A DNA stretch of 64,000 nt from Sabellastarte sp. h YS-2021 (Eukaryota > Annelida > Polychaeta > Sabellida > Sabellidae). Made by a program: the position numbers and the translations under genes. The stretch covers positions 102,380,221 to 102,444,220 of the forward strand of contig OZ024931.1 in assembly GCA_964017235.1 (NCBI GenBank), given 5' to 3'. Positions 1-64,000 of the stretch are shown here, piece after piece; the first letter of the stretch is position 1, and every line of letters starts with the position of its first letter. The notes beneath the pieces are model-generated. The model was not told the DNA's origin. It did not search any database and saw only the letters and a list, made by a program, of their open reading frames with translations.

Positions 1-254
1 TTACATTTAGAGTATTTTGTTCCAATATGTTGTGCAGCTACTTTCTCCACAGCTACAACATGGTCAGTAGTTTGTAAGTGTATCTCCATAGCTAAGTGAG
101 TAAGAGCTACTTTGTCAATTCTTAATGATAACCGTAATGAGTAAATGGCTTATATCTTCAGAAGTATTGCAGCTACACAATTTCTCTCAAATATGTTGTT
201 CATCTATTTTTTACCCGACAGTCCATGGTGTCCGGATGGGCGGGCGGGCGGGCA

Positions 255-585
255 GGCGGCGGGAAAAAGTTTGTCCAGACTGTATCTCACAAACCGTAAG
301 GTGTAGGGAGTTGGTACTTGGTAGGGACATTCGTTAGGATGTGTAGGTGTGCAACGTCATGGTCTGACCCTGATTTGACCTTTGACCTTGCCGCAGTGAC
401 CTTGAGTTTGAAGATCTTGTCTAAGCTATATCTGGGAAACCGTAAGGTGTCGCAAGTTGATACTTGGTAGGAACATTGGTTAGGGGATGTAGGTGTGCAA
501 CGTCATGGTCTGACCTTGATTTGACCCTTGACCTGGCCATAGTGACCTTGACCTATAAAATCTTGTCTGGGCTATTTAATGCGCG
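255..585 (-). repeat. Two copies of a ~140-bp satellite, reverse orientation
   Basis: About two head-to-tail units of roughly 143 bp, each with an AAACCGTAAGGTGT core and alternating TGACCTTGA words. The same unit occurs in the opposite orientation at 23.5-24.05 kb and 43.87-44.6 kb. No coding potential is visible; short open frames here are chance. Confidence 0.75.
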
Positions 586-604
586 GCAGGAGATACACAC
601 CGCG

Positions 605-1085
605 GCAGTGGTCTTGTTACTTATATATTTGCCACAGATGGTCCATCAATGGTCCACCCACTATGTAAGTAGTACATGACCCATGATGGGCACCCAGTGG
701 GCCACTGGTGGCAAATATTTTTTTAGTGAATGTTAAAGAAAGATATTTTCATTTTTTTCCTTTTGAGATAATTTTGTTTTTTGATGAAACCTAAAACTAT
801 AAAAGATTTTTTTTTGTCTGACACATGCTACTATAATCTGTAAGAGCTATACTTAGTTGGTGGACCAATGGTGGTCCTCTGGTGGCTATACCTCAAGCTC
901 TTCTGAACGGCATTTGTTTTGACAGATCTTGAAAAGAGACTGTCTTGGCTTAAATTCATTTGTTTTAAGTGAATTATTTTCCGAGTTGTTGTTTTGATTT
1001 GCCACTGGTGGTCCATCAGTGGTCCACTTTCTGCCTGAATGGTTCACATACTGTTGATCCACCAGTGGCCCACAGATGCCAAAGT
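605..1085 (+). repeat. Left copy of a ~0.5-kb duplicated block with CCACTGGTGG words
   Basis: This stretch (a 'gccacagatggtccatcaa' start, a T-rich middle and a 'ctataagagctatac'-like segment) recurs in the same order at about 1650-2100. Within it lie degenerate, partly self-complementary words of the type CCACTGGTGGNCCA. Copies differ by many substitutions and small indels, so the duplication is old. Confidence 0.7.
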
Positions 1086-1089
1086 AATT

Positions 1090-1225
1090 GTTTATTTATT
1101 TTATTTATTTATTTGGGGTTTTACGTCGCTTTCAACACTGTACAGGTTATATCACGACGGGTAGTTGGAAGGGTAGAGGAAACCAGTACATAGAGTTCGC
1201 TAGGGTTCTGTACTGTAAACTGCCA
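1090..1225 (-). mobile_element. SINE 3' fragment (minus orientation)
   Basis: On the minus strand it reads through a 'tgatataacctgtacagtg' segment and 'tgttgaaagcgacgtaaaa' and ends in a (TAAA)n-like tail. The same tail occurs on the longer SINE at 21.65-21.88 kb and in diverged form at 26.6-26.8 kb. The tRNA-like head is missing here. Confidence 0.7.
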
Positions 1226-1649
1226 AAGTAATTGGATACTTTATGTATTTGTGTGGCCACGGTTGACTATGGATGGCAAAATATAGCTAGTCGGCCACCA
1301 CTGAGCCACTGCTGGACCACTGACTGCATTTTCTAAAATATTTTTAAAGCATTATAAACTACTTCCTAGCAACCTCAAATATTGTTTTTGACATATTATT
1401 TAACAATATTCAATGTTAAAAACATATTATTTCAAAAAATAAAAATATTCCATGGCCCACCAATTACCAAAGTTAGTGGTTGTAGCTCAGGGACCAGCCT
1501 ATGCCCACTGGTGTAAAATTCTGGGAAAAATTAGATAAAATGTGCTTTTCCTTTCACTAAACATAAGTGTCATTTATATAAACAAACCTATTCTGTACTC
1601 CTTAATTTTGCTCAGTCAGTCTTTCCTCCACTTTATTACTTTATATATG

Positions 1650-2100
1650 GCTTGCTTATATATTTGCCACATTGGTCCATCAATGGCCCACCCACTACAT
1701 AAATGGGCCACTGGTTGCATATATTTTATTTTTAGTGAATGTTAAATAAAGATATCTTCATTATTTCCATTTGATATAATTTTGTGTTTTAATGCAACCT
1801 AAAATTATCCCCATTTTTTTTTATCTGACACCTGCAACTATGATCTATAAGAGCTATACTTATTGGTGGGCCAGTGTCTGCTGAACAGCATTTGTTTTGA
1901 CAGACCTTGAAAAAATAATGCCTTTCCTTAAACTCATTTGGTTTATGTGAATTACTCATTATGTGAGTTGCTGTTTTAAATTTTATTACACAAAAAAATT
2001 GTAAGATTTCCCACTGGTGGTCCACCAGTGGTATACTTTCTGCCTGAATGGTACACATACTGTTGGTCCAATGGTGGCCCACAGATGGCAAAGTAATTGG
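1650..2100 (+). repeat. Right copy of the ~0.5-kb duplicated block
   Basis: Pairs with 605-1085 at an offset of about 1.03 kb. The order of landmarks is the same: short CCATCAATGG-type words, 'tagtgaatgtta', a T-run, then 'gtggtccaccagtgg'. The interval 2100-2900 holds only AT-rich sequence with scattered words of the same type; I see no gene there. Confidence 0.65.
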
Positions 2101-2929
2101 ATATGTTATGTATGTGTGTGTATATCAATGAGGCACCGACATTTTTAAATAACAGATGTTACATCTCTGCATTGACATGATTAATATATATTTCTATTTT
2201 TCCCACTCTTGTGCCACAAATTACCATTGGGAGCCCACTAACTATATCATTGATATATAAGCTATGATCGATGGGCCACTGATGGGAATTTTCTAATTTT
2301 CACCCGGATTTTAGATCGAATCAATAAAATCATCTGAAACTTATACAGAAGAGTTAACAGAAATGAAAGTTTCCCCTGTAAACAAACCATAAATCATGTA
2401 CGGGTGAAAAATATGTTATTAAATCAAAACCATATTAATTGGGATTGAGGTGTAGCCACCACTGGACTACCCTTGGTCCACTATTACCCTTGAAATATAT
2501 TTCCCATCAGTGGCTGAATTACCCTTGCCAACAAAGGCTTGCCAACCAAAACTAGGCTGCCTAGGTTGGGCCAACAGTGGGCCAATGGTGGCTTTTTATT
2601 CAAGATGGCAGCGAGCAATAATAGGGGATTTTGAGACATTTTTAACTAACTATTTAACAATTTTAGACATAAAAATAACATTCTCATAAATTCACAATAA
2701 GAAAAGTTGTTTCTGAACATTATAATTTTCTTATTTGATTATGGAACATATCATCCTAAGATACTGTTCCACCATTGTTTATGTTTGGTCATGTTACTTA
2801 TCAGGGATTCCCTTAACTAAAATCCACTCACAATCTGTCAATTATTTGCTTTTTGTTAAACAATGGCCACATAACTTCATGCTGCAATCTGATTCGCTGA
2901 TGCCATAGTGGTAGTAAAATTTTACATGT

Positions 2930-3420
2930 GGCTTCCCAATGTCAGACTGACATAGCATCCGCTGGCCAAAAAGCCGGCAATGGCTGCCAATGTTGGACCG
3001 ACGGATATGCCAATGTTGGGCCAACGTCTGCATGCTATCTGAGTTGTTGGCTAATGAAGGTGATCCACTGGTGTACCAATAGAAAAGCTTATCATTGGCT
3101 GCCGACAGTGGGCCACTGATGGACCACCAGTAAACCTTATTGTTGGTTGCCAGCAGTGGACCACTGTCTATCAGCTGGTCACGCCACCAGAGAACCACCA
3201 TAAAAGTTGATGGCACCCAACAGTGGGCCACTAGTGGACCACCAGTCAACCTTGTTGGCTACTGAAGGTGGACCACCGGTGAACCAATAGAAAAGCTTAT
3301 CATTGGCTGCCGACAGTGGGCCACTGATGGACCACCAGTAAACCTTATTGTCGGCTGCCAATGGTGAACCACTGTCTACCAGCTGGTCACACCAAAGGGT
3401 TAGCCACCAGCTACAGCCAA
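2930..3420 (+). repeat. Tandem ~210-bp repeat rich in CCACTGATGGACCACC words
   Basis: A segment starting 'gaaaagcttatcattggct' at about 3081 recurs at about 3291 with few changes. Internally it consists of degenerate short repeats such as GGCCACTGATGGACCACC. A reverse-orientation copy of the same material is at 28.78-29.13 kb. The short open frames over this interval are repeat artefacts. Confidence 0.75.
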
Positions 3421-3469
3421 TATCGGACTGACAGCTATGCCACTGATGGGCCAGTGGTGGCCCTACCGA

Positions 3470-4075
3470 GTCTCGCTATCTGGGGTACCCTTGATGGCTA
3501 CAGGTCAGCCATTGAAGACAAACTTGGAAACTCGCCCATTAGTTTCAGCAAAGATGAGAATCTCACTCATCTCCTGGATAGCTTCCACAGAGACAGACCC
3601 AAATGTCAGAAGAACATCTCCTCTTGGAACCTTTCCCTGGTGCTGCACCAGCTGACAAAGGCCCCCTTTGAACCCAAAGGAGGCTTCTTCGAAGTACTTT
3701 ACTGTCAAGACTGTCTTCCTCTTAGTTTTGGGTTCAGGCAAACGCAGGATATCCATGCTTGGCTAAGTAAGAACATCAGACACCAGTCAGACTGGTCCAA
3801 GATGATTCTAGCCCTGGCCCCAACTCCGGATCTCACTCATGAGAGATCAGGTGGCCCTCGTCTTACATCAGGTTAAAGCTCATGATGGGGCATTTGCTGC
3901 TTCTAAGGCCTTCCAGTCAGGAATTTCCTTAGAGCAGATCTTTTCAGCCTGCCATTGGAAGTCACATTATACGTTACCTTAGTTCTATTTGAAGGATGTG
4001 GCTTGGGCTGATTCAAATCTTTTCCATTTGGGGCCAGTGGAGGCTGCTCAGCAGATCCACCAATAGCTCCAGGAC
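3470..4075 (+). pseudogene. DIRS-type tyrosine recombinase relic
   Basis: Translated plus-strand pieces closely match the C-terminal recombinase of the intact DIRS element at 50.3-51.3 kb. They include DGYRSAIEDKLG, LLDSFHRDRPK, SLVLHQLTKAPFEP, then in other frames the H-D-[R lost] box, ACHWKSH and FYLKDVAWADS. The coding frame is broken by deletions in the middle (most of the segment between the first catalytic Arg and the His-x-x-Arg box is gone), by frameshifts, and by a stop before the catalytic Tyr region. In the recombinase family the Arg/His/Arg/His/Tyr set is required for strand exchange, so this copy is dead. It is followed downstream by DIRS 3' non-coding and terminal sequence. Confidence 0.85.
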
Positions 4076-4079
4076 TAAG

Positions 4080-4400
4080 GAGATGTGTATACATTTACAT
4101 AGTGTATATAAGTTTGTATATAATAAACTGTGACATGCTTCCTCCCTCTGGGACTGAACTCGCACCTCTCTTCCCCTACCTGAGAGCATATCTGTAAAAA
4201 AGGGAGAACAACATTGGTACACTGCCTGTGACTGGATCACCAATAACCAAAATTTAGCACTGTCTGAAGCCCCGGTTGGAGTCCCTAGTAACTTACCCAC
4301 CTATCAAGCGGTAGTTTTTCAGCAACTGTCCATTGGGTAGTATGTATTAACTCAATAAAATTGCAAATTTAATGAGTAAATACCCTACCCAATGAAAAGG
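4080..4400 (+). mobile_element. DIRS 3' non-coding region and internal palindrome
   Basis: The sequence after the recombinase relic matches the region downstream of the recombinase in the intact minus-strand element (rc of 50.04-50.28 kb), including a 'gggactgaactc' word. At 4328-4392 a near-palindrome has arms CATTGGGTAG and CTACCCAATG around an A/T-rich centre. The same arms recur at other DIRS ends in this window. Confidence 0.65.
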
Positions 4401-4439
4401 CAAGGCCCTCCCAAACGAAGCCACTATCAGCTTACTAGG

Positions 4440-4650
4440 GGTCTAAATAGGTTTAGACAATGAAAAAGATGCCTTGACATCACACTGTCTACACAGGAAC
4501 GAAGTATAGTGCACCACCTGGTGAATGCACACTCATGACCGGTGCTTTACACAGGGCGGCTTTTTCAGTCATTTGGCGGGCCGTTCGCCCCAACTGGTAT
4601 AGCAGTTATCTATTGGGTAGGGTATTAACTTATGAAAACTTAATTTGCTT
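4440..4650 (+). mobile_element. DIRS terminal repeat block, copy 1
   Basis: A ~200-bp block with landmarks AAAAGATGCC, CACACTGTCTA, a short GTGAATGCACA segment, then TTTGGCGGGCCG and ATTGGGTAGG. It recurs at 49.2-49.4 (reverse), 55.73-55.95 and 57.08-57.27 kb. The two ends of each block are imperfectly complementary, so each can fold back. Its position next to DIRS coding remnants supports a terminal-repeat identity. Confidence 0.75.
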
Positions 4651-4799
4651 ACTAAATTTGCAATTTAACCTGTGTATGAGGCGCATGAAAAATGTAAAGT
4701 TGACCAAAAAATGAAAAAAATGGTTTGTTAAAAAAATGAAAGAAAAAAACAGTTTATAATAATTGTGAATCCCAAAAATTTGGTGCTACAAAAACTATC

Positions 4800-5130
4800 C
4801 AGTAAATCCCTGTGGCATGAGGGAGGGCCTGTCTGTGGATATGGTGGCATCTAGTCGGTACAATCTTGTTCTAAATGAGCTCACTAAAGCACCCTTTGAG
4901 CCTATGAAACTTCTAACCCTAAAAACAGCTTTCTTGCTAGCTCTGGCATGAATGCCTGTGGGCGTGACAGGTGGCCTGTCTGATGATTTGTTGGCAACGA
5001 GTCTGTACAATCTAGTTCTATATGACCCTATTAAAGAACCCTTTGAGCATGTAAAACATCTAACCCTAAAAGCAGCTTTCTTGCTAGCCCTGGCCTTTGC
5101 CAAATGCAGCAGTGAAATCTACACCTGGGT
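4800..5130 (+). pseudogene. Tandemly duplicated recombinase fragment of a second DIRS relic
   Basis: Two successive ~160-bp segments each encode the recombinase core stretch resembling [SR]YNLVLxELTKAPFEP...LLTLKTAFLLALA, the helix before the first catalytic Arg. The second copy runs on to SEIYTW, equivalent to the Arg-box in the intact element, with Cys-Ser-Ser replacing the Arg pair. The duplication shows internal rearrangement of this relic. Confidence 0.7.
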
Positions 5131-5229
5131 TCGAAAAAAATTGTTCAATTTAGGCCAGTGGGAAAAGATAGCAGCAGTCATTATATGCTCATTTTTCTTG
5201 AGTTTTCCCAATCACAAGCGCCCAACCAA

Positions 5230-6600
5230 GATAGCACGCCCAGATGGTAAGCTTAATTGTAGCTTACAAAAGCTACGTTTAATTGAAATTTTCAAATTCT
5301 CAGTACCTGCTAACAAAAATAGCAAGGATAAAAAGGACAAGGCAGATAAATCTGAGAAAGGAGATAAATTAGTGGATCTGTCACTGTTATCCGACATACT
5401 GACACTGACATCTCGGATTCTGTGAGTGTTTCTCCTGTCAAAGCTGGTGGCAAACCCCCAGATCAATCCACATCTAATGAATTCAAGATCAGTTATCATC
5501 CTGCTTCACAAGGCTTGAGGCTGTTCTAGCTGCTGTTGGTGCTCTCGCTTGACAACCGCCTGTTTTCTCGCCTGTCAAAGCTGGAGTCTCTCATCACCCA
5601 GCAGTGCTCCTTTCATTCTGCAACCTACTCCCCTCACTAATGTAGCCATGTCGGCTAGTCAAAGAGCTCCTCATGCAGACTTTGACATTCCCAACTGGAT
5701 TGGTTTCCCATTGGAACCCAACTTCCAACATTTACTTTTCCTGCCAGTTTCTCTCTTTCAGGGTGCTGAAGGCAGACTTCATCTTCTCTTTCTTTCCAGT
5801 AAATTCAGCCGTTTCGGCTGGCTACCTGCTAGAGTCACAAATTTTCATCCAGGCATCAGCTGCAAATGCTACAGGTCAGGTTAGCCATCACCACCCTCCT
5901 TATTAGGCCTTCTTTACAGGTCCTGTCTTCATTCAGGCTTCAGTTACCAGTGCTACCAGCTCAGATAGCAACTTTCTCAGGCCTTCAGCTCCAGCCCAGT
6001 CCACTCTGACCACTTTTCTGTCGCAAGCAATTTGGAAGTTAATCCCTAGACCAAAGGTGACCAAGGATATAACTCTCCTCATTAATGTCTACCCAGACTG
6101 GGACTCAGAACAGGAATCACATTCTCACTCAGACCGGGCCACTGTATCTTATAAATATTTGCAAGAAGACCCCCCATTTCAGGGGCTGACCCTACTGACA
6201 CTGAAGCCTTTCGTTCAGAGGATCAGAGTTACAGAGAAACTGTTCACTGTATCAGTTCCTTCATGAAGTGGCCCTTCACCCCAGCAGACGACTGTGTCTG
6301 CTCCAAGGGCTGGTGACCAGTTTGTCAAACTACCCAAATTGCAGGCTAGGTGGTATGCTGTGAACCCAGGACCTTATCCTCTGTTACTAGGGCAGGAAAA
6401 TCAGTGAACAAGTCAGGAGACACTTCTACACTTAACAGTGACCAGAATCTCTAAGACTTTTGCTGATGTATCACTCCATCTACCAAGAAACAATGTAGAA
6501 ATGTCAAAAGCCTCTGAAGGAATCTACAGTGGTCTGCAATCAGGCTACTGAATTCAACAGATGTATCAACAAATTCAAGACGAAGTTCAGGATAACCTAA
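5230..6600 (+). pseudogene. DIRS gag-like ORF1 relic (divergent family)
   Basis: Conceptual translations in shifting frames match, in order, the 713-residue ORF1 of the intact DIRS element. First comes a Lys/Asp-rich and Ser/Asp-rich N-terminal part, then SYRETVxxISSFMKW, then DQFVKLPKLQARWY (intact: DHFLRPPKPQTKWY), then VVCNQATEFNRCI (intact: VVCNQSASFNRCL). Stops and frameshifts are frequent. Divergence from the intact element is much greater than in the 3.5-kb relic, so this is an older or different DIRS lineage. No RT coding follows directly; the next recognisable domain is the RNase H end. Confidence 0.75.
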
Positions 6601-6699
6601 GACTTTCATTCGATGAATTAGGCAAGGGAAATTCCTCCTGAGGGCAGAGAAAGCCCATTAAAATCAGTGTCAAAATCAAATAGTGTTAATTGGCATGGA

Positions 6700-7060
6700 A
6701 AATTTAACACTAGAAGCTTACAACAACAACAGGAAGGAACCCACTTCTCACAGAAATGTTCTTTCCACTTAAGACAAATCCCAGGCTGCCTAAATGTAAT
6801 TGCCAATTCTCTGTTCAGATGGGCTCAGGTGCAGTCAACAGAGTGGTCATGCACCCTTAAGTGTTCTGTCAGATCTTTTAAAAGTGGCTCACTCCAGAGG
6901 TGGACCTATTTGCCAAACATCTAAACCACAATTACCACTGTACCAGATCAACATAACTGGTCGGGTGTCATAGCGTATACCCTCCAACTGCTCTTAAAAG
7001 AGACGTCAGTGCTGTTGTTTCACAATAGTAATAACATTGGCTGGCCAGACATGCTTTGTT
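6700..7060 (+). pseudogene. DIRS RNase H end and post-RNase H linker relic
   Basis: The frame around 6760-6850 reads HLRQIPGCLNVIANSLFRW, equivalent to HIPGRLNVIADKLSRLGQ at the end of RNase H in the intact element. It is followed by VDLFAKHLN (intact IDLFATRFN) and a YPPTAL match to YAYPPTAIL. The reverse transcriptase that should precede it is absent, so a deletion joined gag to RNase H. Confidence 0.8.
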
Positions 7061-7399
7061 TTTTTACCTCGTGCAGTTCTCGATAGAAGTTCAATTACCA
7101 GTTTCTTCAGCCTTCCTCAAACACCCAATGGGAAAAGTGTTTCACAACAACCCACAATATGTAAAACTTCATGTTTTGTAAATTGCTGCTCCTAAAAAGA
7201 CTTCAACAAGGACTATCTATCGATCAAGTGGACCATATTTCAAAAGTAATTTAGCGAAAATTCTTTGGACCTCTCTAATTAATCACCTATAAAATAAGTC
7301 TCAGACTTTTTGGTGCGTTTGTACCAGGACTTGTCAACCATAGGCAGCTACAAGTGTGTCATCATTGAGTACTTGTGACCCATGCATCTCCACTTATCT

Positions 7400-8110
7400 C
7401 AAAAATTCAGAATTAAATTAACTGCTCGCTACTTTTCACAAGGACAGACCCAAAAACTGCTAGAAATACCCAGATAGAATCTTTCTATTCTATTAAACAA
7501 ATTTACTAATAAAATCTAAGAACCCATGAAAGACAGACATCAAACATCTGGCCCTTAAAACAGCTTGCTCTGTTGCTCTGACCTCCAGACAGCATTGCAG
7601 TGAAATTCACATCTGTGTCTCAAAGTGTCAAAATTAGTTGATGGGAAAACATGGCTGTCTTGCCTTCTTCAGATCAAAGAAGCGACTAACTAAGGAATGC
7701 ATGAGCATGTCCCCAGAAATTATCCTACCTTAACTACTTTACTTGACAAACAATTTAAAGAAGACGGGACTCTGTCCATTGTGTGCCCTGAGATATTGTT
7801 TGGATTGCACTCAAGATCTGAGAGGTGACAGATCTCTCCTATTTATTTCATTTAAAGGGTCATTGTGGTGAATATTAGGTCAGCTACCCTGTCTAAAACG
7901 GACTATTCTTGTGCTACAGACAGACCAACGAGCCATAAATTTGGTCCAGGTCAAGACATATGACATCCGAGCCTTCACAGCCTCAAACACATTTTATGAT
8001 GGAGTATCAATAGGCCAGCTCATGCAGGCATGTCAGTGGAAGATGTACAGCATGTTCATCAATTTTGACTCAAAGACTTGACCTGGTCAGATAATAATAA
8101 CATGTACCTG
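7400..8110 (+). pseudogene. DIRS tyrosine recombinase relic (divergent family)
   Basis: Pieces in several frames line up with the intact recombinase: FHKDRPK, LALKTACSVAL, SEIHICVSK, LCPLCALRYCLDCTQDLR, then TYDIRAFTASNTF (His of the His-x-x-Arg box is Tyr here) and ACQWKMYSMF. Together with 5230-7060 it forms one decayed plus-strand DIRS element of about 2.9 kb lacking RT. Confidence 0.8.
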
Positions 8111-9170
8111 CGTCTACTATTGGTACCTCAAGTTACTTTCCCCACAGAAAAATTATTCCTGAGGGAAAAAAGAAAGGGAGGGGCTCAGCAGCCAAGTCTT
8201 CCAGAGTCTAACTACCATGGAACATCATGTACCTAGAATACCAATAACGGCATGTCTGATAAGAGTGTTGTATTACTCTATAGAGTCTTTGTAGGGTATA
8301 ACTGAATATTTATTCACCAAGATAACCCGCATTCAAAAAAGCAGACTTGCAGGCTAAATTAATCAGTAAGATAGTGAAGCCCTTGTGGGTTTATAATTTC
8401 AATGGTGATTTAAAGGACTCGCCCTCTTAAAAATTCAGATATCCAGAAGGTACTTGTACTGTCTTGTCATGTGTAGCTCATTTAATTAAATAATTTGGCA
8501 ATGATCCAGTACCTTCTTAGCTTATACACTGTATTTGGAGACTCAAACTATAATTTAGGCTTCTAAATAGGCTAATTTGTAAATAATAATGTATCATTAG
8601 GGAAAAAGTTCAAATGCCTAAACAGTTTCAGCTGTAAAAATCCTTCTGTCTAGTGGTTAGATTCAGCAATAAATCTCAGATAGTAAGCTATTGTTGCGCA
8701 ATAAAATTAAATGTTATTATAAGCTGCAGCCTTGTAAATCTGTCAGCGAGGAGAGTCTGCCCTTACCTCTCTGGTGTATTACAGCTGAGGGATAAAGTCA
8801 AAACTTATAAATTGAAACAGGAAGAACACCCTATATAACTATCTATCACTATCTTGTTCACCTCAGCCTGCCAGTGCCATCTTGTACCTTGACTCAGTCA
8901 TTATGAACTTGTTTGTTTCTTGAGTTAGTTGAGTCATGTGGGGTCTCCCAAGATAAGCAATGAGTGCCAGATGGTAAACTGGTGGCTTATAAAAGTTACA
9001 TTCAACAATAAGAATTTATTTCGATTTTGTGCATATGTTTAAAAATGTTCTACATTGCTTCAATAGTTGGCACACTGACAAATGTAAGGTATTTTGCTAA
9101 ACAAAGGTGACAGCCCTTTTATAATTGAGATAGGGGTCTGCTTCTTATTTCTTGGTTTTATTAGAAAAGC
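8111..9170. other. No gene seen
   Basis: AT-rich sequence downstream of the DIRS relic. I see no convincing coding region, tRNA-like promoter or internal repeat; the first part may be diverged 3' non-coding sequence of the relic. Confidence 0.5.
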
Positions 9171-9420
9171 TTCAGTCTACACCAAGATGTTCTTGGGTTA
9201 TCACCAACAACGACTTTCATAAAGTAAAAGTCCCCAATGTCGAAAAAGTCCAAGTTACTTCGTGAGCCCGACACCAAGATCCTCTAGTGATCTCAGCAAC
9301 ACCAACTTCCTTGGAAAAGTCTGAGTTACTCTGTAAGCCCTAGGCTAAGATATTCACTTGAGGTCAGCATTACAAATTATCATAAAGGAAAAGTCCAAGT
9401 TACATGGTTATTTCAAGGCC
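9170..9420 (+). repeat. Degenerate ~95-bp tandem repeat, about 3 units
   Basis: Words of the type 'aaaagtccaagttac' and 'caccaagat' recur about every 90-100 bp, with considerable divergence. No coding signal. Confidence 0.55.
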
Positions 9421-9639
9421 ATGCAAGATCTCCCGCCATCAACAAAAGCATGGCCACGTACATGGGGTCTTTACTACTAAAACTAATCCCTAATCAGGAT
9501 CCAACTCCCTTGCAGGAAATACAAGAAGATCATTTGTGACACGTTCTGTACTCTTTCATGAGTAGTTCTTGGCTCTGAAGTCAGATGAATGAAACCTTTT
9601 CTTACTCACTTGACTTTGACACTTAGGATTCGATTCTAC

Positions 9640-9865
9640 TTCTCTATTGCCTGAGGCCACAGCTGGAAGGAATCCTGTTTTGAAAGTTACATGTTTGAAT
9701 TCTGCCTCTTCCAAAGTTCAAAGTTCTGGTTTTACATCCCGTTCAACAGCCAGGGTCATATTGGGACAGTTCCTCAGCTTCTGGGAGTCGAACCCACACA
9801 TAGGTGACTGCTTGCGATTAGATGCCAAACTTGCAAACCACTAGGCCACTGAGGACCTATCTTCC
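9640..9865 (-). mobile_element. tRNA-headed SINE-like element (minus)
   Basis: On the minus strand, TGGCCTAGTGG (A-box-like) is followed about 45 bp later by GGGTTCGACTCCC (B-box), the internal RNA polymerase III promoter of a tRNA-derived SINE. The intervening segment resembles that at 10.72 kb, so both may be one family. It is not a functional tRNA: I cannot form a good acceptor stem or anticodon arm. Confidence 0.6.
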
Positions 9866-10715
9866 TCCTCCATGGGTTAAAATAATTTTATAAGTTCATT
9901 TAGCACAACAGATGGATTCAACTTGGGTGTATTCCTGGCACTTGAATCAATCCTTTGGACAACCTGTTAGAGCTTAACTAACTCAGAACTCAGAGATATA
10001 TATAGCGATCTAAAGGTCCTGAGCAGTCTCTGAGAGCAGTCCTATAAACCTGGATTGTTGCAGGGCTCATGTTCAACTCCTAACACAGATGCATTAAGAA
10101 GTCTGAGACTTGCTTTAAATGTATTTTGTAGAAGACCGCTAAGATGGCTGATGTAGTGTTGAGCAGTATTTGAGAACACTTGAATTCAATGGAATTTCTG
10201 CTGACGGTTGTCCTAGGTCTCAGAACCAGGGCATACTTGGTCAGCTGGGTACTATAGCTTGTGTGAAACATTTGCACTGTCGTAGTATTATACCAGTTTG
10301 GGGGTACGTGTGTGCTGGTCCTGTTGTAAATATGAACTGCATATCATTTAACCGATTGTGCTTTTTATGTTTCTTTCTTTTACATTAAAGTTGAAACAAT
10401 AAAGACATGAATGTATAGTATGTATCATTATATATAGTTAGAAAGTATTCATAAATGTATTCGAATCCATTATGAAATAGAAAGCATTCATTATTGAACA
10501 CTTGTAAAAGTATTTGTCCCAGGCCTGGTGCTGGTAGGCCTGACATATTAATGTTCAAAGCATTTATTCCCAAAGCATGGTATGTGGATACATATACAGT
10601 AACAGATTGGAAGTGTGAGAAACAGATCCAATTGGGGAGTGAACCACTTTTTTACAGTTTCTTGAACACTTGCGTGGTGCAGAATTGATTTGGACAGAGG
10701 ATCTGCAATTACATT
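9866..10715. other. No gene seen
   Basis: AT-rich sequence with only short chance open frames and no recognised repeat. Confidence 0.5.
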
Positions 10716-10717
10716 TT

Positions 10718-10870
10718 GACACCCTGGGATGTGGCCCAGTGGTTAGCAGGTTTGGCATCTAATCAAAGGCTGACACTTTTGTGTGGGTTCGACTCCCACA
10801 AGGGATGAATGTGGGCCTGTCCCAACATGAAACTGGCTGTTGAACAAGACATAAAACCCCAACTTTGAAC
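10718..10870 (+). mobile_element. tRNA-headed SINE (plus)
   Basis: A-box-like TGGCCCAGTGG and a perfect B-box GGTTCGACTCC about 50 bp downstream, followed by 'acaagacataaaacccc', a tail type common in mollusc SINEs. It matches the reverse-oriented copy near 9.7 kb. A C-run (10957-10967) lies further downstream. Confidence 0.7.
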
Positions 10871-11870
10871 TTTGACCTGACACATAGTGAGACTTGTATC
10901 TGTGTCATCAGCTCAAAATTTTCCACAGAAGAGTGTAAATATCCCATGAATGAGTCCCCCCCCCCTCCTATTTAATTAAGCTACTTCTGAGTTTTCTTTA
11001 GCAGCTAATATTGTTATTCTGACACTTATTTTGGACTGTTTTTGGTTAAAAACACTTTTCATTTCTAAAATTAGTGACTTAATCTAAATTTAACAAAAGA
11101 TCATTATCTGAGTCCTGATTTCAGTAAGCACACCAGTCTACATCTGAGGCATCTGTAAACATTCTAGCAATGTGCTTTACAGATGAAGGTCTACACTTTC
11201 CACTTCATTTGTGGAATCTGCCACCAGTCCAAATGAACCGTCATTGTGTCCTCTCAGGGAAGAAGTTTGCACAGCATCTGGAAAAAATTCTTAAGATGTA
11301 ATTGAAAGGGTCTTGTGTGTAAGGGTTACCCTCTGGAACAAATATCTCAGTCGATGTTGACAATTCAGTTACGGAAATAAAACAATTTGCAGTCAAAGCA
11401 TACTTTTTTTTATTCTGAGGAGTAATATTTGTAAATAGTCATCCCTCTTGTGTTGACTTACACAAAGGCTGAGTATGGTGGTTAGTTGTATCTCACTAGT
11501 GAAAACTCTGAGTTGGGGTCGACTATGATTATGTATGATTACTTTTTTATTATCCATCCCAGAATTTTGTTAAGTTTACTATTGTCTTTGTATTGTGGGA
11601 AGCCTCCTCTTGAGACTGTATTCTTAACATCTAGTTGTCAAAATAATGCTGAAGCCTGGTCTCTCTTTATGACAACATAAGTTTTATTTCTAGTCTATCA
11701 TTGTGAACACAGTCCGAAGGGCATGGACCTGAGTTGGTGTAATTTGAACTGAGGCCAAACCTGGGGTTCTTTTTGAACTTTCATGAAAGGATATGTGTAG
11801 GCATATGACAGGGATACTGATTGAAAGAGAAAGAGGTCAAGCACCACAGAGAATGCCAGGGGATAATCAA
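10871..11870. other. No gene seen
   Basis: AT-rich, no long open frame and no recognised repeat. Confidence 0.5.
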
Positions 11871-11872
11871 GA

Positions 11873-12010
11873 CTAAGGTTGGTATGCCTTGGTGTACAGG
11901 TAGATTTGAAGTTGCTTTCTGAAAGAGGCTAGGGAGGGAGACACACGAATTTCATCAGGAAAAGCATTGATAGAAGTCATTTTCTTCTTCCAAGTCTCTT
12001 CTAAATACCT
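11873..12010 (-). pseudogene. Possible LINE ORF2 C-terminal remnant
   Basis: The minus-strand frame reads INAFPDEIRVSPSLASFRKQ followed by LQIYLYTKAY. This resembles the usual end of Jockey/CR1-like LINE polyproteins (LPxEIRxxPSLxxFKxxLKxxL). No RT core is visible upstream, so only a short 3' fragment would remain. The match is from memory of the family pattern and could be chance. Confidence 0.4.
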
Positions 12011-12449
12011 ATAGGCGCCTATCAAGTTTAAAGTATTTTTTACATTGCCAGTTATTGCTTTGAGTGATGCTAAGCTAAACTGATCTCTATTGCCTGTTAC
12101 TTGAGGGTCATCTGCATGGGGAATAGGACTGTAAGTTAATTGAATTAGAGTGTCCTCCATACGGACGCTTACATCTGAATTGACCTCTACCACTCAGTGA
12201 ACAATGAAATGGCTGATGTTTGTAAAATGGCTTGCAGGCGCCTTACTTTGGGAGAAAATTCCTCTACCTGCAATCAGCTGTAAATGGAACAGGATCAGGG
12301 TAAGAATCGAAAATTTAATTGTTAAATGTAGCTTTAAGAGCAGTAAGAGCAGAATTTTCAACTTAAAAGAGGGAAAACTATGTATTTCACTCTCTAGGTC
12401 ATCTGGTACTGCTAACGCCAGCTAGCAGACAAAAGAAACCTCAGCGCTG

Positions 12450-15060
12450 AAAGGAGGGTGGTACCATTATACCCAGGTCTAATGGTAACATCGCTAACAG
12501 TTGGGAGCATTCATTATTTCCTATATTACAATTTTCAGAACTACTTTTTACCGAACTCAAACCTAACTAAACGGGTGAATGCTAAGCTCCCTCTAGTGGC
12601 ACAGTGGGACCTGCCTCTTCTATAGTTCTTCCCTAGTAGTACAGTGGAACTTGCCTCTTCTCTAGGTCTTCCCTAGTGGTACAGTGGGACCTGCCTCCTC
12701 TCTAGTTCTTTCCTAGTGGTATAGTGGGACCTGCCTCCTCTCTAGTTCTTCCTCAGTGGGACCTCCCTCTTCTCTAGTTCTTCCCTAGTGGCACAGTGGG
12801 ACCTGCCTCTCTAGTTCTTCCCTAGTGGCACACTGGGACCTGCCTCCTCTCTAGTTCTTCCCTAGTGGTAGAGTGGGACCTGCCTCTTCTATAGTTCTTC
12901 CCTAGTGGTACAGTGGGACCTTCCTCTTCTATAGTTCTTCCCTAGTGGTACAGTGGAACCTGCCTCCTCTCTACTTCTTCCCTAGTGGTACAGTGGGGCC
13001 TGCCTCCGCTCTAGTTCTTCCCTAGTGGCACACTGGGACCTGCCTTCTCTCTAGTTCTTCCCCACTAAACGGGTGAATGCTAAGCTCCCTCTAGTGGTAC
13101 AGTGGGACCTGCCTTTTGGTATTTCTTCCCCAGTGGTACAGTTGGACCCAGCCGTGCCCATCTTCTTCCCCACATACAAATTCGTCCCTAGTGACACTGT
13201 GGGACTCATTCCTGCAAAACTTCTTCCCTACTTAACAATTTCTCCCAAGTGGCCCAGTGGGACCTGTCTCCTCTCTAGTTCCTCCCTAGTGGCACAGTGG
13301 GGCCCACGCCTGCCAAACTTCTTCCCTACATGCAATTTCATCCCTGGTGGCACAGTGGGAGTCACTCTTGCCCTAGTTCTTCCTTACTTCACAATTTCTT
13401 CCCTATTGGTATAGTGGGATCTGCCTCCTTGCTACTTCTTCCCCAGTGGTACAGTGGGACCAACCCTGCCAAACTTCCTAACTACATAGAAATTCGTCCC
13501 TAGTAGCACAGTGGGGCCCATTTATGCCCTAGTTCTTCCCTACTTCAAAATTTCGTCCCTAGTGGCACAGCGGGACCAAAGTTTTTTCCTACATACAAAT
13601 TCGTCCCTGGTGGCACAGTGAGACCCATTCCTGCCAAATTTCTTCCCTACTTCACAATGTCTTCCTCCTCGCTAGTTCTTCCATAGTGGTACAGTGGGAC
13701 CCACCCCTTCTGCCAAACTTCTTCCCTACAAGCAAATTCGTCCCTGGTGGCACAGTGGGACCTGTCTCCTCTCTAGTTCCTCCCAAGTGGTACAGTGGGA
13801 CCCACCCCTGCCAAACGTCTTCCCCACATGCAAATTCGTCCCTGGTGACACAGTGAGACCCATACTTGCACAACTACTTCACAATGTCTTCCATAGTGAC
13901 ACAGTGGGACCTACCTCCTCACTAGTTTTTCCATAGTGGTACAGTGGGACCCACCCCTGCCAAACGTCTTCCCCACATGCAAATTCGTCCCTGGTGACAC
14001 AGTGAGACCCATTCTTGCACAACTACTTCACAATGTCTTCCATAGTGACACAGTGGGACGTACCTCCTCACTAGTTCTTCCATAGTGGTATAGTGGGACC
14101 CACCCCTGCCAAACTTCTCCCCTACATACAAATTCGTCCCTGGTGACACAGTGGGACCTATTCTTGCCCAACTTCTTCCCTACTTCACAATTTCTTCCCT
14201 AGTGGTACAGTGGGACCTGCCTCCTCTCTAGTTCCTCCCAAGTGGTACAGTGGGACCCAGTCCTGCCAAACTACTTCTCTGCATGCAAATTCATCCCTGG
14301 TGGCACAGTGGGACCCACCTCTGCCCAACTTCTTCCCTACTTCACAATTTCTTCCCCTGTGGCACATGGGGAACTGCCTCTTTTCTAGTTCTCCCCCAGT
14401 GGTACAGTGGGACCCATCCCTGCCAAGCTTCTTTCCTACATGCAAATGTATCCCTAGTGGCACAATGGGCCCCACTCCTGCCCAAATTCTTCCCTACTTC
14501 ATGAGACCCGTCTCCTCTCTAGTTCTTCCCTACTGGTACAGTGGGCCCTGCCTCCTCTCTAGTTCTTCCCTGGTGATACAGTGGGACCTGCCTCCTCTTT
14601 AGTTCCTCCCTAGTGGTACAGTGGGACCCAGTCCTGCCATACTACTTCCCTACATGCAAATTCATCCGTGGCACAGTGGGACCCAAGTCTACCCTATTTC
14701 TTCCCTACTTCTCGATTTCGTCTCTGGTGGCATGGTGAGACCTGCCTCCTCTTTAGTTCTTAACTATATTGGTACAGTGGGACCAGCCTCTGCAATAGTT
14801 CTTCCCAAGTGGTAAAGAGGGACCTGCCTCCTCTCTAGTTCATCCCTACTGGTACATTGGGACCCATCCCTGCAAAACTTCTTCTCTACATGCAAATTCG
14901 TCCCTGGTGGCACAGTGGGACCCATTCCTGCCCTAGTTCTTCACTACTTCACGATTTCTTCCCTCGTGGTACAATGGGACCTGCCTCCTCTCTAATTCCT
15001 ATTGGTACAGTGGGACCTGCCTCCTCTCTATTTCTTCCCTGGTTGTTAAGTGGGACCTGA
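12450..15060 (+). repeat. Higher-order minisatellite, block 1 (plus)
   Basis: Dozens of units sharing CCTAGTGGTACAGTGGGAC. At least three monomer types alternate. One (~41 bp) contains CTGCCTCCTCTCTAGTTC. One (~58 bp) contains CTGCCAAACTTCTTCCC and ATGCAAATTCGTCCC. One (~59 bp) contains TACTTCACAATTTCTTCCC. The 58/59-bp types occur mostly in the right two thirds, giving a higher-order pattern. Open frames across this block, such as 14210-14602, are repeat artefacts with Pro/Ser/Trp-rich translations. The left edge (ACCCAGGTCTAATGG near 12474) is the inverted counterpart of the right edge of block 2. Confidence 0.9.
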
Positions 15061-15540
15061 ATGTTTTCCTCATGTAACCCTGGATAATAAGCACGAATCT
15101 CTTATAAAGCATTCATCTGACCAGGTATTTGTAGATTGGTCAAATACTACTGTGGGTGGAACCTCATCTGCTGACAAAAAGACTCTTATTGACCCTGTTG
15201 CAAATGTGTAATTCCCAGTGTGTAAAACCAAATTCACTGATGGAAGCTGTCTAGAGACCATGTTAACTGCCCCCTAAGGCTCCCATTGACCCTTTTTCTA
15301 ACGTGGAATTGCAGCTTCTGAAACCAAGTCCACTGATGGGACCAGTCGAGAGACCACATCAAGTGCCCCTAAATCTCCTATCAACCTTGTCGGGCCACAG
15401 TGGCAGAGTGGTAACACTCTCGCCTCCCCCCTCTCAGGCTGGGGTTCGATTCGTGGAATCGTGGCCCCCATGATGGTTTTGGAAACAATTCACTCAAATA
15501 ATGCTTGTCTTGTCTGTAACATTGTACCACTAGGGAGGAA
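15061..15540. repeat. Spacer between minisatellite blocks 1 and 2, with a SINE head
   Basis: Starts with a segment ('aatctcttataaag') that recurs in the shorter spacer at 18.99-19.08 kb. Relative to that spacer it carries an extra ~400 bp. That extra part includes a tRNA-like sequence at about 15396-15475 with A-box TGGCAGAGTGG and B-box GGTTCGATTCG, probably a SINE insertion. Confidence 0.65.
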
Positions 15541-17412
15541 CTACAAAGGTGCAGGTCCCACTGTGCCACTATGGAAGAAATTGTGAAATAGAGAAGAAAC
15601 TGGGCAGGAATGGGTCTCACTGTGCCACCAGCGACGAATTTGCATGTAGGGAGAAGTTTGGCAGGGGTGGGTCCCACTTTACCACTAGGGAAGAACTAGA
15701 GAGCAGGCAGGTCCCAATGTGCCACTGGGGAAGAACTAGTGAGGAGGCTGGTCCCACTGTGCCACTATGGAAGAACTAGAGAGGAGGCAGGTCTCACTGT
15801 GCCACTAAGGAAGAACTAGAGAGCAGGCAGGTCCCAATGTGCCACTGGGGAAGAACTAGTGAGGAGGCAGGTCCCACTGTGCCACTATGGAAGAACTAGA
15901 GAGGAGGCAGGTCTCACTGTGCCACTGGGGAAGAAGTAGAGAGGAGGCAGGTCCCACTGTGCCACTAGGGAAGAACTAGAGAGGAGGCAGGTCCTACTGT
16001 ACCACTAGGGAAGAAGTAGAGAGGAGGCGAGTCCCACTGTGCCACTGGGGAAGAACTAGAGAGGAGGCAGGTCCCACTGTGCCACTGGGAAAGAAGTAGA
16101 GAGGAGGTAGGACCAACTGTGCCACTGGGGAAGAACTAGAGAGGAGGCAGGTCCCACTGTACCACTAGGGACGAATTTGTATGTGGGGAAGAAGATGGGC
16201 AGAGCTGGGTCCAACTGTACCACTGGGGAAGAACTAGTGAGGAGGCAAGTCCCACTGTGCCACTGGGGAAGAACTAGAGAAGAGGCTGGTCCCACTGTGC
16301 CACTGGGGAAAACTAGAGAGGAGGCAGGTCCCACTGTGCCACTAGGGACGAATTTGTATGTGGGGAAGAAGATGGGCAGGGCTTGGTCCAACTGTACCAC
16401 TGGGGAAGAACTAGCGAGGAGGCAGGTCCCACTGTATCACTGGGGAAGAGCTAGAACTATTTTCAATGAAATAATTATTGCTCTTTACTGGGTCTCACTG
16501 TGCCACTTGACGTTTGTTAAACGGGTCTCACTGTACCACTGGCACCATTAGACCCAGGTTTAATGGTGCCCTCTCCTCTGTCTCTGCTGAACCAGGTCCT
16601 CACTAGGAAAGAATTAGAGAGAAGACGGGTCCCACTGTACCACTAGCTAAAATTAGAGAGGAGGCAGGTCCCACTGTACCACCAGGGAATAACTAGTAAG
16701 GGGGCGGGTCCCACTGTGCCACTACAAAAGAACTAGAGAGGAGGCGGGTCCCACTGTGCCACTGGGGAAGAACTAGAGAAGAGGCTGGTCCCACTGTGCC
16801 ACTGGGGAAAACTAGAGAGGAGGCAGGTCCCACTGTGCCACTAGGGAAGAAGTAGAGAGGAGGCAGGTCCCACTGTGCCACTAGGGACGAATTTGTATGT
16901 GGGGAAGAAGATGGGCAGGGCTTGGTCCAACTGTACCACTGGGGAAGAACTAGCGAGGAGGCAGGTCCCACTGTATCACTGGGGAAGAGCTAGAACTATT
17001 TTCAATGAAATAATTATTGCTCTTTACTGGGTCTCACTGTGCCACTTGACGTTTGTTAAACGGGTCTCACTGTACCACTGGCACCATTAGACCCAGGTTT
17101 AATGGTGCCCTCTCCTCTGTCTCTGCTGAACCAGGTCCTCACTAGGAAAGAATTAGAGAGAAGACGGGTCCCACTGTACCACTAGCTAAAATTAGAGAGG
17201 AGGCAGGTCCCACTGTACCACCAGGGAATAACTAGTAAGGGGGCGGGTCCCACTGTGCCACTACAAAAGAACTAGAGAGGAGGCGGGTCCCACTGTACCA
17301 CTAGGGAAGAACTAGAGAGGAGGTGGGTCCCACTGTACCACTAGGGAAGAAATAGAGAAGACGGGCCCCACTGTACCACTAGGGAAAATTAGAAAGGAGG
17401 TAGGTCTTCTCT
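15540..17412 (-). repeat. Higher-order minisatellite, block 2 (minus), with recent 539-bp duplication
   Basis: The same monomers as block 1 in reverse complement (GTCCCACTGTACCACTAGGG). A segment of roughly 430 bp beginning near 16331 recurs almost identically 539 bp downstream (near 16870), including a unique insert with TTCAATGAAATAATTATTGC and GACGTTTGTTAAACGGG. The high identity implies a recent duplication by unequal exchange. Long frames at 16056-16551 and 16693-17090 are artefacts of the repeat. Confidence 0.9.
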
Positions 17413-18990
17413 CTAATTCTTTCCTAGTGGTACAGTGGGACCCACCTCCTCTCTAGTTCTTCCCTAGTGGTACAGTGGGGCCTGCCTCCTCGTTAGTTCC
17501 TCCCCAATGGGACCCACCCCTGCCAAACTTCTTCGCTACATGCAAATTTGTCCCTAGTGGCACAGAGTGACCCACTTCTGCCCTAATTCTTCTCCAATAC
17601 ACAAGTTCTTCCCTATAGTGGCACAGTGGGACCTGCCTCCTCTCTAGTTTTCTCGCAGGCAGTACAGTGGGACCCATCCCCGCCAAATTTCTTCCCCACA
17701 TGCAAATTTATCCCTAGTGGCACAGTGAGGCCCACTCCTGCCCCAATTCTTCCATACTTCTTGAATTCTTCCCTGGTGGTACAGTGGGCCCTGCCTCCTC
17801 TCTAGTTCCTCCCAGATGTTACAGTGGGACCCATCCCTGCCAAACGTCTTCCCCACATGCAAATTTACCCCTAGTAGCACAGTGGGCCCCATTCCTGCCC
17901 TAATTCTTCCATAGTTCATGATTTTTCCCTAGTGGTAGTGAGACCCGTCTCCTCTCTAGTTCTTCCTTAGTGGTACAATAGGACCCAGTCCTGCCAAACT
18001 ACTTGCCTACATGCAAATTCATCCCTGGTGGCACAGTGGGACACACCTCTGCCATATTTCTTCCCTACTTTATGATTTCTTACCTATTGGTACAGTGGGA
18101 CCTGCCTCCTCCCTAGTTCCTCCCTAGTGGTAGAGTAGGACCCAGTCTACTTGCCTACATGTAAATTCATCCCTGCAAATTCATCCCTGGTCACACAGTG
18201 AGACCCACCTCTGCCCTAATTGTTCCCTACTTCACGAATTCTTCCCTACTGGTACAATAGGCCCTGCCTCCTCTCTACTTTCTCCTTTGTGGTACAGTGG
18301 GACCCAATCCTGACAAGCTACTTCACTACATGCAAATTCATCCCTGGTACAGTGGGATCCACATCTGCCCAACTTCTTTCCAACTTCACAATTTCTTCCC
18401 AAATGGCACATCTGGACCTGCCTCCTTTCTGGTTCTCCCCCATGGTACAGTGGGACCCATCCCTGTCAAACTTCTTCCCCACATGCAAAATTTATTCCTA
18501 GTGGCACAGTGGGCCCCACTCATGCACAAATTCTTCCATACTTCATGATTTCTTCTTTAGTGGCACAGTGAGACCCGTCTCCTCTTTAGTTCCTCCCTAG
18601 TGGTACAGTGGGACCTGCCTCCTCTTTAGTTCTTCCCTAGTTGTATAGTGGGACCCACTCCTGCCCTAGTTCTTCCCTAATTCATGATTTCTTACCCAGT
18701 GGCACAGTGGGACCCGCCTCCTGTTTAGTTCTTATCTATATTGGTACAGTGGGACCAGCCTCTGCAATAGTTCTTCCCAAGTGGTAAAGAGGGACCTGCT
18801 TCCTCTCTAGCTTATCCCTACTGGTACAGTGGGACCCATCCCTGCAAAACTTCTGCCCTACATGCAAATTCGTCCCTGGTGGTGTAGTGGGACCCACTCC
18901 TGCCCTAGTTCTTCACTACTTCACTATTTCTTCTCTAGCGGTACAGTGGGACCTGCCTCCTCTCTAGTTCTTCCAAGTGGTACAGTGGGA
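17412..18990 (+). repeat. Higher-order minisatellite, block 3 (plus)
   Basis: Orientation flips abruptly near 17405, where 'gaaaggaggtaggtc' meets 'ttctctctaattc' in a head-to-head junction. Units then run as in block 1 until the spacer at 18990. Confidence 0.9.
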
Positions 18991-19080
18991 CCTGAAGGTT
19001 AACCTCATGTAAAGCTGGATAATGTTTACGAATCTCTTATAAAGTATTCATCTGATTCCTTGTCTTGTCTGTAACAATGT
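18991..19080. repeat. Spacer between blocks 3 and 4
   Basis: Shares 'aatctcttataaag' and 'ttgtcttgtctgtaac' with the spacer at 15.06-15.54 kb but lacks its insertion. Blocks 1-2 and blocks 3-4 are therefore two copies of one plus-spacer-minus arrangement. Confidence 0.8.
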
Positions 19081-21060
19081 ACCACTAGGGAGAAACTACA
19101 GAGGTGCAGGTCTCGCTGTGCCACTAGGGAAGAAATTGTGAAATAGGGAAGAAGTTGGGCAGGAATGGACATCATTGTGCTACCAGGGACGAATTTGCAT
19201 GTAGGGAAGAAGTTTGGCAGGGGTGGGTTCCACTGTATCACTAGGGAGGAACTAGAGAGGAGGTAGGTCCCACTGTACCACTAGAGAAGAACCAGAGAGA
19301 AGGCGGGTCCCACTCTACCACTAGAGAAGAATTAGAGAGGAGGCGGGTCCCACTGTACCACTAGGGAAGAAATCGTGAAGTAGGGATGAAATAGGGCAGA
19401 GGTGGGTCCCACTGTGCCACCAGGGATGATTTTGCATGTAGGGAAGTAGTTTGGCAGGACTGGGTCCCACTGTACTACTAGGGAAGAACTAAAGAGGAGG
19501 CAGGTCCCACTATACCAGCAAAGACAGGGGCGGATCCAGCTTTTATGTAAGGTGGGGGTTCACATCGAGTAAGGTGGGGGTTCACACTGAGTAAGGTGGG
19601 GGTTCACATCAGACATATTATAACTAAGGGGGTCGGGGGCATGCCCCCCTGGAAAAAAATTAATTTTTGAGTGCATTTCCTGTACATTTAACGCCACTGT
19701 CAAGAAATAATTTTGTACTTTGGGTTGAACCCCTTTACATTATTTTTCAAGGGGGGGTGGGGGGGTGGGTGGGGGGGGGGGGGGTGGGGGGGTGTCAAAC
19801 CCCCTGAACCCCCCCCCCCCCCCCCCCCCCTGGATCTGCTAGTGAAAGAGGAACTAGAGAGGGGACAGGGCCCACTGTTCCACTATTGAAGGACTAGGGA
19901 GGAAACGAGTCTCACTGTGCCACTAGTCAAGAAATCATGAAGTATGGAAGAATTTGGGCAGGATTGGGGCCCACTGTGCCACTAGGGATAAATTTACATG
20001 TGGGGAAGAAGTTTGGCAGGGGTGGGTCCCACTGTACCAGTGGGGGGACTAGAAAGGAGGCAGGTCCCACTGTGCCACTAGGGAAGAATTTGTGTCTTAG
20101 AGAAGAATTAGGGCAAGAGTGGGTCCAACTGTACCACTAGGGAGGAACTAGAGAGAAGGTAGGTCCCACTGTGCCACTAGGGAAGAACTAGAGAGGAAGT
20201 GGGTCCCACTGACACTAGGGATGAAATCGTGAAGTAAGGAAGAACTAGGGCAGGAGTGGGTCCCACTGTGCCACCATGTATGAAATTGCATGCAGGGAAG
20301 AAGCTTGGCAGGGGTGGGTCCCACTATACCACTAGGGAGGAACTAGAGAGGAGGCAGGCCCCACTGTGCCACATGGAAGAAATTGTGAAGTATAGAAGAA
20401 GTTTAGCAGGAATGGGTCCCACTGTGCCACCAGAGACGAATTTGCATGTGGGGAAGAAGATGGGCAGGGCTGGGTCCAACTGTAGCACCAGGGAGGAACT
20501 AGAGAGAATGTAGGTCTCACTGTGCCACTAGGAAAGAACTAGAGAGGAGGTGGGTCCCACTGTGCCACTAGGGAAGAAATCATGAAGTAAGGAAGAACTA
20601 GGGCAGGAGTGGGTCCCACTGTGCCACCATGGATGAAATTGCACGTAGAGAAGAAGTTTGGCAGGGGTGGGTCCCACTGTAACACTAGGGAGGAACTGGA
20701 GAAAATGTAGGTCTCACTGTGCCACTAGGGAAGAACTAGAGAGGAGGTTGGTCCCACTATGCCACTTAGAAGAAACTGTGAAGTAGGGAAGAACTGGGGC
20801 AGGAGTGGGTCCCACTGTGAAACCAGGGACGAATTTGCATATAGGGAGGAAGTTTGGCAGGGGTTGGTCCCACTGGGGAAGAACTAGCAAGGAGGCAGGT
20901 CCCACTGTACCACTAGTAAAGAACTTAAATATTTTTCATGAAATAATAATTGCTCTTTACTGGGTCCCACTGTGCCACTTGACGTTTGTTAAACGGGTCT
21001 CACTGTACCATTGGCACCATTAGACCATTAGGTATAATGGTACCCTCTCCTCTTTCTTTG
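19080..21060 (-). repeat. Higher-order minisatellite, block 4 (minus)
   Basis: Reverse-complement units as in block 2, interrupted by a MITE-like insertion at about 19524-19845. It ends with the same boundary segment as block 2 (GACGTTTGTTAAACGGG then ACCATTAGACC). Frames at 19937-20140, 20256-20520 and 20805-21023 are repeat artefacts. Confidence 0.9.
19524..19845. mobile_element. MITE-like insertion with extreme G and C runs
   Basis: Inserted in block 4. It starts GGGGCGGATCCAG and ends CTGGATCTGC, an imperfect terminal inverted repeat. Inside are three copies of GTAAGGTGGGGGTTCACA. A long G-rich stretch (about 19750-19793) is followed closely by a C-run (about 19809-19830), which together can form a hairpin or G-quadruplexes. 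No coding capacity. Confidence 0.65.
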
Positions 21061-21645
21061 CTGAACCAAGTCCTCACTGACTCAGTTATTACGAGCTTTT
21101 ATGTCCCAGGGTTGGCGGAGTCCCAGACTGTAATTAAGCTTCTTGTGTCACCAGGATTTATGCTGCATGGCATATAGGGATTGCTTTGTCTCTTTTTATG
21201 ACATCGGTGGTGTCGTCTGTCATTGACACATTTTGTATTAAGGACAGTATCTCAAAAATGGCTTGTCAGATTAAATTCAAATTTGGGATATGGATGTAAC
21301 TGGTTCTCAAGGTGAGCCCAATTATAAGGCGACCTTAAACTCCCGCGTATTAAAAAGTTATGTTGAGTTTACGTTTTTTATTTTTCCATAGAGTATACTG
21401 AAAATAACTTCAGAGATTTCGTGCAAATTTTGCATGTATATGTAACTGGCCATAGATAAGTGCCATGCCATAAAGTGACCTTAAACTCCCATTTGTAAAA
21501 GAATTTTATTGAGCTTAAGTTCTCACAAAATATACCAAAAATGGCATGACATATTTGATCTATATTTTGTAGGTACATGTAATTGATGATACAGAAATAC
21601 CTTACAACTACATTGAGATAACCTTATACTCGCAGTAAGGCTTAA
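21061..21645. other. No gene seen
   Basis: AT-rich sequence. A weak ~120-bp periodicity of 'gtgaccttaaactcccat'-like words is visible. No coding signal. Confidence 0.45.
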
Positions 21646-21649
21646 TTAT

Positions 21650-21885
21650 AATTTCTTTATTTTTACGTTACTTTCAACACTGTACAGGTCATATCACGAT
21701 GGGTAGTTTTGTGGGAAGAGATAACCAGTACATACATTTGGTCAAAGCTCTGCAGTGTAAACTGCCAACCATCGGCAAGCAACTACCAACTTTTCCACAT
21801 AAGGTCGGGTGTTTGAACCGCCAACCTCAGAGGTGGGAGCCGAGTGTGTTACCAGTGTGCTACCATGGCCCCCCAGCATAATTAT
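21650..21885 (-). mobile_element. tRNA-headed SINE, near full length (minus)
   Basis: On the minus strand: A-box-like TGGTAGCACACTGG, B-box-like GGTTCAAACAC about 50 bp later, then a body with 'tgatatgacctgtacagtg' and 'tgttgaaagtaacgtaaaa' and an A/T-rich tail. Length is about 235 bp. The tail is shared with 1.09-1.22 kb and, diverged, with 26.6-26.8 kb. Confidence 0.75.
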
Positions 21886-21889
21886 AATT

Positions 21890-23000
21890 AATTTTCTTTT
21901 AAAATTTTGGATAACATCTTGAATTATGTGCAATAGATTTTAAGCATATTTAAATTTTGGATATAACTAACCTAGAACAGAGTCTACATGGTTAACATGA
22001 TCTTAAACTCTTAACATTTGCATTGCTTTACATTCAGTTTAAGGCTAGGACAAACTTTTATGATACTGGACCAATTTGGACAATATAAAAGTGGTAGTTT
22101 AGAGTTTTAATTGAAATTAAGCATGTGCACATACCTATATCCATCCTGCTGGGCATGGATGTTATTTTGCCTTTCTCTCAGAATCACCTTCATTGCTGCT
22201 CATTTACAGGTACATTCAAAACCTATGCACATGTATTAACCAAATTGCCAGGATATGTTTGTTGCAAAGGGAACTGAGGATGACTAGATGTTTGGCAATA
22301 ACCGGTAACAAGTATAGCAATGGCAAATTTTTTAATGTTTCTGGGGTTTAAAGATCTGTTTTATACTCCTACTTACAAGTTCCCAGATTTGCTCAGATTT
22401 TAGGAACAGTCCAGATTTTCTTATCTCATTTCAGGGTAATAAAACAGTTGGGGACAGTGCACTGAAATAACAATGCCACAGTATCCTGTGGTTCATCTGA
22501 CACTGTACGCTAAACGCTGATAAATAGGTATACTGATACTCATTTCTTTCTCTAAAAATGACATTGTTTAAGAAACAAGCAGTAGTGCCCTCTGGGCACG
22601 GTGTCAGATGACATTTCCAGCAAGTAGCTTAAAATGTTAACCCAGGGTTAAGGAACATACCAGATCAATAATCAAAGGTTGTGGGTTTGAAAGAGGGTTA
22701 AAGGTAGGTGGGTAATCATGATTTGAAGAGGTCAGTAAGGATTTTATATATGGAGAGGGAGTTCCAAAATGATAATTGCTGTAATACTTTGAACAAAAAT
22801 TCTTGTAAAATTTATGAACCTTCAGTTGAACGAGAGAACTTAGAAGAACTTATATATTCTGGGAATTTGCATCAGGTACATCTAGACAAAGCATAGAAAT
22901 GGACCATTTAATTAAGTGAAACTGTAGTGGTTTGAATGGTTAAAACACAAAAAGAAACATGGGAGGAAATAACCCAGGGAAATACTTTTTGCCACGATAA
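21890..23000. other. No gene seen
   Basis: AT-rich. The longest frame (22708-22896) shows no recognisable domain and I do not regard it as a gene. Confidence 0.5.
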
Positions 23001-23004
23001 GATA

Positions 23005-23310
23005 AAAAAATAGCATCAGAGATGCCCGTACCCCACAGCCTAGGGAAATATTTTCAACACCATGAGATACAGAAGCACTGTACCAGTACAAAGTTCAGGA
23101 TACTTTCAGAGCACTGTCAGTTATATAAAGTTCCAAAAAATGTTTAAATGCAGAAAATAATGTTTAAAAGAAAGATAATGCATGTAAAGATGAAGTATTA
23201 AAACAAGTCAATTCAATAACAAGATGACAGCATTAATCAGTAAACTAAAATTCAACATTCTTTATCTACATCTGCATGGCCGAATTATGGTTTAGATGTT
23301 TTGAATATTA
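23005..23310 (+). repeat. Dispersed ~300-bp repeat, copy 1
   Basis: Begins AAAATAGCATCAGAGATG and runs to 'ctgcatggccgaattatgg'. A closely similar copy lies at 45748-46045, and the first ~75 bp recur at 43756-43830. At both 23.0 and 43.8 kb the segment is followed by the ~140-bp satellite, suggesting a composite mobile unit. Confidence 0.8.
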
Positions 23311-23489
23311 CCATGCATACAGAAGTGGTAATACATTTAATGAACGCTTTTGTGTGGTGTTGGAGCAAAATCTGTGGCTCACTTGATGAAATTCTATCTC
23401 TTACAATGGGAAGTTATGAAAGTAAAATTCTTAATAAATTCTAATATGAATTAACAGTGCTTAATCTGCATCAAAAGACAGACCCAAAG

Positions 23490-24060
23490 GTGCAACAAGA
23501 TTTTAAAGGTCAAGGTCACTATGACAAGGTCAAAGGTCAAATTAAGGTCACACCATGATAATACACACCTATGGCCCCTGGCCAATGTCCCTACCAAGTA
23601 TCAACTTCCTACACCTTACGGTTTCCGAGATATAGCCCGGACAAGATTTTATAGGTCAAGGTCACTACGGCAAGGTCAAAGGTCAAATCAAGGTCAGATT
23701 ATGACGTCGCACAACTACACCCCCTAACCAATGTCTCTACCAAGTATCAACTTCCTACACCTTACAGTTTCCCAGATATAGCCCGGACAAGATTTTATTG
23801 GTCAAGGTCACTACGGCAAGGTCAAATCAAGGTCAGACCATGACGTTGCACACCTACACCTCCTAACCAATGTCCCTACCAAGTATCAACTTCCTACACC
23901 TTACGGTTTCTGAGATACAGCCCGGACAAGATTTTATAGGTCAAGGTCAAATCAAGGTCACACCATGACGTTGCACACCTACACCCCCTAACCAATGTCC
24001 CTACCAAGTATCAACTTCCTACACCTTACGGTTTCCGAGATATAGCCCAGACAATAAATC
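23490..24060 (+). repeat. ~140-bp satellite, about 4 units
   Basis: Units share GGTCAAGGTCACTAYGGCA, 'aatgtccctaccaagta' and 'cttacggtttc'. The Leu/Thr-rich open frame at 23521-23727 is an artefact of the repeat. Confidence 0.85.
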
Positions 24061-25070
24061 TGGGGTAAAAATGAAACAGTACAAAGATCAGGAGACTTTC
24101 ACAACAAATGATGTCCACCTTATAGTGTCTGAGATAGCCCAAGGTCACTATGGCAAAGGTCAAATCAAGGTCATACCATGACATTGCATATCTAAAACCC
24201 TAGCCGATGATCATACCAACTATTAGCATTTTACACCTTACATATTCAGAGATATAGTCTGGACAAGACTTTAATGGTTTAGTTCAAATCACACCACAAC
24301 ATTCTATATGCACGCATAGGGATAAATGAAACCTAAACCAAAGTACCCACTGGATGCATCCAGTGGATACAATAACCGTGAATGGCAAAAAATGCTGCAT
24401 AAGATCTAAAATATAATACTGACCTAAGTGTATGAGTTAGGCAGAGAGGGAATTGCAGTAGTCCAATTGGCCACTTACTAGAGCTAGGACATTTGCAAGG
24501 ACTGCTGTGTCAAGCAAGTGGAAATCATATAGACTTTTATATATGAAGAAAGCCATGAAAAAAGGGGGTCGAAGTAATTTTTGGAGCAATTTTATTTTAT
24601 TACATGAAATAAATCTTTGTGGATAACGATTGTATTTTTGGTGTTTCACAAAGAAAAACCTTGGTAAAATTGCCTTGAAGTTGCTACGGTTACACCAGAA
24701 ATATGACAAAACAGGACAATAAAACACATATTTCACCTTGATTAGGTTATCCTTCCAGGTAATTTAATTTTATTAAACTGAATAAAAAGGCTCTAAAGTT
24801 AACAAAAAGCATTTTTCAATTTAAATTAATTAATATATATCAAATGTAAAAATAATGATATATGTAACCATAGCAACATTGATAACAAAATGTCATTTTT
24901 CTATAGAATAAGCAATTTAAATACACATTTATGTATTTCAAAGTGATCATACCACACATTTTAATTCAATTCTAAATAATTAAGTGAAATAATCCATCTT
25001 TCATTATTGAAAGAAATTTTACAGCTAATAAATTACAAAAAAAAACCCTTTCTGACATTTTTTCTGACAG
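24061..25070. other. No intact gene; possible LINE RT scrap at 24430-24510 (minus)
   Basis: The minus strand near 24440-24490 reads LVSGQLDYCNSLSA, like the LVxSRLDYCNSLL box following the catalytic core of Jockey/CR1-type reverse transcriptases. Nothing else of a LINE is evident. The rest is AT-rich. Confidence 0.4.
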
Positions 25071-25073
25071 GAT

Positions 25074-28000
25074 TTAATTTTCTGGCTCAGGGCACACGAG
25101 GTCTTGGCAAGACAGTCTCACATATGGGTGAACATGCTCGTAAAGATATTTTTGTCTTTCATTCGTCATTCCTGCTGGAGTCAGTTCCACTGGAATTTGC
25201 TGTTCAAACCCTACTTCAGCATGTCTTATCAGTAAATTGACTCTGACTTCTGATGAATCTAAAGATTTTCTGGCGAACACAATGCCCTTGTCTTGACTGC
25301 TGAACCTAAATGAATTAAAAAAATGCAACGTGACCTTATAGATATCTTATAGTCAGTTGCAAATATTCTGCAAGTACATGTTAAATCAACAAGAATTTCA
25401 CTATCTGGAAATGACTGAATGCATACTTAACAGGCAGTAAACAGCCGTAGAAGGATATCTGGTAACTTCATTGGAAAATGGCAAATTTTGTTTTAATTAT
25501 TGTTGTAGAGAGTACTCCTTTTAGAGAAGAGTATTTATGAAGTACTCGGGTGCAAAAATTACTACTTGTCATAAACCTAGTAACCCTCAACATTTATTAA
25601 TTTTGTACATTTGTCCTTAAATATTATTTAAATAATAAGTGCATACTTAAAGTGATAGTACTGGCTAATGGATTGAAATCTTTTGAAATGACATTCTAAA
25701 AATTTCTTCCAATCATGTCACTTCCAGCCATCCTTGTGCAGTACTGTGATGTTGCTCTGCGATGACTTGTCCAGTGCTTCTTTGAGCTGAGGCAAGCTGT
25801 CACAGTCACTTCTAACAAAACAATTGAACAAAAATAATTCAATGGTGCCTATATTCATGGTGGTTATTAAGTGTGTATCAAGTTTTTTACACTAACCAGT
25901 CACTTTTTTTCTGATATATATTTTTTAAATGTCAACTGTCAACTTTCATACCATCTAGAAGTAGCTAACAATCCTCAAAGTAGTGTTTTAACACTTCACC
26001 AAAAGCTCCATTCAATAGGAAAATGACTGAAAAAAATTACTCAAGACTTCTAGCTTGGTTAGTTCTGTTCTTATAGTGAATTATTTTACTTTCACTGAAC
26101 TGAAAGGGAACATAAATGTTACGTACCTGCGGTACATCTTCCTGTTGAGTCCATGACCAGCATCTACCAAGCATTTGGTATGGCCAGGTTATTGGAAGTG
26201 ATACCGGATTTCCTGGTGTAAGTCTCTCATTGTTCTCCACAAGATGTAGGACAGGACATACCAGTTCTTGTTCTGTCCTATAATGATACATAAAAAATAC
26301 ACAAAAAGTAAAAATTATAAATTGTTCTATTATATGCATGTATGATGTGAATGTATAATGTACTAATATAAATTACATGTGTTGTTTGAATTCTTAACAC
26401 TGTTTAAAGGCAATGTAGCTAAAGTTCAAGTAAAAGTGTTACTTGATTGTGATGTCAGAGTATTACTGTTTAATTTACTGAACATGTTTTTTTTTGCTAG
26501 TTGTGCTAATTATGTCAAAAGGTGATGATTATACACCACAAAAAGGTTGTCTCACATTTGATAGCATGAACTTAAGAAATGTCAAAAAAGAAATCCAGAA
26601 ATATGGGGGGAGGGGATTGTTGGTGCATTGGTAAAACATTCAACTTCCATCTCTAACATCCCATGGACTGGGGACCTTATGTGGGAACAGTTTGTGGCAC
26701 CAAGGTCAGTGGTTTACAAAACAAAAAGCTTGAACAAGAAAACCGCTCTAGTTTCCTCCACCAGTGGGCCATCTGTTGGTATCCAATGTGACATGACCAA
26801 TATAATATGTTGAAAGTAATGAAAGGCCAAAATAAACAACTTCAGTAAATGTTGTGTCTTCATGGGAAATTAAATGATAACAATAATATTACCTGGGCAG
26901 TTATCTGCATGCAAGGTAAGTACCTTCTACCCAAGGTTTCTGGTTTCTATACAATGGTGAAGCAAGGTTATCACAGCATTTAGACAATGTATCAGGGTTC
27001 CATTAGGGCCAATGGTTTCTTCCTCACTGATCAGGTTATTATACTGCTTTCTTGTTCCCTCAAAGCACACTCTGAATATCTGTATCTTCTTTAAACTTAA
27101 AAAATACAAAGGACCCATTATTCGTGTATGGTGTGGCAATGTTACATGTAATGCAAAGTCAAATGTGATGAGAAGATCTTGCATATTCTCTCCAGAAACA
27201 TTTTCTGCAAATTCACAAGACAGTTCAATACATTTATTGAAGAAGGTCCTTTCTTCTTTACACTGATGGATATGTTGAGCTAGTTTTTCTGAGAACTCAA
27301 GATTGTCATTTTTGGATACAGAGTCAGATATTTGTTTTTGTAGAAGTTCACATTTGCGTTGAGATATAAATTTAATGTGTGGGCAGCATTTGAGCCATAT
27401 GTCCTTGAAGCTACTAAGTCCAACACATCTAATAGAGTCAGAACTCTGTCAGCAAGCCTTGTTGTATAATCTGTACAAGGATACATTGCTCTCTGCAGAT
27501 GGCAACAAAATGGAAGGTTCATTGGCACTTAATTGCTCTAGGTGCTGCAGGTTGTGGTAGTCCATTTTTTGGTTGCATAGCTTGTGATGAATCTGATTAT
27601 GTTTTCTGTGTCTACTAACTTCAGATCCCATGGACGGTTTTGGTATTCCAGTTGCCCCATGTATCGTGGGAGTTATTCCATGTTTTGAGATATGAAGCAA
27701 AATGTTTTCAAGTTGTTTTTTCCCAAATCATTCTCAACCAGAAAGGTACCTTTACATATGTCTTTGTGTTTATACAAATACCTCACTTTTTTTTCTTTTT
27801 CTGGACCTGGTGTTTTCAAATGTACTTATGGGGAAAAGCTTTCCCATAATTAATAGTTCCTTTTCATGCTTAGCCAATTCCCTTAGGTTAAGTATATCAC
27901 CATAAACAGTTAAACACTGTCAATGTCAATCTCCTTCAAACATATACTCTTGCAGCCACAACTGGTTATGAAACAAGCCCTTAATTCTGTCATTAAAATG

Positions 28001-28242
28001 TCAGGCGTTGATCGAGATAAAGGTCTGTCGTTTTCTTCCCCATCAGAATCTTCGGCATGATCCTGACTTCCTTGTAAGTATTTCTCAGCTTGAACCTTGC
28101 ATCTTTGATTTTTCTGTGCAGTCTCGAAGTAGGTATCATCATCAATGATATCAGATGAATCAGAGAGCTGACTAAATAGATTCTGAGATGCAGCAACTTC
28201 AACGGGTGGAGGGAAGTAGTCATCTAGCACAGAGTCTAATGT
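25074..28242 (-). pseudogene. Multi-exon, mutated transposase-like multicopy gene
   Basis: Four exons can be placed on the minus strand: 28242-26893, 26277-26127, 25811-25647 and 25305-25074. All three introns have GT...AG ends and consistent phases (1, 2, 2). The assembled order gives the pattern of a widespread unnamed invertebrate family: Asp-rich start; PTIHGATG; FKDIWLKCCPHIKF; a Cys-poor helical stretch; LITFDFALHVTLPHH; MGPLYFLSLKKIQIF; HADNC; QNKNWY; GHTKCLVD. It ends in an Asp/Glu-containing tail and a natural stop. The Asp of TFDFA and of HADNC could be metal ligands of a DDE-type nuclease; that is inference. Exon 1 carries at least two or three frameshifts, exon 2 an in-frame TAA, exon 3 an in-frame TGA, so this copy is not functional as read. 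From memory the family may be Pfam DUF7869. An upstream 5' exon was not found. A SINE (26.61-26.84 kb) lies in intron 1. Confidence 0.75.
26612..26840 (+). mobile_element. SINE-like insertion inside an intron
   Basis: A-box-like TTGGTGCATTGG, a body of about 170 bp and a tail 'atgttgaaagtaatgaaag' that matches the SINE tail at 21.65 kb. It lies between splice sites at 26278 and 26892. The B-box is poorly preserved. Confidence 0.5.
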
Positions 28243-28780
28243 CTGAAACATAAAGTTACCAACTTTTACTGAAAAGCAACAATATAAATCTATATACAGA
28301 TTGTAGTGATAAAGACGGCAAACCGGATAGTTGGTTTCTATTCGATTTATAACAGAGTAAACGAAATTCTTCTGTCCGGTAAATCACATACGGGAACTTC
28401 GTAAGGGAAAACAAAGTACGTCTGTGGCAGATGAACCAGGAAGTAGCGAAAATTAATTTACATGAGTACACTATATTAACACATATATTTTTAAAATAAT
28501 ATTACTGGAAATAGAGGAATAAATTATGTACATTAGTTTTGTTTAGGGTTTGAAATTTATCTAATTCATTTGCAGCAGTTTTAACAAAATATCTCCTATT
28601 TTTGCCCACTGTCCTATTGTCTAATTAGCACTATAAACAAGTTCTGTTTTTTCTTAAATATTTCTAAAATTATATACCCAAATTATAAGTTACTTATATC
28701 ATTAGAAAGATAATTTAAAGAGCTTCTGCTCATGTTTTTTTGCATTAAAATCCAATATGAAATAGCTGGTGAGTAGCCAT
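28243..28780. other. No gene seen
   Basis: AT-rich region upstream of the multi-exon pseudogene. A missing first exon could lie here, but I cannot identify it. Confidence 0.4.
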
Positions 28781-29135
28781 TCTCCTGACCACCTGGTAGA
28801 CAGTGGTCCACCATTGACAGCCGAAAATAAGGTTTACTGGTGGTCCATCAGTGGCCCACTATATCGGCAACCAATGATAAGTTTTTCCATTGGGCCCCCA
28901 GTGGACCACCTTCAGTAGCCAAGAACAAGGTTGACTGATGGCCCACCAGTGGTCCACTGATGGGAGCCATCAAGTGTTTATGGTGGTTCTCTGGTGGCGT
29001 GACAATAGTCGTGGTTGCTTATGAAGTTGTTTATAATGCTTTAAAAATTTTTTTAAAATGCAGTCAGTGGTCCAGCAGTAGCCCAGTGGTGGCCCACTAG
29101 TTATATTTTGCCACCCATAGCCAATGGTAGCCCAC
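28780..29135 (-). repeat. Inverted copy of the CCACTGGTGG-word repeat
   Basis: Reverse complement of material at 2.93-3.42 kb, including the CAGTGGTCCACCATTG-type words and an 'aataaggtttactggtgg' segment. The two copies are about 25 kb apart in opposite orientation. Confidence 0.7.
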
Positions 29136-30110
29136 TAGGGTCTTGCGCTCCTGGTCAAAAGGTGACAGATAATTTAACTGAATGGACCTTAGCTGTTGTG
29201 CTGTGTCTAGCCATTCAGAGGCCAATTATGACTGGGGACTATCCGCCCGCACGCTTTTCCAACCATTTTTGAGTTTTAAAGTGATCACTGAAATAAAATA
29301 GCCTTTTAAGAAGGTGTGGGGAGGATAGCCCCCAGTAAAAACAGTAACCATGTATGCATTGGGTGTTTGTAAATAGACGTCACAATGCCATAGCTCACTA
29401 AAAAATGTGCATAGTTCTCTTGAAAATGGATTATCTTACTCGAACATTTTTGGTATAATTCTGTAAAAGTTGGATGGATGTATTTTTTTGTTTGTCCATA
29501 GAAAAAGGTATGTAATTTTCAAAAAAATTCCAGGAATTTCTGTCTGTAAATTAATGAGCAAGGATATATTTCTTGGATTTAAAATTACACTTTGCAACAG
29601 TAAGTAATAGAGTAGCATATTCTGACATATTGGGAGACCTGGGTTTGATTCCCAGTGATGTTCCTAAAAAACATTATAGCTTAGTGATAAAGCACTCAGT
29701 TTGTTGGTTATGTTACTCTTTTATTATTCTTTCAAAAGAAATAATTCATTGATTACAGGCACTAAATATGAACAGAAGCACTGTAGAAACTAGATATTGC
29801 GTCTCGACGCAGTGTATCCCCGGACGGGATGTAGTTAAGGCATGAATGTGTCGGGTTTGAGCCCGTTTCCTGGAGCACCAGGTCAGGATTCTCCAACTCC
29901 AAAAAGGCAAAAATGACCCTTGGTCAGGTATTTTGGCGGTCAGTGGATGACCTTCAGTGAAGAGCTTGAAGGTCAAATTTCTGCATGCTTACAGAGGACA
30001 TATATATGTATTATATATACCAGCCATAGGATGATGTAACTTTCTGTATATGAGAACTGGGCCAAAATGTGAAAACATGGCCAAAATCTGACCTTTAAGA
30101 GGCTACCAGT
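29136..30110. other. No gene; dispersed repeat fragment at about 29.96-30.1 kb
   Basis: Includes 'tatataccagccatagg' and 'tctgtatatgagaa', which recur at 46.97-47.02 kb. An Arg-rich frame at 29746-29976 has no recognisable domain. Confidence 0.5.
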
Positions 30111-30111
30111 C

Positions 30112-30337
30112 TGCTTTTACGAGAGCGATCATGCATTCAAAACAATATGGCGGCGTTCTTGTTCGTGTCACCTCGAAAAAATAAATAGATATTTCTTTCA
30201 ACCAGGTAGGCCGGTCTTTATAATAGTAATAAATACCTCATGCTCGGGCGTTTGTTACAGGATATACGCCCGGCAAAAATTCCTTAATAATTATTTAATA
30301 ATTTTATTTAATAATTATTTGGAATTTTTTCCGGGCG
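30112..30337 (+). mobile_element. Left part of a foldback element split by the retroelement
   Basis: Contains an outer segment (GAGAGCGATCATGCATTC), the left arm (CCGGTCTTTATAATAG ... TTTGTTACAGGATATACG), an A/T loop, and the start of the right arm ending TTTTTTCCGGGCGTA at 30337. The right arm then breaks off. Its continuation (ATATCCTGTAACAAACGCC ... TTATAAAGACCGG) is found at 40184-40241, on the far side of the 9.8-kb retroelement. A complete related foldback lies at 40.34-40.62 kb. Confidence 0.8.
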
Positions 30338-30390
30338 TAACTTAGTAACTTTGATAAACCATAGTTAAGTAACTTGTGTTGAAATTCAAG

Positions 30391-32995
30391 ATGGCTACCA
30401 AACCATTGAACGTCAATGTTGCGTCAAAGAAGGAGTTGGAGGATCTGGTTGACATTGGATCAAAGCGCATTGATCGTTGACATGAGGGAGGCAGTTGGGT
30501 CAATCAGTGAAAGTGTTTTCATGATGTTGGGCATCCCCAAGCTTGTCAAAGAGAGGATTGTCCAGCAAGGAGAACTTGTGTTTGATCCTGTTGGAAGCCC
30601 GATGAAGTCAGAAGCCATTGACTTGAAGCAGTTTTGTCAGACGATGACCGGGGCATTTGACTCTGTCAGAGCTGAAATCCAACAACTTAGTGGGAAAGTT
30701 TCTGGAGAAATTCAATCCATTAAGGATGATGTGTCCGGTATTCATGGCCGAATAGACCAAATGGCTGATGAATTTGATGATATCAAGAAGGACGTCAGTG
30801 ACTTAAGAACGAAGGTCGAGCGAAGGTCGTCAGGCTCAAGTAGGTCAAGTAGTGGATCCGACAAAGAAAAACAACATGTTGTGAAGTCAAAAATAACAAG
30901 TCCTGGACAAGAACGTTTTCCAGATCAGATGAAGCAGGAAGATAGGAAGCAAGCAGCATTGGATCAGCTTGAAGAATCCTACGAGCAAGCACGGCAGCTG
31001 AAACAGGATAGATCGAATTTTGAGCGTGAATATCTTGCAAAATCAGAAAGGTGCCGATCCGACATAGTGCAGACAGACATCGACAAACGTAACCTGATTT
31101 CGCAATACAAAAGTTATCAGGGGGAAAGTAAAGTGAGGATGTTGTCACTTAATGAAAAGACAAATGCTGTGGTACGGAAAATCAACCAAGGTGCAACTGA
31201 ACTCAAGCAGAAGTTTGGTGTGACTTACCCGTTTGAGTCAGAGGTAGATGAACCAGAGTGGACGGGATTGGATTTGAGCTTGCGTCAGGCCCACAACCCT
31301 GATTGACATCTGTTAGATTCCCCTGTTCCACAGATACTTCCCAGGTATCATTACCCCCAATCTACCCCTTTCCCTTCCAAGTCTGCAGGACAAAGACCAC
31401 AGTCTCCCCCTTTCCCACCTAAGTCTGTGCATTATGGACAGTCGTCGCAGCTTAGAGGTGCGCCACAAGATCAACCTTGTGACCCTCAACCTAAGTCCAT
31501 GACACAGTCAAGACCTCCACAGTCATACAGCAAAAAGTCACGGGAATTGTATCATCCACTCGCCTTTCGCAACACTTCACAGCAGGAAAACAGGGATACA
31601 ATTCAGCCACGACAATCAGTTGATCATAATCGGCCTCAAGTTGTCATGCCCTAACTCAGTCCAGTTAAAGGTGACTTTGAAACCATGATGAGAGAGGTGA
31701 TAAAAGAGGAACTGAAGAAGACCATGGAGCCCTTGGGGAGTGCAAATCATTCATCAAGGAGTGCCCGGAGGAGAAGAAATAGGTCTTACAAATACAGCAA
31801 TTCATCAAATTCAACAAACTCAGATGATGAAAATAGTTTTAGACTGAATACCAGAAATAACCGTTCCGTTGCAAAATTTTCCAGGATGCAAGTTCCAAAG
31901 ATGTCCTTCTCTGGTGAAGGCTGGCGAGGATTCATCTCCCAGTTTGAGACCGTAGCTGACCGTTGCAGATGGTCTGAGCGAGAGAAATTGGACAACTTCT
32001 CCATGTGTTTGAAGAAAGATGCGGCAGAGTATTACAGCGTCTTGCCGGAGCGGAACGAAATGAATTTCTTGGAAATGAAAAAGAGGTTCGAGGGGTTCTT
32101 TGACAAAACTGAACCTGCATCTGCCATTCGTTGGGACATACTCAACATTGAACAGAGAGAAGACGAACCACTTGAGAAGTATTTAGCCCGACTTCAAGGA
32201 ATGATCATGAGAGCATATCCGGGTTCCAGCCCAAGTGAACAAGATAACACCCTGTTCATTGAGGTCTTCCTGAAGGGATGCCGAGAGAAAGGAGCTGTAC
32301 TTGCCATTTGTGACAAGAAGCCGACAAGCCTGGAGGAAGCCTACAAGTTTGTGCAATCAGCTTCACAGTACAGAAGAGCAGTGTTGGGCAAGAAAGGTCA
32401 AAACAAGAAGGTGCATTTCATCCAAACTGCTGACAAGTCGAGTAACAGCAACAGTGATGAGCTGGATACTACTACGGAGGAAAAACCTCTGGTGCGCAGT
32501 ATTCAGAATAAATCGAGACCACCAACAACCAAACCACAGCAGGAGCACTCATCTGTTGAAACAGAAATGCGGGAGCTGAAAACCTTGTTTGGGAAAATGT
32601 TGAACTTGTTACAAAATCCACCAAATCAGGGTTATAGGTCGCCACCCAGAAACCAAGGTTGTTTTGAATGTGGATCTCCGAGTCATTTTGTTAAACAGTG
32701 TCCTAGACGGCGAGGATCACCAAATTCAAGCCCTAGGAGGGGTGATGACCGCAATTGGAGATCGCGAGGCGACAGTCAAGGTGCATCTAATCCAAACTGG
32801 AGGCAGAAAGATCAGGGGTCAAGGTCGCCACCATCCCAGTCCTGGAGGTCACGTGAGCAGGATTACCAGTCACCACCACCAGCGACTAGTAGGCAGAAGC
32901 TATCCCCGGAGCGTGCTAATCAGGAGTGGAAGATTGGGACACCACTGCAGGGGCAGCCTGGAGATAGTCAAGTTAAGTTTAATTTAAACTATTAG
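30391..32995 (+). pseudogene. gag: Retroelement gag, interrupted by one frameshift and two stops
   Basis: Starts ATG at 30391. The first 29 codons read LNVNVASKKELEDLVDIGSKRI, the first helix-hairpin-helix of a ComEA-type DNA-binding domain. A frameshift near 30470 (stop TGA 30478-30480) moves the reading to the next frame, where the second HhH follows (IVDMREAVGS ... LGIPKLVKERIV). A long coiled coil with Ser- and Lys/Glu-rich stretches follows, to a TGA at 31304-31306. A Pro/Gln/Ser-rich linker continues in the same frame to a TAA at 31652-31654. The last part, intact from 31685, has a capsid-like helical region and a CCHC zinc knuckle (Cys326, Cys329, His334, Cys339 counted from 31685), then a basic tail. 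Because all three open segments share one frame and read as continuous protein, I interpret them as one ~870-residue gag, now broken. Alternatively the stops are read through. Confidence 0.8.
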
Positions 32996-33028
32996 ACCGG
33001 GACGGGCGAATTCCCAATGATCTGGCCC
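32983..33028 (+). promoter_or_regulatory. -1 programmed ribosomal frameshift signal, gag to pol
   Basis: The heptamer T TTA AAC lies at 32983-32989, correctly phased in gag (AAT TTA AAC), six bases before the end of the gag stop TAG (32993-32995). Slipping back one base enters the pol frame, which is open from exactly 32983. Nine bases downstream, GGGA (32999-33002) can pair with TCCC (33012-33015). GGGC (33004-33007) in the loop can pair with GCCC (33025-33028), a compact H-type pseudoknot. The pairing is by inspection only. Confidence 0.8.
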
Positions 33029-36000
33029 AACATAATAGTTTAGATTCATTAGTTAAGACAGTTACCAAGCATGTTCATAAATGTAGTAAAGGAGTCAGTT
33101 TTGCATGTCAACAATTGTGTCAAGAGAACCAAAATAATTTGAGTGCCTTAATTCCGTGTTCATTAAATGGAATACAGGTGAATGCCTTATTAGATACCGG
33201 TTCAGAAGTAACTGTAGTAAACTTTGATGTGTATAACAAATTGATTCCAAAACCTTGTTTGAAAGAAAAGGTGAGGTTAAATGGTATTTGTAGAGAAGTA
33301 GATGTTGACGCTTGGTTACTTGAGGGAATTGAAATAACTTTTGGTCAAACAAAAAACTTTTGGAATGTTTATGTAGCACAGATAGCTGAACCCCTTATCA
33401 TTGGGATTGATTTTTTGTGCCATTTTGGAGCAAAATTAGATTTTCGAAACTACATATTCACATTGAATGATGAGAAGAAAGGGATTCACTTGTTCAAAAC
33501 AGAATCAGGAGATAGTTTTGAAGTTTGCCCTGTAACTATAGATAAGAAGACTGTTATTCCTCCTAATAGCGTAGTTAGAACTTTAGTTAAGTCTTCTTTA
33601 CTAAATGAAACCTATGCTATACATTCAGTCAACAGTCAGGGGTTGCTGATACCGAACACTGTGGTCACCGGTGGAGGCACACATGTTCCGGTACAACTGG
33701 TGAATGATCAGAACAGGTATGTGAGATTGAAAAAAGGTCATGTCATTGGGCATGCTATTCAATGTGATGTGGTGCCAGAGGTTATAGACACCGATTCGTC
33801 ATTCAAGGTGAGGTCAATAACAGATAAGCCACCATCCCAACAAGTAGATGAATTACCAGAACATTTGTCAGGTTTGTTCAGTCGTTCTGTTAACAACTTA
33901 GACAGTTCAGAACAGAAACAGTTGAAGACACTTTTGTTAGAATTTCAACATATTTTCTCTAAAGATTTGGGTTGTTTCTCTGAAATTAAACATAAAATTA
34001 ATACTGGAGATGAAAGACCGGTAAAACAACCAATGCGTAGGACACCAATCGGTTTTGAAAAGGAGGAGGAAGAGAATTTGAAATTAATGTTAGAAACAGG
34101 AGTTATTTCCGAATCATCCTCAGACTGGGCATCAGCTCCAGTGTTAGTGCGGAAAAAAGATGGGAGTGTGAGATATTGCGTTGATTTCCGATGTCTTAAT
34201 GATAAAACGGTTAAGGACTTATTTCCATTGCCGTCAATATCTCAATGTTTAGACCAACTTTCTGGAAACATGTATTTCTCCACATTAGACATGGCTTCCG
34301 GATACTGGCAGATAGAAATTGATGAACAGGATAGGCATAAGACAGCATTTATTACCAAGTTTGGGTTGTTTGAACACCGAAGAATGGCCTTTGGTTTATG
34401 CAACGCCCCAGCTACTTTTCAAAGAGTAATCCAACTGATCCTGAGGGGATTAACCTGGGATAAAATACTGGCCTATCTTGATGATGTAATTGTGCTGGGT
34501 AAAAACTTTCAAGATCATATAAAAAATCTCCGCACTACTTTTGAAAGATTTGCGAAATATAACCTTAAGCTTAAACCTAAGAAATGTGTCTTGTTCCAGA
34601 CTGAAACCACGTTTCTGGGTAGGATAGTCAGCTCAGAGGGAGTAGGTGTAAATCCAAACAACATCGAGAAAGTCAAAAACTGGCCTATTCCGAAATCAGT
34701 AAAAGATGTTGAAAAATTCTTGGGTTTTCTAAATTACCACAGGGAACACATCAGGGATTATGCTAAGATAACGTCAGTGTTGTATGAGTTGACAGGTAGC
34801 AAAGCCATTTTCAACTGGCAGGGGAAGCATCAGGAAGCTTTCGAGGATTTGATTGGAAAGTTGACAACAGCACCAGTTCTAGCTTATCCAAATTCAGATG
34901 ACATGTTTATTTTAGACACAGATGCTTCGGACCATTCTATTGGAGCTGTACTTTCCCAAGTTCAAGACGGTACAGAGCGAGTCATAAGCTATGGGAGTTT
35001 TGTGCTTACACCCGAGCAGAGGAAGTACTGTGTAACTAGGAAGGAGTTGTTAGCTGTTGTGAGGTTTACTAGACAGTATAGACACTATCTACTTGGTAGG
35101 AAATTCCTAGTAAGGACAGATCACAATAGTTTAACTTGGCTCTTAAGATTCAAGTATATAGAAGGTCAACTGGCTAGGTGGCTAGAGGAACTAAGTCAAT
35201 TTGATATGACTGTAATCCATCGTCCTGGAGTGAGGCACGGTAATGCAGATGCATTGTCACGTGTAACAGATGATATACCATTTTGTGATTGTTACAGAGC
35301 TGGTTCCGATCCGAATTCACTACCTTGTGCTGGTTGTAAGTATTGTCTCAGAGCACACAATCAGTGGTCCAGATTCAGTCAGGAAGTTGATGACGTTGTT
35401 CCTCTCGCGGTTAGGACAGTAAACTTAGTGAAACCGGTGAGTAGATCAGTACCTTGGATAACTGGTTACACTACAAGTGAGATGAGTGAGATTCAATCTT
35501 CTGATCCATGTTTAGGTAAACTAATTGCATGGATATTGAGTGAGAAGGAGCCTGAACAAAGGGAGTTATACCTGAGTAGTCCAGCCGTTAAACATTTTTA
35601 TATTTGTAGGAAGCAATTACTTTATAAAGATGGGTTGTTGTATTATAAGTGGAAGGAAGAAGCTGGTGCCAGATTATTACTCATGGTTGCTGATAAGCTT
35701 AAACAAGAGGTTATGTCCCTTAATCATGACATACCACTTTCTGGCCATATGGGAATAGCTAAAACCTTAGCTAGAGTGAAGCAATCTTTTATGTGGTATA
35801 ATCTGAGGAAGGATGTGGAACTGTTTGTGAAGTCTTGTTCCGAGTGTAATAAGAATAAGAAGGCAAATGTTAAGGCAAAAGCTGCGTTAGGCCAATTTCA
35901 TGCAGGTTCGCCATTGGAGAGGGTTCATATTGATATACTAGGACCATTTACGCCAAGTTCCAAAGGTAATCAGTATGTACTTATGATTGTGGATCAGTTT

Positions 36001-37047
36001 ACTAAATGGTTGGAATGTTTTCCTCTTCCACATCAATCAGCAGAAGAAGTAGCCAGATGTGTAGTTGATGGTTTCATTTCCAGATTTGGATGTCCATTGG
36101 AGATACACACCGATCAAGGTAAAAACTTTGATGGTAACCTGTTTGCTTCTGTTTGTGAGTTATTGCATATTGTCAAAAAGAGGACGACACCATACAGACC
36201 TTGTTCAAATGGTCAAGTGGAGAGGTATAACCGAACATTGCTACAGTTAATCAGATGTTTTTTAGAAGGTAATCATCATGCTTGGGATGAGTATCTTCCA
36301 CAGCTAGCTGGAGCAATAAGGTCCACCATTAATCGAAATACTGGTTTTACTCCAAATTTGATGATGCTAGGTCGTGAGGTTATCCTGCCTGTCAATCTAA
36401 TGATCGGCATTACCGAAGAAGGTGAGAATAAAACTCCTGCCGAGTATGTATTAAAGTTGAGAACTATTTTGAATAAAGTTCATACTTTAGCAAGAGAAAA
36501 TCTAGTGTCAACACAAATGAGACAGAAGAAAGACTATGACCTGAGGCTGAAGGAGAACACATATGAAGTAGGTGACTTGGTTTATTTATTAGATTCTGCC
36601 CGGAAGATTGGACAAAGTAGCAAATTGCAGCAGATATGGAAGGGCCCGATGTTGGTGACTAAAGTGGTAACACCAATCCTTTTTGAGGTTACGGGAAAGA
36701 AGAAGCCAGTCATCATACATCATGATAGGTTAAAACCCTGTTGTGATCGAAACATCCCCATATGGTTGCTTCGTAAGAGGAATCAGCTATTAGGTAATCA
36801 ATCTGAACTTTGTGAGAACACTTCAATTTGCCAGGGAGATGATGATCTGAATCTTAGTCACTTATTTGAAGTGAACTGTCAGGATACAGCTGATTCAGGT
36901 ATGGAAGCTAATGATTCTTTAGTTTTGGAAGAAGAGTTAAAAATAAATACAACAGATGAAGGTAACCAAGAAGTAAGCAAACCCTCAGTAACGAGAGCCG
37001 GCCGGGAAAGCAGGAGGCCCAGACACCTGGTAGATTACTATAGTTAA
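32983..37047 (+). CDS. pol: Retroelement Pol polyprotein (protease, RT, RNase H, integrase)
   Basis: Open from the frameshift site to TAA at 37045-37047. No ATG is needed because it is made as a Gag-Pol fusion. Numbering from the TTG at 33115: aspartic protease LLDTGS (Asp27); reverse transcriptase with LDMASGYWQ and YLDD (454-457); RNase H with DTDAS (Asp603) and the conserved HNSLTWL stretch; integrase zinc finger His871/His878/Cys908/Cys911; integrase catalytic core Asp940, Asp1000 (HTDQG) and Glu1036 (GQVERYNR). After it comes a GPY/F-like module (W-K-G-P) and a Ser/Glu-rich tail. No stop or frameshift interrupts about 4 kb, so the enzyme set looks intact. Length and order are typical of Ty3/gypsy. 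It copies the RNA to cDNA in the particle and inserts it into the genome. Gag upstream is broken, so the copy would need help in trans. Confidence 0.92.
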   Translation, partial: FKLLDRDGRIPNDLAQHNSLDSLVKTVTKHVHKCSKGVSFACQQLCQENQNNLSALIPCSLNGIQVNALLDTGSEVTVVNFDVYNKLIPKPCLKEKVRLNGICREVDVDAWLLEGIEITFGQTKNFWNVYVAQIAEPLIIGIDFLCHFGAKLDFRNYIFTLNDEKKGIHLFKTESGDSFEVCPVTIDKKTVIPPNSVVRTLVKSSLLNETYAIHSVNSQGLLIPNTVVTGGGTHVPVQLVNDQNRYVRLKKGHVIGHAIQCDVVPEVIDTDSSFKVRSITDKPPSQQVDELPEHLSGLFSRSVNNLDSSEQKQLKTLLLEFQHIFSKDLGCFSEIKHKINTGDERPVKQPMRRTPIGFEKEEEENLKLMLETGVISESSSDWASAPVLVRKKDGSVRYCVDFRCLNDKTVKDLFPLPSISQCLDQLSGNMYFSTLDMASGYWQIEIDEQDRHKTAFITKFGLFEHRRMAFGLCNAPATFQRVIQLILRGLTWDKILAYLDDVIVLGKNFQDHIKNLRTTFERFAKYNLKLKPKKCVLFQTETTFLGRIVSSEGVGVNPNNIEKVKNWPIPKSVKDVEKFLGFLNYHREHIRDYAKITSVLYELTGSKAIFNWQGKHQEAFEDLIGKLTTAPVLAYPNSDDMFILDTDASDHSIGAVLSQVQDGTERVISYGSFVLTPEQRKYCVTRKELLAVVRFTRQYRHYLLGRKFLVRTDHNSLTWLLRFKYIEGQLARWLEELSQFDMTVIHRPGVRHGNADALSRVTDDIPFCDCYRAGSDPNSLPCAGCKYCLRAHNQWSRFSQEVDDVVPLAVRTVNLVKPVSRSVPWITGYTTSEMSEIQSSDPCLGKLIAWILSEKEPEQRELYLSSPAVKHFYICRKQLLYKDGLLYYKWKEEAGARLLLMVADKLKQEVMSLNHDIPLSGHMGIAKTLARVKQSFMWYNLRKDVELFVKSCSECNKNKKANVKAKAALGQFHAGSPLERVHIDILGPFTPSSKGNQYVLMIVDQFTKWLECFPLPHQSAEEVARCVVDGFISRFGCPLEIHTDQGKNFDGNLFASVCELLHIVKKRTTPYRPCSNGQVERYNRTLLQLIRCFLEGNHHAWDEYLPQLAGAIRSTINRNTGFTPNLMMLGREVILPVNLMIGITEEGENKTPAEYVLKLRTILNKVHTLARENLVSTQMRQKKDYDLRLKENTYEVGDLVYLLDSARKIGQSSKLQQIWKGPMLVTKVVTPILFEVTGKKKPVIIHHDRLKPCCDRNIPIWLLRKRNQLLGNQSELCENTSICQGDDDLNLSHLFEVNCQDTADSGMEANDSLVLEEELKINTTDEGNQEVSKPSVTRAGRESRRPRHLVDYYS

Positions 37048-37139
37048 GGTAGTTAAGTGTCTTGTTACCAAAGTTGGCATGGCTTACCAGGTGAAGTTTA
37101 CGAGTTACTAATCAACTATAGCTCTCACGTTTTGGGGAC

Positions 37140-37164
37140 TTACACGGTTGTTTCCTTCTTGTAG
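37140..37164 (+). promoter_or_regulatory. Probable 3' splice site just before ORF4
   Basis: A pyrimidine-rich tract (GTTTCCTTCTTGTAG, ending 37164) directly abuts the ORF4 ATG at 37165. A strong donor-like CTG|GTGAGT occurs at about 40169 in the 3' LTR-like region. If the LTR carries it, a 5' LTR would place it upstream of gag. This arrangement matches subgenomic env-type splicing, but transcript data are needed. Confidence 0.5.
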
Positions 37165-37770
37165 ATGGATCGAGGTAGGTCATCCTACCGAGGGAGGAGG
37201 TCCCGAGACAGGGATCGGGAGAGGAGGCCAGAGTATCACCCACGTAGGAGTCCCACCACCGATTTCTACGGGAGACCTGGTCATCAGGGAGGCGACCGAG
37301 ACAGGAGTCGTCCAAGTTACCACCAGGGAGGAGGGTTACGTCGTTACGATGATAGACCTCGCTCTCAAAGGCCATATGACCATGACAGCTATGGCAGAAG
37401 GCATGAACGCAGAAGTCATGACACTGATTTCGCTTCACACGACCGCTACAGACGTGATCCTCAACAATGCACCACCCAGGAAGAGGATGAATCCGTCACA
37501 ATTATACTGATGGATATATACAGTGAACTCAGGGTAGAGGTCATAAGGGCAAGTGTCAATCACCCTGAAAACCGCAGGAGGCCTTTTGATAAGGGGATTC
37601 TACTCCAGCGATGTTTAGAGGATTTACGCGGTCTTTCTACGTGGCGACGTACAAGCCGGCCGGGGCCATCTGCTGCGTTAGGGGCACCCCCGCGGGAACC
37701 AAGTACCAGTGAAGCTCCTACAGCAAGTACTGCAAGTGTGTCTGCTCCAAAGCTTACAGAAAAGATATAA
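37165..37770 (+). CDS. Retroelement ORF4: Arg/Ser/Asp-rich basic protein
   Basis: 201 residues. The first ~100 are dominated by Arg, Asp, Ser, Tyr, Gly and His in RD, RS and RGRR repeats, like SR/RD-type RNA-binding regions. A short ordered-looking segment follows (SVTIILMDIYSELRVEVIRA), then a Pro/Ala/Ser/Thr-rich tail. No transmembrane segment or signal peptide, so it is not an envelope protein. It begins right after a strong 3' splice-site-like sequence and overlaps the open frame leading into ORF5 (open from 37713 in the -1 frame). Role unknown; RNA or nucleic-acid binding is an inference from composition. ORF4 and ORF5 might be joined by splicing or frameshifting, but I see no canonical slippery heptamer in the overlap. 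Confidence 0.65.
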   Translation: MDRGRSSYRGRRSRDRDRERRPEYHPRRSPTTDFYGRPGHQGGDRDRSRPSYHQGGGLRRYDDRPRSQRPYDHDSYGRRHERRSHDTDFASHDRYRRDPQQCTTQEEDESVTIILMDIYSELRVEVIRASVNHPENRRRPFDKGILLQRCLEDLRGLSTWRRTSRPGPSAALGAPPREPSTSEAPTASTASVSAPKLTEKI

Positions 37771-39740
37771 GGAAGGGTAGACCCAGCAGGGAAAGTGAGC
37801 CTGTCGAGCCATCCAAGAAACGAAGGAGGGTAACCCCTAAGATGAAGTGTTTCATGACTGGCTGCGACGCCATGAACAAGCATATGAAAAAGCATGTGAT
37901 TGGTAAACATCTGCCCACCGAGGCCTACAGTAAAACCGGGGATTTACCCCTGGGTGCTCGCATGCGAATCTTGGAAGACTTGCTGAACAAAATAGCTCAC
38001 CACCTGGGTTGTGAGGATTTGAAGGCGTTACTCCAGAAGGTGTTGTCCCTGAAATTCTATCCAACCACGGATAAAACTTACGAGGTGACAGAGCCTGATA
38101 TTGAAATGATGAACCAGTTCCACCATTGGTTGTATTCAGAAAATCTGCCAAGGACACCATCAATCAGTCCACCTAATCTTGTAGCCTCTCTGGTACAGTG
38201 GAGAGCCTTGGCTCATCTCATCAATTGTATAGGAGAGAGCAAGTTCAATGTCAAACGTGTAAAGATAGACAAGGTGCGTGTTACAAGGGACATTGTACCA
38301 GCCAGCGTAGACAATTCGGACGTTCAAGTAGAATTGACCAGTGACCAGACGGATCAGGCAAAATCAAAGGAGAAGTCAAGTGAAAAACAGACCCACAAGA
38401 AGTCTGTTAAACAGAATCTGGACAAAGCGAACACAGCGGAGTCTGTACCAAAATTCAGGCCACTATCTGTTGTTGTCGCCGAATCGTTAAAACAAGCTTC
38501 AGCAGGAAAGGTTCCACAGGGAAAAGCCTCATCTGAGAAGAAAGCAAAAGAAGTTGAAAGTAGTGAGTTTGTAGTTGTGGACAGTCTTTCCCCAGACAGG
38601 GGGGACGAGATGGAAATAGATCGGGAAGAAGTTATCTCAGAAAGGGAGGAAAGGCAAGAGGAGATTACAGAGTCTGTGGGATCTGGAGAAATGGAAACAA
38701 ACAAACCAGTGGAGACAAAGGAGTCAACCTCTTCTGCCACAAGGAGTTATGCCGCAGTAGTGAAATCAGGTCCAGCAGTGCCCTCACAGGTAAAGAAAGT
38801 GAAACCAATGCCACTGGGCATTCCCTATCCACAAGAAGAACGGGAATTGAGGTTAGTGCGTTTGGTGAGGAATTCACAGAGGATACCGTTTGTGGATTCT
38901 CACTTCCACCTTGATCGTGTGCAGCAGCAAAGTAGAATGGAGGATCTGGAGGAGATACTGGCCAATGGGCCAATCCCACAAACCCCCATGAAATTGGAAG
39001 CTGCAATAGCCAACTTCATTGACGGCGTTCCATCAAGGAATGTGAGGCGAGCTTTGTCCAAGGATCGACGATTGTTTTTTACCTTCGGGGTGCACCCAAA
39101 GCGTGCTCACAGAGTAACCCCTGAAGAATTGAAAGCTGTCAAAGAAGTCGTTCTGAAGGAACCAAAGTGTGTGGGAATCGGCAAGATGGGTTACGACCTG
39201 ACTGATGGTTGTAGCGTACATCTAGACAAGCAGATGAAAGTGTTCAAAGAACAGCTGAGGCATTACGCCAACAAAGAGTTGTGGTCAACTGTCATGGTTA
39301 TTCACTGCCGAGACAGTATGGATTCCAGGAAGGCCACAGAGTTATGTTTGGACACCATGGGTAGTCAGCTATTCTCTAAACACCGTGGTTCTTATAGAAT
39401 TCATGTTCATTGCTTCAACGGGGGAATAAAAGAAAAGGACGCCTGGTTGGCTCAATATCCGACAGCCATGTTTGGGTTCACTGGACTGTTGTTAACAAGT
39501 GAGCGTCATCCTGAATTGGAAGAAGTGGTACGATCTTTAGAGCCAACCAAGATTCTTCTGGAGTCAGACTCCCCTCATTTACTCCCCCCAGCATTTAAAA
39601 CCGAAAAGTTCAACACTCCTTACGGAATTGATGAAGTAGCTCGCAGGATAGCTTTTTTGCGTGGAAAAACCGTCAGGGAGATCTTGGATCTCTGCTCCTT
39701 CAACGCGAAAAGGCTCTACGGGAAAATACAGATTCTGTAG
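37713..39740 (+). CDS. Retroelement ORF5: protein with C-terminal TatD-family nuclease domain
   Basis: First ATG is at 37842 (632 residues), but the frame is open from 37713 and the upstream part reads as protein (CVCSKAYRKDIRKGRPSRES, then a KKRRR nuclear-signal-like patch). Residues 1-30 contain CFMTGC and HMKKHVIGKH, a possible C2H2-like zinc finger. A helical segment, then a long acidic Ser/Lys/Glu-rich linker (about 160-310), leads to a TatD-type TIM-barrel domain (about 345-630). Visible motifs: DSHFH (His354, His356), TFGVHPKRAH, GIGKMGYD, VIHCRDS (His488), HVHCFNGG (His523), LLESDSPHLL (Asp576), and the C-terminal NAKRLYG. In TatD enzymes these are metal ligands of a Mg/Zn-dependent 3'-5' exonuclease acting on ssDNA/RNA. 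The usual Glu of GEIGLD is Lys448 here, so activity may be altered. It occupies the env position; I infer a role in cDNA processing or host interaction, untested. Confidence 0.88.
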   Translation, partial: SSYSKYCKCVCSKAYRKDIRKGRPSRESEPVEPSKKRRRVTPKMKCFMTGCDAMNKHMKKHVIGKHLPTEAYSKTGDLPLGARMRILEDLLNKIAHHLGCEDLKALLQKVLSLKFYPTTDKTYEVTEPDIEMMNQFHHWLYSENLPRTPSISPPNLVASLVQWRALAHLINCIGESKFNVKRVKIDKVRVTRDIVPASVDNSDVQVELTSDQTDQAKSKEKSSEKQTHKKSVKQNLDKANTAESVPKFRPLSVVVAESLKQASAGKVPQGKASSEKKAKEVESSEFVVVDSLSPDRGDEMEIDREEVISEREERQEEITESVGSGEMETNKPVETKESTSSATRSYAAVVKSGPAVPSQVKKVKPMPLGIPYPQEERELRLVRLVRNSQRIPFVDSHFHLDRVQQQSRMEDLEEILANGPIPQTPMKLEAAIANFIDGVPSRNVRRALSKDRRLFFTFGVHPKRAHRVTPEELKAVKEVVLKEPKCVGIGKMGYDLTDGCSVHLDKQMKVFKEQLRHYANKELWSTVMVIHCRDSMDSRKATELCLDTMGSQLFSKHRGSYRIHVHCFNGGIKEKDAWLAQYPTAMFGFTGLLLTSERHPELEEVVRSLEPTKILLESDSPHLLPPAFKTEKFNTPYGIDEVARRIAFLRGKTVREILDLCSFNAKRLYGKIQIL

Positions 39741-40183
39741 GAGGGAAAATATTCAGCAGGCGGTCTACCACTTGCTGAATATGACCTAGAAGGTGGGCCG
39801 GGAGGCGAAGACACTGCCATGAGCGTGACAAGTGCCGACAATGTGTTTGTCATGACACCAAGCTTCTCGTTGAGGAGGAGAGTGTAGTGAATCGCGGGCG
39901 GAGACGATCTCGCCGTTAGAATAGCCACTTGCAAACGCGAATATAAAAGGTGAAGGTCGTCGTGACAACGAGAGATCCAATAGCCGTATCGAGAGATATA
40001 GTTTAAAATGCCGCCATATTACAAAGACAATGTAGTTACAGAGGAATATTAAAGGGACAGATAATTGTGTAGAAAAGAAACATATAAAGAGAAAGACATT
40101 TATAAAGGACGTTTGTATCATCAGTGTACCACCAAGTGTCCAGAGAAGTGGGATGCTGCAAACAGTAACTGGTGAGTTACAAC
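39739..40183 (+). promoter_or_regulatory. 3' LTR-like region: polypurine tract, hairpin, TATA box, splice donor
   Basis: The stop codon of ORF5 overlaps AGGAGGGAAAA (39739-39749), a polypurine-tract candidate. It is followed by a hairpin with ATATTCAGCA / TGCTGAATAT arms (39749-39783), TATAAAAGG at 39942-39950, and a strong donor CTGGTGAGT near 40169. These are the parts expected of an LTR with its promoter. However, no second copy lies 5' of gag, so LTR identity is unproven. Confidence 0.5.
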
Positions 40184-40241
40184 AATATCCTGTAACAAAC
40201 GCCCTCACAATCAGTATTTATTACTACATTATAAAGACCGG
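40184..40241 (+). mobile_element. Right arm of the split foldback element
   Basis: Begins ATATCCTGTAACAAACGCC and ends TTATAAAGACCGG. It is the missing continuation of the arm interrupted at 30337; the shared AAAGACCGG/CCGGTCTTT tip, absent from the other copy, ties it to the 30.1-kb half. Confidence 0.8.
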
Positions 40242-40339
40242 AAGTGCGCAGTGAACGAAAATCTGTCTGTGCGCATAGAATTAGCACGGAAACGGAAGTG
40301 TTGTTTCGATTGCTCGATTGTGTGTCGGTAGTAAGATTG

Positions 40340-40625
40340 TCTACTTTTACGAGAGCGATCATGCATTCAAAACAATATGGCGGCGTCCTTGTTCGTTTCA
40401 CTTCATCAAAATAAAGGCATGTTTCTTGAAACCAGATAGGCCGATCTTTATAATAGTAATAAATACCTCATGCTCGGGCATTTGTTACAGGATATACGCC
40501 CGGCAAAAATTCTTTAATAATGCCCTCGCGCCTAACGGCGCTCTGGCATTATTTGGAATTTTTTCCGGGCGTATATCCTGTAACAAACGCCCTCACACTC
40601 AGTATTTATTACTACATTCTAACAT
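40340..40625 (+). mobile_element. Complete foldback element, second copy
   Basis: Same outer segment (GAGAGCGATCATGCATTC) and arms as the split copy. The left arm runs from about 40450 and the right arm to about 40615, around a loop with CGCCTAACGGCGCTC. Identity to the 30.1-kb copy is high by eye, except in the loop. Confidence 0.8.
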
Positions 40626-40825
40626 GACACGCTTGTGTCCGCGATTCTGATTGGTCCATTCCAGTTGTAAAACCGAGCATAACCCCACGGCCAGTTTTTC
40701 ATGAGTGGGCGATAATCCCGCTTCACTTTTTAAAAGTCAAATTACAAAGAGTATGCACTACATATCTTCATCAAAACAGTAAGAAGACAAGGAATAAATG
40801 TCAAAAATGAAATGTCATGTTAAAA

Positions 40826-40969
40826 TAGAAATAACACACTCCAAGCGTGGGGTTATGCAGGGTTTTACAACTCATAGCGCATTAGAAACACTCAGGCTTC
40901 GCCTTCGTGTTACTAATATCGCTATTCGTTGTAAAACCCTGCATAACCCCATGCTTGTCGTGTGTTATT
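40826..40969. repeat. Foldback repeat with long arms
   Basis: Arms of about 45 bp: GAAATAACACACTCCAAGCG / CGACGTGTGTTATTTC-like ends, with TGGGGTTATGCAGGGTTTTA complementary to the matching right segment. They flank a ~50-bp loop with its own CTTCGCCTTCG hairpin. The GTAAAACCCTGCATAACC part recurs near 59.9 kb next to another terminal inverted repeat. Confidence 0.75.
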
Positions 40970-41103
40970 TCTACAATAAACCACATTTTAGTTGAAATTA
41001 TTGTTCATGTACACGCACAGAAAGTGACCGTTCCATAGGCCACGCCCACTTCCTGGTTTACGGTGTCCCGTGAAATTAGTTACCGTTAAATAAGTTACCT
41101 AAA

Positions 41104-41141
41104 AGGCTCTTCTACCCTTGTGCACAAGGGTAGAAGAGCCT
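41104..41141. repeat. Perfect 38-bp palindrome
   Basis: Half-site AGGCTCTTCTACCCTTGTG followed directly by its exact reverse complement, with no spacer and no mismatch. It is not explained by the neighbouring foldback or satellite. Confidence 0.9.
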
Positions 41142-41229
41142 AACCTAATCCTCGGATATATAAATAACTTGTACAATTGATGAAGGGGCGATCTAAAGAA
41201 ACGACATGAGTGGATTCACTGCTCATAGG

Positions 41230-42050
41230 TTCAAAATGGCCGCCATTTTTGTGGAGGTGAAAACTTTTTAAAAATTGGCAAGAGTAGAATTCTCAGATAC
41301 CCTGTGGGTCGAAAATTTTGCCGAAATCGCTCTATCTCGCACAGTTAAGGAGATAGAAGCAAATTAGTGTTTTGCCATTTTTGGCAAAAATTCGAAAATT
41401 AAAAATGGCCGCCATTTTTGGGGAGGGGAAATTTTTTTAAAAATTACCAAGAGTACAATGCTGAGATACCCTGTGGGTCGAAAATTTTGACGAAATCACT
41501 CTATCTCGCACGGTTAAGGAGATAGAACCAAATTTGTGTTTTGCATTTTTGGCAAAAATTCGAAAATTCAAAATGGCCGCCATTTTTGGGGAAGGGAAAA
41601 TTTTTTGAAAATTGCAAAGATTGCATTCCTTAGATACCCTGTGGGTCGAAAATTTCGACGAAATCGCTCTATCTCGCACGGTTAAGGAGATAGAAGCAAA
41701 TTTGTGTTTTGCCATTTTTGGCCAAAATTCGAAAATTCAAAATTGCCGCCATTTTTGGGGAGGGGAAAATTTTTGGAAAATTGTATAGATTGCATTCCTT
41801 AGATACCCTGTGGGTCGAAAATTTTGCCGAAATCGCTCTATCTCGCACGGTTAAGGAGATAGAAGCAAATTTGTGTTTTGCCATTTTTGGCAAAAATTCG
41901 AAAATTCAAAATGGCCGCCATTTTTGGGGAGGGGAAATTTTTTTTTAAAATTACCAAGAGTACAATGCTCAGATACCCTGTGGGTCGAAAATTCTGTCGA
42001 AATCGCTCTATCTCTTACGGTTTCTGAGATATTAGCAAATTACTCAAAAG
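41230..42050 (+). repeat. ~169-bp satellite, five units
   Basis: Units start near 41232, 41402, 41570, 41739 and 41908, giving periods of 168-170 bp. Each has AAAATGGCCGCCATTTTTGG (or TTGCCGCC), GATACCCTGTGGGTCGAAAA and CTCTATCTCGCACGGTTAAG. Frames on both strands at 41437-41948 are repeat artefacts. The repeat resembles AT-rich 'sensitivity-to-divergence' satellites common in molluscs. Confidence 0.9.
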
Positions 42051-43300
42051 TAGTACTGAAAATACACAATGAAGTACCTAAATGGCTATTACTCATGTAC
42101 TGACAAAGCTATCAGTCCCAAATGCAATACCAAGCGAGCTATGGACATAACAATCTTGTATTCAAAATTGTAGTAAAATATCTTTAATTATTTTAGCTTA
42201 AATGCACGGAAACCAATGGGTACTGAAAATAGCTGTACTTAAGTATTACTCAGTAAGCAAAAGAGGTACAACAGCCAAAAGCAATCCCAAGCAAGCTACT
42301 GACCCAATAAGCCTGCATACCAAATTTGGTGACAATAGCTCTAATACTTTTCCTTTAAATGAGCGGAAACCATGCGTGACGTGCGTAAAGTGCACTATAC
42401 AGGGTACTTTGGCACTCCATAGATGTCCTTGAATTAAGACCTTCAAGGTCAAATGTCTGCAACTTTGTAGAGGACGTGTATCTGTTACACATATCACCTA
42501 GGAAGAGATTCAACCTTCTACCTATGAGAAACAGCCAGTAGAAAAATGTACATAATTTTCAAAGAAATGCCATTTTATTTTTTCAGAATGAGGCTAATTT
42601 CAGTCACAGAGAATCCTACCCCCAATGAAGATATCCTGCAAATTTAGTGAACCTAGCTGATGTAGTTTTACTCTGAGAGTGTTAACCCCGAAAATCTCTC
42701 TATGCGCTTTGGCAGTGCGGGTGCTAAACCAAAGTATCCACCGAATGCCTCTGGTGGCTACAATAATCAACATAAGCCAGTAAGTTATCCAGCCAATAAT
42801 AAAGGAGGTATATGGCCTCACAGTCTTATATAGGCATATATTTGCAGTAAAATGTTTTCATTTTGACTCATTTCAGCAGGCCTAAGGTGACCTTGAAAAC
42901 AATAGCCAAGGTCAACAAACTGGATGCTGGTACTCCATCATGTACTCAACCTCCAAAGCCATTTTCAATAGTTTCCATGTAATATAGTCAGCATTAAGTG
43001 ACCTGACCTTTAAGAGGCAGCCACTGACCTTGAAATTGAAGGTCAAGTTCACAAAACTATAGTGTTTGTGGCATTGCTAATATATACCCACATATCAATT
43101 TTGAAAGGTCTAACTAAAATATTTTTTAAGTTATCGCATTAGAAAGGAAATCTGCAGCGGTCCTCATCAGGTCCTTGTTCAGAAACATATATCACAATAA
43201 CATAAATCATCTTTGAGTTAACTAGCCAGACATGTTCTAGCTTTTGAAATTCATCGTAACCTAATTTATCCCTGCTACCAAACTCTACCTCTGGACTCAA
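42051..43300. other. No gene seen
   Basis: AT-rich sequence with scattered pieces shared with other repeats of the window: GACCTTTAAGAGGC also at 30.08 kb, and TTTTTTAAGTTATCGC also at 55.94 kb. No coding region. Confidence 0.5.
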
Positions 43301-43640
43301 TGTGCAGCACTTTTATTAATATTATGTATTTATTCTCAGCGCAATATCTCCATATAGTACAGGACTCAAAGCGCTATTTAACCAATCCTACTGTACAGGT
43401 GCAGCCCCAACTCACAAGTAACTGACATTCCCCTGACTGGAAGATAGAGGCTCAAGGATGACCATTTATCAACGTTCTTGAGGTTCTTTAACCTGCCACT
43501 GGGGATAGTACCCAATGACAGAGGACTGCCATTTTACATGGTCATCTGAGCCACTAGGTATCTGCCTGTACCTGGGATTGAACCCCCGTCCTTGGGGTTC
43601 CTAGAAAGTGTTACCCACTAGGCCACAGTGGCAGATTTTA
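43300..43640 (-). mobile_element. tRNA-headed SINE, ~330 bp (minus)
   Basis: On the minus strand: A-box TGGCCTAGTGGGTAA, B-box GGGTTCAATCCC, a ~200-bp body, then a 3' part with AATAGCGCTTTGAGTCCTG and GAGATATTGCGCTGAG and an A/T tail. Domain order is that of a tRNA-derived SINE with a LINE-like 3' end. Confidence 0.8.
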
Positions 43641-43755
43641 TAGTGCTGGGGAAATATTTGTAAGTTGTACTTTCATTGGTTAACTGAAATACCTTGATAA
43701 GTCAGGTGATATAAAACTCCTAGGCTTACACATGCCAAACTTAACCACAGCAGTT

Positions 43756-44610
43756 AAAAATAGCATCGGAGATGGTCGTATCCCAGAATCTGGAGAAATA
43801 GTTTTCAATAGTATGAGCTATAGAACCTAACAACAGTCCCTACCAAGTGTCTTACAGAATCCAAGGAATAGCCTGGACAAGATTTTAAAACTCATGGTCA
43901 CTATGACAAGGTCAAAGCTCAAATCAAGATTGATGTGTCACACCTACAACCTCCAAGCAGTGTCCCTACCAAGCATCTACCTCCTACACTTAATGCTTTC
44001 AGAGATATTGGCTGGACAAAATTTTAAAGGTCAAGGTCTCTACGGTAAGATCAAAAGTCAAAAACAAGGTCACGGCATGACATTGCAAAGCTACAACTCC
44101 CAACCAATGACCATACCAAGTATTACTTTCTACATTTAACATTTTCCGAGATCTGGGATGGATAACATTTTAAAGGTCAAGGCCACTACAGCGATGTCAA
44201 AGGTCAAATCAAAAACAAACCATGACGTTGCACACATACACCCCCTAACCCATGTCCCTACCAAGTGTCAACTTCATGAACCTTTCGGTTTCCAAGATAT
44301 AGCCTGGACAAGATTTTAAAGGTCAAGGTCACTACGACAAGGTAAAATCAAAGTCACACCATGATGTTGCACACCTACATCTCCTAACCAATGTCCCTAC
44401 CAAGTATCAACTTGCTACACCTGATGGTTTCTGAGATATAGTACAGACAAGATTTTTTAACCCAAGGTCACTACGGCAAGGTCAAATCAAGGTCAGACCA
44501 TGACGCTGCACACCTACACCTCCTAACCAATGTCCCTACCAAGTATCAACTTCCTACACCTAACAGTTTCTGAGGTACAGCCCGGACAAACTTTTTCTCG
44601 CCACCCACCA
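43756..44610 (+). repeat. Dispersed repeat start plus ~143-bp satellite, five units
   Basis: 43756-43830 matches the beginning of the dispersed repeat at 23005. From about 43870 the same satellite as at 23.5 kb follows, with 'accaagtatcaac' landmarks near 43968, 44112, 44258, 44399 and 44539 (spacing 140-146 bp). The layout, flank then tandem core, resembles pearl/CvA-type helentron-like elements of bivalves; this assignment is inference. Confidence 0.8.
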
Positions 44611-44929
44611 ACCTGGATGCCTGCCCATCCAGACAGCATGGGTGAAAACAATACTCCGACAGCCTTTAAGGACTGTGGGGTAAAAACACCAGGCTTACAC
44701 ATGCCAATCTCTAAAGATATTTACAGATCTCAGTGACCAATTCAGTTTACTTTTTTCCATTATATTTGGAGACAGACAATTGGTGGAAATGATGCTAAGT
44801 CTTGGCACAGAAAATCAAACTAAAAATTTTGTCAACCACATCAACAAGAAAAAGTAAGTGTCAAAGAACCCACAATTTAGAATAAAAAGTGTGCATCATT
44901 TCAGTGTCACCAACAATAACTCTAAACTT

Positions 44930-45700
44930 GGTCTCACAATCCAGTATTGTAGGCCTTTAATGACCAAAGGAAAAAAAAACCCAACTCAAACAGATTACTG
45001 ATTGCCTCTAATAGGGCAGTTGCGGTAATACACAAAGTAGGGGCACCAACTGAAAGGTTCAGTGAAACATTGCCCAGATCTGTCAAAGAGTACGGAGACA
45101 GGTTCGTGGGGGCCTCTGTCGTGATGATCCGGATCTGAAACCCAGAAGTGCAGGGAATGACACCCTGGGAACAGTGAGCACCTGTCGGAACATTGTACAA
45201 GGTGGACTGCAGCTCTGCCTTTCTAGCAACACTCTGTCCGATGACAATAGACTGAGCAATGTACTATGTGATCATCCGGTATGACTGATCCTGGAAGGAC
45301 CTCCACAAAGATGGGTCAATGTCCTTCACATTTGCCTCCATCCAAAGGCACCAGGATTTCTTCACGTTGGGACTGGAAGCAGACAAGATGTCTTCTTGTC
45401 TGTTCTTGGCTCGCCTTCAGGATGTTCAAAATCTTGTCAGTGTCCCGACTCTCCTTGGTAGACCTCTTGGTGGATACAGGTGTGCCCTGGTCAACCAACG
45501 CTGCCAACACCATCTTTGTTACCAATAGAGCCAAGAAAACTGCTAGAGTATTGAGGTACCAGTAAAGGGAGCACTGGGTCAGTAGCAAAAGAAGATGCCA
45601 AACTCACAGCAGCAGCCAGCACAGCAGTTTTAAACACCGGTTTCAACTGAAAGTACAGGAAAAAAAATTCAATCACATGGTGTCAGACCTCTAGGACATG
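44930..45700 (-). other. Unrecognised possible coding remnant
   Basis: Minus-strand frames at 45588-45316 (90 residues; VDQGTPVSTKRSTKESRDTDK, helical, charged) and 45200-44934 (88 residues) read more like protein than their surroundings and are separated by stops. They may be pieces of a retroelement gag. I do not recognise a domain and would not call a gene. Confidence 0.3.
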
Positions 45701-45747
45701 GAAGGTAATTCATACACCTGTCTGTCTGTATTTGCAATGATACAAAA

Positions 45748-46045
45748 ATAGCATCAAAGATGCCCATACCCCACAGCCTGGGGAAATAATTTTCAACACC
45801 ATGAGATATAGAAGTACTGTACCAGTACAAAGTTCAGGATACTTTCAAAGAACTGTCAGTTATATAAAGGTCCAAACAATGTTTACATGGAGAAATAATG
45901 TTTAAAAGAAAGATAATGCATATAAAGATGAAGTATTAAAACAAGATAATTCAATAACAAGATGACAGCATTAATGAGTAAACTAAAACTCAACACTCTT
46001 TATCTACATCTGCATGGCCGAATTATGGTTTAGAAGGTTTGAATA
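45748..46045 (+). repeat. Dispersed ~300-bp repeat, copy 2
   Basis: Matches 23005-23310 over its full length with scattered differences, including AAAATAGCATCAAAGATG at the start and 'gcatggccgaattatgg' at the end. Confidence 0.85.
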
Positions 46046-46149
46046 TTACTGCTGGAGCCCAACTTAGGAGTCAGCCCATCTTAAGATAATAAAAGTCAAG
46101 AATGATTTTTTGTGGAATATAATATAAACTATTTACAAGGAAATTATTA

Positions 46150-46810
46150 TCTCCCGCCTGCGGCCGAAGGCCAAGGTTGGGAGATTATAAAACGCCTTCC
46201 GTCCGTCCGTCACGTTTTTGTATAAGCCTTAATATCTCATTCATTTATAAAGATAAATTCACCAAATTTGCAGGGAATGTTAATGGCTATGAAAACCTGT
46301 CTCTGCAAAATTTTAGCCTCATTTTGAAAAATAAAATGGCCGCCATAGCCAATTGTTTGAAAACATAAAGCTGCTCTAAATCTTGAAATATTCCAGCTAG
46401 CTTCATCAAATTTGCACAAAAGCTATATGGCTAGAAAAGGTACCCTGATAGCAATTTTGGCACTAGTTCAAAAAACAAAATGGCCACTGTATCACATGTT
46501 TAATGTTGGTCATGTGTTTGCATTAACCTTAATATCTCATTCATTTATAAAGAAATCTTCACCAAATTTGCAGGGGATGTTTATGGCAATAAAAACCTGT
46601 CTCTGCAAAATTTTAGCCTCATTTTGAAAAACAAAATGGCCGCCATAGCTAATTGTTTGAAAAACATAAAGGTCCTCTAAATCTTGAAATATTCCAGCTA
46701 GCTTCATCAAATTTCCACAAAAGCTAGAAAAAGCTAGAAAAACTAGCCTGATAGTAATTTTGGCCTAGTTCAAAAAACAAAATGGCCGCCATATCACATG
46801 TTTAATGACA
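46150..46810 (+). repeat. ~303-bp tandem repeat, two units
   Basis: TTAATATCTCATTCATTTATA at 46226 recurs at 46529. Both units contain AAAATGGCCGCCATAGC and ATATTCCAGCTAGCTTCATC. A short hairpin (ATCTCCCGCC ... GGTTGGGAGAT) lies just before the first unit. Confidence 0.85.
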
Positions 46811-47329
46811 GGGTATCCTATTAAAAAGGGCATATATCTCCCCAAATATTGCTCCAAGAGGTTTGAATATGAAACAACTTGTAGGAAGACATGGACAGGG
46901 AATCTCTCCCAGGTGTTGAATTTGACCTTTGACCCCTGCTGGTTGTGTGGTTTTGGAACCAAGAAGGGTATTATATATACCAGCCATGGGATGATCTAAC
47001 TTTCTGTATATGAGAAGAGGTAGGAAGCTCTGTACATGAAATTCTTTCTTCTTTTTTGATAAAACCAGTGACCTGGCCATCCACAACCCCCACTACCAGC
47101 AACAAAGCTGGGTGTGCAATGGAGGGACTGATATCACTGAAGATGCGAGTTCAAAAGAATGCACTTCATGCTCTTATGATAGGGATTCCTTCTACATTGT
47201 AAATAATTGAGAAGTTGGTGAACTGTTAAGGTACATTCAAACAAAAGACATGGATAAAACTAGACCTACGCATCAGAGAACTGATGCAAATTTGTATCCA
47301 CCAGAAAGACAACTCACCAAAGCCAGTGA

Positions 47330-48480
47330 ACCATTGCTTGACCTCGAAGGAGGGGCCAAAGGCAAAATCTAACATCAGAAAATTCCTAGCCCAAGATTTC
47401 GTTTCAGTTGGTTTTGTAGTGTAAACCTCTAGGACCAATAACAAGCAAGTTATAAGCACTTTTAAGTTTGGCTATCCTCATTTGACTTTGAAGGAGGGGC
47501 CCAAGGTCAAATCCGACCACACCAAAAGATTCCCAGCTCATGATTTCCTATAGGTTGGTTTACCATTCCAAACCTCTAGGTCCAATAATAAGCGAGTTTT
47601 AAGCACTTTTAAGTTTGGCTATCCTCGTTTGACCTTAAACAAGGGGCCCAAGGAAAAATCCGACCACACAAAAAGAACCCCTGCCCATGATTTCCTATAG
47701 GTTGGTTTACCATCCCAAACCTCTAGGACCAATAATAATTGAGTTTTAAGTACTTTTAACCTTGACTATCTTCATTTGACTTCGAAGGAGGGGCCCAAGG
47801 TCAAATCCGACCACACCAAAAGATTCCCAGCCCATGATTTTGTGTATGTTGGTTTACCATCCCAAAACTCTAGGACCAATAATAAGCGAGTTATAAGCCC
47901 TTTTAAGTTTGGCTGTCCTCATTTGACCTTGAAGGAGGGGCCCAAGGTCAAATCCGAGCACACCAGAAGATTCCCAACCAATAATTTCCTATATGTTGGT
48001 TTACTATCCCAAAAGTCTATGACCAATAATAAGTGAGTTATAAGCACTTTTAAGTTTGGCTATCCTCGTTTAACCTTGAACGAAGGGTCTAAGGTCAAAT
48101 CCAACCACACCAAAAAATCCCAGCCCAGGATTTCCTATATGTTGGTTTACCATCCCAAACATCTAGGAGCAATAATAAATGACTTATCAGCAATTTTAAG
48201 TTTGGCTATCCTGGTTTGACCTTTAAGGAGGAGCCCAAGGTCAAATTTGACCACACAAAAAGATTCCCAGCCAATGAGTTTCTATAGGTTGGTTTACCAC
48301 CCCAAAACTGTAGGACCAATAATAAGCGAGTTGTAAGCACCTTTAGGTTTGGCTATCCTCGTTTGACCTTGAGGGAGGGGTCCCCTAGGTCAAATCCAGC
48401 ACATGATTTGGCATTAGGTTGGTTTCACATTGCAAACCTCTAGGACCAATAATAAGGGATATAGGCACTTTTAAAGTCCA
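47330..48480 (+). repeat. ~147-bp satellite, about eight units
   Basis: CTTTTAAGTTTGGCTATCCTC-type landmarks lie near 47459, 47608, 47756, 47901, 48048, 48194 and 48341. Units contain GGGGCCCAAGGTCAAATCC and GGTTTACCATCCC. The frame 47776-48036 is a repeat artefact. Confidence 0.9.
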
Positions 48481-48599
48481 CTATGTGGGTTACTTCAGCT
48501 GATATGGGAATAACTTTCATACATGCAGCCCATCTGTATGCCAGGTAACTAATTTCACAGCTGATATTTTTGTGGATTCACTGCATATAACTTAGGTGT

Positions 48600-49170
48600 A
48601 GCCCAGGGAAATTATTTCCTTGCTGGAGGGATGTTCTGATGGTTTCCGGTGTCTCCATTTTGAATTTCTCCACCTTGAGGAAAAGATTTAGCTTGCTCAG
48701 ATCTAGGATAGGTCTGCACTTGTTGTTTGGCTTTGGGACTAAAAATAGTCGGTTGTAAAACCCCAGGGACATTTGGTTGTGTACCAGCTCCACTGCGTTC
48801 TTATCTATAAGCTGATGCAATGCCTCCAGCAGGTAGCTGTTCCTGTGGGGATTGGCATAACAACATATGACTGTGGGAAACCTTGTGAGTTTCGGCCGGT
48901 TCCGGAACAGAAGGGTATAACCCTCCCTCAAGATTTGAAGCACTTTGGGACCGGCCCCCAGACCCAACCAAGTTTGCCAAAATTTTTGAAGTCTGGCCCC
49001 TACAGGCAGATTTAGGGCAGCATTTCTGACATTTGAAGCAGTATTGACACAAGACAATTGAGTGACACAAGAAACACTTTTCACAGATTTTAATTTGCAT
49101 TTTAAGTAATGACAATCTGCTGGCCCGGGACTTCATCCCCGCCTCTTTCTTTTGCAATTGCCCCGGCACA
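48600..49170 (-). pseudogene. DIRS reverse transcriptase N-terminal fragment
   Basis: The minus strand encodes LPVGARLQKFWQTWL, RNSYLLEALHQLIDKNAVEL, RLFLVPKPNNKCRPILDLS and METPETIRTSLQQG. This matches residues ~130-265 of the intact RT ORF closely, and the sequence then leaves it abruptly. The overlapping upstream frame also matches the corresponding shadow frame of the intact element. The gag ORF that should lie upstream is missing; a DIRS terminal block precedes it instead. Confidence 0.85.
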
Positions 49171-49204
49171 GAAGTGACAGTGTGAACAAAAGGAGATTTT
49201 ACAG

Positions 49205-49420
49205 TTAAATTGCAAATTTAATAAGTAAATAAAATTTTTATAAGTTAATACCCTATCGAATGGACAATTGCTAATCCGGTCGACGCAGACCAGCCCACCA
49301 AACGACAGAAAAAGTCACCTTATATGAGTGCACAATGCCCTCACAAGCTGGCCGGTCCCATTGTGCACTCGCCAGGTGGCGCATCGTACTTCTTTCCTGT
49401 CCAGACAGCATGATGTATAT
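49205..49420 (-). mobile_element. DIRS terminal repeat block, copy 2 (reverse)
   Basis: Reverse complement of the blocks at 4.44 and 55.73 kb: 'ttaataccctatcgaatgg', GACGCAGACCAGCCCACCAAA, CACTCGCCAGGTGGCGC, CTGTCCAGACAGC. It lies between two RT fragments. Confidence 0.8.
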
Positions 49421-49990
49421 ATAATGGCTGGCCTGTGAGTACATTCTTTTCTTCTAGCCACCACTGTAGATGTGGGTGCAAGGACCTGGGAAGTGGGATT
49501 ATCTTCTCTAGAGATTCTGGTATTCTCCAATTGTTTTTCAAATGCCATTGAATTGGCCTCATGTGGAGGCGGCCTAGGTGAACTTGTTTCTCTGTGGCAG
49601 TTAACAAACCTATCAAGGACATGAACTCCCGGACCGGACAGGTCGGTAGGGATAGTATTCCCAGTAGGGATAGTATTCCCAGGACCAACGGTCCGGTGTA
49701 GGTCGGACCCGACCGGACTGAAGGTCGAACTGATAACCTACAAAGTCGAAGACCTGTTTCGGTTCCAGTTCTGATTTCTCTAAATTTACCAGCCATCCTA
49801 GGTCTTGGCATATCTGAACTAAGAGCTGGGTATGTTGGAGACAGACCTGGTGGGACGTGGCTCTCACCAACCAGTCGTCTAGGTATTGGTGGATCCTTAT
49901 ACCCTTGTAGATGGCCATCAGTTTCACCTCTTTTGCTACCACAGTGAACTCCAGGGTGCTGTGGACAAACCGAATGGCAGTGTCTTGAAT
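49420..49990 (-). pseudogene. DIRS RT core to RNase H start fragment
   Basis: The minus strand encodes EFTVVAKEVKLMA, HQYLDDWLVRA (RT active site), LEPKQVFDFVGYQFDL, then after a frame change FMSLIGLLTATEKQVHLG and HMRPIQWHLKN. It covers roughly residues 310-490 of the intact RT ORF. The small internal tandem duplication 'gggatagtattcccag' near 49651-49681 interrupts it. Confidence 0.85.
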
Positions 49991-50039
49991 TGGTATGTCA
50001 TGCTGAAAACATTATTTTCATTCTAAGCCTGTGTAGCTG

Positions 50040-50285
50040 CGAAAGTTGCTAATCCTTCAGGCTATGGTCGAATGTCATCATCCGGTTATCCGGAGACATA
50101 CCGTCAGAGTCGACCTTGTCCCCCCCCCCTCTTTTCCTAAGAACCGATCTGGTCTGAGGCAGGGAGAGAGGGATGAGTTCAGTCCCATAGATCTAACCCT
50201 TCCCGAGGAAGTACGTTCCAGATTTTTTTTTTTTTTTACTTAAATATCCTAAAATATATACACATATGTACAATATAAATCCCCT
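50040..50285 (-). mobile_element. 3' non-coding region of the intact DIRS element
   Basis: Follows the recombinase stop on the minus strand. It begins with 'tatattgtacatatg', has an A-run (T-run 50223-50238 on the plus strand), then a part that matches the 3' region of the relic at 4.08-4.3 kb. No complete 3' terminal repeat is seen before the RT relic at 49990, so the 3' end appears lost or replaced. Confidence 0.6.
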
Positions 50286-51340
50286 CTAACTGCTGGTCTG
50301 TTGGTGGATTTGCTGAGCAGCCACAACTGGACCAAGATGATAAAGCTCCGAGTCAGCCCAAGCCACATCCTTCAGGTAAAATTGAGTGAAGGTGTTATGA
50401 GACTTCCAGTGGCAGGCTGACAAGATTTGTTCTAAGGACATGCCCGAATGGAAAGCCCTAGAAGCAGCAAAGGCCCTGACATCATGGGCTTTAACCTGAT
50501 GCAAGCTGTGGGCCTGGTGATCAGAGAGCTCATAGCACAGGATCACAGTCTGTTTAATCCAAGAGGAGATAGTGGCAGGTGAGATGTCCATGTCGAAACC
50601 TTTCTTAAAGGAGATAAAGACCAATTCTTTATCCTGCCTGAGGGCTGAAGTCCTGTCCAAGTAGTAACGTAAGGCTCTGATTGGACAAAGGGATCTGTCA
50701 GCCTTGAGAGACCTATCCAGAGTAGGAGCCAGGGCTGGTATGACCACTGGGGCTACACTCTCTGGACCTTCTTTAGCCAGCTGGTTCTTGGAGAGAAAAC
50801 TGGGAGCTGGGTACAGGGACACCTTGGACCAATCGGATTGGTGTCTGATGTTTCTATGCTGCCATGCATGGATCTCACTTCTTCTTTTGCCCGAACCCAG
50901 GGCTAAAAGGAAAACAGTTTTGAATGTCAAGTGTTTCAGAGATGCTTCTCTAAGGGGCTCAAAGGGAGCTTTCGTCAGTTGGTGCAGCACCAGGGATAGG
51001 TTCCAGGAAGGTATACCCCTCCTCCCTTTGGGTCTGTCTCTGTGGAAACTGTCCAGGAGACGAGTGAGATTATCGTCCTTACTGATGTTGACTATTGCAG
51101 TACCCAGTTTGTCGGCGATGGCAGACCGGTATCCATCGATGGTACTAGGCTGCAACTTCTTGTCCTCGAAGAGGAATAGAAGGAAATCAGCAACAGACTT
51201 CACAGGTGGTGAGGTGAAGTCCACCTGATTAGAGACGCACCACTTTGTAAAAACGGCCCACTTTGCTTCATAGACAGCTCTGGTTGATTTCCTTTGAGGA
51301 GCTTCAATTCTCGCTGCCACTGCTTTAGAGAAGCCGGTTT
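50286..51340 (-). CDS. DIRS tyrosine recombinase (integrase) ORF
   Basis: The frame runs open from 53477, but residues before about 715 are a shadow of the RT frame; the recombinase proper starts near 51340. Numbered in that frame: SAM-like N-terminal domain (AVYEAKWAVFTKW ... STIDGYRSAIADKLG), catalytic Arg865/866 (GKRRSEIHAW), His998-x-x-Arg1001 (AHDVRAF), His1023 (CHWKSH) and Tyr1034 (FTQFYLKD). The five-residue Arg-His-Arg-His-Tyr set is complete, so the copy looks catalytically competent. DIRS-order elements use this enzyme instead of a DDE integrase, recombining a circular cDNA into the genome without target duplication. It overlaps the end of the RT ORF (51200) in another frame, so translation needs frameshift, reinitiation or splicing. 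Confidence 0.9.
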
Positions 51341-53638
51341 GTTTGATTGCTGTGGCTCTAGGAGCCATGCATGTAAGTTCAGATTTGTCAGATTTCTGTG
51401 AGGAATCTGGTTGAAGGGTTGAGTTAGCAGATTTGGCCGGTTGGGTAGCTTGAGGGGAACTTGACTGGACATGCTCACCAAGTCCCAAAACCATGTCATG
51501 TTGGGCCATCCCGGTGCAATTAGGATTAGACTTTTGCACGGGGAGTGAACTAGTTTCTCCACGACTTTGCCCAAAATGGCTGTCGGTGGGTAGGCATAGG
51601 CATCTAGGTCCTCCCATGGCAGGGTGAGAGCATCCACCGCTACAGCCAGGGGGTCCGGTATTGGGGACACAAACTGGGGCAGTTTGTTGTTGAACCTCGT
51701 GGCGAAGAGGTCTATCTGCGGCTGGTGCCACTGTTGGCATAACCTTTGAAAGACTGCCGGCAGAAGGGACCATTCGGTCTGGATGGTTTGACCCAACCTG
51801 GATAATTTGTCCGCTATGACATTCAGTCGGCCTGGAATGTGTCGAGCTTTTAGAGTTACCTGTTTCTGGGAGCACCAAGTCATAATTCTCCAAAGAAGGG
51901 CGCACAAGGGGCCCGACCTCATGCCTCCTTCTTTGTTTATGTAGGAGACTACTGTGGTATTGTCTGTAGCCACTAGTACTATTTGGCCGGTGCAGAGATC
52001 TCCGAACTCTTTGAGGGCGAGAAGAACTGCCTTTAGTTCCAAGTAATTGATGTGCAGTTTGCTTTCTGGTAGAGACCAGGAGCCTCTTGCAGTGCTGTCG
52101 TTTAAGTGAGCGCCCCAACCTTCTTTTGATGCGTCTGTAAAGAGCTGCAGAGCGTGTTTGATCGGGTGTAAGGTTTGGCCGGATAGCACATTGTCCTCCT
52201 GTAGCCACCACCTTAGATGGGGATGTAAAGATTTGGGAATGGGAATCACTTTTTCTAAAGATTCCGGTACACGCCAAGTGTTTTTGAGGTGCCACTGTAT
52301 AGGCCTCATGTGCAGCCGACCCAGGTGAACTTGCTTCTCTGTAGCTGTTAAAAGCCCAATCAGGGACATGAACTGCCGGACCGGGCAGGTCGGTTGATGT
52401 AGTATCTCTAGAATTTTTTCTTGAAGAGTTTGCCACCGGTCCGGAGTAGGCCGGACCCGACCGACCTCTAGGTCGAACTGGTAACCTACAAAATCGAAGA
52501 CTTGCTTGGGTTCCAGCTCCGACTTGTCCAAATTCACCAGCCAGCCTAGATTTTGGCATGTCCTTACTAGTTCCTGGGTATGCTGGAGACAGACTCGGTG
52601 GGACCTGGCCCGTACCAACCAATCGTCTAGGTATTGGTGGATCCTTATACCCTTGAAGGTGGCCATTAGTTTTACTTCTTTCGCCACTACAGTGAACTCT
52701 AATGGTGCTGTGGACAGGCCGAAAGGTAAGGCCTTGAACTGGTAGGTTTGCCCTTGAACGTGAAATCTCAGATACTTCCTGGATTGTTCTTGAATCGGGA
52801 TGTGGAAATACGCATCTTTGAAATCTATGGAGGTTACCCACTCCCCTTGTTGAAGGGATGTTCTGATGGTTTCCGGTGTCTCCATTTTGAATTTCTCCGT
52901 CTTGAGAAATAAATTTAGATGGCTGAGGTCTAAGATCGGGCGCCATTTGTTGTTTGGTTTGGGAACTAGGAAAAGTCGGTTGAAAAAGCTCAGAGAGTTT
53001 TTGTTCCTTACTAGTTCCACTGCGTTTTTGTCTATAAGTTGATGTAATGCCTCCAGTAGGTAGCTGTTCCTCTGGGGATTGACATAGCAACTTATGACTG
53101 TGGGGGACCTTGTGAGTCTTGGTCGGGTCTGAAAGGGAAGAGTGTAACCTTCCTTTAGGATTTGAACTACTTTCGGACCGGCACCCATCTGTAACCAACT
53201 TTCCCAGAAATTTTGAAGTCTGGCCCCTACAGGCAGATTGTTGACAACATTTGCTACATTTGGAACAGGATGGACACAAGACAACTGAGTGACACAAGAA
53301 ACACTTTTCACAGATTTTAATTGAGATTTTTCTTGCTGACAGTCTGACACTCCGGGACTTAAACCTTTCTTTTGCGGAGGCCCGGGTGCAGAAGGAACAG
53401 ATGGTACAACATGAAACTTTACATTTGAATCTAAATAAGTGTTCAATGTCTGATCTGTGAGAACCCTGTTTACACAATAATTGTCATTTATACTGTTGTT
53501 GTCCACGTGCCGGTCGGGAGGAAAAGTTGGAGGCTTTGCCTCTACCTCGCTTGAACTGACGTCGGTTAATGTTCTTCCAGGCTGGCCTGTCTTGTTTCCC
53601 TTCCGACCGACCTTCCTGCTTTCTATCACTTCTTTCAT
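51200..53638 (-). CDS. DIRS reverse transcriptase / RNase H ORF
   Basis: 812 residues. RT: RLFLVPKPNNKWRPILDLS, SIDFKDAYFHIPI (Asp272/275), LPFGLSTAPLEFT and HQYLDDWLVRA (YLDD 336-339). RNase H: LFTDASKEGWG (Asp502), ELKAVLLAL (Glu534), ATDNTTV (Asp559) and HIPGRLNVIADKLSR (Asp610). The region after it (IDLFATRFNNKLP ... YAYPPTAIL ... LIAPGWP) is the conserved post-RNase H segment of DIRS/Ngaro elements. I see no Dam-type methyltransferase motif (DPPY), which some DIRS families have. The first ~50 codons overlap the 3' end of ORF1 in another frame. No internal stop, so the enzyme is apparently functional: it copies the element's RNA. Confidence 0.92.
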   Translation of the reverse strand: MKEVIESRKVGRKGNKTGQPGRTLTDVSSSEVEAKPPTFPPDRHVDNNSINDNYCVNRVLTDQTLNTYLDSNVKFHVVPSVPSAPGPPQKKGLSPGVSDCQQEKSQLKSVKSVSCVTQLSCVHPVPNVANVVNNLPVGARLQNFWESWLQMGAGPKVVQILKEGYTLPFQTRPRLTRSPTVISCYVNPQRNSYLLEALHQLIDKNAVELVRNKNSLSFFNRLFLVPKPNNKWRPILDLSHLNLFLKTEKFKMETPETIRTSLQQGEWVTSIDFKDAYFHIPIQEQSRKYLRFHVQGQTYQFKALPFGLSTAPLEFTVVAKEVKLMATFKGIRIHQYLDDWLVRARSHRVCLQHTQELVRTCQNLGWLVNLDKSELEPKQVFDFVGYQFDLEVGRVRPTPDRWQTLQEKILEILHQPTCPVRQFMSLIGLLTATEKQVHLGRLHMRPIQWHLKNTWRVPESLEKVIPIPKSLHPHLRWWLQEDNVLSGQTLHPIKHALQLFTDASKEGWGAHLNDSTARGSWSLPESKLHINYLELKAVLLALKEFGDLCTGQIVLVATDNTTVVSYINKEGGMRSGPLCALLWRIMTWCSQKQVTLKARHIPGRLNVIADKLSRLGQTIQTEWSLLPAVFQRLCQQWHQPQIDLFATRFNNKLPQFVSPIPDPLAVAVDALTLPWEDLDAYAYPPTAILGKVVEKLVHSPCKSLILIAPGWPNMTWFWDLVSMSSQVPLKLPNRPNLLTQPFNQIPHRNLTNLNLHAWLLEPQQSNKPASLKQWQRELKLLKGNQPELSMKQSGPFLQSGASLIRWTSPHHL

Positions 53639-55625
53639 ATGGATGATAACGGTTTTTCATTCGAGAAGTAGCAGGGGTAGGGTGGTTCTTGCTGTCATAC
53701 AAAGCAATTTCTTCTTCAGCCTTCTTGACCACAGATTCCGCAAACAACGTGGAGATATGAAGAGGGCCTGTTCTCAAGGCTGCAAACGTATCAGGTTTTA
53801 CTCCATTCTTTAAATGGCTGAGATAAGAATCCCTGCGGGTCAAGGTGATATTTCCCATGGTCAGGAAAACAAAATCAGTTAAATGTTCCATGGCCTTCGC
53901 GGCCGCCTGTGTGATGTTAGAATTAAAGTCCATGAGGAATTGAAGTTCCTCAGCAGCTTCAGTGAGTTTGTTAGATACATTTCCCTTGTACTCGCTTTTG
54001 ATAACCTTCAACTGGGCATTCATGTCTCCTTGAACTTTAAACAAACACCTATTGAAACTTGCGGACTGGTTACACACTACTGAGGCCTCTCTGGCCGACC
54101 TTTCCCAACGACGCAGGGCATCTTGAGAGATCCTACGGGAAGCCGGAGGGGTAGCTGCTAAGACTGCCTTTCTTGATATCCGTCCAAAACTATTGTTCAA
54201 TTTGGAAGGTCCTGTGTTCCAGCTAGTAACAGTCGCCGGATCCAGTTGTTGATCTGAGTACAGGCCATACCACTTGGTCTGAGGCTTAGGTGGTCTGAGG
54301 AAATGATCTATAGGGAGGCTGCCTGCTTCTGTAGTTCTAGATGGATATCCCTCCGTCATGGTGAGATTGAGTTTAGCTAGTTTGCGACAGAGATAATCTT
54401 CTGTAGGCATTTGTACTGAAATTTTGCTGGGGACCGGGGCTTTGGGCCCGGCAAACGGGTTGTCATCAGACGGATTTGTACTGTCTACGTCGGGAATATG
54501 TGACCACCCCATAAATGAGCGTATACCACTCATAGTTTCTCTATACGTCTGCTCTTCAGATGTTGGAAGTTCTTGTTTAAATTCTTGGTCGTCGGAGAAT
54601 TCAACCTCCTCTGCAAAGAGTTCAACCGGAGGGGTATCAGAGATTTGACTGTCAGAGTCTGAATCCAAGCTGGAAATACTATCCTTCCCGCTCTTCTGAA
54701 GGGTTGGAGAGGCAAAGTCGGCAGGAGGTCGGTCGGAGGTGTGAAGGCCAGTGACCGGCTGCTTAGAACTTCCAGAAGTGACACTAGTATGTCGGTGAAC
54801 ATTAGTACCAGGCTTACCGGTCGACTGATGCTTCTGAGAAGCGTTGTCTGGACCAGTGCGCCCTTGAGAGGTACTCATAGATCTTAGCTTACCAGCCGAC
54901 TTTTGCTGTGAAGCAACCTTGTCTGGGCCAGTGCGCTCAGAAGAAGAAGATCTATGGAGAGAGGAGTCTTTAGTAAGCTTACCGGCCGAAGGCTGTGAGA
55001 CAGCACCAGAGTCTGGGCCAGTGCGCTGAGAGTCTACTGAAGAGTTAGCTGGTTGAAAGAAGGGTTCAGAGTCCCGTGTCACCGTGGCAGGTGGAGAGTG
55101 AGAAGGAGCTACTCTAACATCAGAAGAAAAGGTAGGTTCTATAGATTTTGCTACCAAAAGTGCTTCTAACCTATTAAAACGTTCTGCCCATTTGTCCTCT
55201 AAGGCCGTGAACTTTTCCTCCGTGGTAGATGAAGGTGTTGTAGATGATAACTTTTTGGATTTAGTAGGAAGCTTTTCCTTTTTAACCTTCTTCTCTGGGG
55301 GAGGAGGGGACTTGTCAGCACTAGGACCACTCACAACCCCAATAACTGAAACGCTGGTGGGATCTACAAGCTCTTCTGAGGCTTGGGAACTTTCAGCACG
55401 TTTTGCCTCCCGTTTTTCCTTTTTGATTTTGTAAGAGGGTGTTGAGATTTGGGCACGTTGTTCCGGGGTGAAAGAATTACACAGAGTACAATCCACAGAG
55501 TCTTTGTCTTTAACACAAGGCTCCTCGCCTTTACCTTTCTCCCTGCAACGTGCGCAGAAGGCATGTCCATCAAATATGGCCATTGCGTGCCCACAACTTC
55601 CCCTCTTCTGGCCAGGTGAAGACAT
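53484..55625 (-). CDS. DIRS ORF1, gag-like protein
   Basis: 713 residues, ATG at 55625 on the minus strand. The N-terminal 55 residues have a Cys/His cluster (CGHAMAIFDGHAFCARC, then CVKD and CTLC) that looks like a zinc-binding module. A long Ser/Thr/Pro/Gly-rich, low-complexity stretch with repeated RTGPD words follows (about 60-330). Then comes a conserved helical region with SYRE-type RETMSGIRSFMGW, DHFLRPPKPQTKWYG, VVCNQSASFNRCLF and a basic Arg/Gly/Ser tail. The conserved parts also appear in the relic at 5.2-6.6 kb, which supports real coding function. Role: particle or RNA-binding protein, by position and analogy with DIRS ORF1. It overlaps the RT ORF by about 155 nt. Confidence 0.85.
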   Translation of the reverse strand: MSSPGQKRGSCGHAMAIFDGHAFCARCREKGKGEEPCVKDKDSVDCTLCNSFTPEQRAQISTPSYKIKKEKREAKRAESSQASEELVDPTSVSVIGVVSGPSADKSPPPPEKKVKKEKLPTKSKKLSSTTPSSTTEEKFTALEDKWAERFNRLEALLVAKSIEPTFSSDVRVAPSHSPPATVTRDSEPFFQPANSSVDSQRTGPDSGAVSQPSAGKLTKDSSLHRSSSSERTGPDKVASQQKSAGKLRSMSTSQGRTGPDNASQKHQSTGKPGTNVHRHTSVTSGSSKQPVTGLHTSDRPPADFASPTLQKSGKDSISSLDSDSDSQISDTPPVELFAEEVEFSDDQEFKQELPTSEEQTYRETMSGIRSFMGWSHIPDVDSTNPSDDNPFAGPKAPVPSKISVQMPTEDYLCRKLAKLNLTMTEGYPSRTTEAGSLPIDHFLRPPKPQTKWYGLYSDQQLDPATVTSWNTGPSKLNNSFGRISRKAVLAATPPASRRISQDALRRWERSAREASVVCNQSASFNRCLFKVQGDMNAQLKVIKSEYKGNVSNKLTEAAEELQFLMDFNSNITQAAAKAMEHLTDFVFLTMGNITLTRRDSYLSHLKNGVKPDTFAALRTGPLHISTLFAESVVKKAEEEIALYDSKNHPTPATSRMKNRYHPYERSDRKQEGRSEGKQDRPAWKNINRRQFKRGRGKASNFSSRPARGQQQYK

Positions 55626-55732
55626 AATGTGATAGAAGCACTAAGAATGATAATAAGGTATAATCCAACTAAATATTCACAATAAAACACAAATTATTTC
55701 AAAAATCTGGCAGAGAAATTTTTCCACTGTGC

Positions 55733-55950
55733 ACTGGTTCGCGCCAAACGAAAAAGATGCCATGACGTCACGCTGTCTAGACAAGAGGAAGTACAACACG
55801 CCATCTGGCGAGTGCACAGGTGCTACGGACCGACCTGCCGGTGGAGACACAGGACGTCTTTTTCTGACGTTTGGCGGGCCGGTCTGCGCCGACCGGATAA
55901 GCTATTGTCCATTGGATAGGATGTATTAACGCAATAAAAATATTTTTTTA
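55733..55950 (+). mobile_element. DIRS terminal repeat block, copy 3 (5' end of the intact element)
   Basis: About 110 bp upstream of ORF1. Landmarks CGCCAAACGAAAAAGATGCC, CACGCTGTCTAGACAAG, GGCGAGTGCACA, TTTCTGACGTTTGGCGGGCC, CTATTGTCCATTGGATAGG, then the ATGTATTAACGCAATAAAA arm. The CCAAACG and CGTTTGG ends are complementary, so the block can fold back. Confidence 0.8.
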
Positions 55951-56560
55951 AGTTATCGCGTCTGAAAGGAAATCTGTGCGGCGGCGGTGTGACCGTACTG
56001 AATCCTAAGTATCCCCAACTTTTGTCCATGGGTACAATAAATATAAGCACTCCTGCAGCAGCGTGATAAGGGTAGAAATAAAACATTACATCTTATTGAT
56101 AGAATTATTAATTACCTTCACAATGAAGACAGATGTGACAATCTGCCAGTTTCTGAGCAACATCTGTCAGGCTCTCCATAGTGAAAATGGGTGGGGTTTC
56201 TGAAAGATATTTTGTTGTTAGCCTCTAGCTGTCTGAGAAATCACCTGGACATCGGCAGAAACTGCAGTCAACAACAACACAAACCCTGTAAATAAAGTCA
56301 GAGAAAATTTCAGTTTGAATAAATATGGAGAACAGAAATTCAGTTCTTTCTGAATTTAAATACTATTACAAGTGAAGCTACAATAAAATCTTGCCAACTG
56401 CTAAACATTTACCAAGTACACTGAAAATGCGTCATACAAAATTTCAAGTCATTTTTGAGTTACTGTCTGGAAATGAAAAATTTAAATTCAATACAACTGC
56501 TTAAGTTGAAAGTTAAGGTAATCCAGAGGCACCATGTGATCTGGACTTGCTCAACAAAAG
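55951..56560. other. No gene seen
   Basis: Starts with 'gttatcgcgtctgaaagg', shared with 43.13 kb. Otherwise AT-rich without coding signal. Confidence 0.45.
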
Positions 56561-56574
56561 TATTTACAATTTTG

Positions 56575-56840
56575 ATTTTCGGCTTAAATCCAAGATAGCT
56601 ACCAAACGTGGTGAAAATTGAAGTTTTCATCTTTTGCACAGGATACCCTTAGACTACCCAGTGTCAAAAATTTGCTTGAAAGGGCTTTATAAGATATTTA
56701 CATTTTTTTATTTTTCGCTAAAATCCAAGATGGCTGCCAAAAGTAGCGAAAATTGAAATTTTACTATTTTCAATATGACACCCTTCAACTACCCTGCAGG
56801 TCAAAAATTCGCTCAAAATGGCTCGATCTCAGTATGGTTC
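56575..56840 (+). repeat. ~135-bp tandem repeat, two units
   Basis: TAAATCCAAGATAGCTACCAA at 56584 recurs as TAAAATCCAAGATGGCTGCCA near 56722; both are followed by 'gaaaattgaa' and an 'actaccc' segment. Divergent. Confidence 0.65.
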
Positions 56841-57280
56841 TAATGCTGTAAAGACGACAATAAATTGTCACGGATGACTTTGTCTCAACAACGAGCACAA
56901 GGAAACTCTTAAAAACTTGCCACAAAATGCTGGGAAGTGTCTCGTTTTAATATTGGAGAGGCCACTATATATGTAAGTAACACAATACATATACATCAGA
57001 TGAAAATAAGATTCAAATTCATATATATTTCAGCTTATTTTAAAAACTTTGAGATCACTTCAAAACACGCCTGCACACTACACAGGCCAAACGAAAAAGA
57101 TGCTATGATGTCACACTGTCTAGTAAAGAAGGACGTACAAGGCGCCACCTTGCGGATACACACTACTCGACCGGTCCTGCCTGTGGATAACACAGGACCT
57201 CTTCTTTTTCTGGCGTTTGGCGGGACGGGTTGGCGATGACCGGTATACCAATTGTCCATGGGGTAAGAAGTACTATTAAC

Positions 57281-57669
57281 TAGGGCTGTGACGGGTACAA
57301 AAAACGGCATCGAGTACTCGCCCTCTGACAACCGGCCCGAATTCGAGTAACTGCGAGATTTAGTATCTACCATTAGAAGTCTTCTGTAAACAAACAGTCG
57401 GTTCCGGAAATGAAACTTTTGAAGAAAAACATCTTCTATTTGACCATATATTATAGAATATCGAGTAAATTGTATGTTTTCAAGCGAAAATAACAACTTT
57501 AATTGACATTATGTGATGGAAATGCTGAAATGTTGCATATTTTACACAAGCGTTTGATTACGTGGGCGATAATACAATACCTCGCGAGTAACAGAGTTTT
57601 TAAAATGGACTCGAGTACAAGCCAAGACCGCCTCGTACACCGAGGCTCGAGTACTCGTTCGCAGCCCTA
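57281..57669. mobile_element. hAT-type MITE 1 (389 bp, 8-bp TSD)
   Basis: Flanked by a perfect 8-bp duplication CTATTAAC (57273-57280 and 57670-57677). Ends TAGGGCTGTGACGGGTAC and GTACTCGTTCGCAGCCCTA, an imperfect inverted repeat. Subterminal CGAGTACTCG motifs occur. No coding capacity, hence non-autonomous. Confidence 0.88.
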
Positions 57670-57709
57670 CTATTAACACAATAAAAAGGTTATTTCATTG
57701 TGTTAATAC

Positions 57710-58079
57710 TAGGGGTGCAACGGTACCAGATTTTCTAGTCCGGGATTCCACCAATGCAAAACCGTCCCGATTCCGGGATACCAAAAACGTTTTGAGTTTT
57801 AGCATTTCCCCAATAGAATAGACCTACAAACAGGAAGTGATTTTCCGTAATCCAAAACATGGCAGTTTTTCTCAAAGAAATCGCTATAAATGCATTAAAA
57901 TCTTATGAAATATGAGGTAATAGTTCATAATTTCTTCAGATTCAGGTTTGGCATTTAATATTTTACCTTTCTTAATAATTATATAAGCTGACATTCGAGA
58001 TTTCGGTTGTGAAAGTGGTCACGGTATTTCAGTAAACATGTCTCGATACAGGTATACTGCCACTACCGACTCACCCCTA
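57710..58079. mobile_element. hAT-type MITE 2 (370 bp, 8-bp TSD)
   Basis: Perfect 8-bp duplication GTTAATAC (57702-57709 and 58080-58087). Ends TAGGGGTGCAACGGTACC and TACCGACTCACCCCTA. Internal 'aacatggcagtttttctca' is shared with MITE 3. Confidence 0.88.
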
Positions 58080-58325
58080 GTTAATACATCCTATTCAATG
58101 GACAAAATTGCTTTACTTCATTAATGACACCTGTGTATACAGAACATATTCCAGAACAGACCTGTACAGCTTGTCAAGACAATGAAAGAGTAGATATCAC
58201 AGTCGTCAAATGCACTATAGTCGATGTTACCATCCTGCAAATCTCTCGAATATGTTTAAGATTTTCATAACAAAAATCAATTAAATTCTATAATTATAAA
58301 AGCAGGGAATGTTTAGAATTACAAC

Positions 58326-58814
58326 TAGGGATGGGTCGGTATGAAAAATATGTACATCGGGAGGTCGGCAATGCAAAAACGTACTGATTCCAGGATTCTG
58401 TGTTTTAGTAAACCCCAAACAAACATGGACGTTTCCTCTTCACGACATCACAATAAAAGTGATCAAATGTGCGAAATACTAGATAAAAGCTTATAATTTC
58501 TTCAGATTTCTTGTTTGTTCCCAATATTTTAAGTTTCCCTTCCATTATATGAGCTGACAAGCGAAATTGAGGTTATAAACTGTCGTAACCTAAACATGGC
58601 AGCTCTGCTCAACGTAATCGATAGTACTGTATAGTCTGCAAATGCATGAAAATTGGGGAGAAAAGCTTATAATTTCTTCAGATTTTGTGTATGTTTCTAA
58701 TATTTTAACTCTTCCTTCCATTATATGTGTTAACAAGCGAAGTGGCGGTTGTAAAATCTCATCACAGTATTTCAGTAAAATGCTCTCGATACTGGAACTA
58801 CCGACCCATCCCTA
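58326..58814. mobile_element. hAT-type MITE 3 (489 bp) with internal duplication
   Basis: Ends TAGGGATGGGTCGGTA and TACCGACCCATCCCTA, an almost perfect inverted repeat. The flanking 8-mers ATTACAAC and ATTATGCC match only partly, so the target duplication has decayed. An internal segment with CTTATAATTTCTTCAGATTT recurs about 180 bp downstream, making it longer than MITE 2, to which it is related. Confidence 0.8.
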
Positions 58815-59842
58815 ATTATGCCTGAAATATACGACAAATTAACGAAGGGATACTTGAAAAACAGTCATATTTTGAAATATTTTCTTAAACGCGAAACATA
58901 GCATTTACAAAAAGTTGGTATGAATACTTGTGCAATGTGTGCACCAAGTGATATGAACACCTATCCAATGCGTGATTTGCAGGCTTGTTTTAGGGGGTTT
59001 AAGTACATATTTTGTCAACATACAAGGGTTTCTGACTGAAAAAACAACAACATTGGATTTAATAATAAAACCTAATAATCAATGTTAATTTAACAAAAAG
59101 TAACTTTTTTAGGTATTTTTATTTTATTTTTTTTTTGAAAAGGACTTAATAGCCACTTTTTGTCAAGTTAGCCATTATTATCAATTTGAATCGAAAAATT
59201 CAGTGTTTTTTCCTTCAAAAGGTTGCATACCGGTATTTTGACAAAATGTGTGCTGTAACCCTCCAAAACAAGGCTACAAATCATGCATTGTACAAGTATT
59301 CATCACATTTTGATCACACATTGAACAAGTATTCTTAAAACCTTTTTGAAAATGCTATAATTCGAATACAACAAAATATTTTAAAATGTGGTTGCTTGTC
59401 ATGTATTCCTTCATTAATTTATTGTATATTTCAGGACTTGCCACTATATAACATTTACCACCCCTAAAATTATGGAATTTAATCGATTTTTTGTTATATA
59501 CTGATTTTTTGTCTTAAACATATTTGTGAGAGTTGCCGGAAGTGCACATTTCTGTCAGTGTCGATTGGCGACTGTGGATATGAAAACGATTAAGTTCTTT
59601 GATTTTACCAGGTGAGCTATCTGCAGTGTATTTAGATTTTGACTAATTTTGACTGAATATTTCAGTTTTTCTTTTGGGAATGATATAGTACATGTTATTA
59701 CTGATACTTTCCAATTTCTCATTTAACATTTTCGATCCATGGCATCGTGGATTTAAGAATTATTATATTTACACGGCATCGTGAAGTTAATGACACGCTT
59801 AAATAAACGGCCCCAATATAGAAAGAATTATGTATAACCATT
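58815..59842. other. No gene; AT-rich
   Basis: 59590-59740 contains a segment (AGGTGAGC, 'tgcagtgtatttag', 'tactgatactttcca', 'ttaacattttc') that recurs at about 62145-62260 inside element A below. No coding region. Confidence 0.5.
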
Positions 59843-60365
59843 CTAACATGACACAGCTGTGTCCGCGAATCTGATTGGCTAAGACACAAAAAATTCCTTC
59901 GTAAAACCCTGCATAACCTTATAGATTCTATATTATCGCTCACAATGCTGCTCCACAAAAAGAAAACTTGAAGTAACAGCCTGGATTCTTTTCATTAAAT
60001 AGACAAATAATGGTAAATACGATATTCAGGGATTCTTACATTTGAACATAGAATATACTGCTTCCCTGCATAAGTTGGCCGCAGTCATAAGTTGGCCACC
60101 CTCACCACAGCTTCACAGGGCTTTAACATGAGTGGCCTACTACAGTCTGAAACCATGTATTATTGTTAAACTTATTATATGCAACAGTTTTCATTGGTGT
60201 ACAATAACCTATTTGTATTTCTGGAGCCTGTAGATGAGCCGCGGCCAACTAATGACTGCGGCCAACTTATGCAGGGAAGCAGTACTGATATAAATGTGCT
60301 GAAGTTTAAAGACGTTTTTTATTTATTAGCCAATTAGAATCGCGGACACATCCATGTCATGTCAG
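59843..60365. mobile_element. Terminal-inverted-repeat element with ~40-bp TIR
   Basis: Left CTAACATGACACAGCTGTGT continuing to CCGCGAATCTGATTGGCTAA; right end is the complement (TTAGCCAATTAGAATCGCGG ... CATGTCAG). The same TIR start is found at about 40618. It carries the nested element C (60056-60287), and MITE 4 is inserted at its right end. Confidence 0.75.
60056..60287. mobile_element. CAGTACTG-tipped foldback element C (~230 bp)
   Basis: Right tip CAGTACTGCTTCCCTG on the minus strand; the left tip reads TACTGCTTCCCTG. Each TIR holds CATAAGTTGGCCGCAGT followed directly by a second CATAAGTTGGCC (or CATTAGTTGGCC), a 17-bp period. Loop of about 130 bp. Confidence 0.8.
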
Positions 60366-60839
60366 TAGTGGTGTCATCGTCTGGGTATATGAGGTTTCGA
60401 TACCGTGAACAAAACTGTGAGCGATATCGCGGTGTCATCGTTTCACAAATCAAACCTAAATTTGCTCTTTAAATAATGTGCATTGACAACTAATACTGAA
60501 ATAAAATAGATTTTATGTTTCATTTGTGCTGTCAGTTGTTAAAATGGTGGATATTTGAAGCAATAAAAAGTAAACAAAACTTACGTTTTTTTCACTTCCG
60601 GTAGGAAGTGGAAAGGGTCATCACCATAGTTACATCACAAATCAAAACAAAACCGCATAAAAGTAGAAATTAGATGAATATTTCACCATAGTTTTATTAA
60701 ATCCCTTCGAAAATAAGCTAAAGTTAATGGTTGAATATGTTTATGAGATGTATCGTGGATGATCATTAATCCTCGATTATCGTCCATCTTTTTTATCACT
60801 GGTGAATCTGCGATATCGCCGCTCGTGATGACACCACTA
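60366..60839. mobile_element. hAT-type MITE 4 (474 bp, 8-bp TSD)
   Basis: Perfect 8-bp duplication CATGTCAG (60358-60365 and 60840-60847). Ends TAGTGGTGTCATCG and CGTGATGACACCACTA. Contains GCGATATCGC motifs near both ends. Confidence 0.9.
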
Positions 60840-60847
60840 CATGTCAG

Positions 60848-61124
60848 AATTGGATATACATATCGTGGATTTATGTTGCGTTCAAAAGTAGGTTGTGAGC
60901 CCGTACACACGACCTGTGAGTTGGTACCTACCAGTGGAAAGTTTTGACCGTCCTTAACAATCCACCGCCTGTGTGTTTATGTGTGGATGTAAACAAATCA
61001 TAAAGAGAAAGAAATAAAAGAAATCACAATATTTCGTTATCCACCATGCAAAAGATATACATTTTATTTGGCTGTGAGGTCGTGTTTACGACCGGTAAGA
61101 ACGCTGCATTAATGTTTACCCTTT
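60848..61124. other. No gene seen
   Basis: Short interval between MITEs 4 and 5, with GTTTACGACCGGTAAG-like words and no coding signal. Confidence 0.4.
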
Positions 61125-61132
61125 GTGCACGG

Positions 61133-61508
61133 TAGTGCTGGTATCGAATGATAATATGCACATCGATATCAAACCATATTTTTGCCTTGCGTATCGATCG
61201 ATATTGAAATATCGGGGTATTAGATGCTTTCTTGGGGGAGACCTTCCAAACTCTTTTGCGAGGTTTAGTATTTCCCGAAACATAAACAAATATGGCATTT
61301 CCGGTTTAGCGGTAAGTGAAATATGACAAAAATAGTAGGATAACCAATATATTCTTCAAATATTGTCCTTTATTTGAATGAAAAAAATGATATTTGTACC
61401 TGTTAAGTGGTATGTTTCGATATTGATATTATACTCTACATTATTGATATCGGCAAATGTAGCGTGAATCGATAAATATTTCAATATCGATAAACAATAC
61501 CAGCACTA
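61133..61508. mobile_element. hAT-type MITE 5 (376 bp, 8-bp TSD)
   Basis: Perfect 8-bp duplication GTGCACGG (61125-61132 and 61509-61516). Ends TAGTGCTGGTATCG and CAATACCAGCACTA. Subterminal ATCGATAT-type words. Confidence 0.9.
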
Positions 61509-61709
61509 GTGCACGGGGCCGTGGAAGTAAGGTAAATATTAGAGTCACGGCGCCGTGTATCTAAGCTCTTCGTAACATTTTCACAGAATAAAAGAAAGTA
61601 TGACTAGTCTGTCATTTTTAAGTAATATTGCCGTTGGTAAAATTAGCCGTGCACTATTTTACCGATGATAGGCACTGTGTTACCAAAAACATTGATCTCG
61701 AATAACCAC

Positions 61710-62560
61710 AGTACTGCCTTGCTACCAATTATCACCGGGTACCAATTATCGCCAGACAGAATTCAAATGGACATAACTTCACCAAAGTAGCATCCCAAGT
61801 CTAGCAAATAAGGTAAACCTATTTCCAAAGTGAATGGAACAAATACACAACATAAAGCTTTCAAAATATATAACCATAGCTAAAATACGAACATTTTATT
61901 TTCACTGTGGCTATTTTACCGACAGTCAGCAGAATAAGGTTCAGGCTATTTTACTGACTGTAATCACTGTATTAATAATATGTATGATGTTTACCGTATA
62001 CACACTGGGGACTTTATGTTACTACATGTACCGGTAACTGATGTTTTGGGTGAACAGCTTGTAGAACTTCAGTAGAACTGATCACACCCACTCAGAAAAT
62101 AAAAGGGTGAGCATGAATATGACTTTTAAGTTCTCTAATTCTAATAGGTGAGCAGCTGTTTGCAGTGTATTTAGCTTTTGACTGTTTCCATTTGTTCTTT
62201 GTGTACAATAGTGTTATTATGTACTGATACTTTCCATTTCACCCCTTAACATTTTCACAAAATCAAAATAATTTAGCTACCACTTTCCCTACATTTCTCT
62301 AACAAAGTTATCACTAAAATGCATAATATTCACCATAATAAAATTGATTATGTGTAAAACAGAATTTTATACACTGATAAATTAATCAACCCTATGTAAA
62401 ACCCTATTTTTAATAATATAAGTAGTCAGAGATACAGTCAGAACCTGATTCTGCTGACCGTCAGTAAAATAAGCCATGGTCTATTTTACCGACGGCTGTC
62501 GGCAGAATAGCCACTGTGTTTTATTTTCGGGTGGCGATAATTGGTAGCAAGGCAGTACTG
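61710..62560. mobile_element. CAGTACTG-tipped TIR element A (851 bp)
   Basis: Left CAGTACTGCCTTGCTACCAA and right TTGGTAGCAAGGCAGTACTG are exact complements, extending through AATTATC. The left TIR has TACCAATTATCACCGGG then TACCAATTATCGCC (17-bp period); the right end keeps one copy. The interior has repeated TATTTTACCGAC and GTCAGYAGAATA words and a segment shared with 59.6 kb. No coding capacity. Confidence 0.85.
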
Positions 62561-63267
62561 CTCAGCTACCCTAGTTCGTCGCCTACCCAAGTTCGTCACT
62601 TGCATTTTTTGACAATTTTAAAACCTTATCACAATCATCTTTCCCTGTGCATCATCGTTATTAGTATTTGTTTCATTTGTTATTGTATCAATATTGCATG
62701 TCCTTAACAGTTTTTAAGGCAGGTGACGAACTAGACCGAGTTTCTGTCCCATCGCCAATTGTTATTGATATGTTGAGGGACACAATGGCGAGGGACAGAG
62801 TTCCCATGTACTTGTTTTCTGTGTAAATCTCAAACTATGGGAAATTATTTCATTTACTTTAAAAAGTAATTATTATGTCCAAGTCGCTGTATCCGGTTTA
62901 CATTACATATGCTGTTTAACTAAACTGCTTTTACAAGCAAAAAATTTCTTTTATAGATAACTATGCACTATTGACGGTTTGTTTACATTTTAAAACAGGT
63001 TGATATACATGCATGCCAGTTTGTTTAGCATTTAAATATTAGTGAACGGCACATAAATATAAAAAAATAATTCAAATAACACTTTATACTTGTTGTAATA
63101 TGTCTAGAAATATGCCGTTCAAAATTTACACAGAAAACAGGTACATGTGAGCTCTGTCCCTCGCCATTGTGTCCATCAGTACATCAATAGCAATTGGCGA
63201 CGGGACGGAAACTCGGTCTAGTGACGAACTTGGGTAGGCGACGAACTTGGGTAGGTGAGCAGTACTG
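62553..63267. mobile_element. CAGTACTG-tipped TIR element B (715 bp)
   Basis: Both ends read CAGTACTGCTCA[GC]CTACCC inwards and carry the 17-bp-period pair CTACCCAAGTTCGTCGC / CTACCCAAGTTCGTCAC. The TIR continues interrupted: 62721-62826 complements 63120-63220 (TGTCCCTCGCCATTGTGTCC region). Its left tip overlaps the right tip of element A by the 8 bp CAGTACTG. The short frame 62516-62707 is not supported as a gene. Confidence 0.85.
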
Positions 63268-63271
63268 TGAC

Positions 63272-63325
63272 TAGAGGTGGTTACCTCTACACGCAAGTAA
63301 AGTAGAGCCGAGGTAACCACGTCTA
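63272..63325. mobile_element. Tiny 54-bp hairpin MITE with 9-bp flanking duplication
   Basis: Ends TAGAGGTGGTTACCTC and GAGGTAACCACGTCTA, flanked by TACTGTGAC at 63263-63271 and 63326-63334. It sits immediately beyond the right tip of element B. Confidence 0.75.
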
Positions 63326-63334
63326 TACTGTGAC

Positions 63335-64000
63335 AGGAGCTTTTAAAAGTCAAAATGCTAATAACTCCCTTAATATTGGGCCGATTTTGATGGGACAAAA
63401 ACCTACTTGTTCAGTGTAAAAAGGGCTTGTAAAATATTTACAATAATCCAGTGATAAATGTTGCACAAATATTAAGTGGGCGAAAATCGGCGATCGTGAA
63501 TGGACATATCAACTGATAAATGAATTTTCCTGGTTCCTCATAGATCTACAAATGAAAGAAATTCCAAAATCGACCAAGCTAATCATTTCCTGATATTTAG
63601 CCAAAAGGTTATATATCGGACATAATTTAACCACAGCATTATTTCAAATGATTTTCCAGGATACTGCAGTGGGACTGTACTAATGTTGGTATAGATGATT
63701 TACAAACGAATTTACATATATATATATGCGTCAAAATAATAAAACAAGCACACACATACTAGTTCTCAGATGACAATTTTAGCTTCACTGCAAATATAAT
63801 TCAAAATTTTGGTTTTTCATTTTCCCTCCCTTTTAATAAGCCGGTTCGTAGTCTCGCGAGGAAAATTCATCTGCCAGAAATTCGGGATAAAACTATTCGC
63901 AGAAAATGCACAAACCCTGTACAGACGTCTAAAACAGCCACCAACCATCCATACATCATTGAAGTCAAAATGTGATTTTTTTGTATTATTTTACAATAAT
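63335..64000. other. No gene seen
   Basis: AT-rich sequence to the window edge; no open frame or repeat that I can support. Confidence 0.5.

What the first reader, a model, noticed from the sequence alone, without database searches (positions are those of the whole stretch)
37713..39740. TatD-family nuclease ORF carried by a Ty3/gypsy-type retroelement in the env position
Seen: a 632-residue ORF directly downstream of pol, with TatD motifs DSHFH, TFGVHP, VIHCRDS, HCFNGG and LLESDSPHLL in order. A possible zinc finger and a long acidic linker lie in front. Known: TatD proteins are metal-dependent nucleases acting in DNA repair and apoptosis; LTR elements normally have env or nothing here. Inference: the element captured a nuclease gene and keeps it for cDNA trimming, repair at integration, or counter-defence. 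I do not know of a described gypsy lineage with this cargo.
Basis: partly seen in the sequence, partly recalled or inferred. Interest (0 to 1): 0.92.

Follow-up and report, generated by a model that had tools for sequence, protein, structure and literature searches.

The report
Retroelement clade carrying a TatD nuclease
A large group of jumping genes in this animal genome carries, where related viruses keep their envelope gene, a gene for a DNA/RNA-cutting enzyme of the TatD family, and selection has kept that enzyme's sequence, so the elements probably need it.

Summary
The TatD ORF is the third gene (ORF3) of a Ty3/gypsy-type LTR element, not a chance neighbour. In 20 of 20 fetched family copies the TatD domain has element sequence directly 5' (pol in 17; ORF1/gag in 3 deletion copies). 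Of the 150 listed RT matches, 104 have a TatD/ORF3 match 2.5-7.5 kb 3' on the same strand; of 41 with a near full-length pol frame, 37 do within 10.5 kb. Chance gives about 0.05 pairs. Seven lineages carry it; in the most distant (L134) integrase is 62% and TatD 32% identical, and ORF3 keeps the same plan: N-module, C2H2-like finger, helical block, TatD. TatD is under strong purifying selection (dN/dS 0.06-0.10 across one split) and moves between subfamilies as a module. The window copy looks dead: no 5' LTR, broken gag, truncated ORF3, lysine at the metal-binding glutamate. Likely role (inferred): a nuclear TATDN2-like nuclease acting on the element's replication intermediates. Nuclease ORF3s are known (DEDDy, bdelloid rotifers); my searches found no TatD one in print.

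The parts
30346..40184 (+). LTR retroelement copy, 5'-truncated (no 5' LTR)
   Evidence: homology to other copies starts at 30346 and ends with the 3' LTR
30416..31306 (+). first piece of gag (broken frame); a relative's gag (L031) has a sub-threshold HhH match at its N-terminus
   Evidence: L009 and L016 have one 869-aa gag frame
31685..32995 (+). second piece of gag: Retrotrans_gag above cut-off, CCHC knuckle below cut-off
33115..37047 (+). pol: protease-like, RT, RNase H, integrase
37165..37770 (+). N-terminal piece of ORF3: Arg-rich start and conserved N-module
37842..39740 (+). C-terminal piece of ORF3, the 632-aa ORF of the finding
37848..37910 (+). C2H2-like zinc finger (residues 3-23)
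38892..39722 (+). TatD domain (residues 351-627)
39183..39185 (+). codon 448: lysine at the metal-binding glutamate position
39874..39882 (+). purine-rich stretch next to the 3' LTR, possible polypurine tract
   Evidence: read; function not tested
39883..40184 (+). 3' LTR, TGTAGTG...ACAACA
   Evidence: LTR pair of 299 bp at 98.3% in L020

Best explanation
What it is (shown): ORF3 is the third gene of a clade of Ty3/gypsy-type LTR retrotransposons, in the place where env would be. It encodes a multi-domain protein (680 to about 1025 aa): conserved N-module, C2H2-like finger, helical block, variable linker and a C-terminal group II (HxH) TatD nuclease domain. Purifying selection on TatD says that it is a working element gene and not a passenger. 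How it works (inferred): the protein acts in the nucleus; its finger and helical block bind nucleic acid or the integration complex; the TatD domain cuts structured intermediates of the element's own replication, such as RNA left in cDNA/RNA hybrids, 3' flaps or single-stranded ends at integration junctions. It would work like host TATDN2, which is reported to be a structure-specific RNase on R-loops, and would complement the RNase H of pol. The window holds a 5'-truncated, broken copy.
For: Linkage: 20 of 20 family copies have element sequence directly 5' of TatD, pol in 17; 74 of 135 TatD matches have a listed RT match 2.5-7.5 kb 5' on the same strand and no opposite-strand pair lies within 12 kb; 37 of 41 long-frame pols are paired. 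Shared ORF3 plan in five aligned lineages, the most distant with 62% integrase identity. Selection: TatD dN/dS 0.06-0.10 against 0.27-0.33 in the neighbouring linker, Fisher p 1.8e-22 to 7e-27 in six pairs. Metal-site motifs kept in L029-L032. Basic cluster just before the finger in three of the four lineages scanned whole (A, C1, C2, not C3), and no stretch hydrophobic enough for a membrane span. TATDN2 as an R-loop RNase: passages of PMC12709183.
Against: No activity, expression, structure or location data; the structure prediction never ran. Resemblance to TATDN2 rests on the HxH motif and an N-terminal extension, not on a tree with TATDN2. The only biochemistry seen for TATDN1/3 is 3' exonuclease and AP endonuclease on DNA, so an RNA/hybrid substrate is a guess. 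TatD is more divergent than RT (48% against 87% identity, A and C1), which would also fit an arms race. The six A1/A2 comparisons share one internal branch.
Confidence: 0.55

Rival explanations
1. Counter-defence: the ORF3 nuclease attacks a host anti-transposon molecule or structure (small-RNA precursors, silencing-linked R-loops, sensed cytosolic DNA) rather than the element's own intermediates.
For: TatD diverges much faster than RT between lineages and is swapped between subfamilies, as conflict genes often are.
Against: Within family A the TatD domain has the low dN/dS of a constrained enzyme (0.06-0.10), not a signature of positive selection; no host target is known.
Confidence: 0.2
2. 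Repair helper: ORF3 mends damage or gaps at the integration site or in the cDNA, for example by AP endonuclease or 3' clean-up activity.
For: [quoted passage not shown]
Against: Hard to tell apart from the best explanation; no repair partner gene lies in the element.
Confidence: 0.15
3. Repeated separate captures of a host TATDN2-like gene by related elements, rather than one old gain.
For: Three paired B copies have RT 94-95% but TatD 64-66% identical to the window's; integrase and TatD distances are uncorrelated without the outer lineage (r 0.20, n 10; r 0.94, n 15 with it).
Against: Five aligned lineages share N-module, finger and helical block in front of TatD; element TatDs lie in one clade. 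Exchange between elements explains the mosaics without new captures.
Confidence: 0.1
4. Passenger or chance neighbour: the TatD gene has no role in the element.
For: The window copy is broken, and some recent copies show more nonsynonymous than synonymous changes (L016 3 against 0, L017 6 against 2).
Against: Genome-wide linkage and purifying selection.
Confidence: 0.02

Closest known systems
Bdelloid rotifer LTR retrotransposons Vesta and Juno with DEDDy-exonuclease ORF3 (PMC5408684; abstract, outline and passages seen)
   Same: LTR element with gag, pol and a nuclease ORF3 in the env place; ORF3 types shared between retroelements
   Different: Nuclease is DEDDy, not TatD; the word TatD does not occur in the paper; there intragenomic ORF3 variation looked neutral, here TatD is under purifying selection
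Orchid Gypsy elements with an AlkB-type m6A demethylase ORF (PMC9289625; passages seen)
   Same: Gypsy-type element with an added enzyme ORF
   Different: Plant element, RNA demethylase; there the enzyme was assayed
Giant planarian gypsy-like Burro elements (PMC6431247; passages seen)
   Same: Animal gypsy-like element with extra domains
   Different: MATH/TRAF, BCL-2, dUTPase-like and env-like regions; the words TatD and nuclease give no hit at the start of a word in that paper
TATDN2 (PMC12709183 and PMC10085689; abstracts and passages seen)
   Same: HxH TatD domain behind a long N-terminal extension that often has a nuclear signal
   Different: Host gene; finger, N-module and helical block were not compared, since no TATDN2 sequence was available

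Membership tests
Ty3/gypsy-type LTR retrotransposon | pol order protease, RT, RNase H, integrase | tested here: met
   protease hits are below the Pfam cut-offs
Ty3/gypsy-type LTR retrotransposon | pair of LTRs, target-site duplication | tested here: inconclusive
   window: 3' LTR only; relative L020: pair at 98.3% with ATAT on both sides
Ty3/gypsy-type LTR retrotransposon | gag with zinc knuckle | tested here: met
   Retrotrans_gag above cut-off in the window, knuckle below cut-off there; knuckle above cut-off in L031
Ty3/gypsy-type LTR retrotransposon | tRNA primer site after the 5' LTR | tested here: inconclusive
   L020 has TGG one base after the LTR; no tRNA was matched
Ty3/gypsy-type LTR retrotransposon | placement in a named clade (Mag, CsRn1 and so on) | not tested
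   no reference set was at hand
TatD nuclease family (PF01026) | profile match over the whole domain | tested here: met
   130.6 bits against cut-off 27
TatD nuclease family (PF01026) | metal-binding residues | tested here: met
   kept in lineages L029-L032 and most family copies; not met in the window copy, which has lysine at the glutamate
TatD nuclease family (PF01026) | nuclease activity | not testable with these tools
   needs an assay
TATDN2 | HxH motif and long N-terminal extension with nuclear signal | tested here: met
   DSHFH; extension of several hundred residues; basic cluster in three of the four lineages scanned whole
TATDN2 | groups with TATDN2 in a tree; RNase activity on R-loops | not testable with these tools
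   no TATDN2 sequence and no assay; I do not file it as TATDN2
Env-bearing gypsy/retrovirus-like element | ORF3 with membrane span or fusion protein | tested here: not met
   highest 19-residue hydropathy 1.12-1.27 in four lineages; Pfam finds only TatD_DNase
DEDDy-ORF3 rotifer elements | DEDDy exonuclease domain in ORF3 | tested here: not met
   only TatD_DNase found

The most novel reading that the evidence does not exclude
The TatD ORF3 is a core gene, not cargo, of an old clade of animal Ty3/gypsy elements that reaches across phyla (the same finger-helical-TatD order occurs in a pearl-oyster and a sea-urchin protein). It gives these elements a second nuclease beside RNase H, is reshuffled between lineages as a module, and may be a source or close relative of host TATDN2-like genes.
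Probability: 0.3. Interest if true: 0.86.

Novelty: new variant of a known kind. Interest (0 to 1): 0.74.

Why it matters
LTR elements rarely gain and keep enzymes beyond gag-pol. Here a repair-type nuclease is kept under strong selection in many lineages of one genome, in a fixed multi-domain plan. This points to a step of LTR-element replication, or of conflict with the host, that such a nuclease serves, and makes it testable. The lineages are natural variants for finding the substrates of TATDN2-type enzymes. It also suggests that some TATDN2-like gene predictions in animal genomes are element genes (inference; for example the TATDN2 label in a figure legend of the giant squid genome paper, PMC6962438, passage seen).

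Tried and rejected
Rejected or led nowhere. (1) The 30109/40339 direct repeat as LTRs: other copies begin to match at 30346 and end at 40184, so it is flanking DNA. (2) A pol-less subfamily: L031 lacks most of pol, but all 10 sister stretches contain pol, one of them (L119) with an internal pol deletion. (3) Other hosts through viral contigs: 1 locus, 23% identity. (4) P0005 and P0056 as other-species evidence: 99% and 91% identical to copies of this genome; P0002, P0004 and P0009 look like families of this genome as well, so I do not count them as independent. (5) Pfam for the finger/helical block and the N-terminal piece at E up to 1: nothing. (6) Structure prediction: never ran. (7) Literature, 10 searches. 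Those with TatD or TATDN2: tatd+retrotransposon+gypsy 1 paper, tatdn2+transposable element 6, tatdn2 69 with 40 listed, tatd+retrotranspos 16, tatd+mollus 5, tatd+retroelement 2; by their listings none reports a TatD gene in a retroelement. Three TE papers (PMC8220671, PMC8905726, PMC10294476) have no word starting with TatD in the main text. Most subscription papers and preprints are not in that library.

Choices. Tree: I named 11 fragments or near-duplicates to leave out; 58 rows stayed; quick method without bootstrap; the label 'ZnF-TatD' was mine and the finger was seen in an alignment only for rows. A pair still needs a listed hit, but the unselected count is. The 107 stop-free TatD matches are my count by eye.

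Full report
Observation. The ORF at 37842-39740 is real, 632 aa, 3' of a 1310-aa pol ORF. Pfam finds TatD_DNase at residues 351-627 (130.6 bits, cut-off 27) and an RT/RNase H/integrase pol. phmmer finds 11 distinct PDB sequences at E up to 0.01, named as TatD-family enzymes or putative ones.

The window copy. Other copies place the element. The LTR is TGTAGTG...ACAACA, in the window 39883-40184; L020 holds a pair of 299 bp at 98.3%. Homology to other copies starts at window 30346, so the 5' LTR and most of the leader are missing. The repeat at 30109 and 40339 is flanking DNA. Gag is broken: the two fetched copies that cover it (L009, L016) have one 869-aa frame. ORF3 is broken: five copies have one frame of 965, 965, 965, 966 and 977 aa (L010, L011, L012, L016, L015), while the window lacks about 325 bp between its 201-aa and 632-aa pieces. 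The metal site is damaged: lysine at residue 448, where the 15 other rows of alignment A1 have glutamate. The glutamate at this motif in TATDN1 (Glu112) contacts both metal ions and its alanine form lost most activity (passages of PMC10085689); that the two residues correspond is my reading of the GE motif.

Linkage. The TatD domain (window 38862-39737) has 135 matches in the genome, from 134 scored of 785 first-look candidates; 107 show no stop inside, by my count. For 20 family copies I read 10-kb stretches: 17 have pol 5' of TatD, some of it broken or partial; the other three (L020, L021, L026) have ORF1 or gag of the same element directly 5', that is, internal deletions. The window's RT domain has 150 listed matches, of 22,427 candidates. 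Of the 135 TatD matches 74 have one of these RT matches 2.5-7.5 kb 5' on the same strand; distances pile up at 4.5-5.5 kb, and no opposite-strand pair lies within 12 kb. After adding matches from three further searches, 104 of 150 RT matches are paired (109 at 1.5-10.5 kb), and 37 of 41 whose pol frame is at least 1340 aa; one opposite-strand pair and four in reversed order also lie within 10.5 kb. Chance gives about 0.05 pairs. All these lists are truncated, so the 41 unpaired RTs neither prove nor exclude elements without TatD.

Lineages. I name seven by TatD: A (window), B (L029), C1 (L030), C2 (L031), C3 (L032), C4 (P0005-like), D (L134). L030, L032 and L031 (a pol deletion copy) carry pol remains or pol 5' of ORF3; in L032 about 3.4 kb separate pol from the recognisable ORF3; L029 showed no pol in the 6 kb read, but three other B copies are paired with an RT. 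All ten upstream stretches of C2 copies contain pol. Of ten upstream stretches from other families, seven contain pol, one gag, one only the N-part of ORF3, and one (L127) nothing I recognise. The group with frames of 680-682 aa was sampled once (L134): integrase and the end of pol lie directly 5' of a 680-aa ORF with finger and TatD. Its integrase stretch is 62% and its TatD 32% identical to family A. ORF3 of A, C1, C2, C3 and D align with the same plan: N-module, finger C-x4-C...H-x4-H, helical block with PP/PPN...WR, variable linker, TatD. Integrase and TatD distances among six lineages correlate at r 0.94 (15 pairs), but only 0.20 (10 pairs) without D, so that the parallel rests on D. Element TatDs fall in one clade (SH-aLRT 100; 13 rows, 7 of them elements of this genome, before L134 was known).

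Selection and recombination. Between L010 and six A2 copies (L018, L019, L020, L024, L026, L027) the TatD domain has dS 0.37-0.40 and dN 0.022-0.037, ratio 0.06-0.10; Fisher p 1.8e-22 to 7e-27. The linker before it has ratios of 0.27-0.33 in the five of these that keep it; in L018 the TatD/linker contrast has p 4.7e-5. The six share one internal branch. Close copies show few changes, some with more nonsynonymous than synonymous ones (L016, L017), as decaying copies would. Across the A2 copies pol and finger bins are about 95-99.7% identical to L010 while bins from the linker through TatD are 86-92%; the N-part of ORF3 also dips (90-95%). So parts of ORF3, above all its TatD end, were exchanged between lineages. 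Five other copies (L013, L014, L017, L021, L025) have a TatD at 98.9-99.5% but a 3' UTR/LTR stretch at 87-89% to the window. Between lineages synonymous sites are saturated, with TatD at 44-68% identity and RT (A and C1) at 87%.

Function. Shown: element gene, conserved domains, purifying selection, HxH motif, no membrane span. Inferred: a nuclear nuclease acting on hybrid, flap or single-stranded intermediates. HxH marks group II, with TATDN2, TATDN3, YjjV and YcfH (PMC10085689 passages). TATDN2 is described as a structure-specific RNase that resolves R-loops in vitro (PMC12709183 passages, citing its reference 36). Counter-defence is the main rival, because TatD diverges much faster than RT. 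No structure, expression or activity was obtained.

Known kinds. Env-position enzymes exist: DEDDy exonucleases and GDSL esterases in bdelloid rotifer LTR elements (PMC5408684), an AlkB-type ORF in orchid Gypsy (PMC9289625), several domains in planarian Burro (PMC6431247). My searches found no TatD case. I call it a new variant of a known kind. A Diadema antillarum protein (P0058) has the same finger-helical-TatD order; its genomic context is unknown.

Noticed in passing
window 49341-55625, minus strand: A second, unrelated retroelement: an 812-aa ORF (51200-53638) with RVT_1 and RNase H-like matches; overlapping and neighbouring ORFs of 1063 and 713 aa gave no Pfam match.
   Followed up: partly
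window 30109-30345 and 40185-40640: The element sits inside a repeat with direct and inverted copies; the left flank runs straight into the truncated element, as if the 5' part was lost exactly at the junction.
   Followed up: partly
L031:317-3469: Gag of a related element begins with a helix-hairpin-helix-like stretch (HHH_3, 21.9 bits, below cut-off 27), unusual for a Gag.
   Followed up: no
G000 C2:147841175, C8:37313353, C6:104215524: Three TatD matches share a 1239-aa open frame; upstream of the first lies gag, not pol (L130): perhaps a pol-less derivative that spread with gag fused to ORF3.
   Followed up: partly
G000 C2:3520142-3536350 and C19:30984941-31064358: TatD matches in regular arrays, five at about 4-kb and four at about 26-kb spacing; nature unknown.
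   Followed up: no
window 41230-42035, 43826-44616, 47372-47959: Tandem repeats with units of about 168, 139-146 and 147 bp.
   Followed up: no
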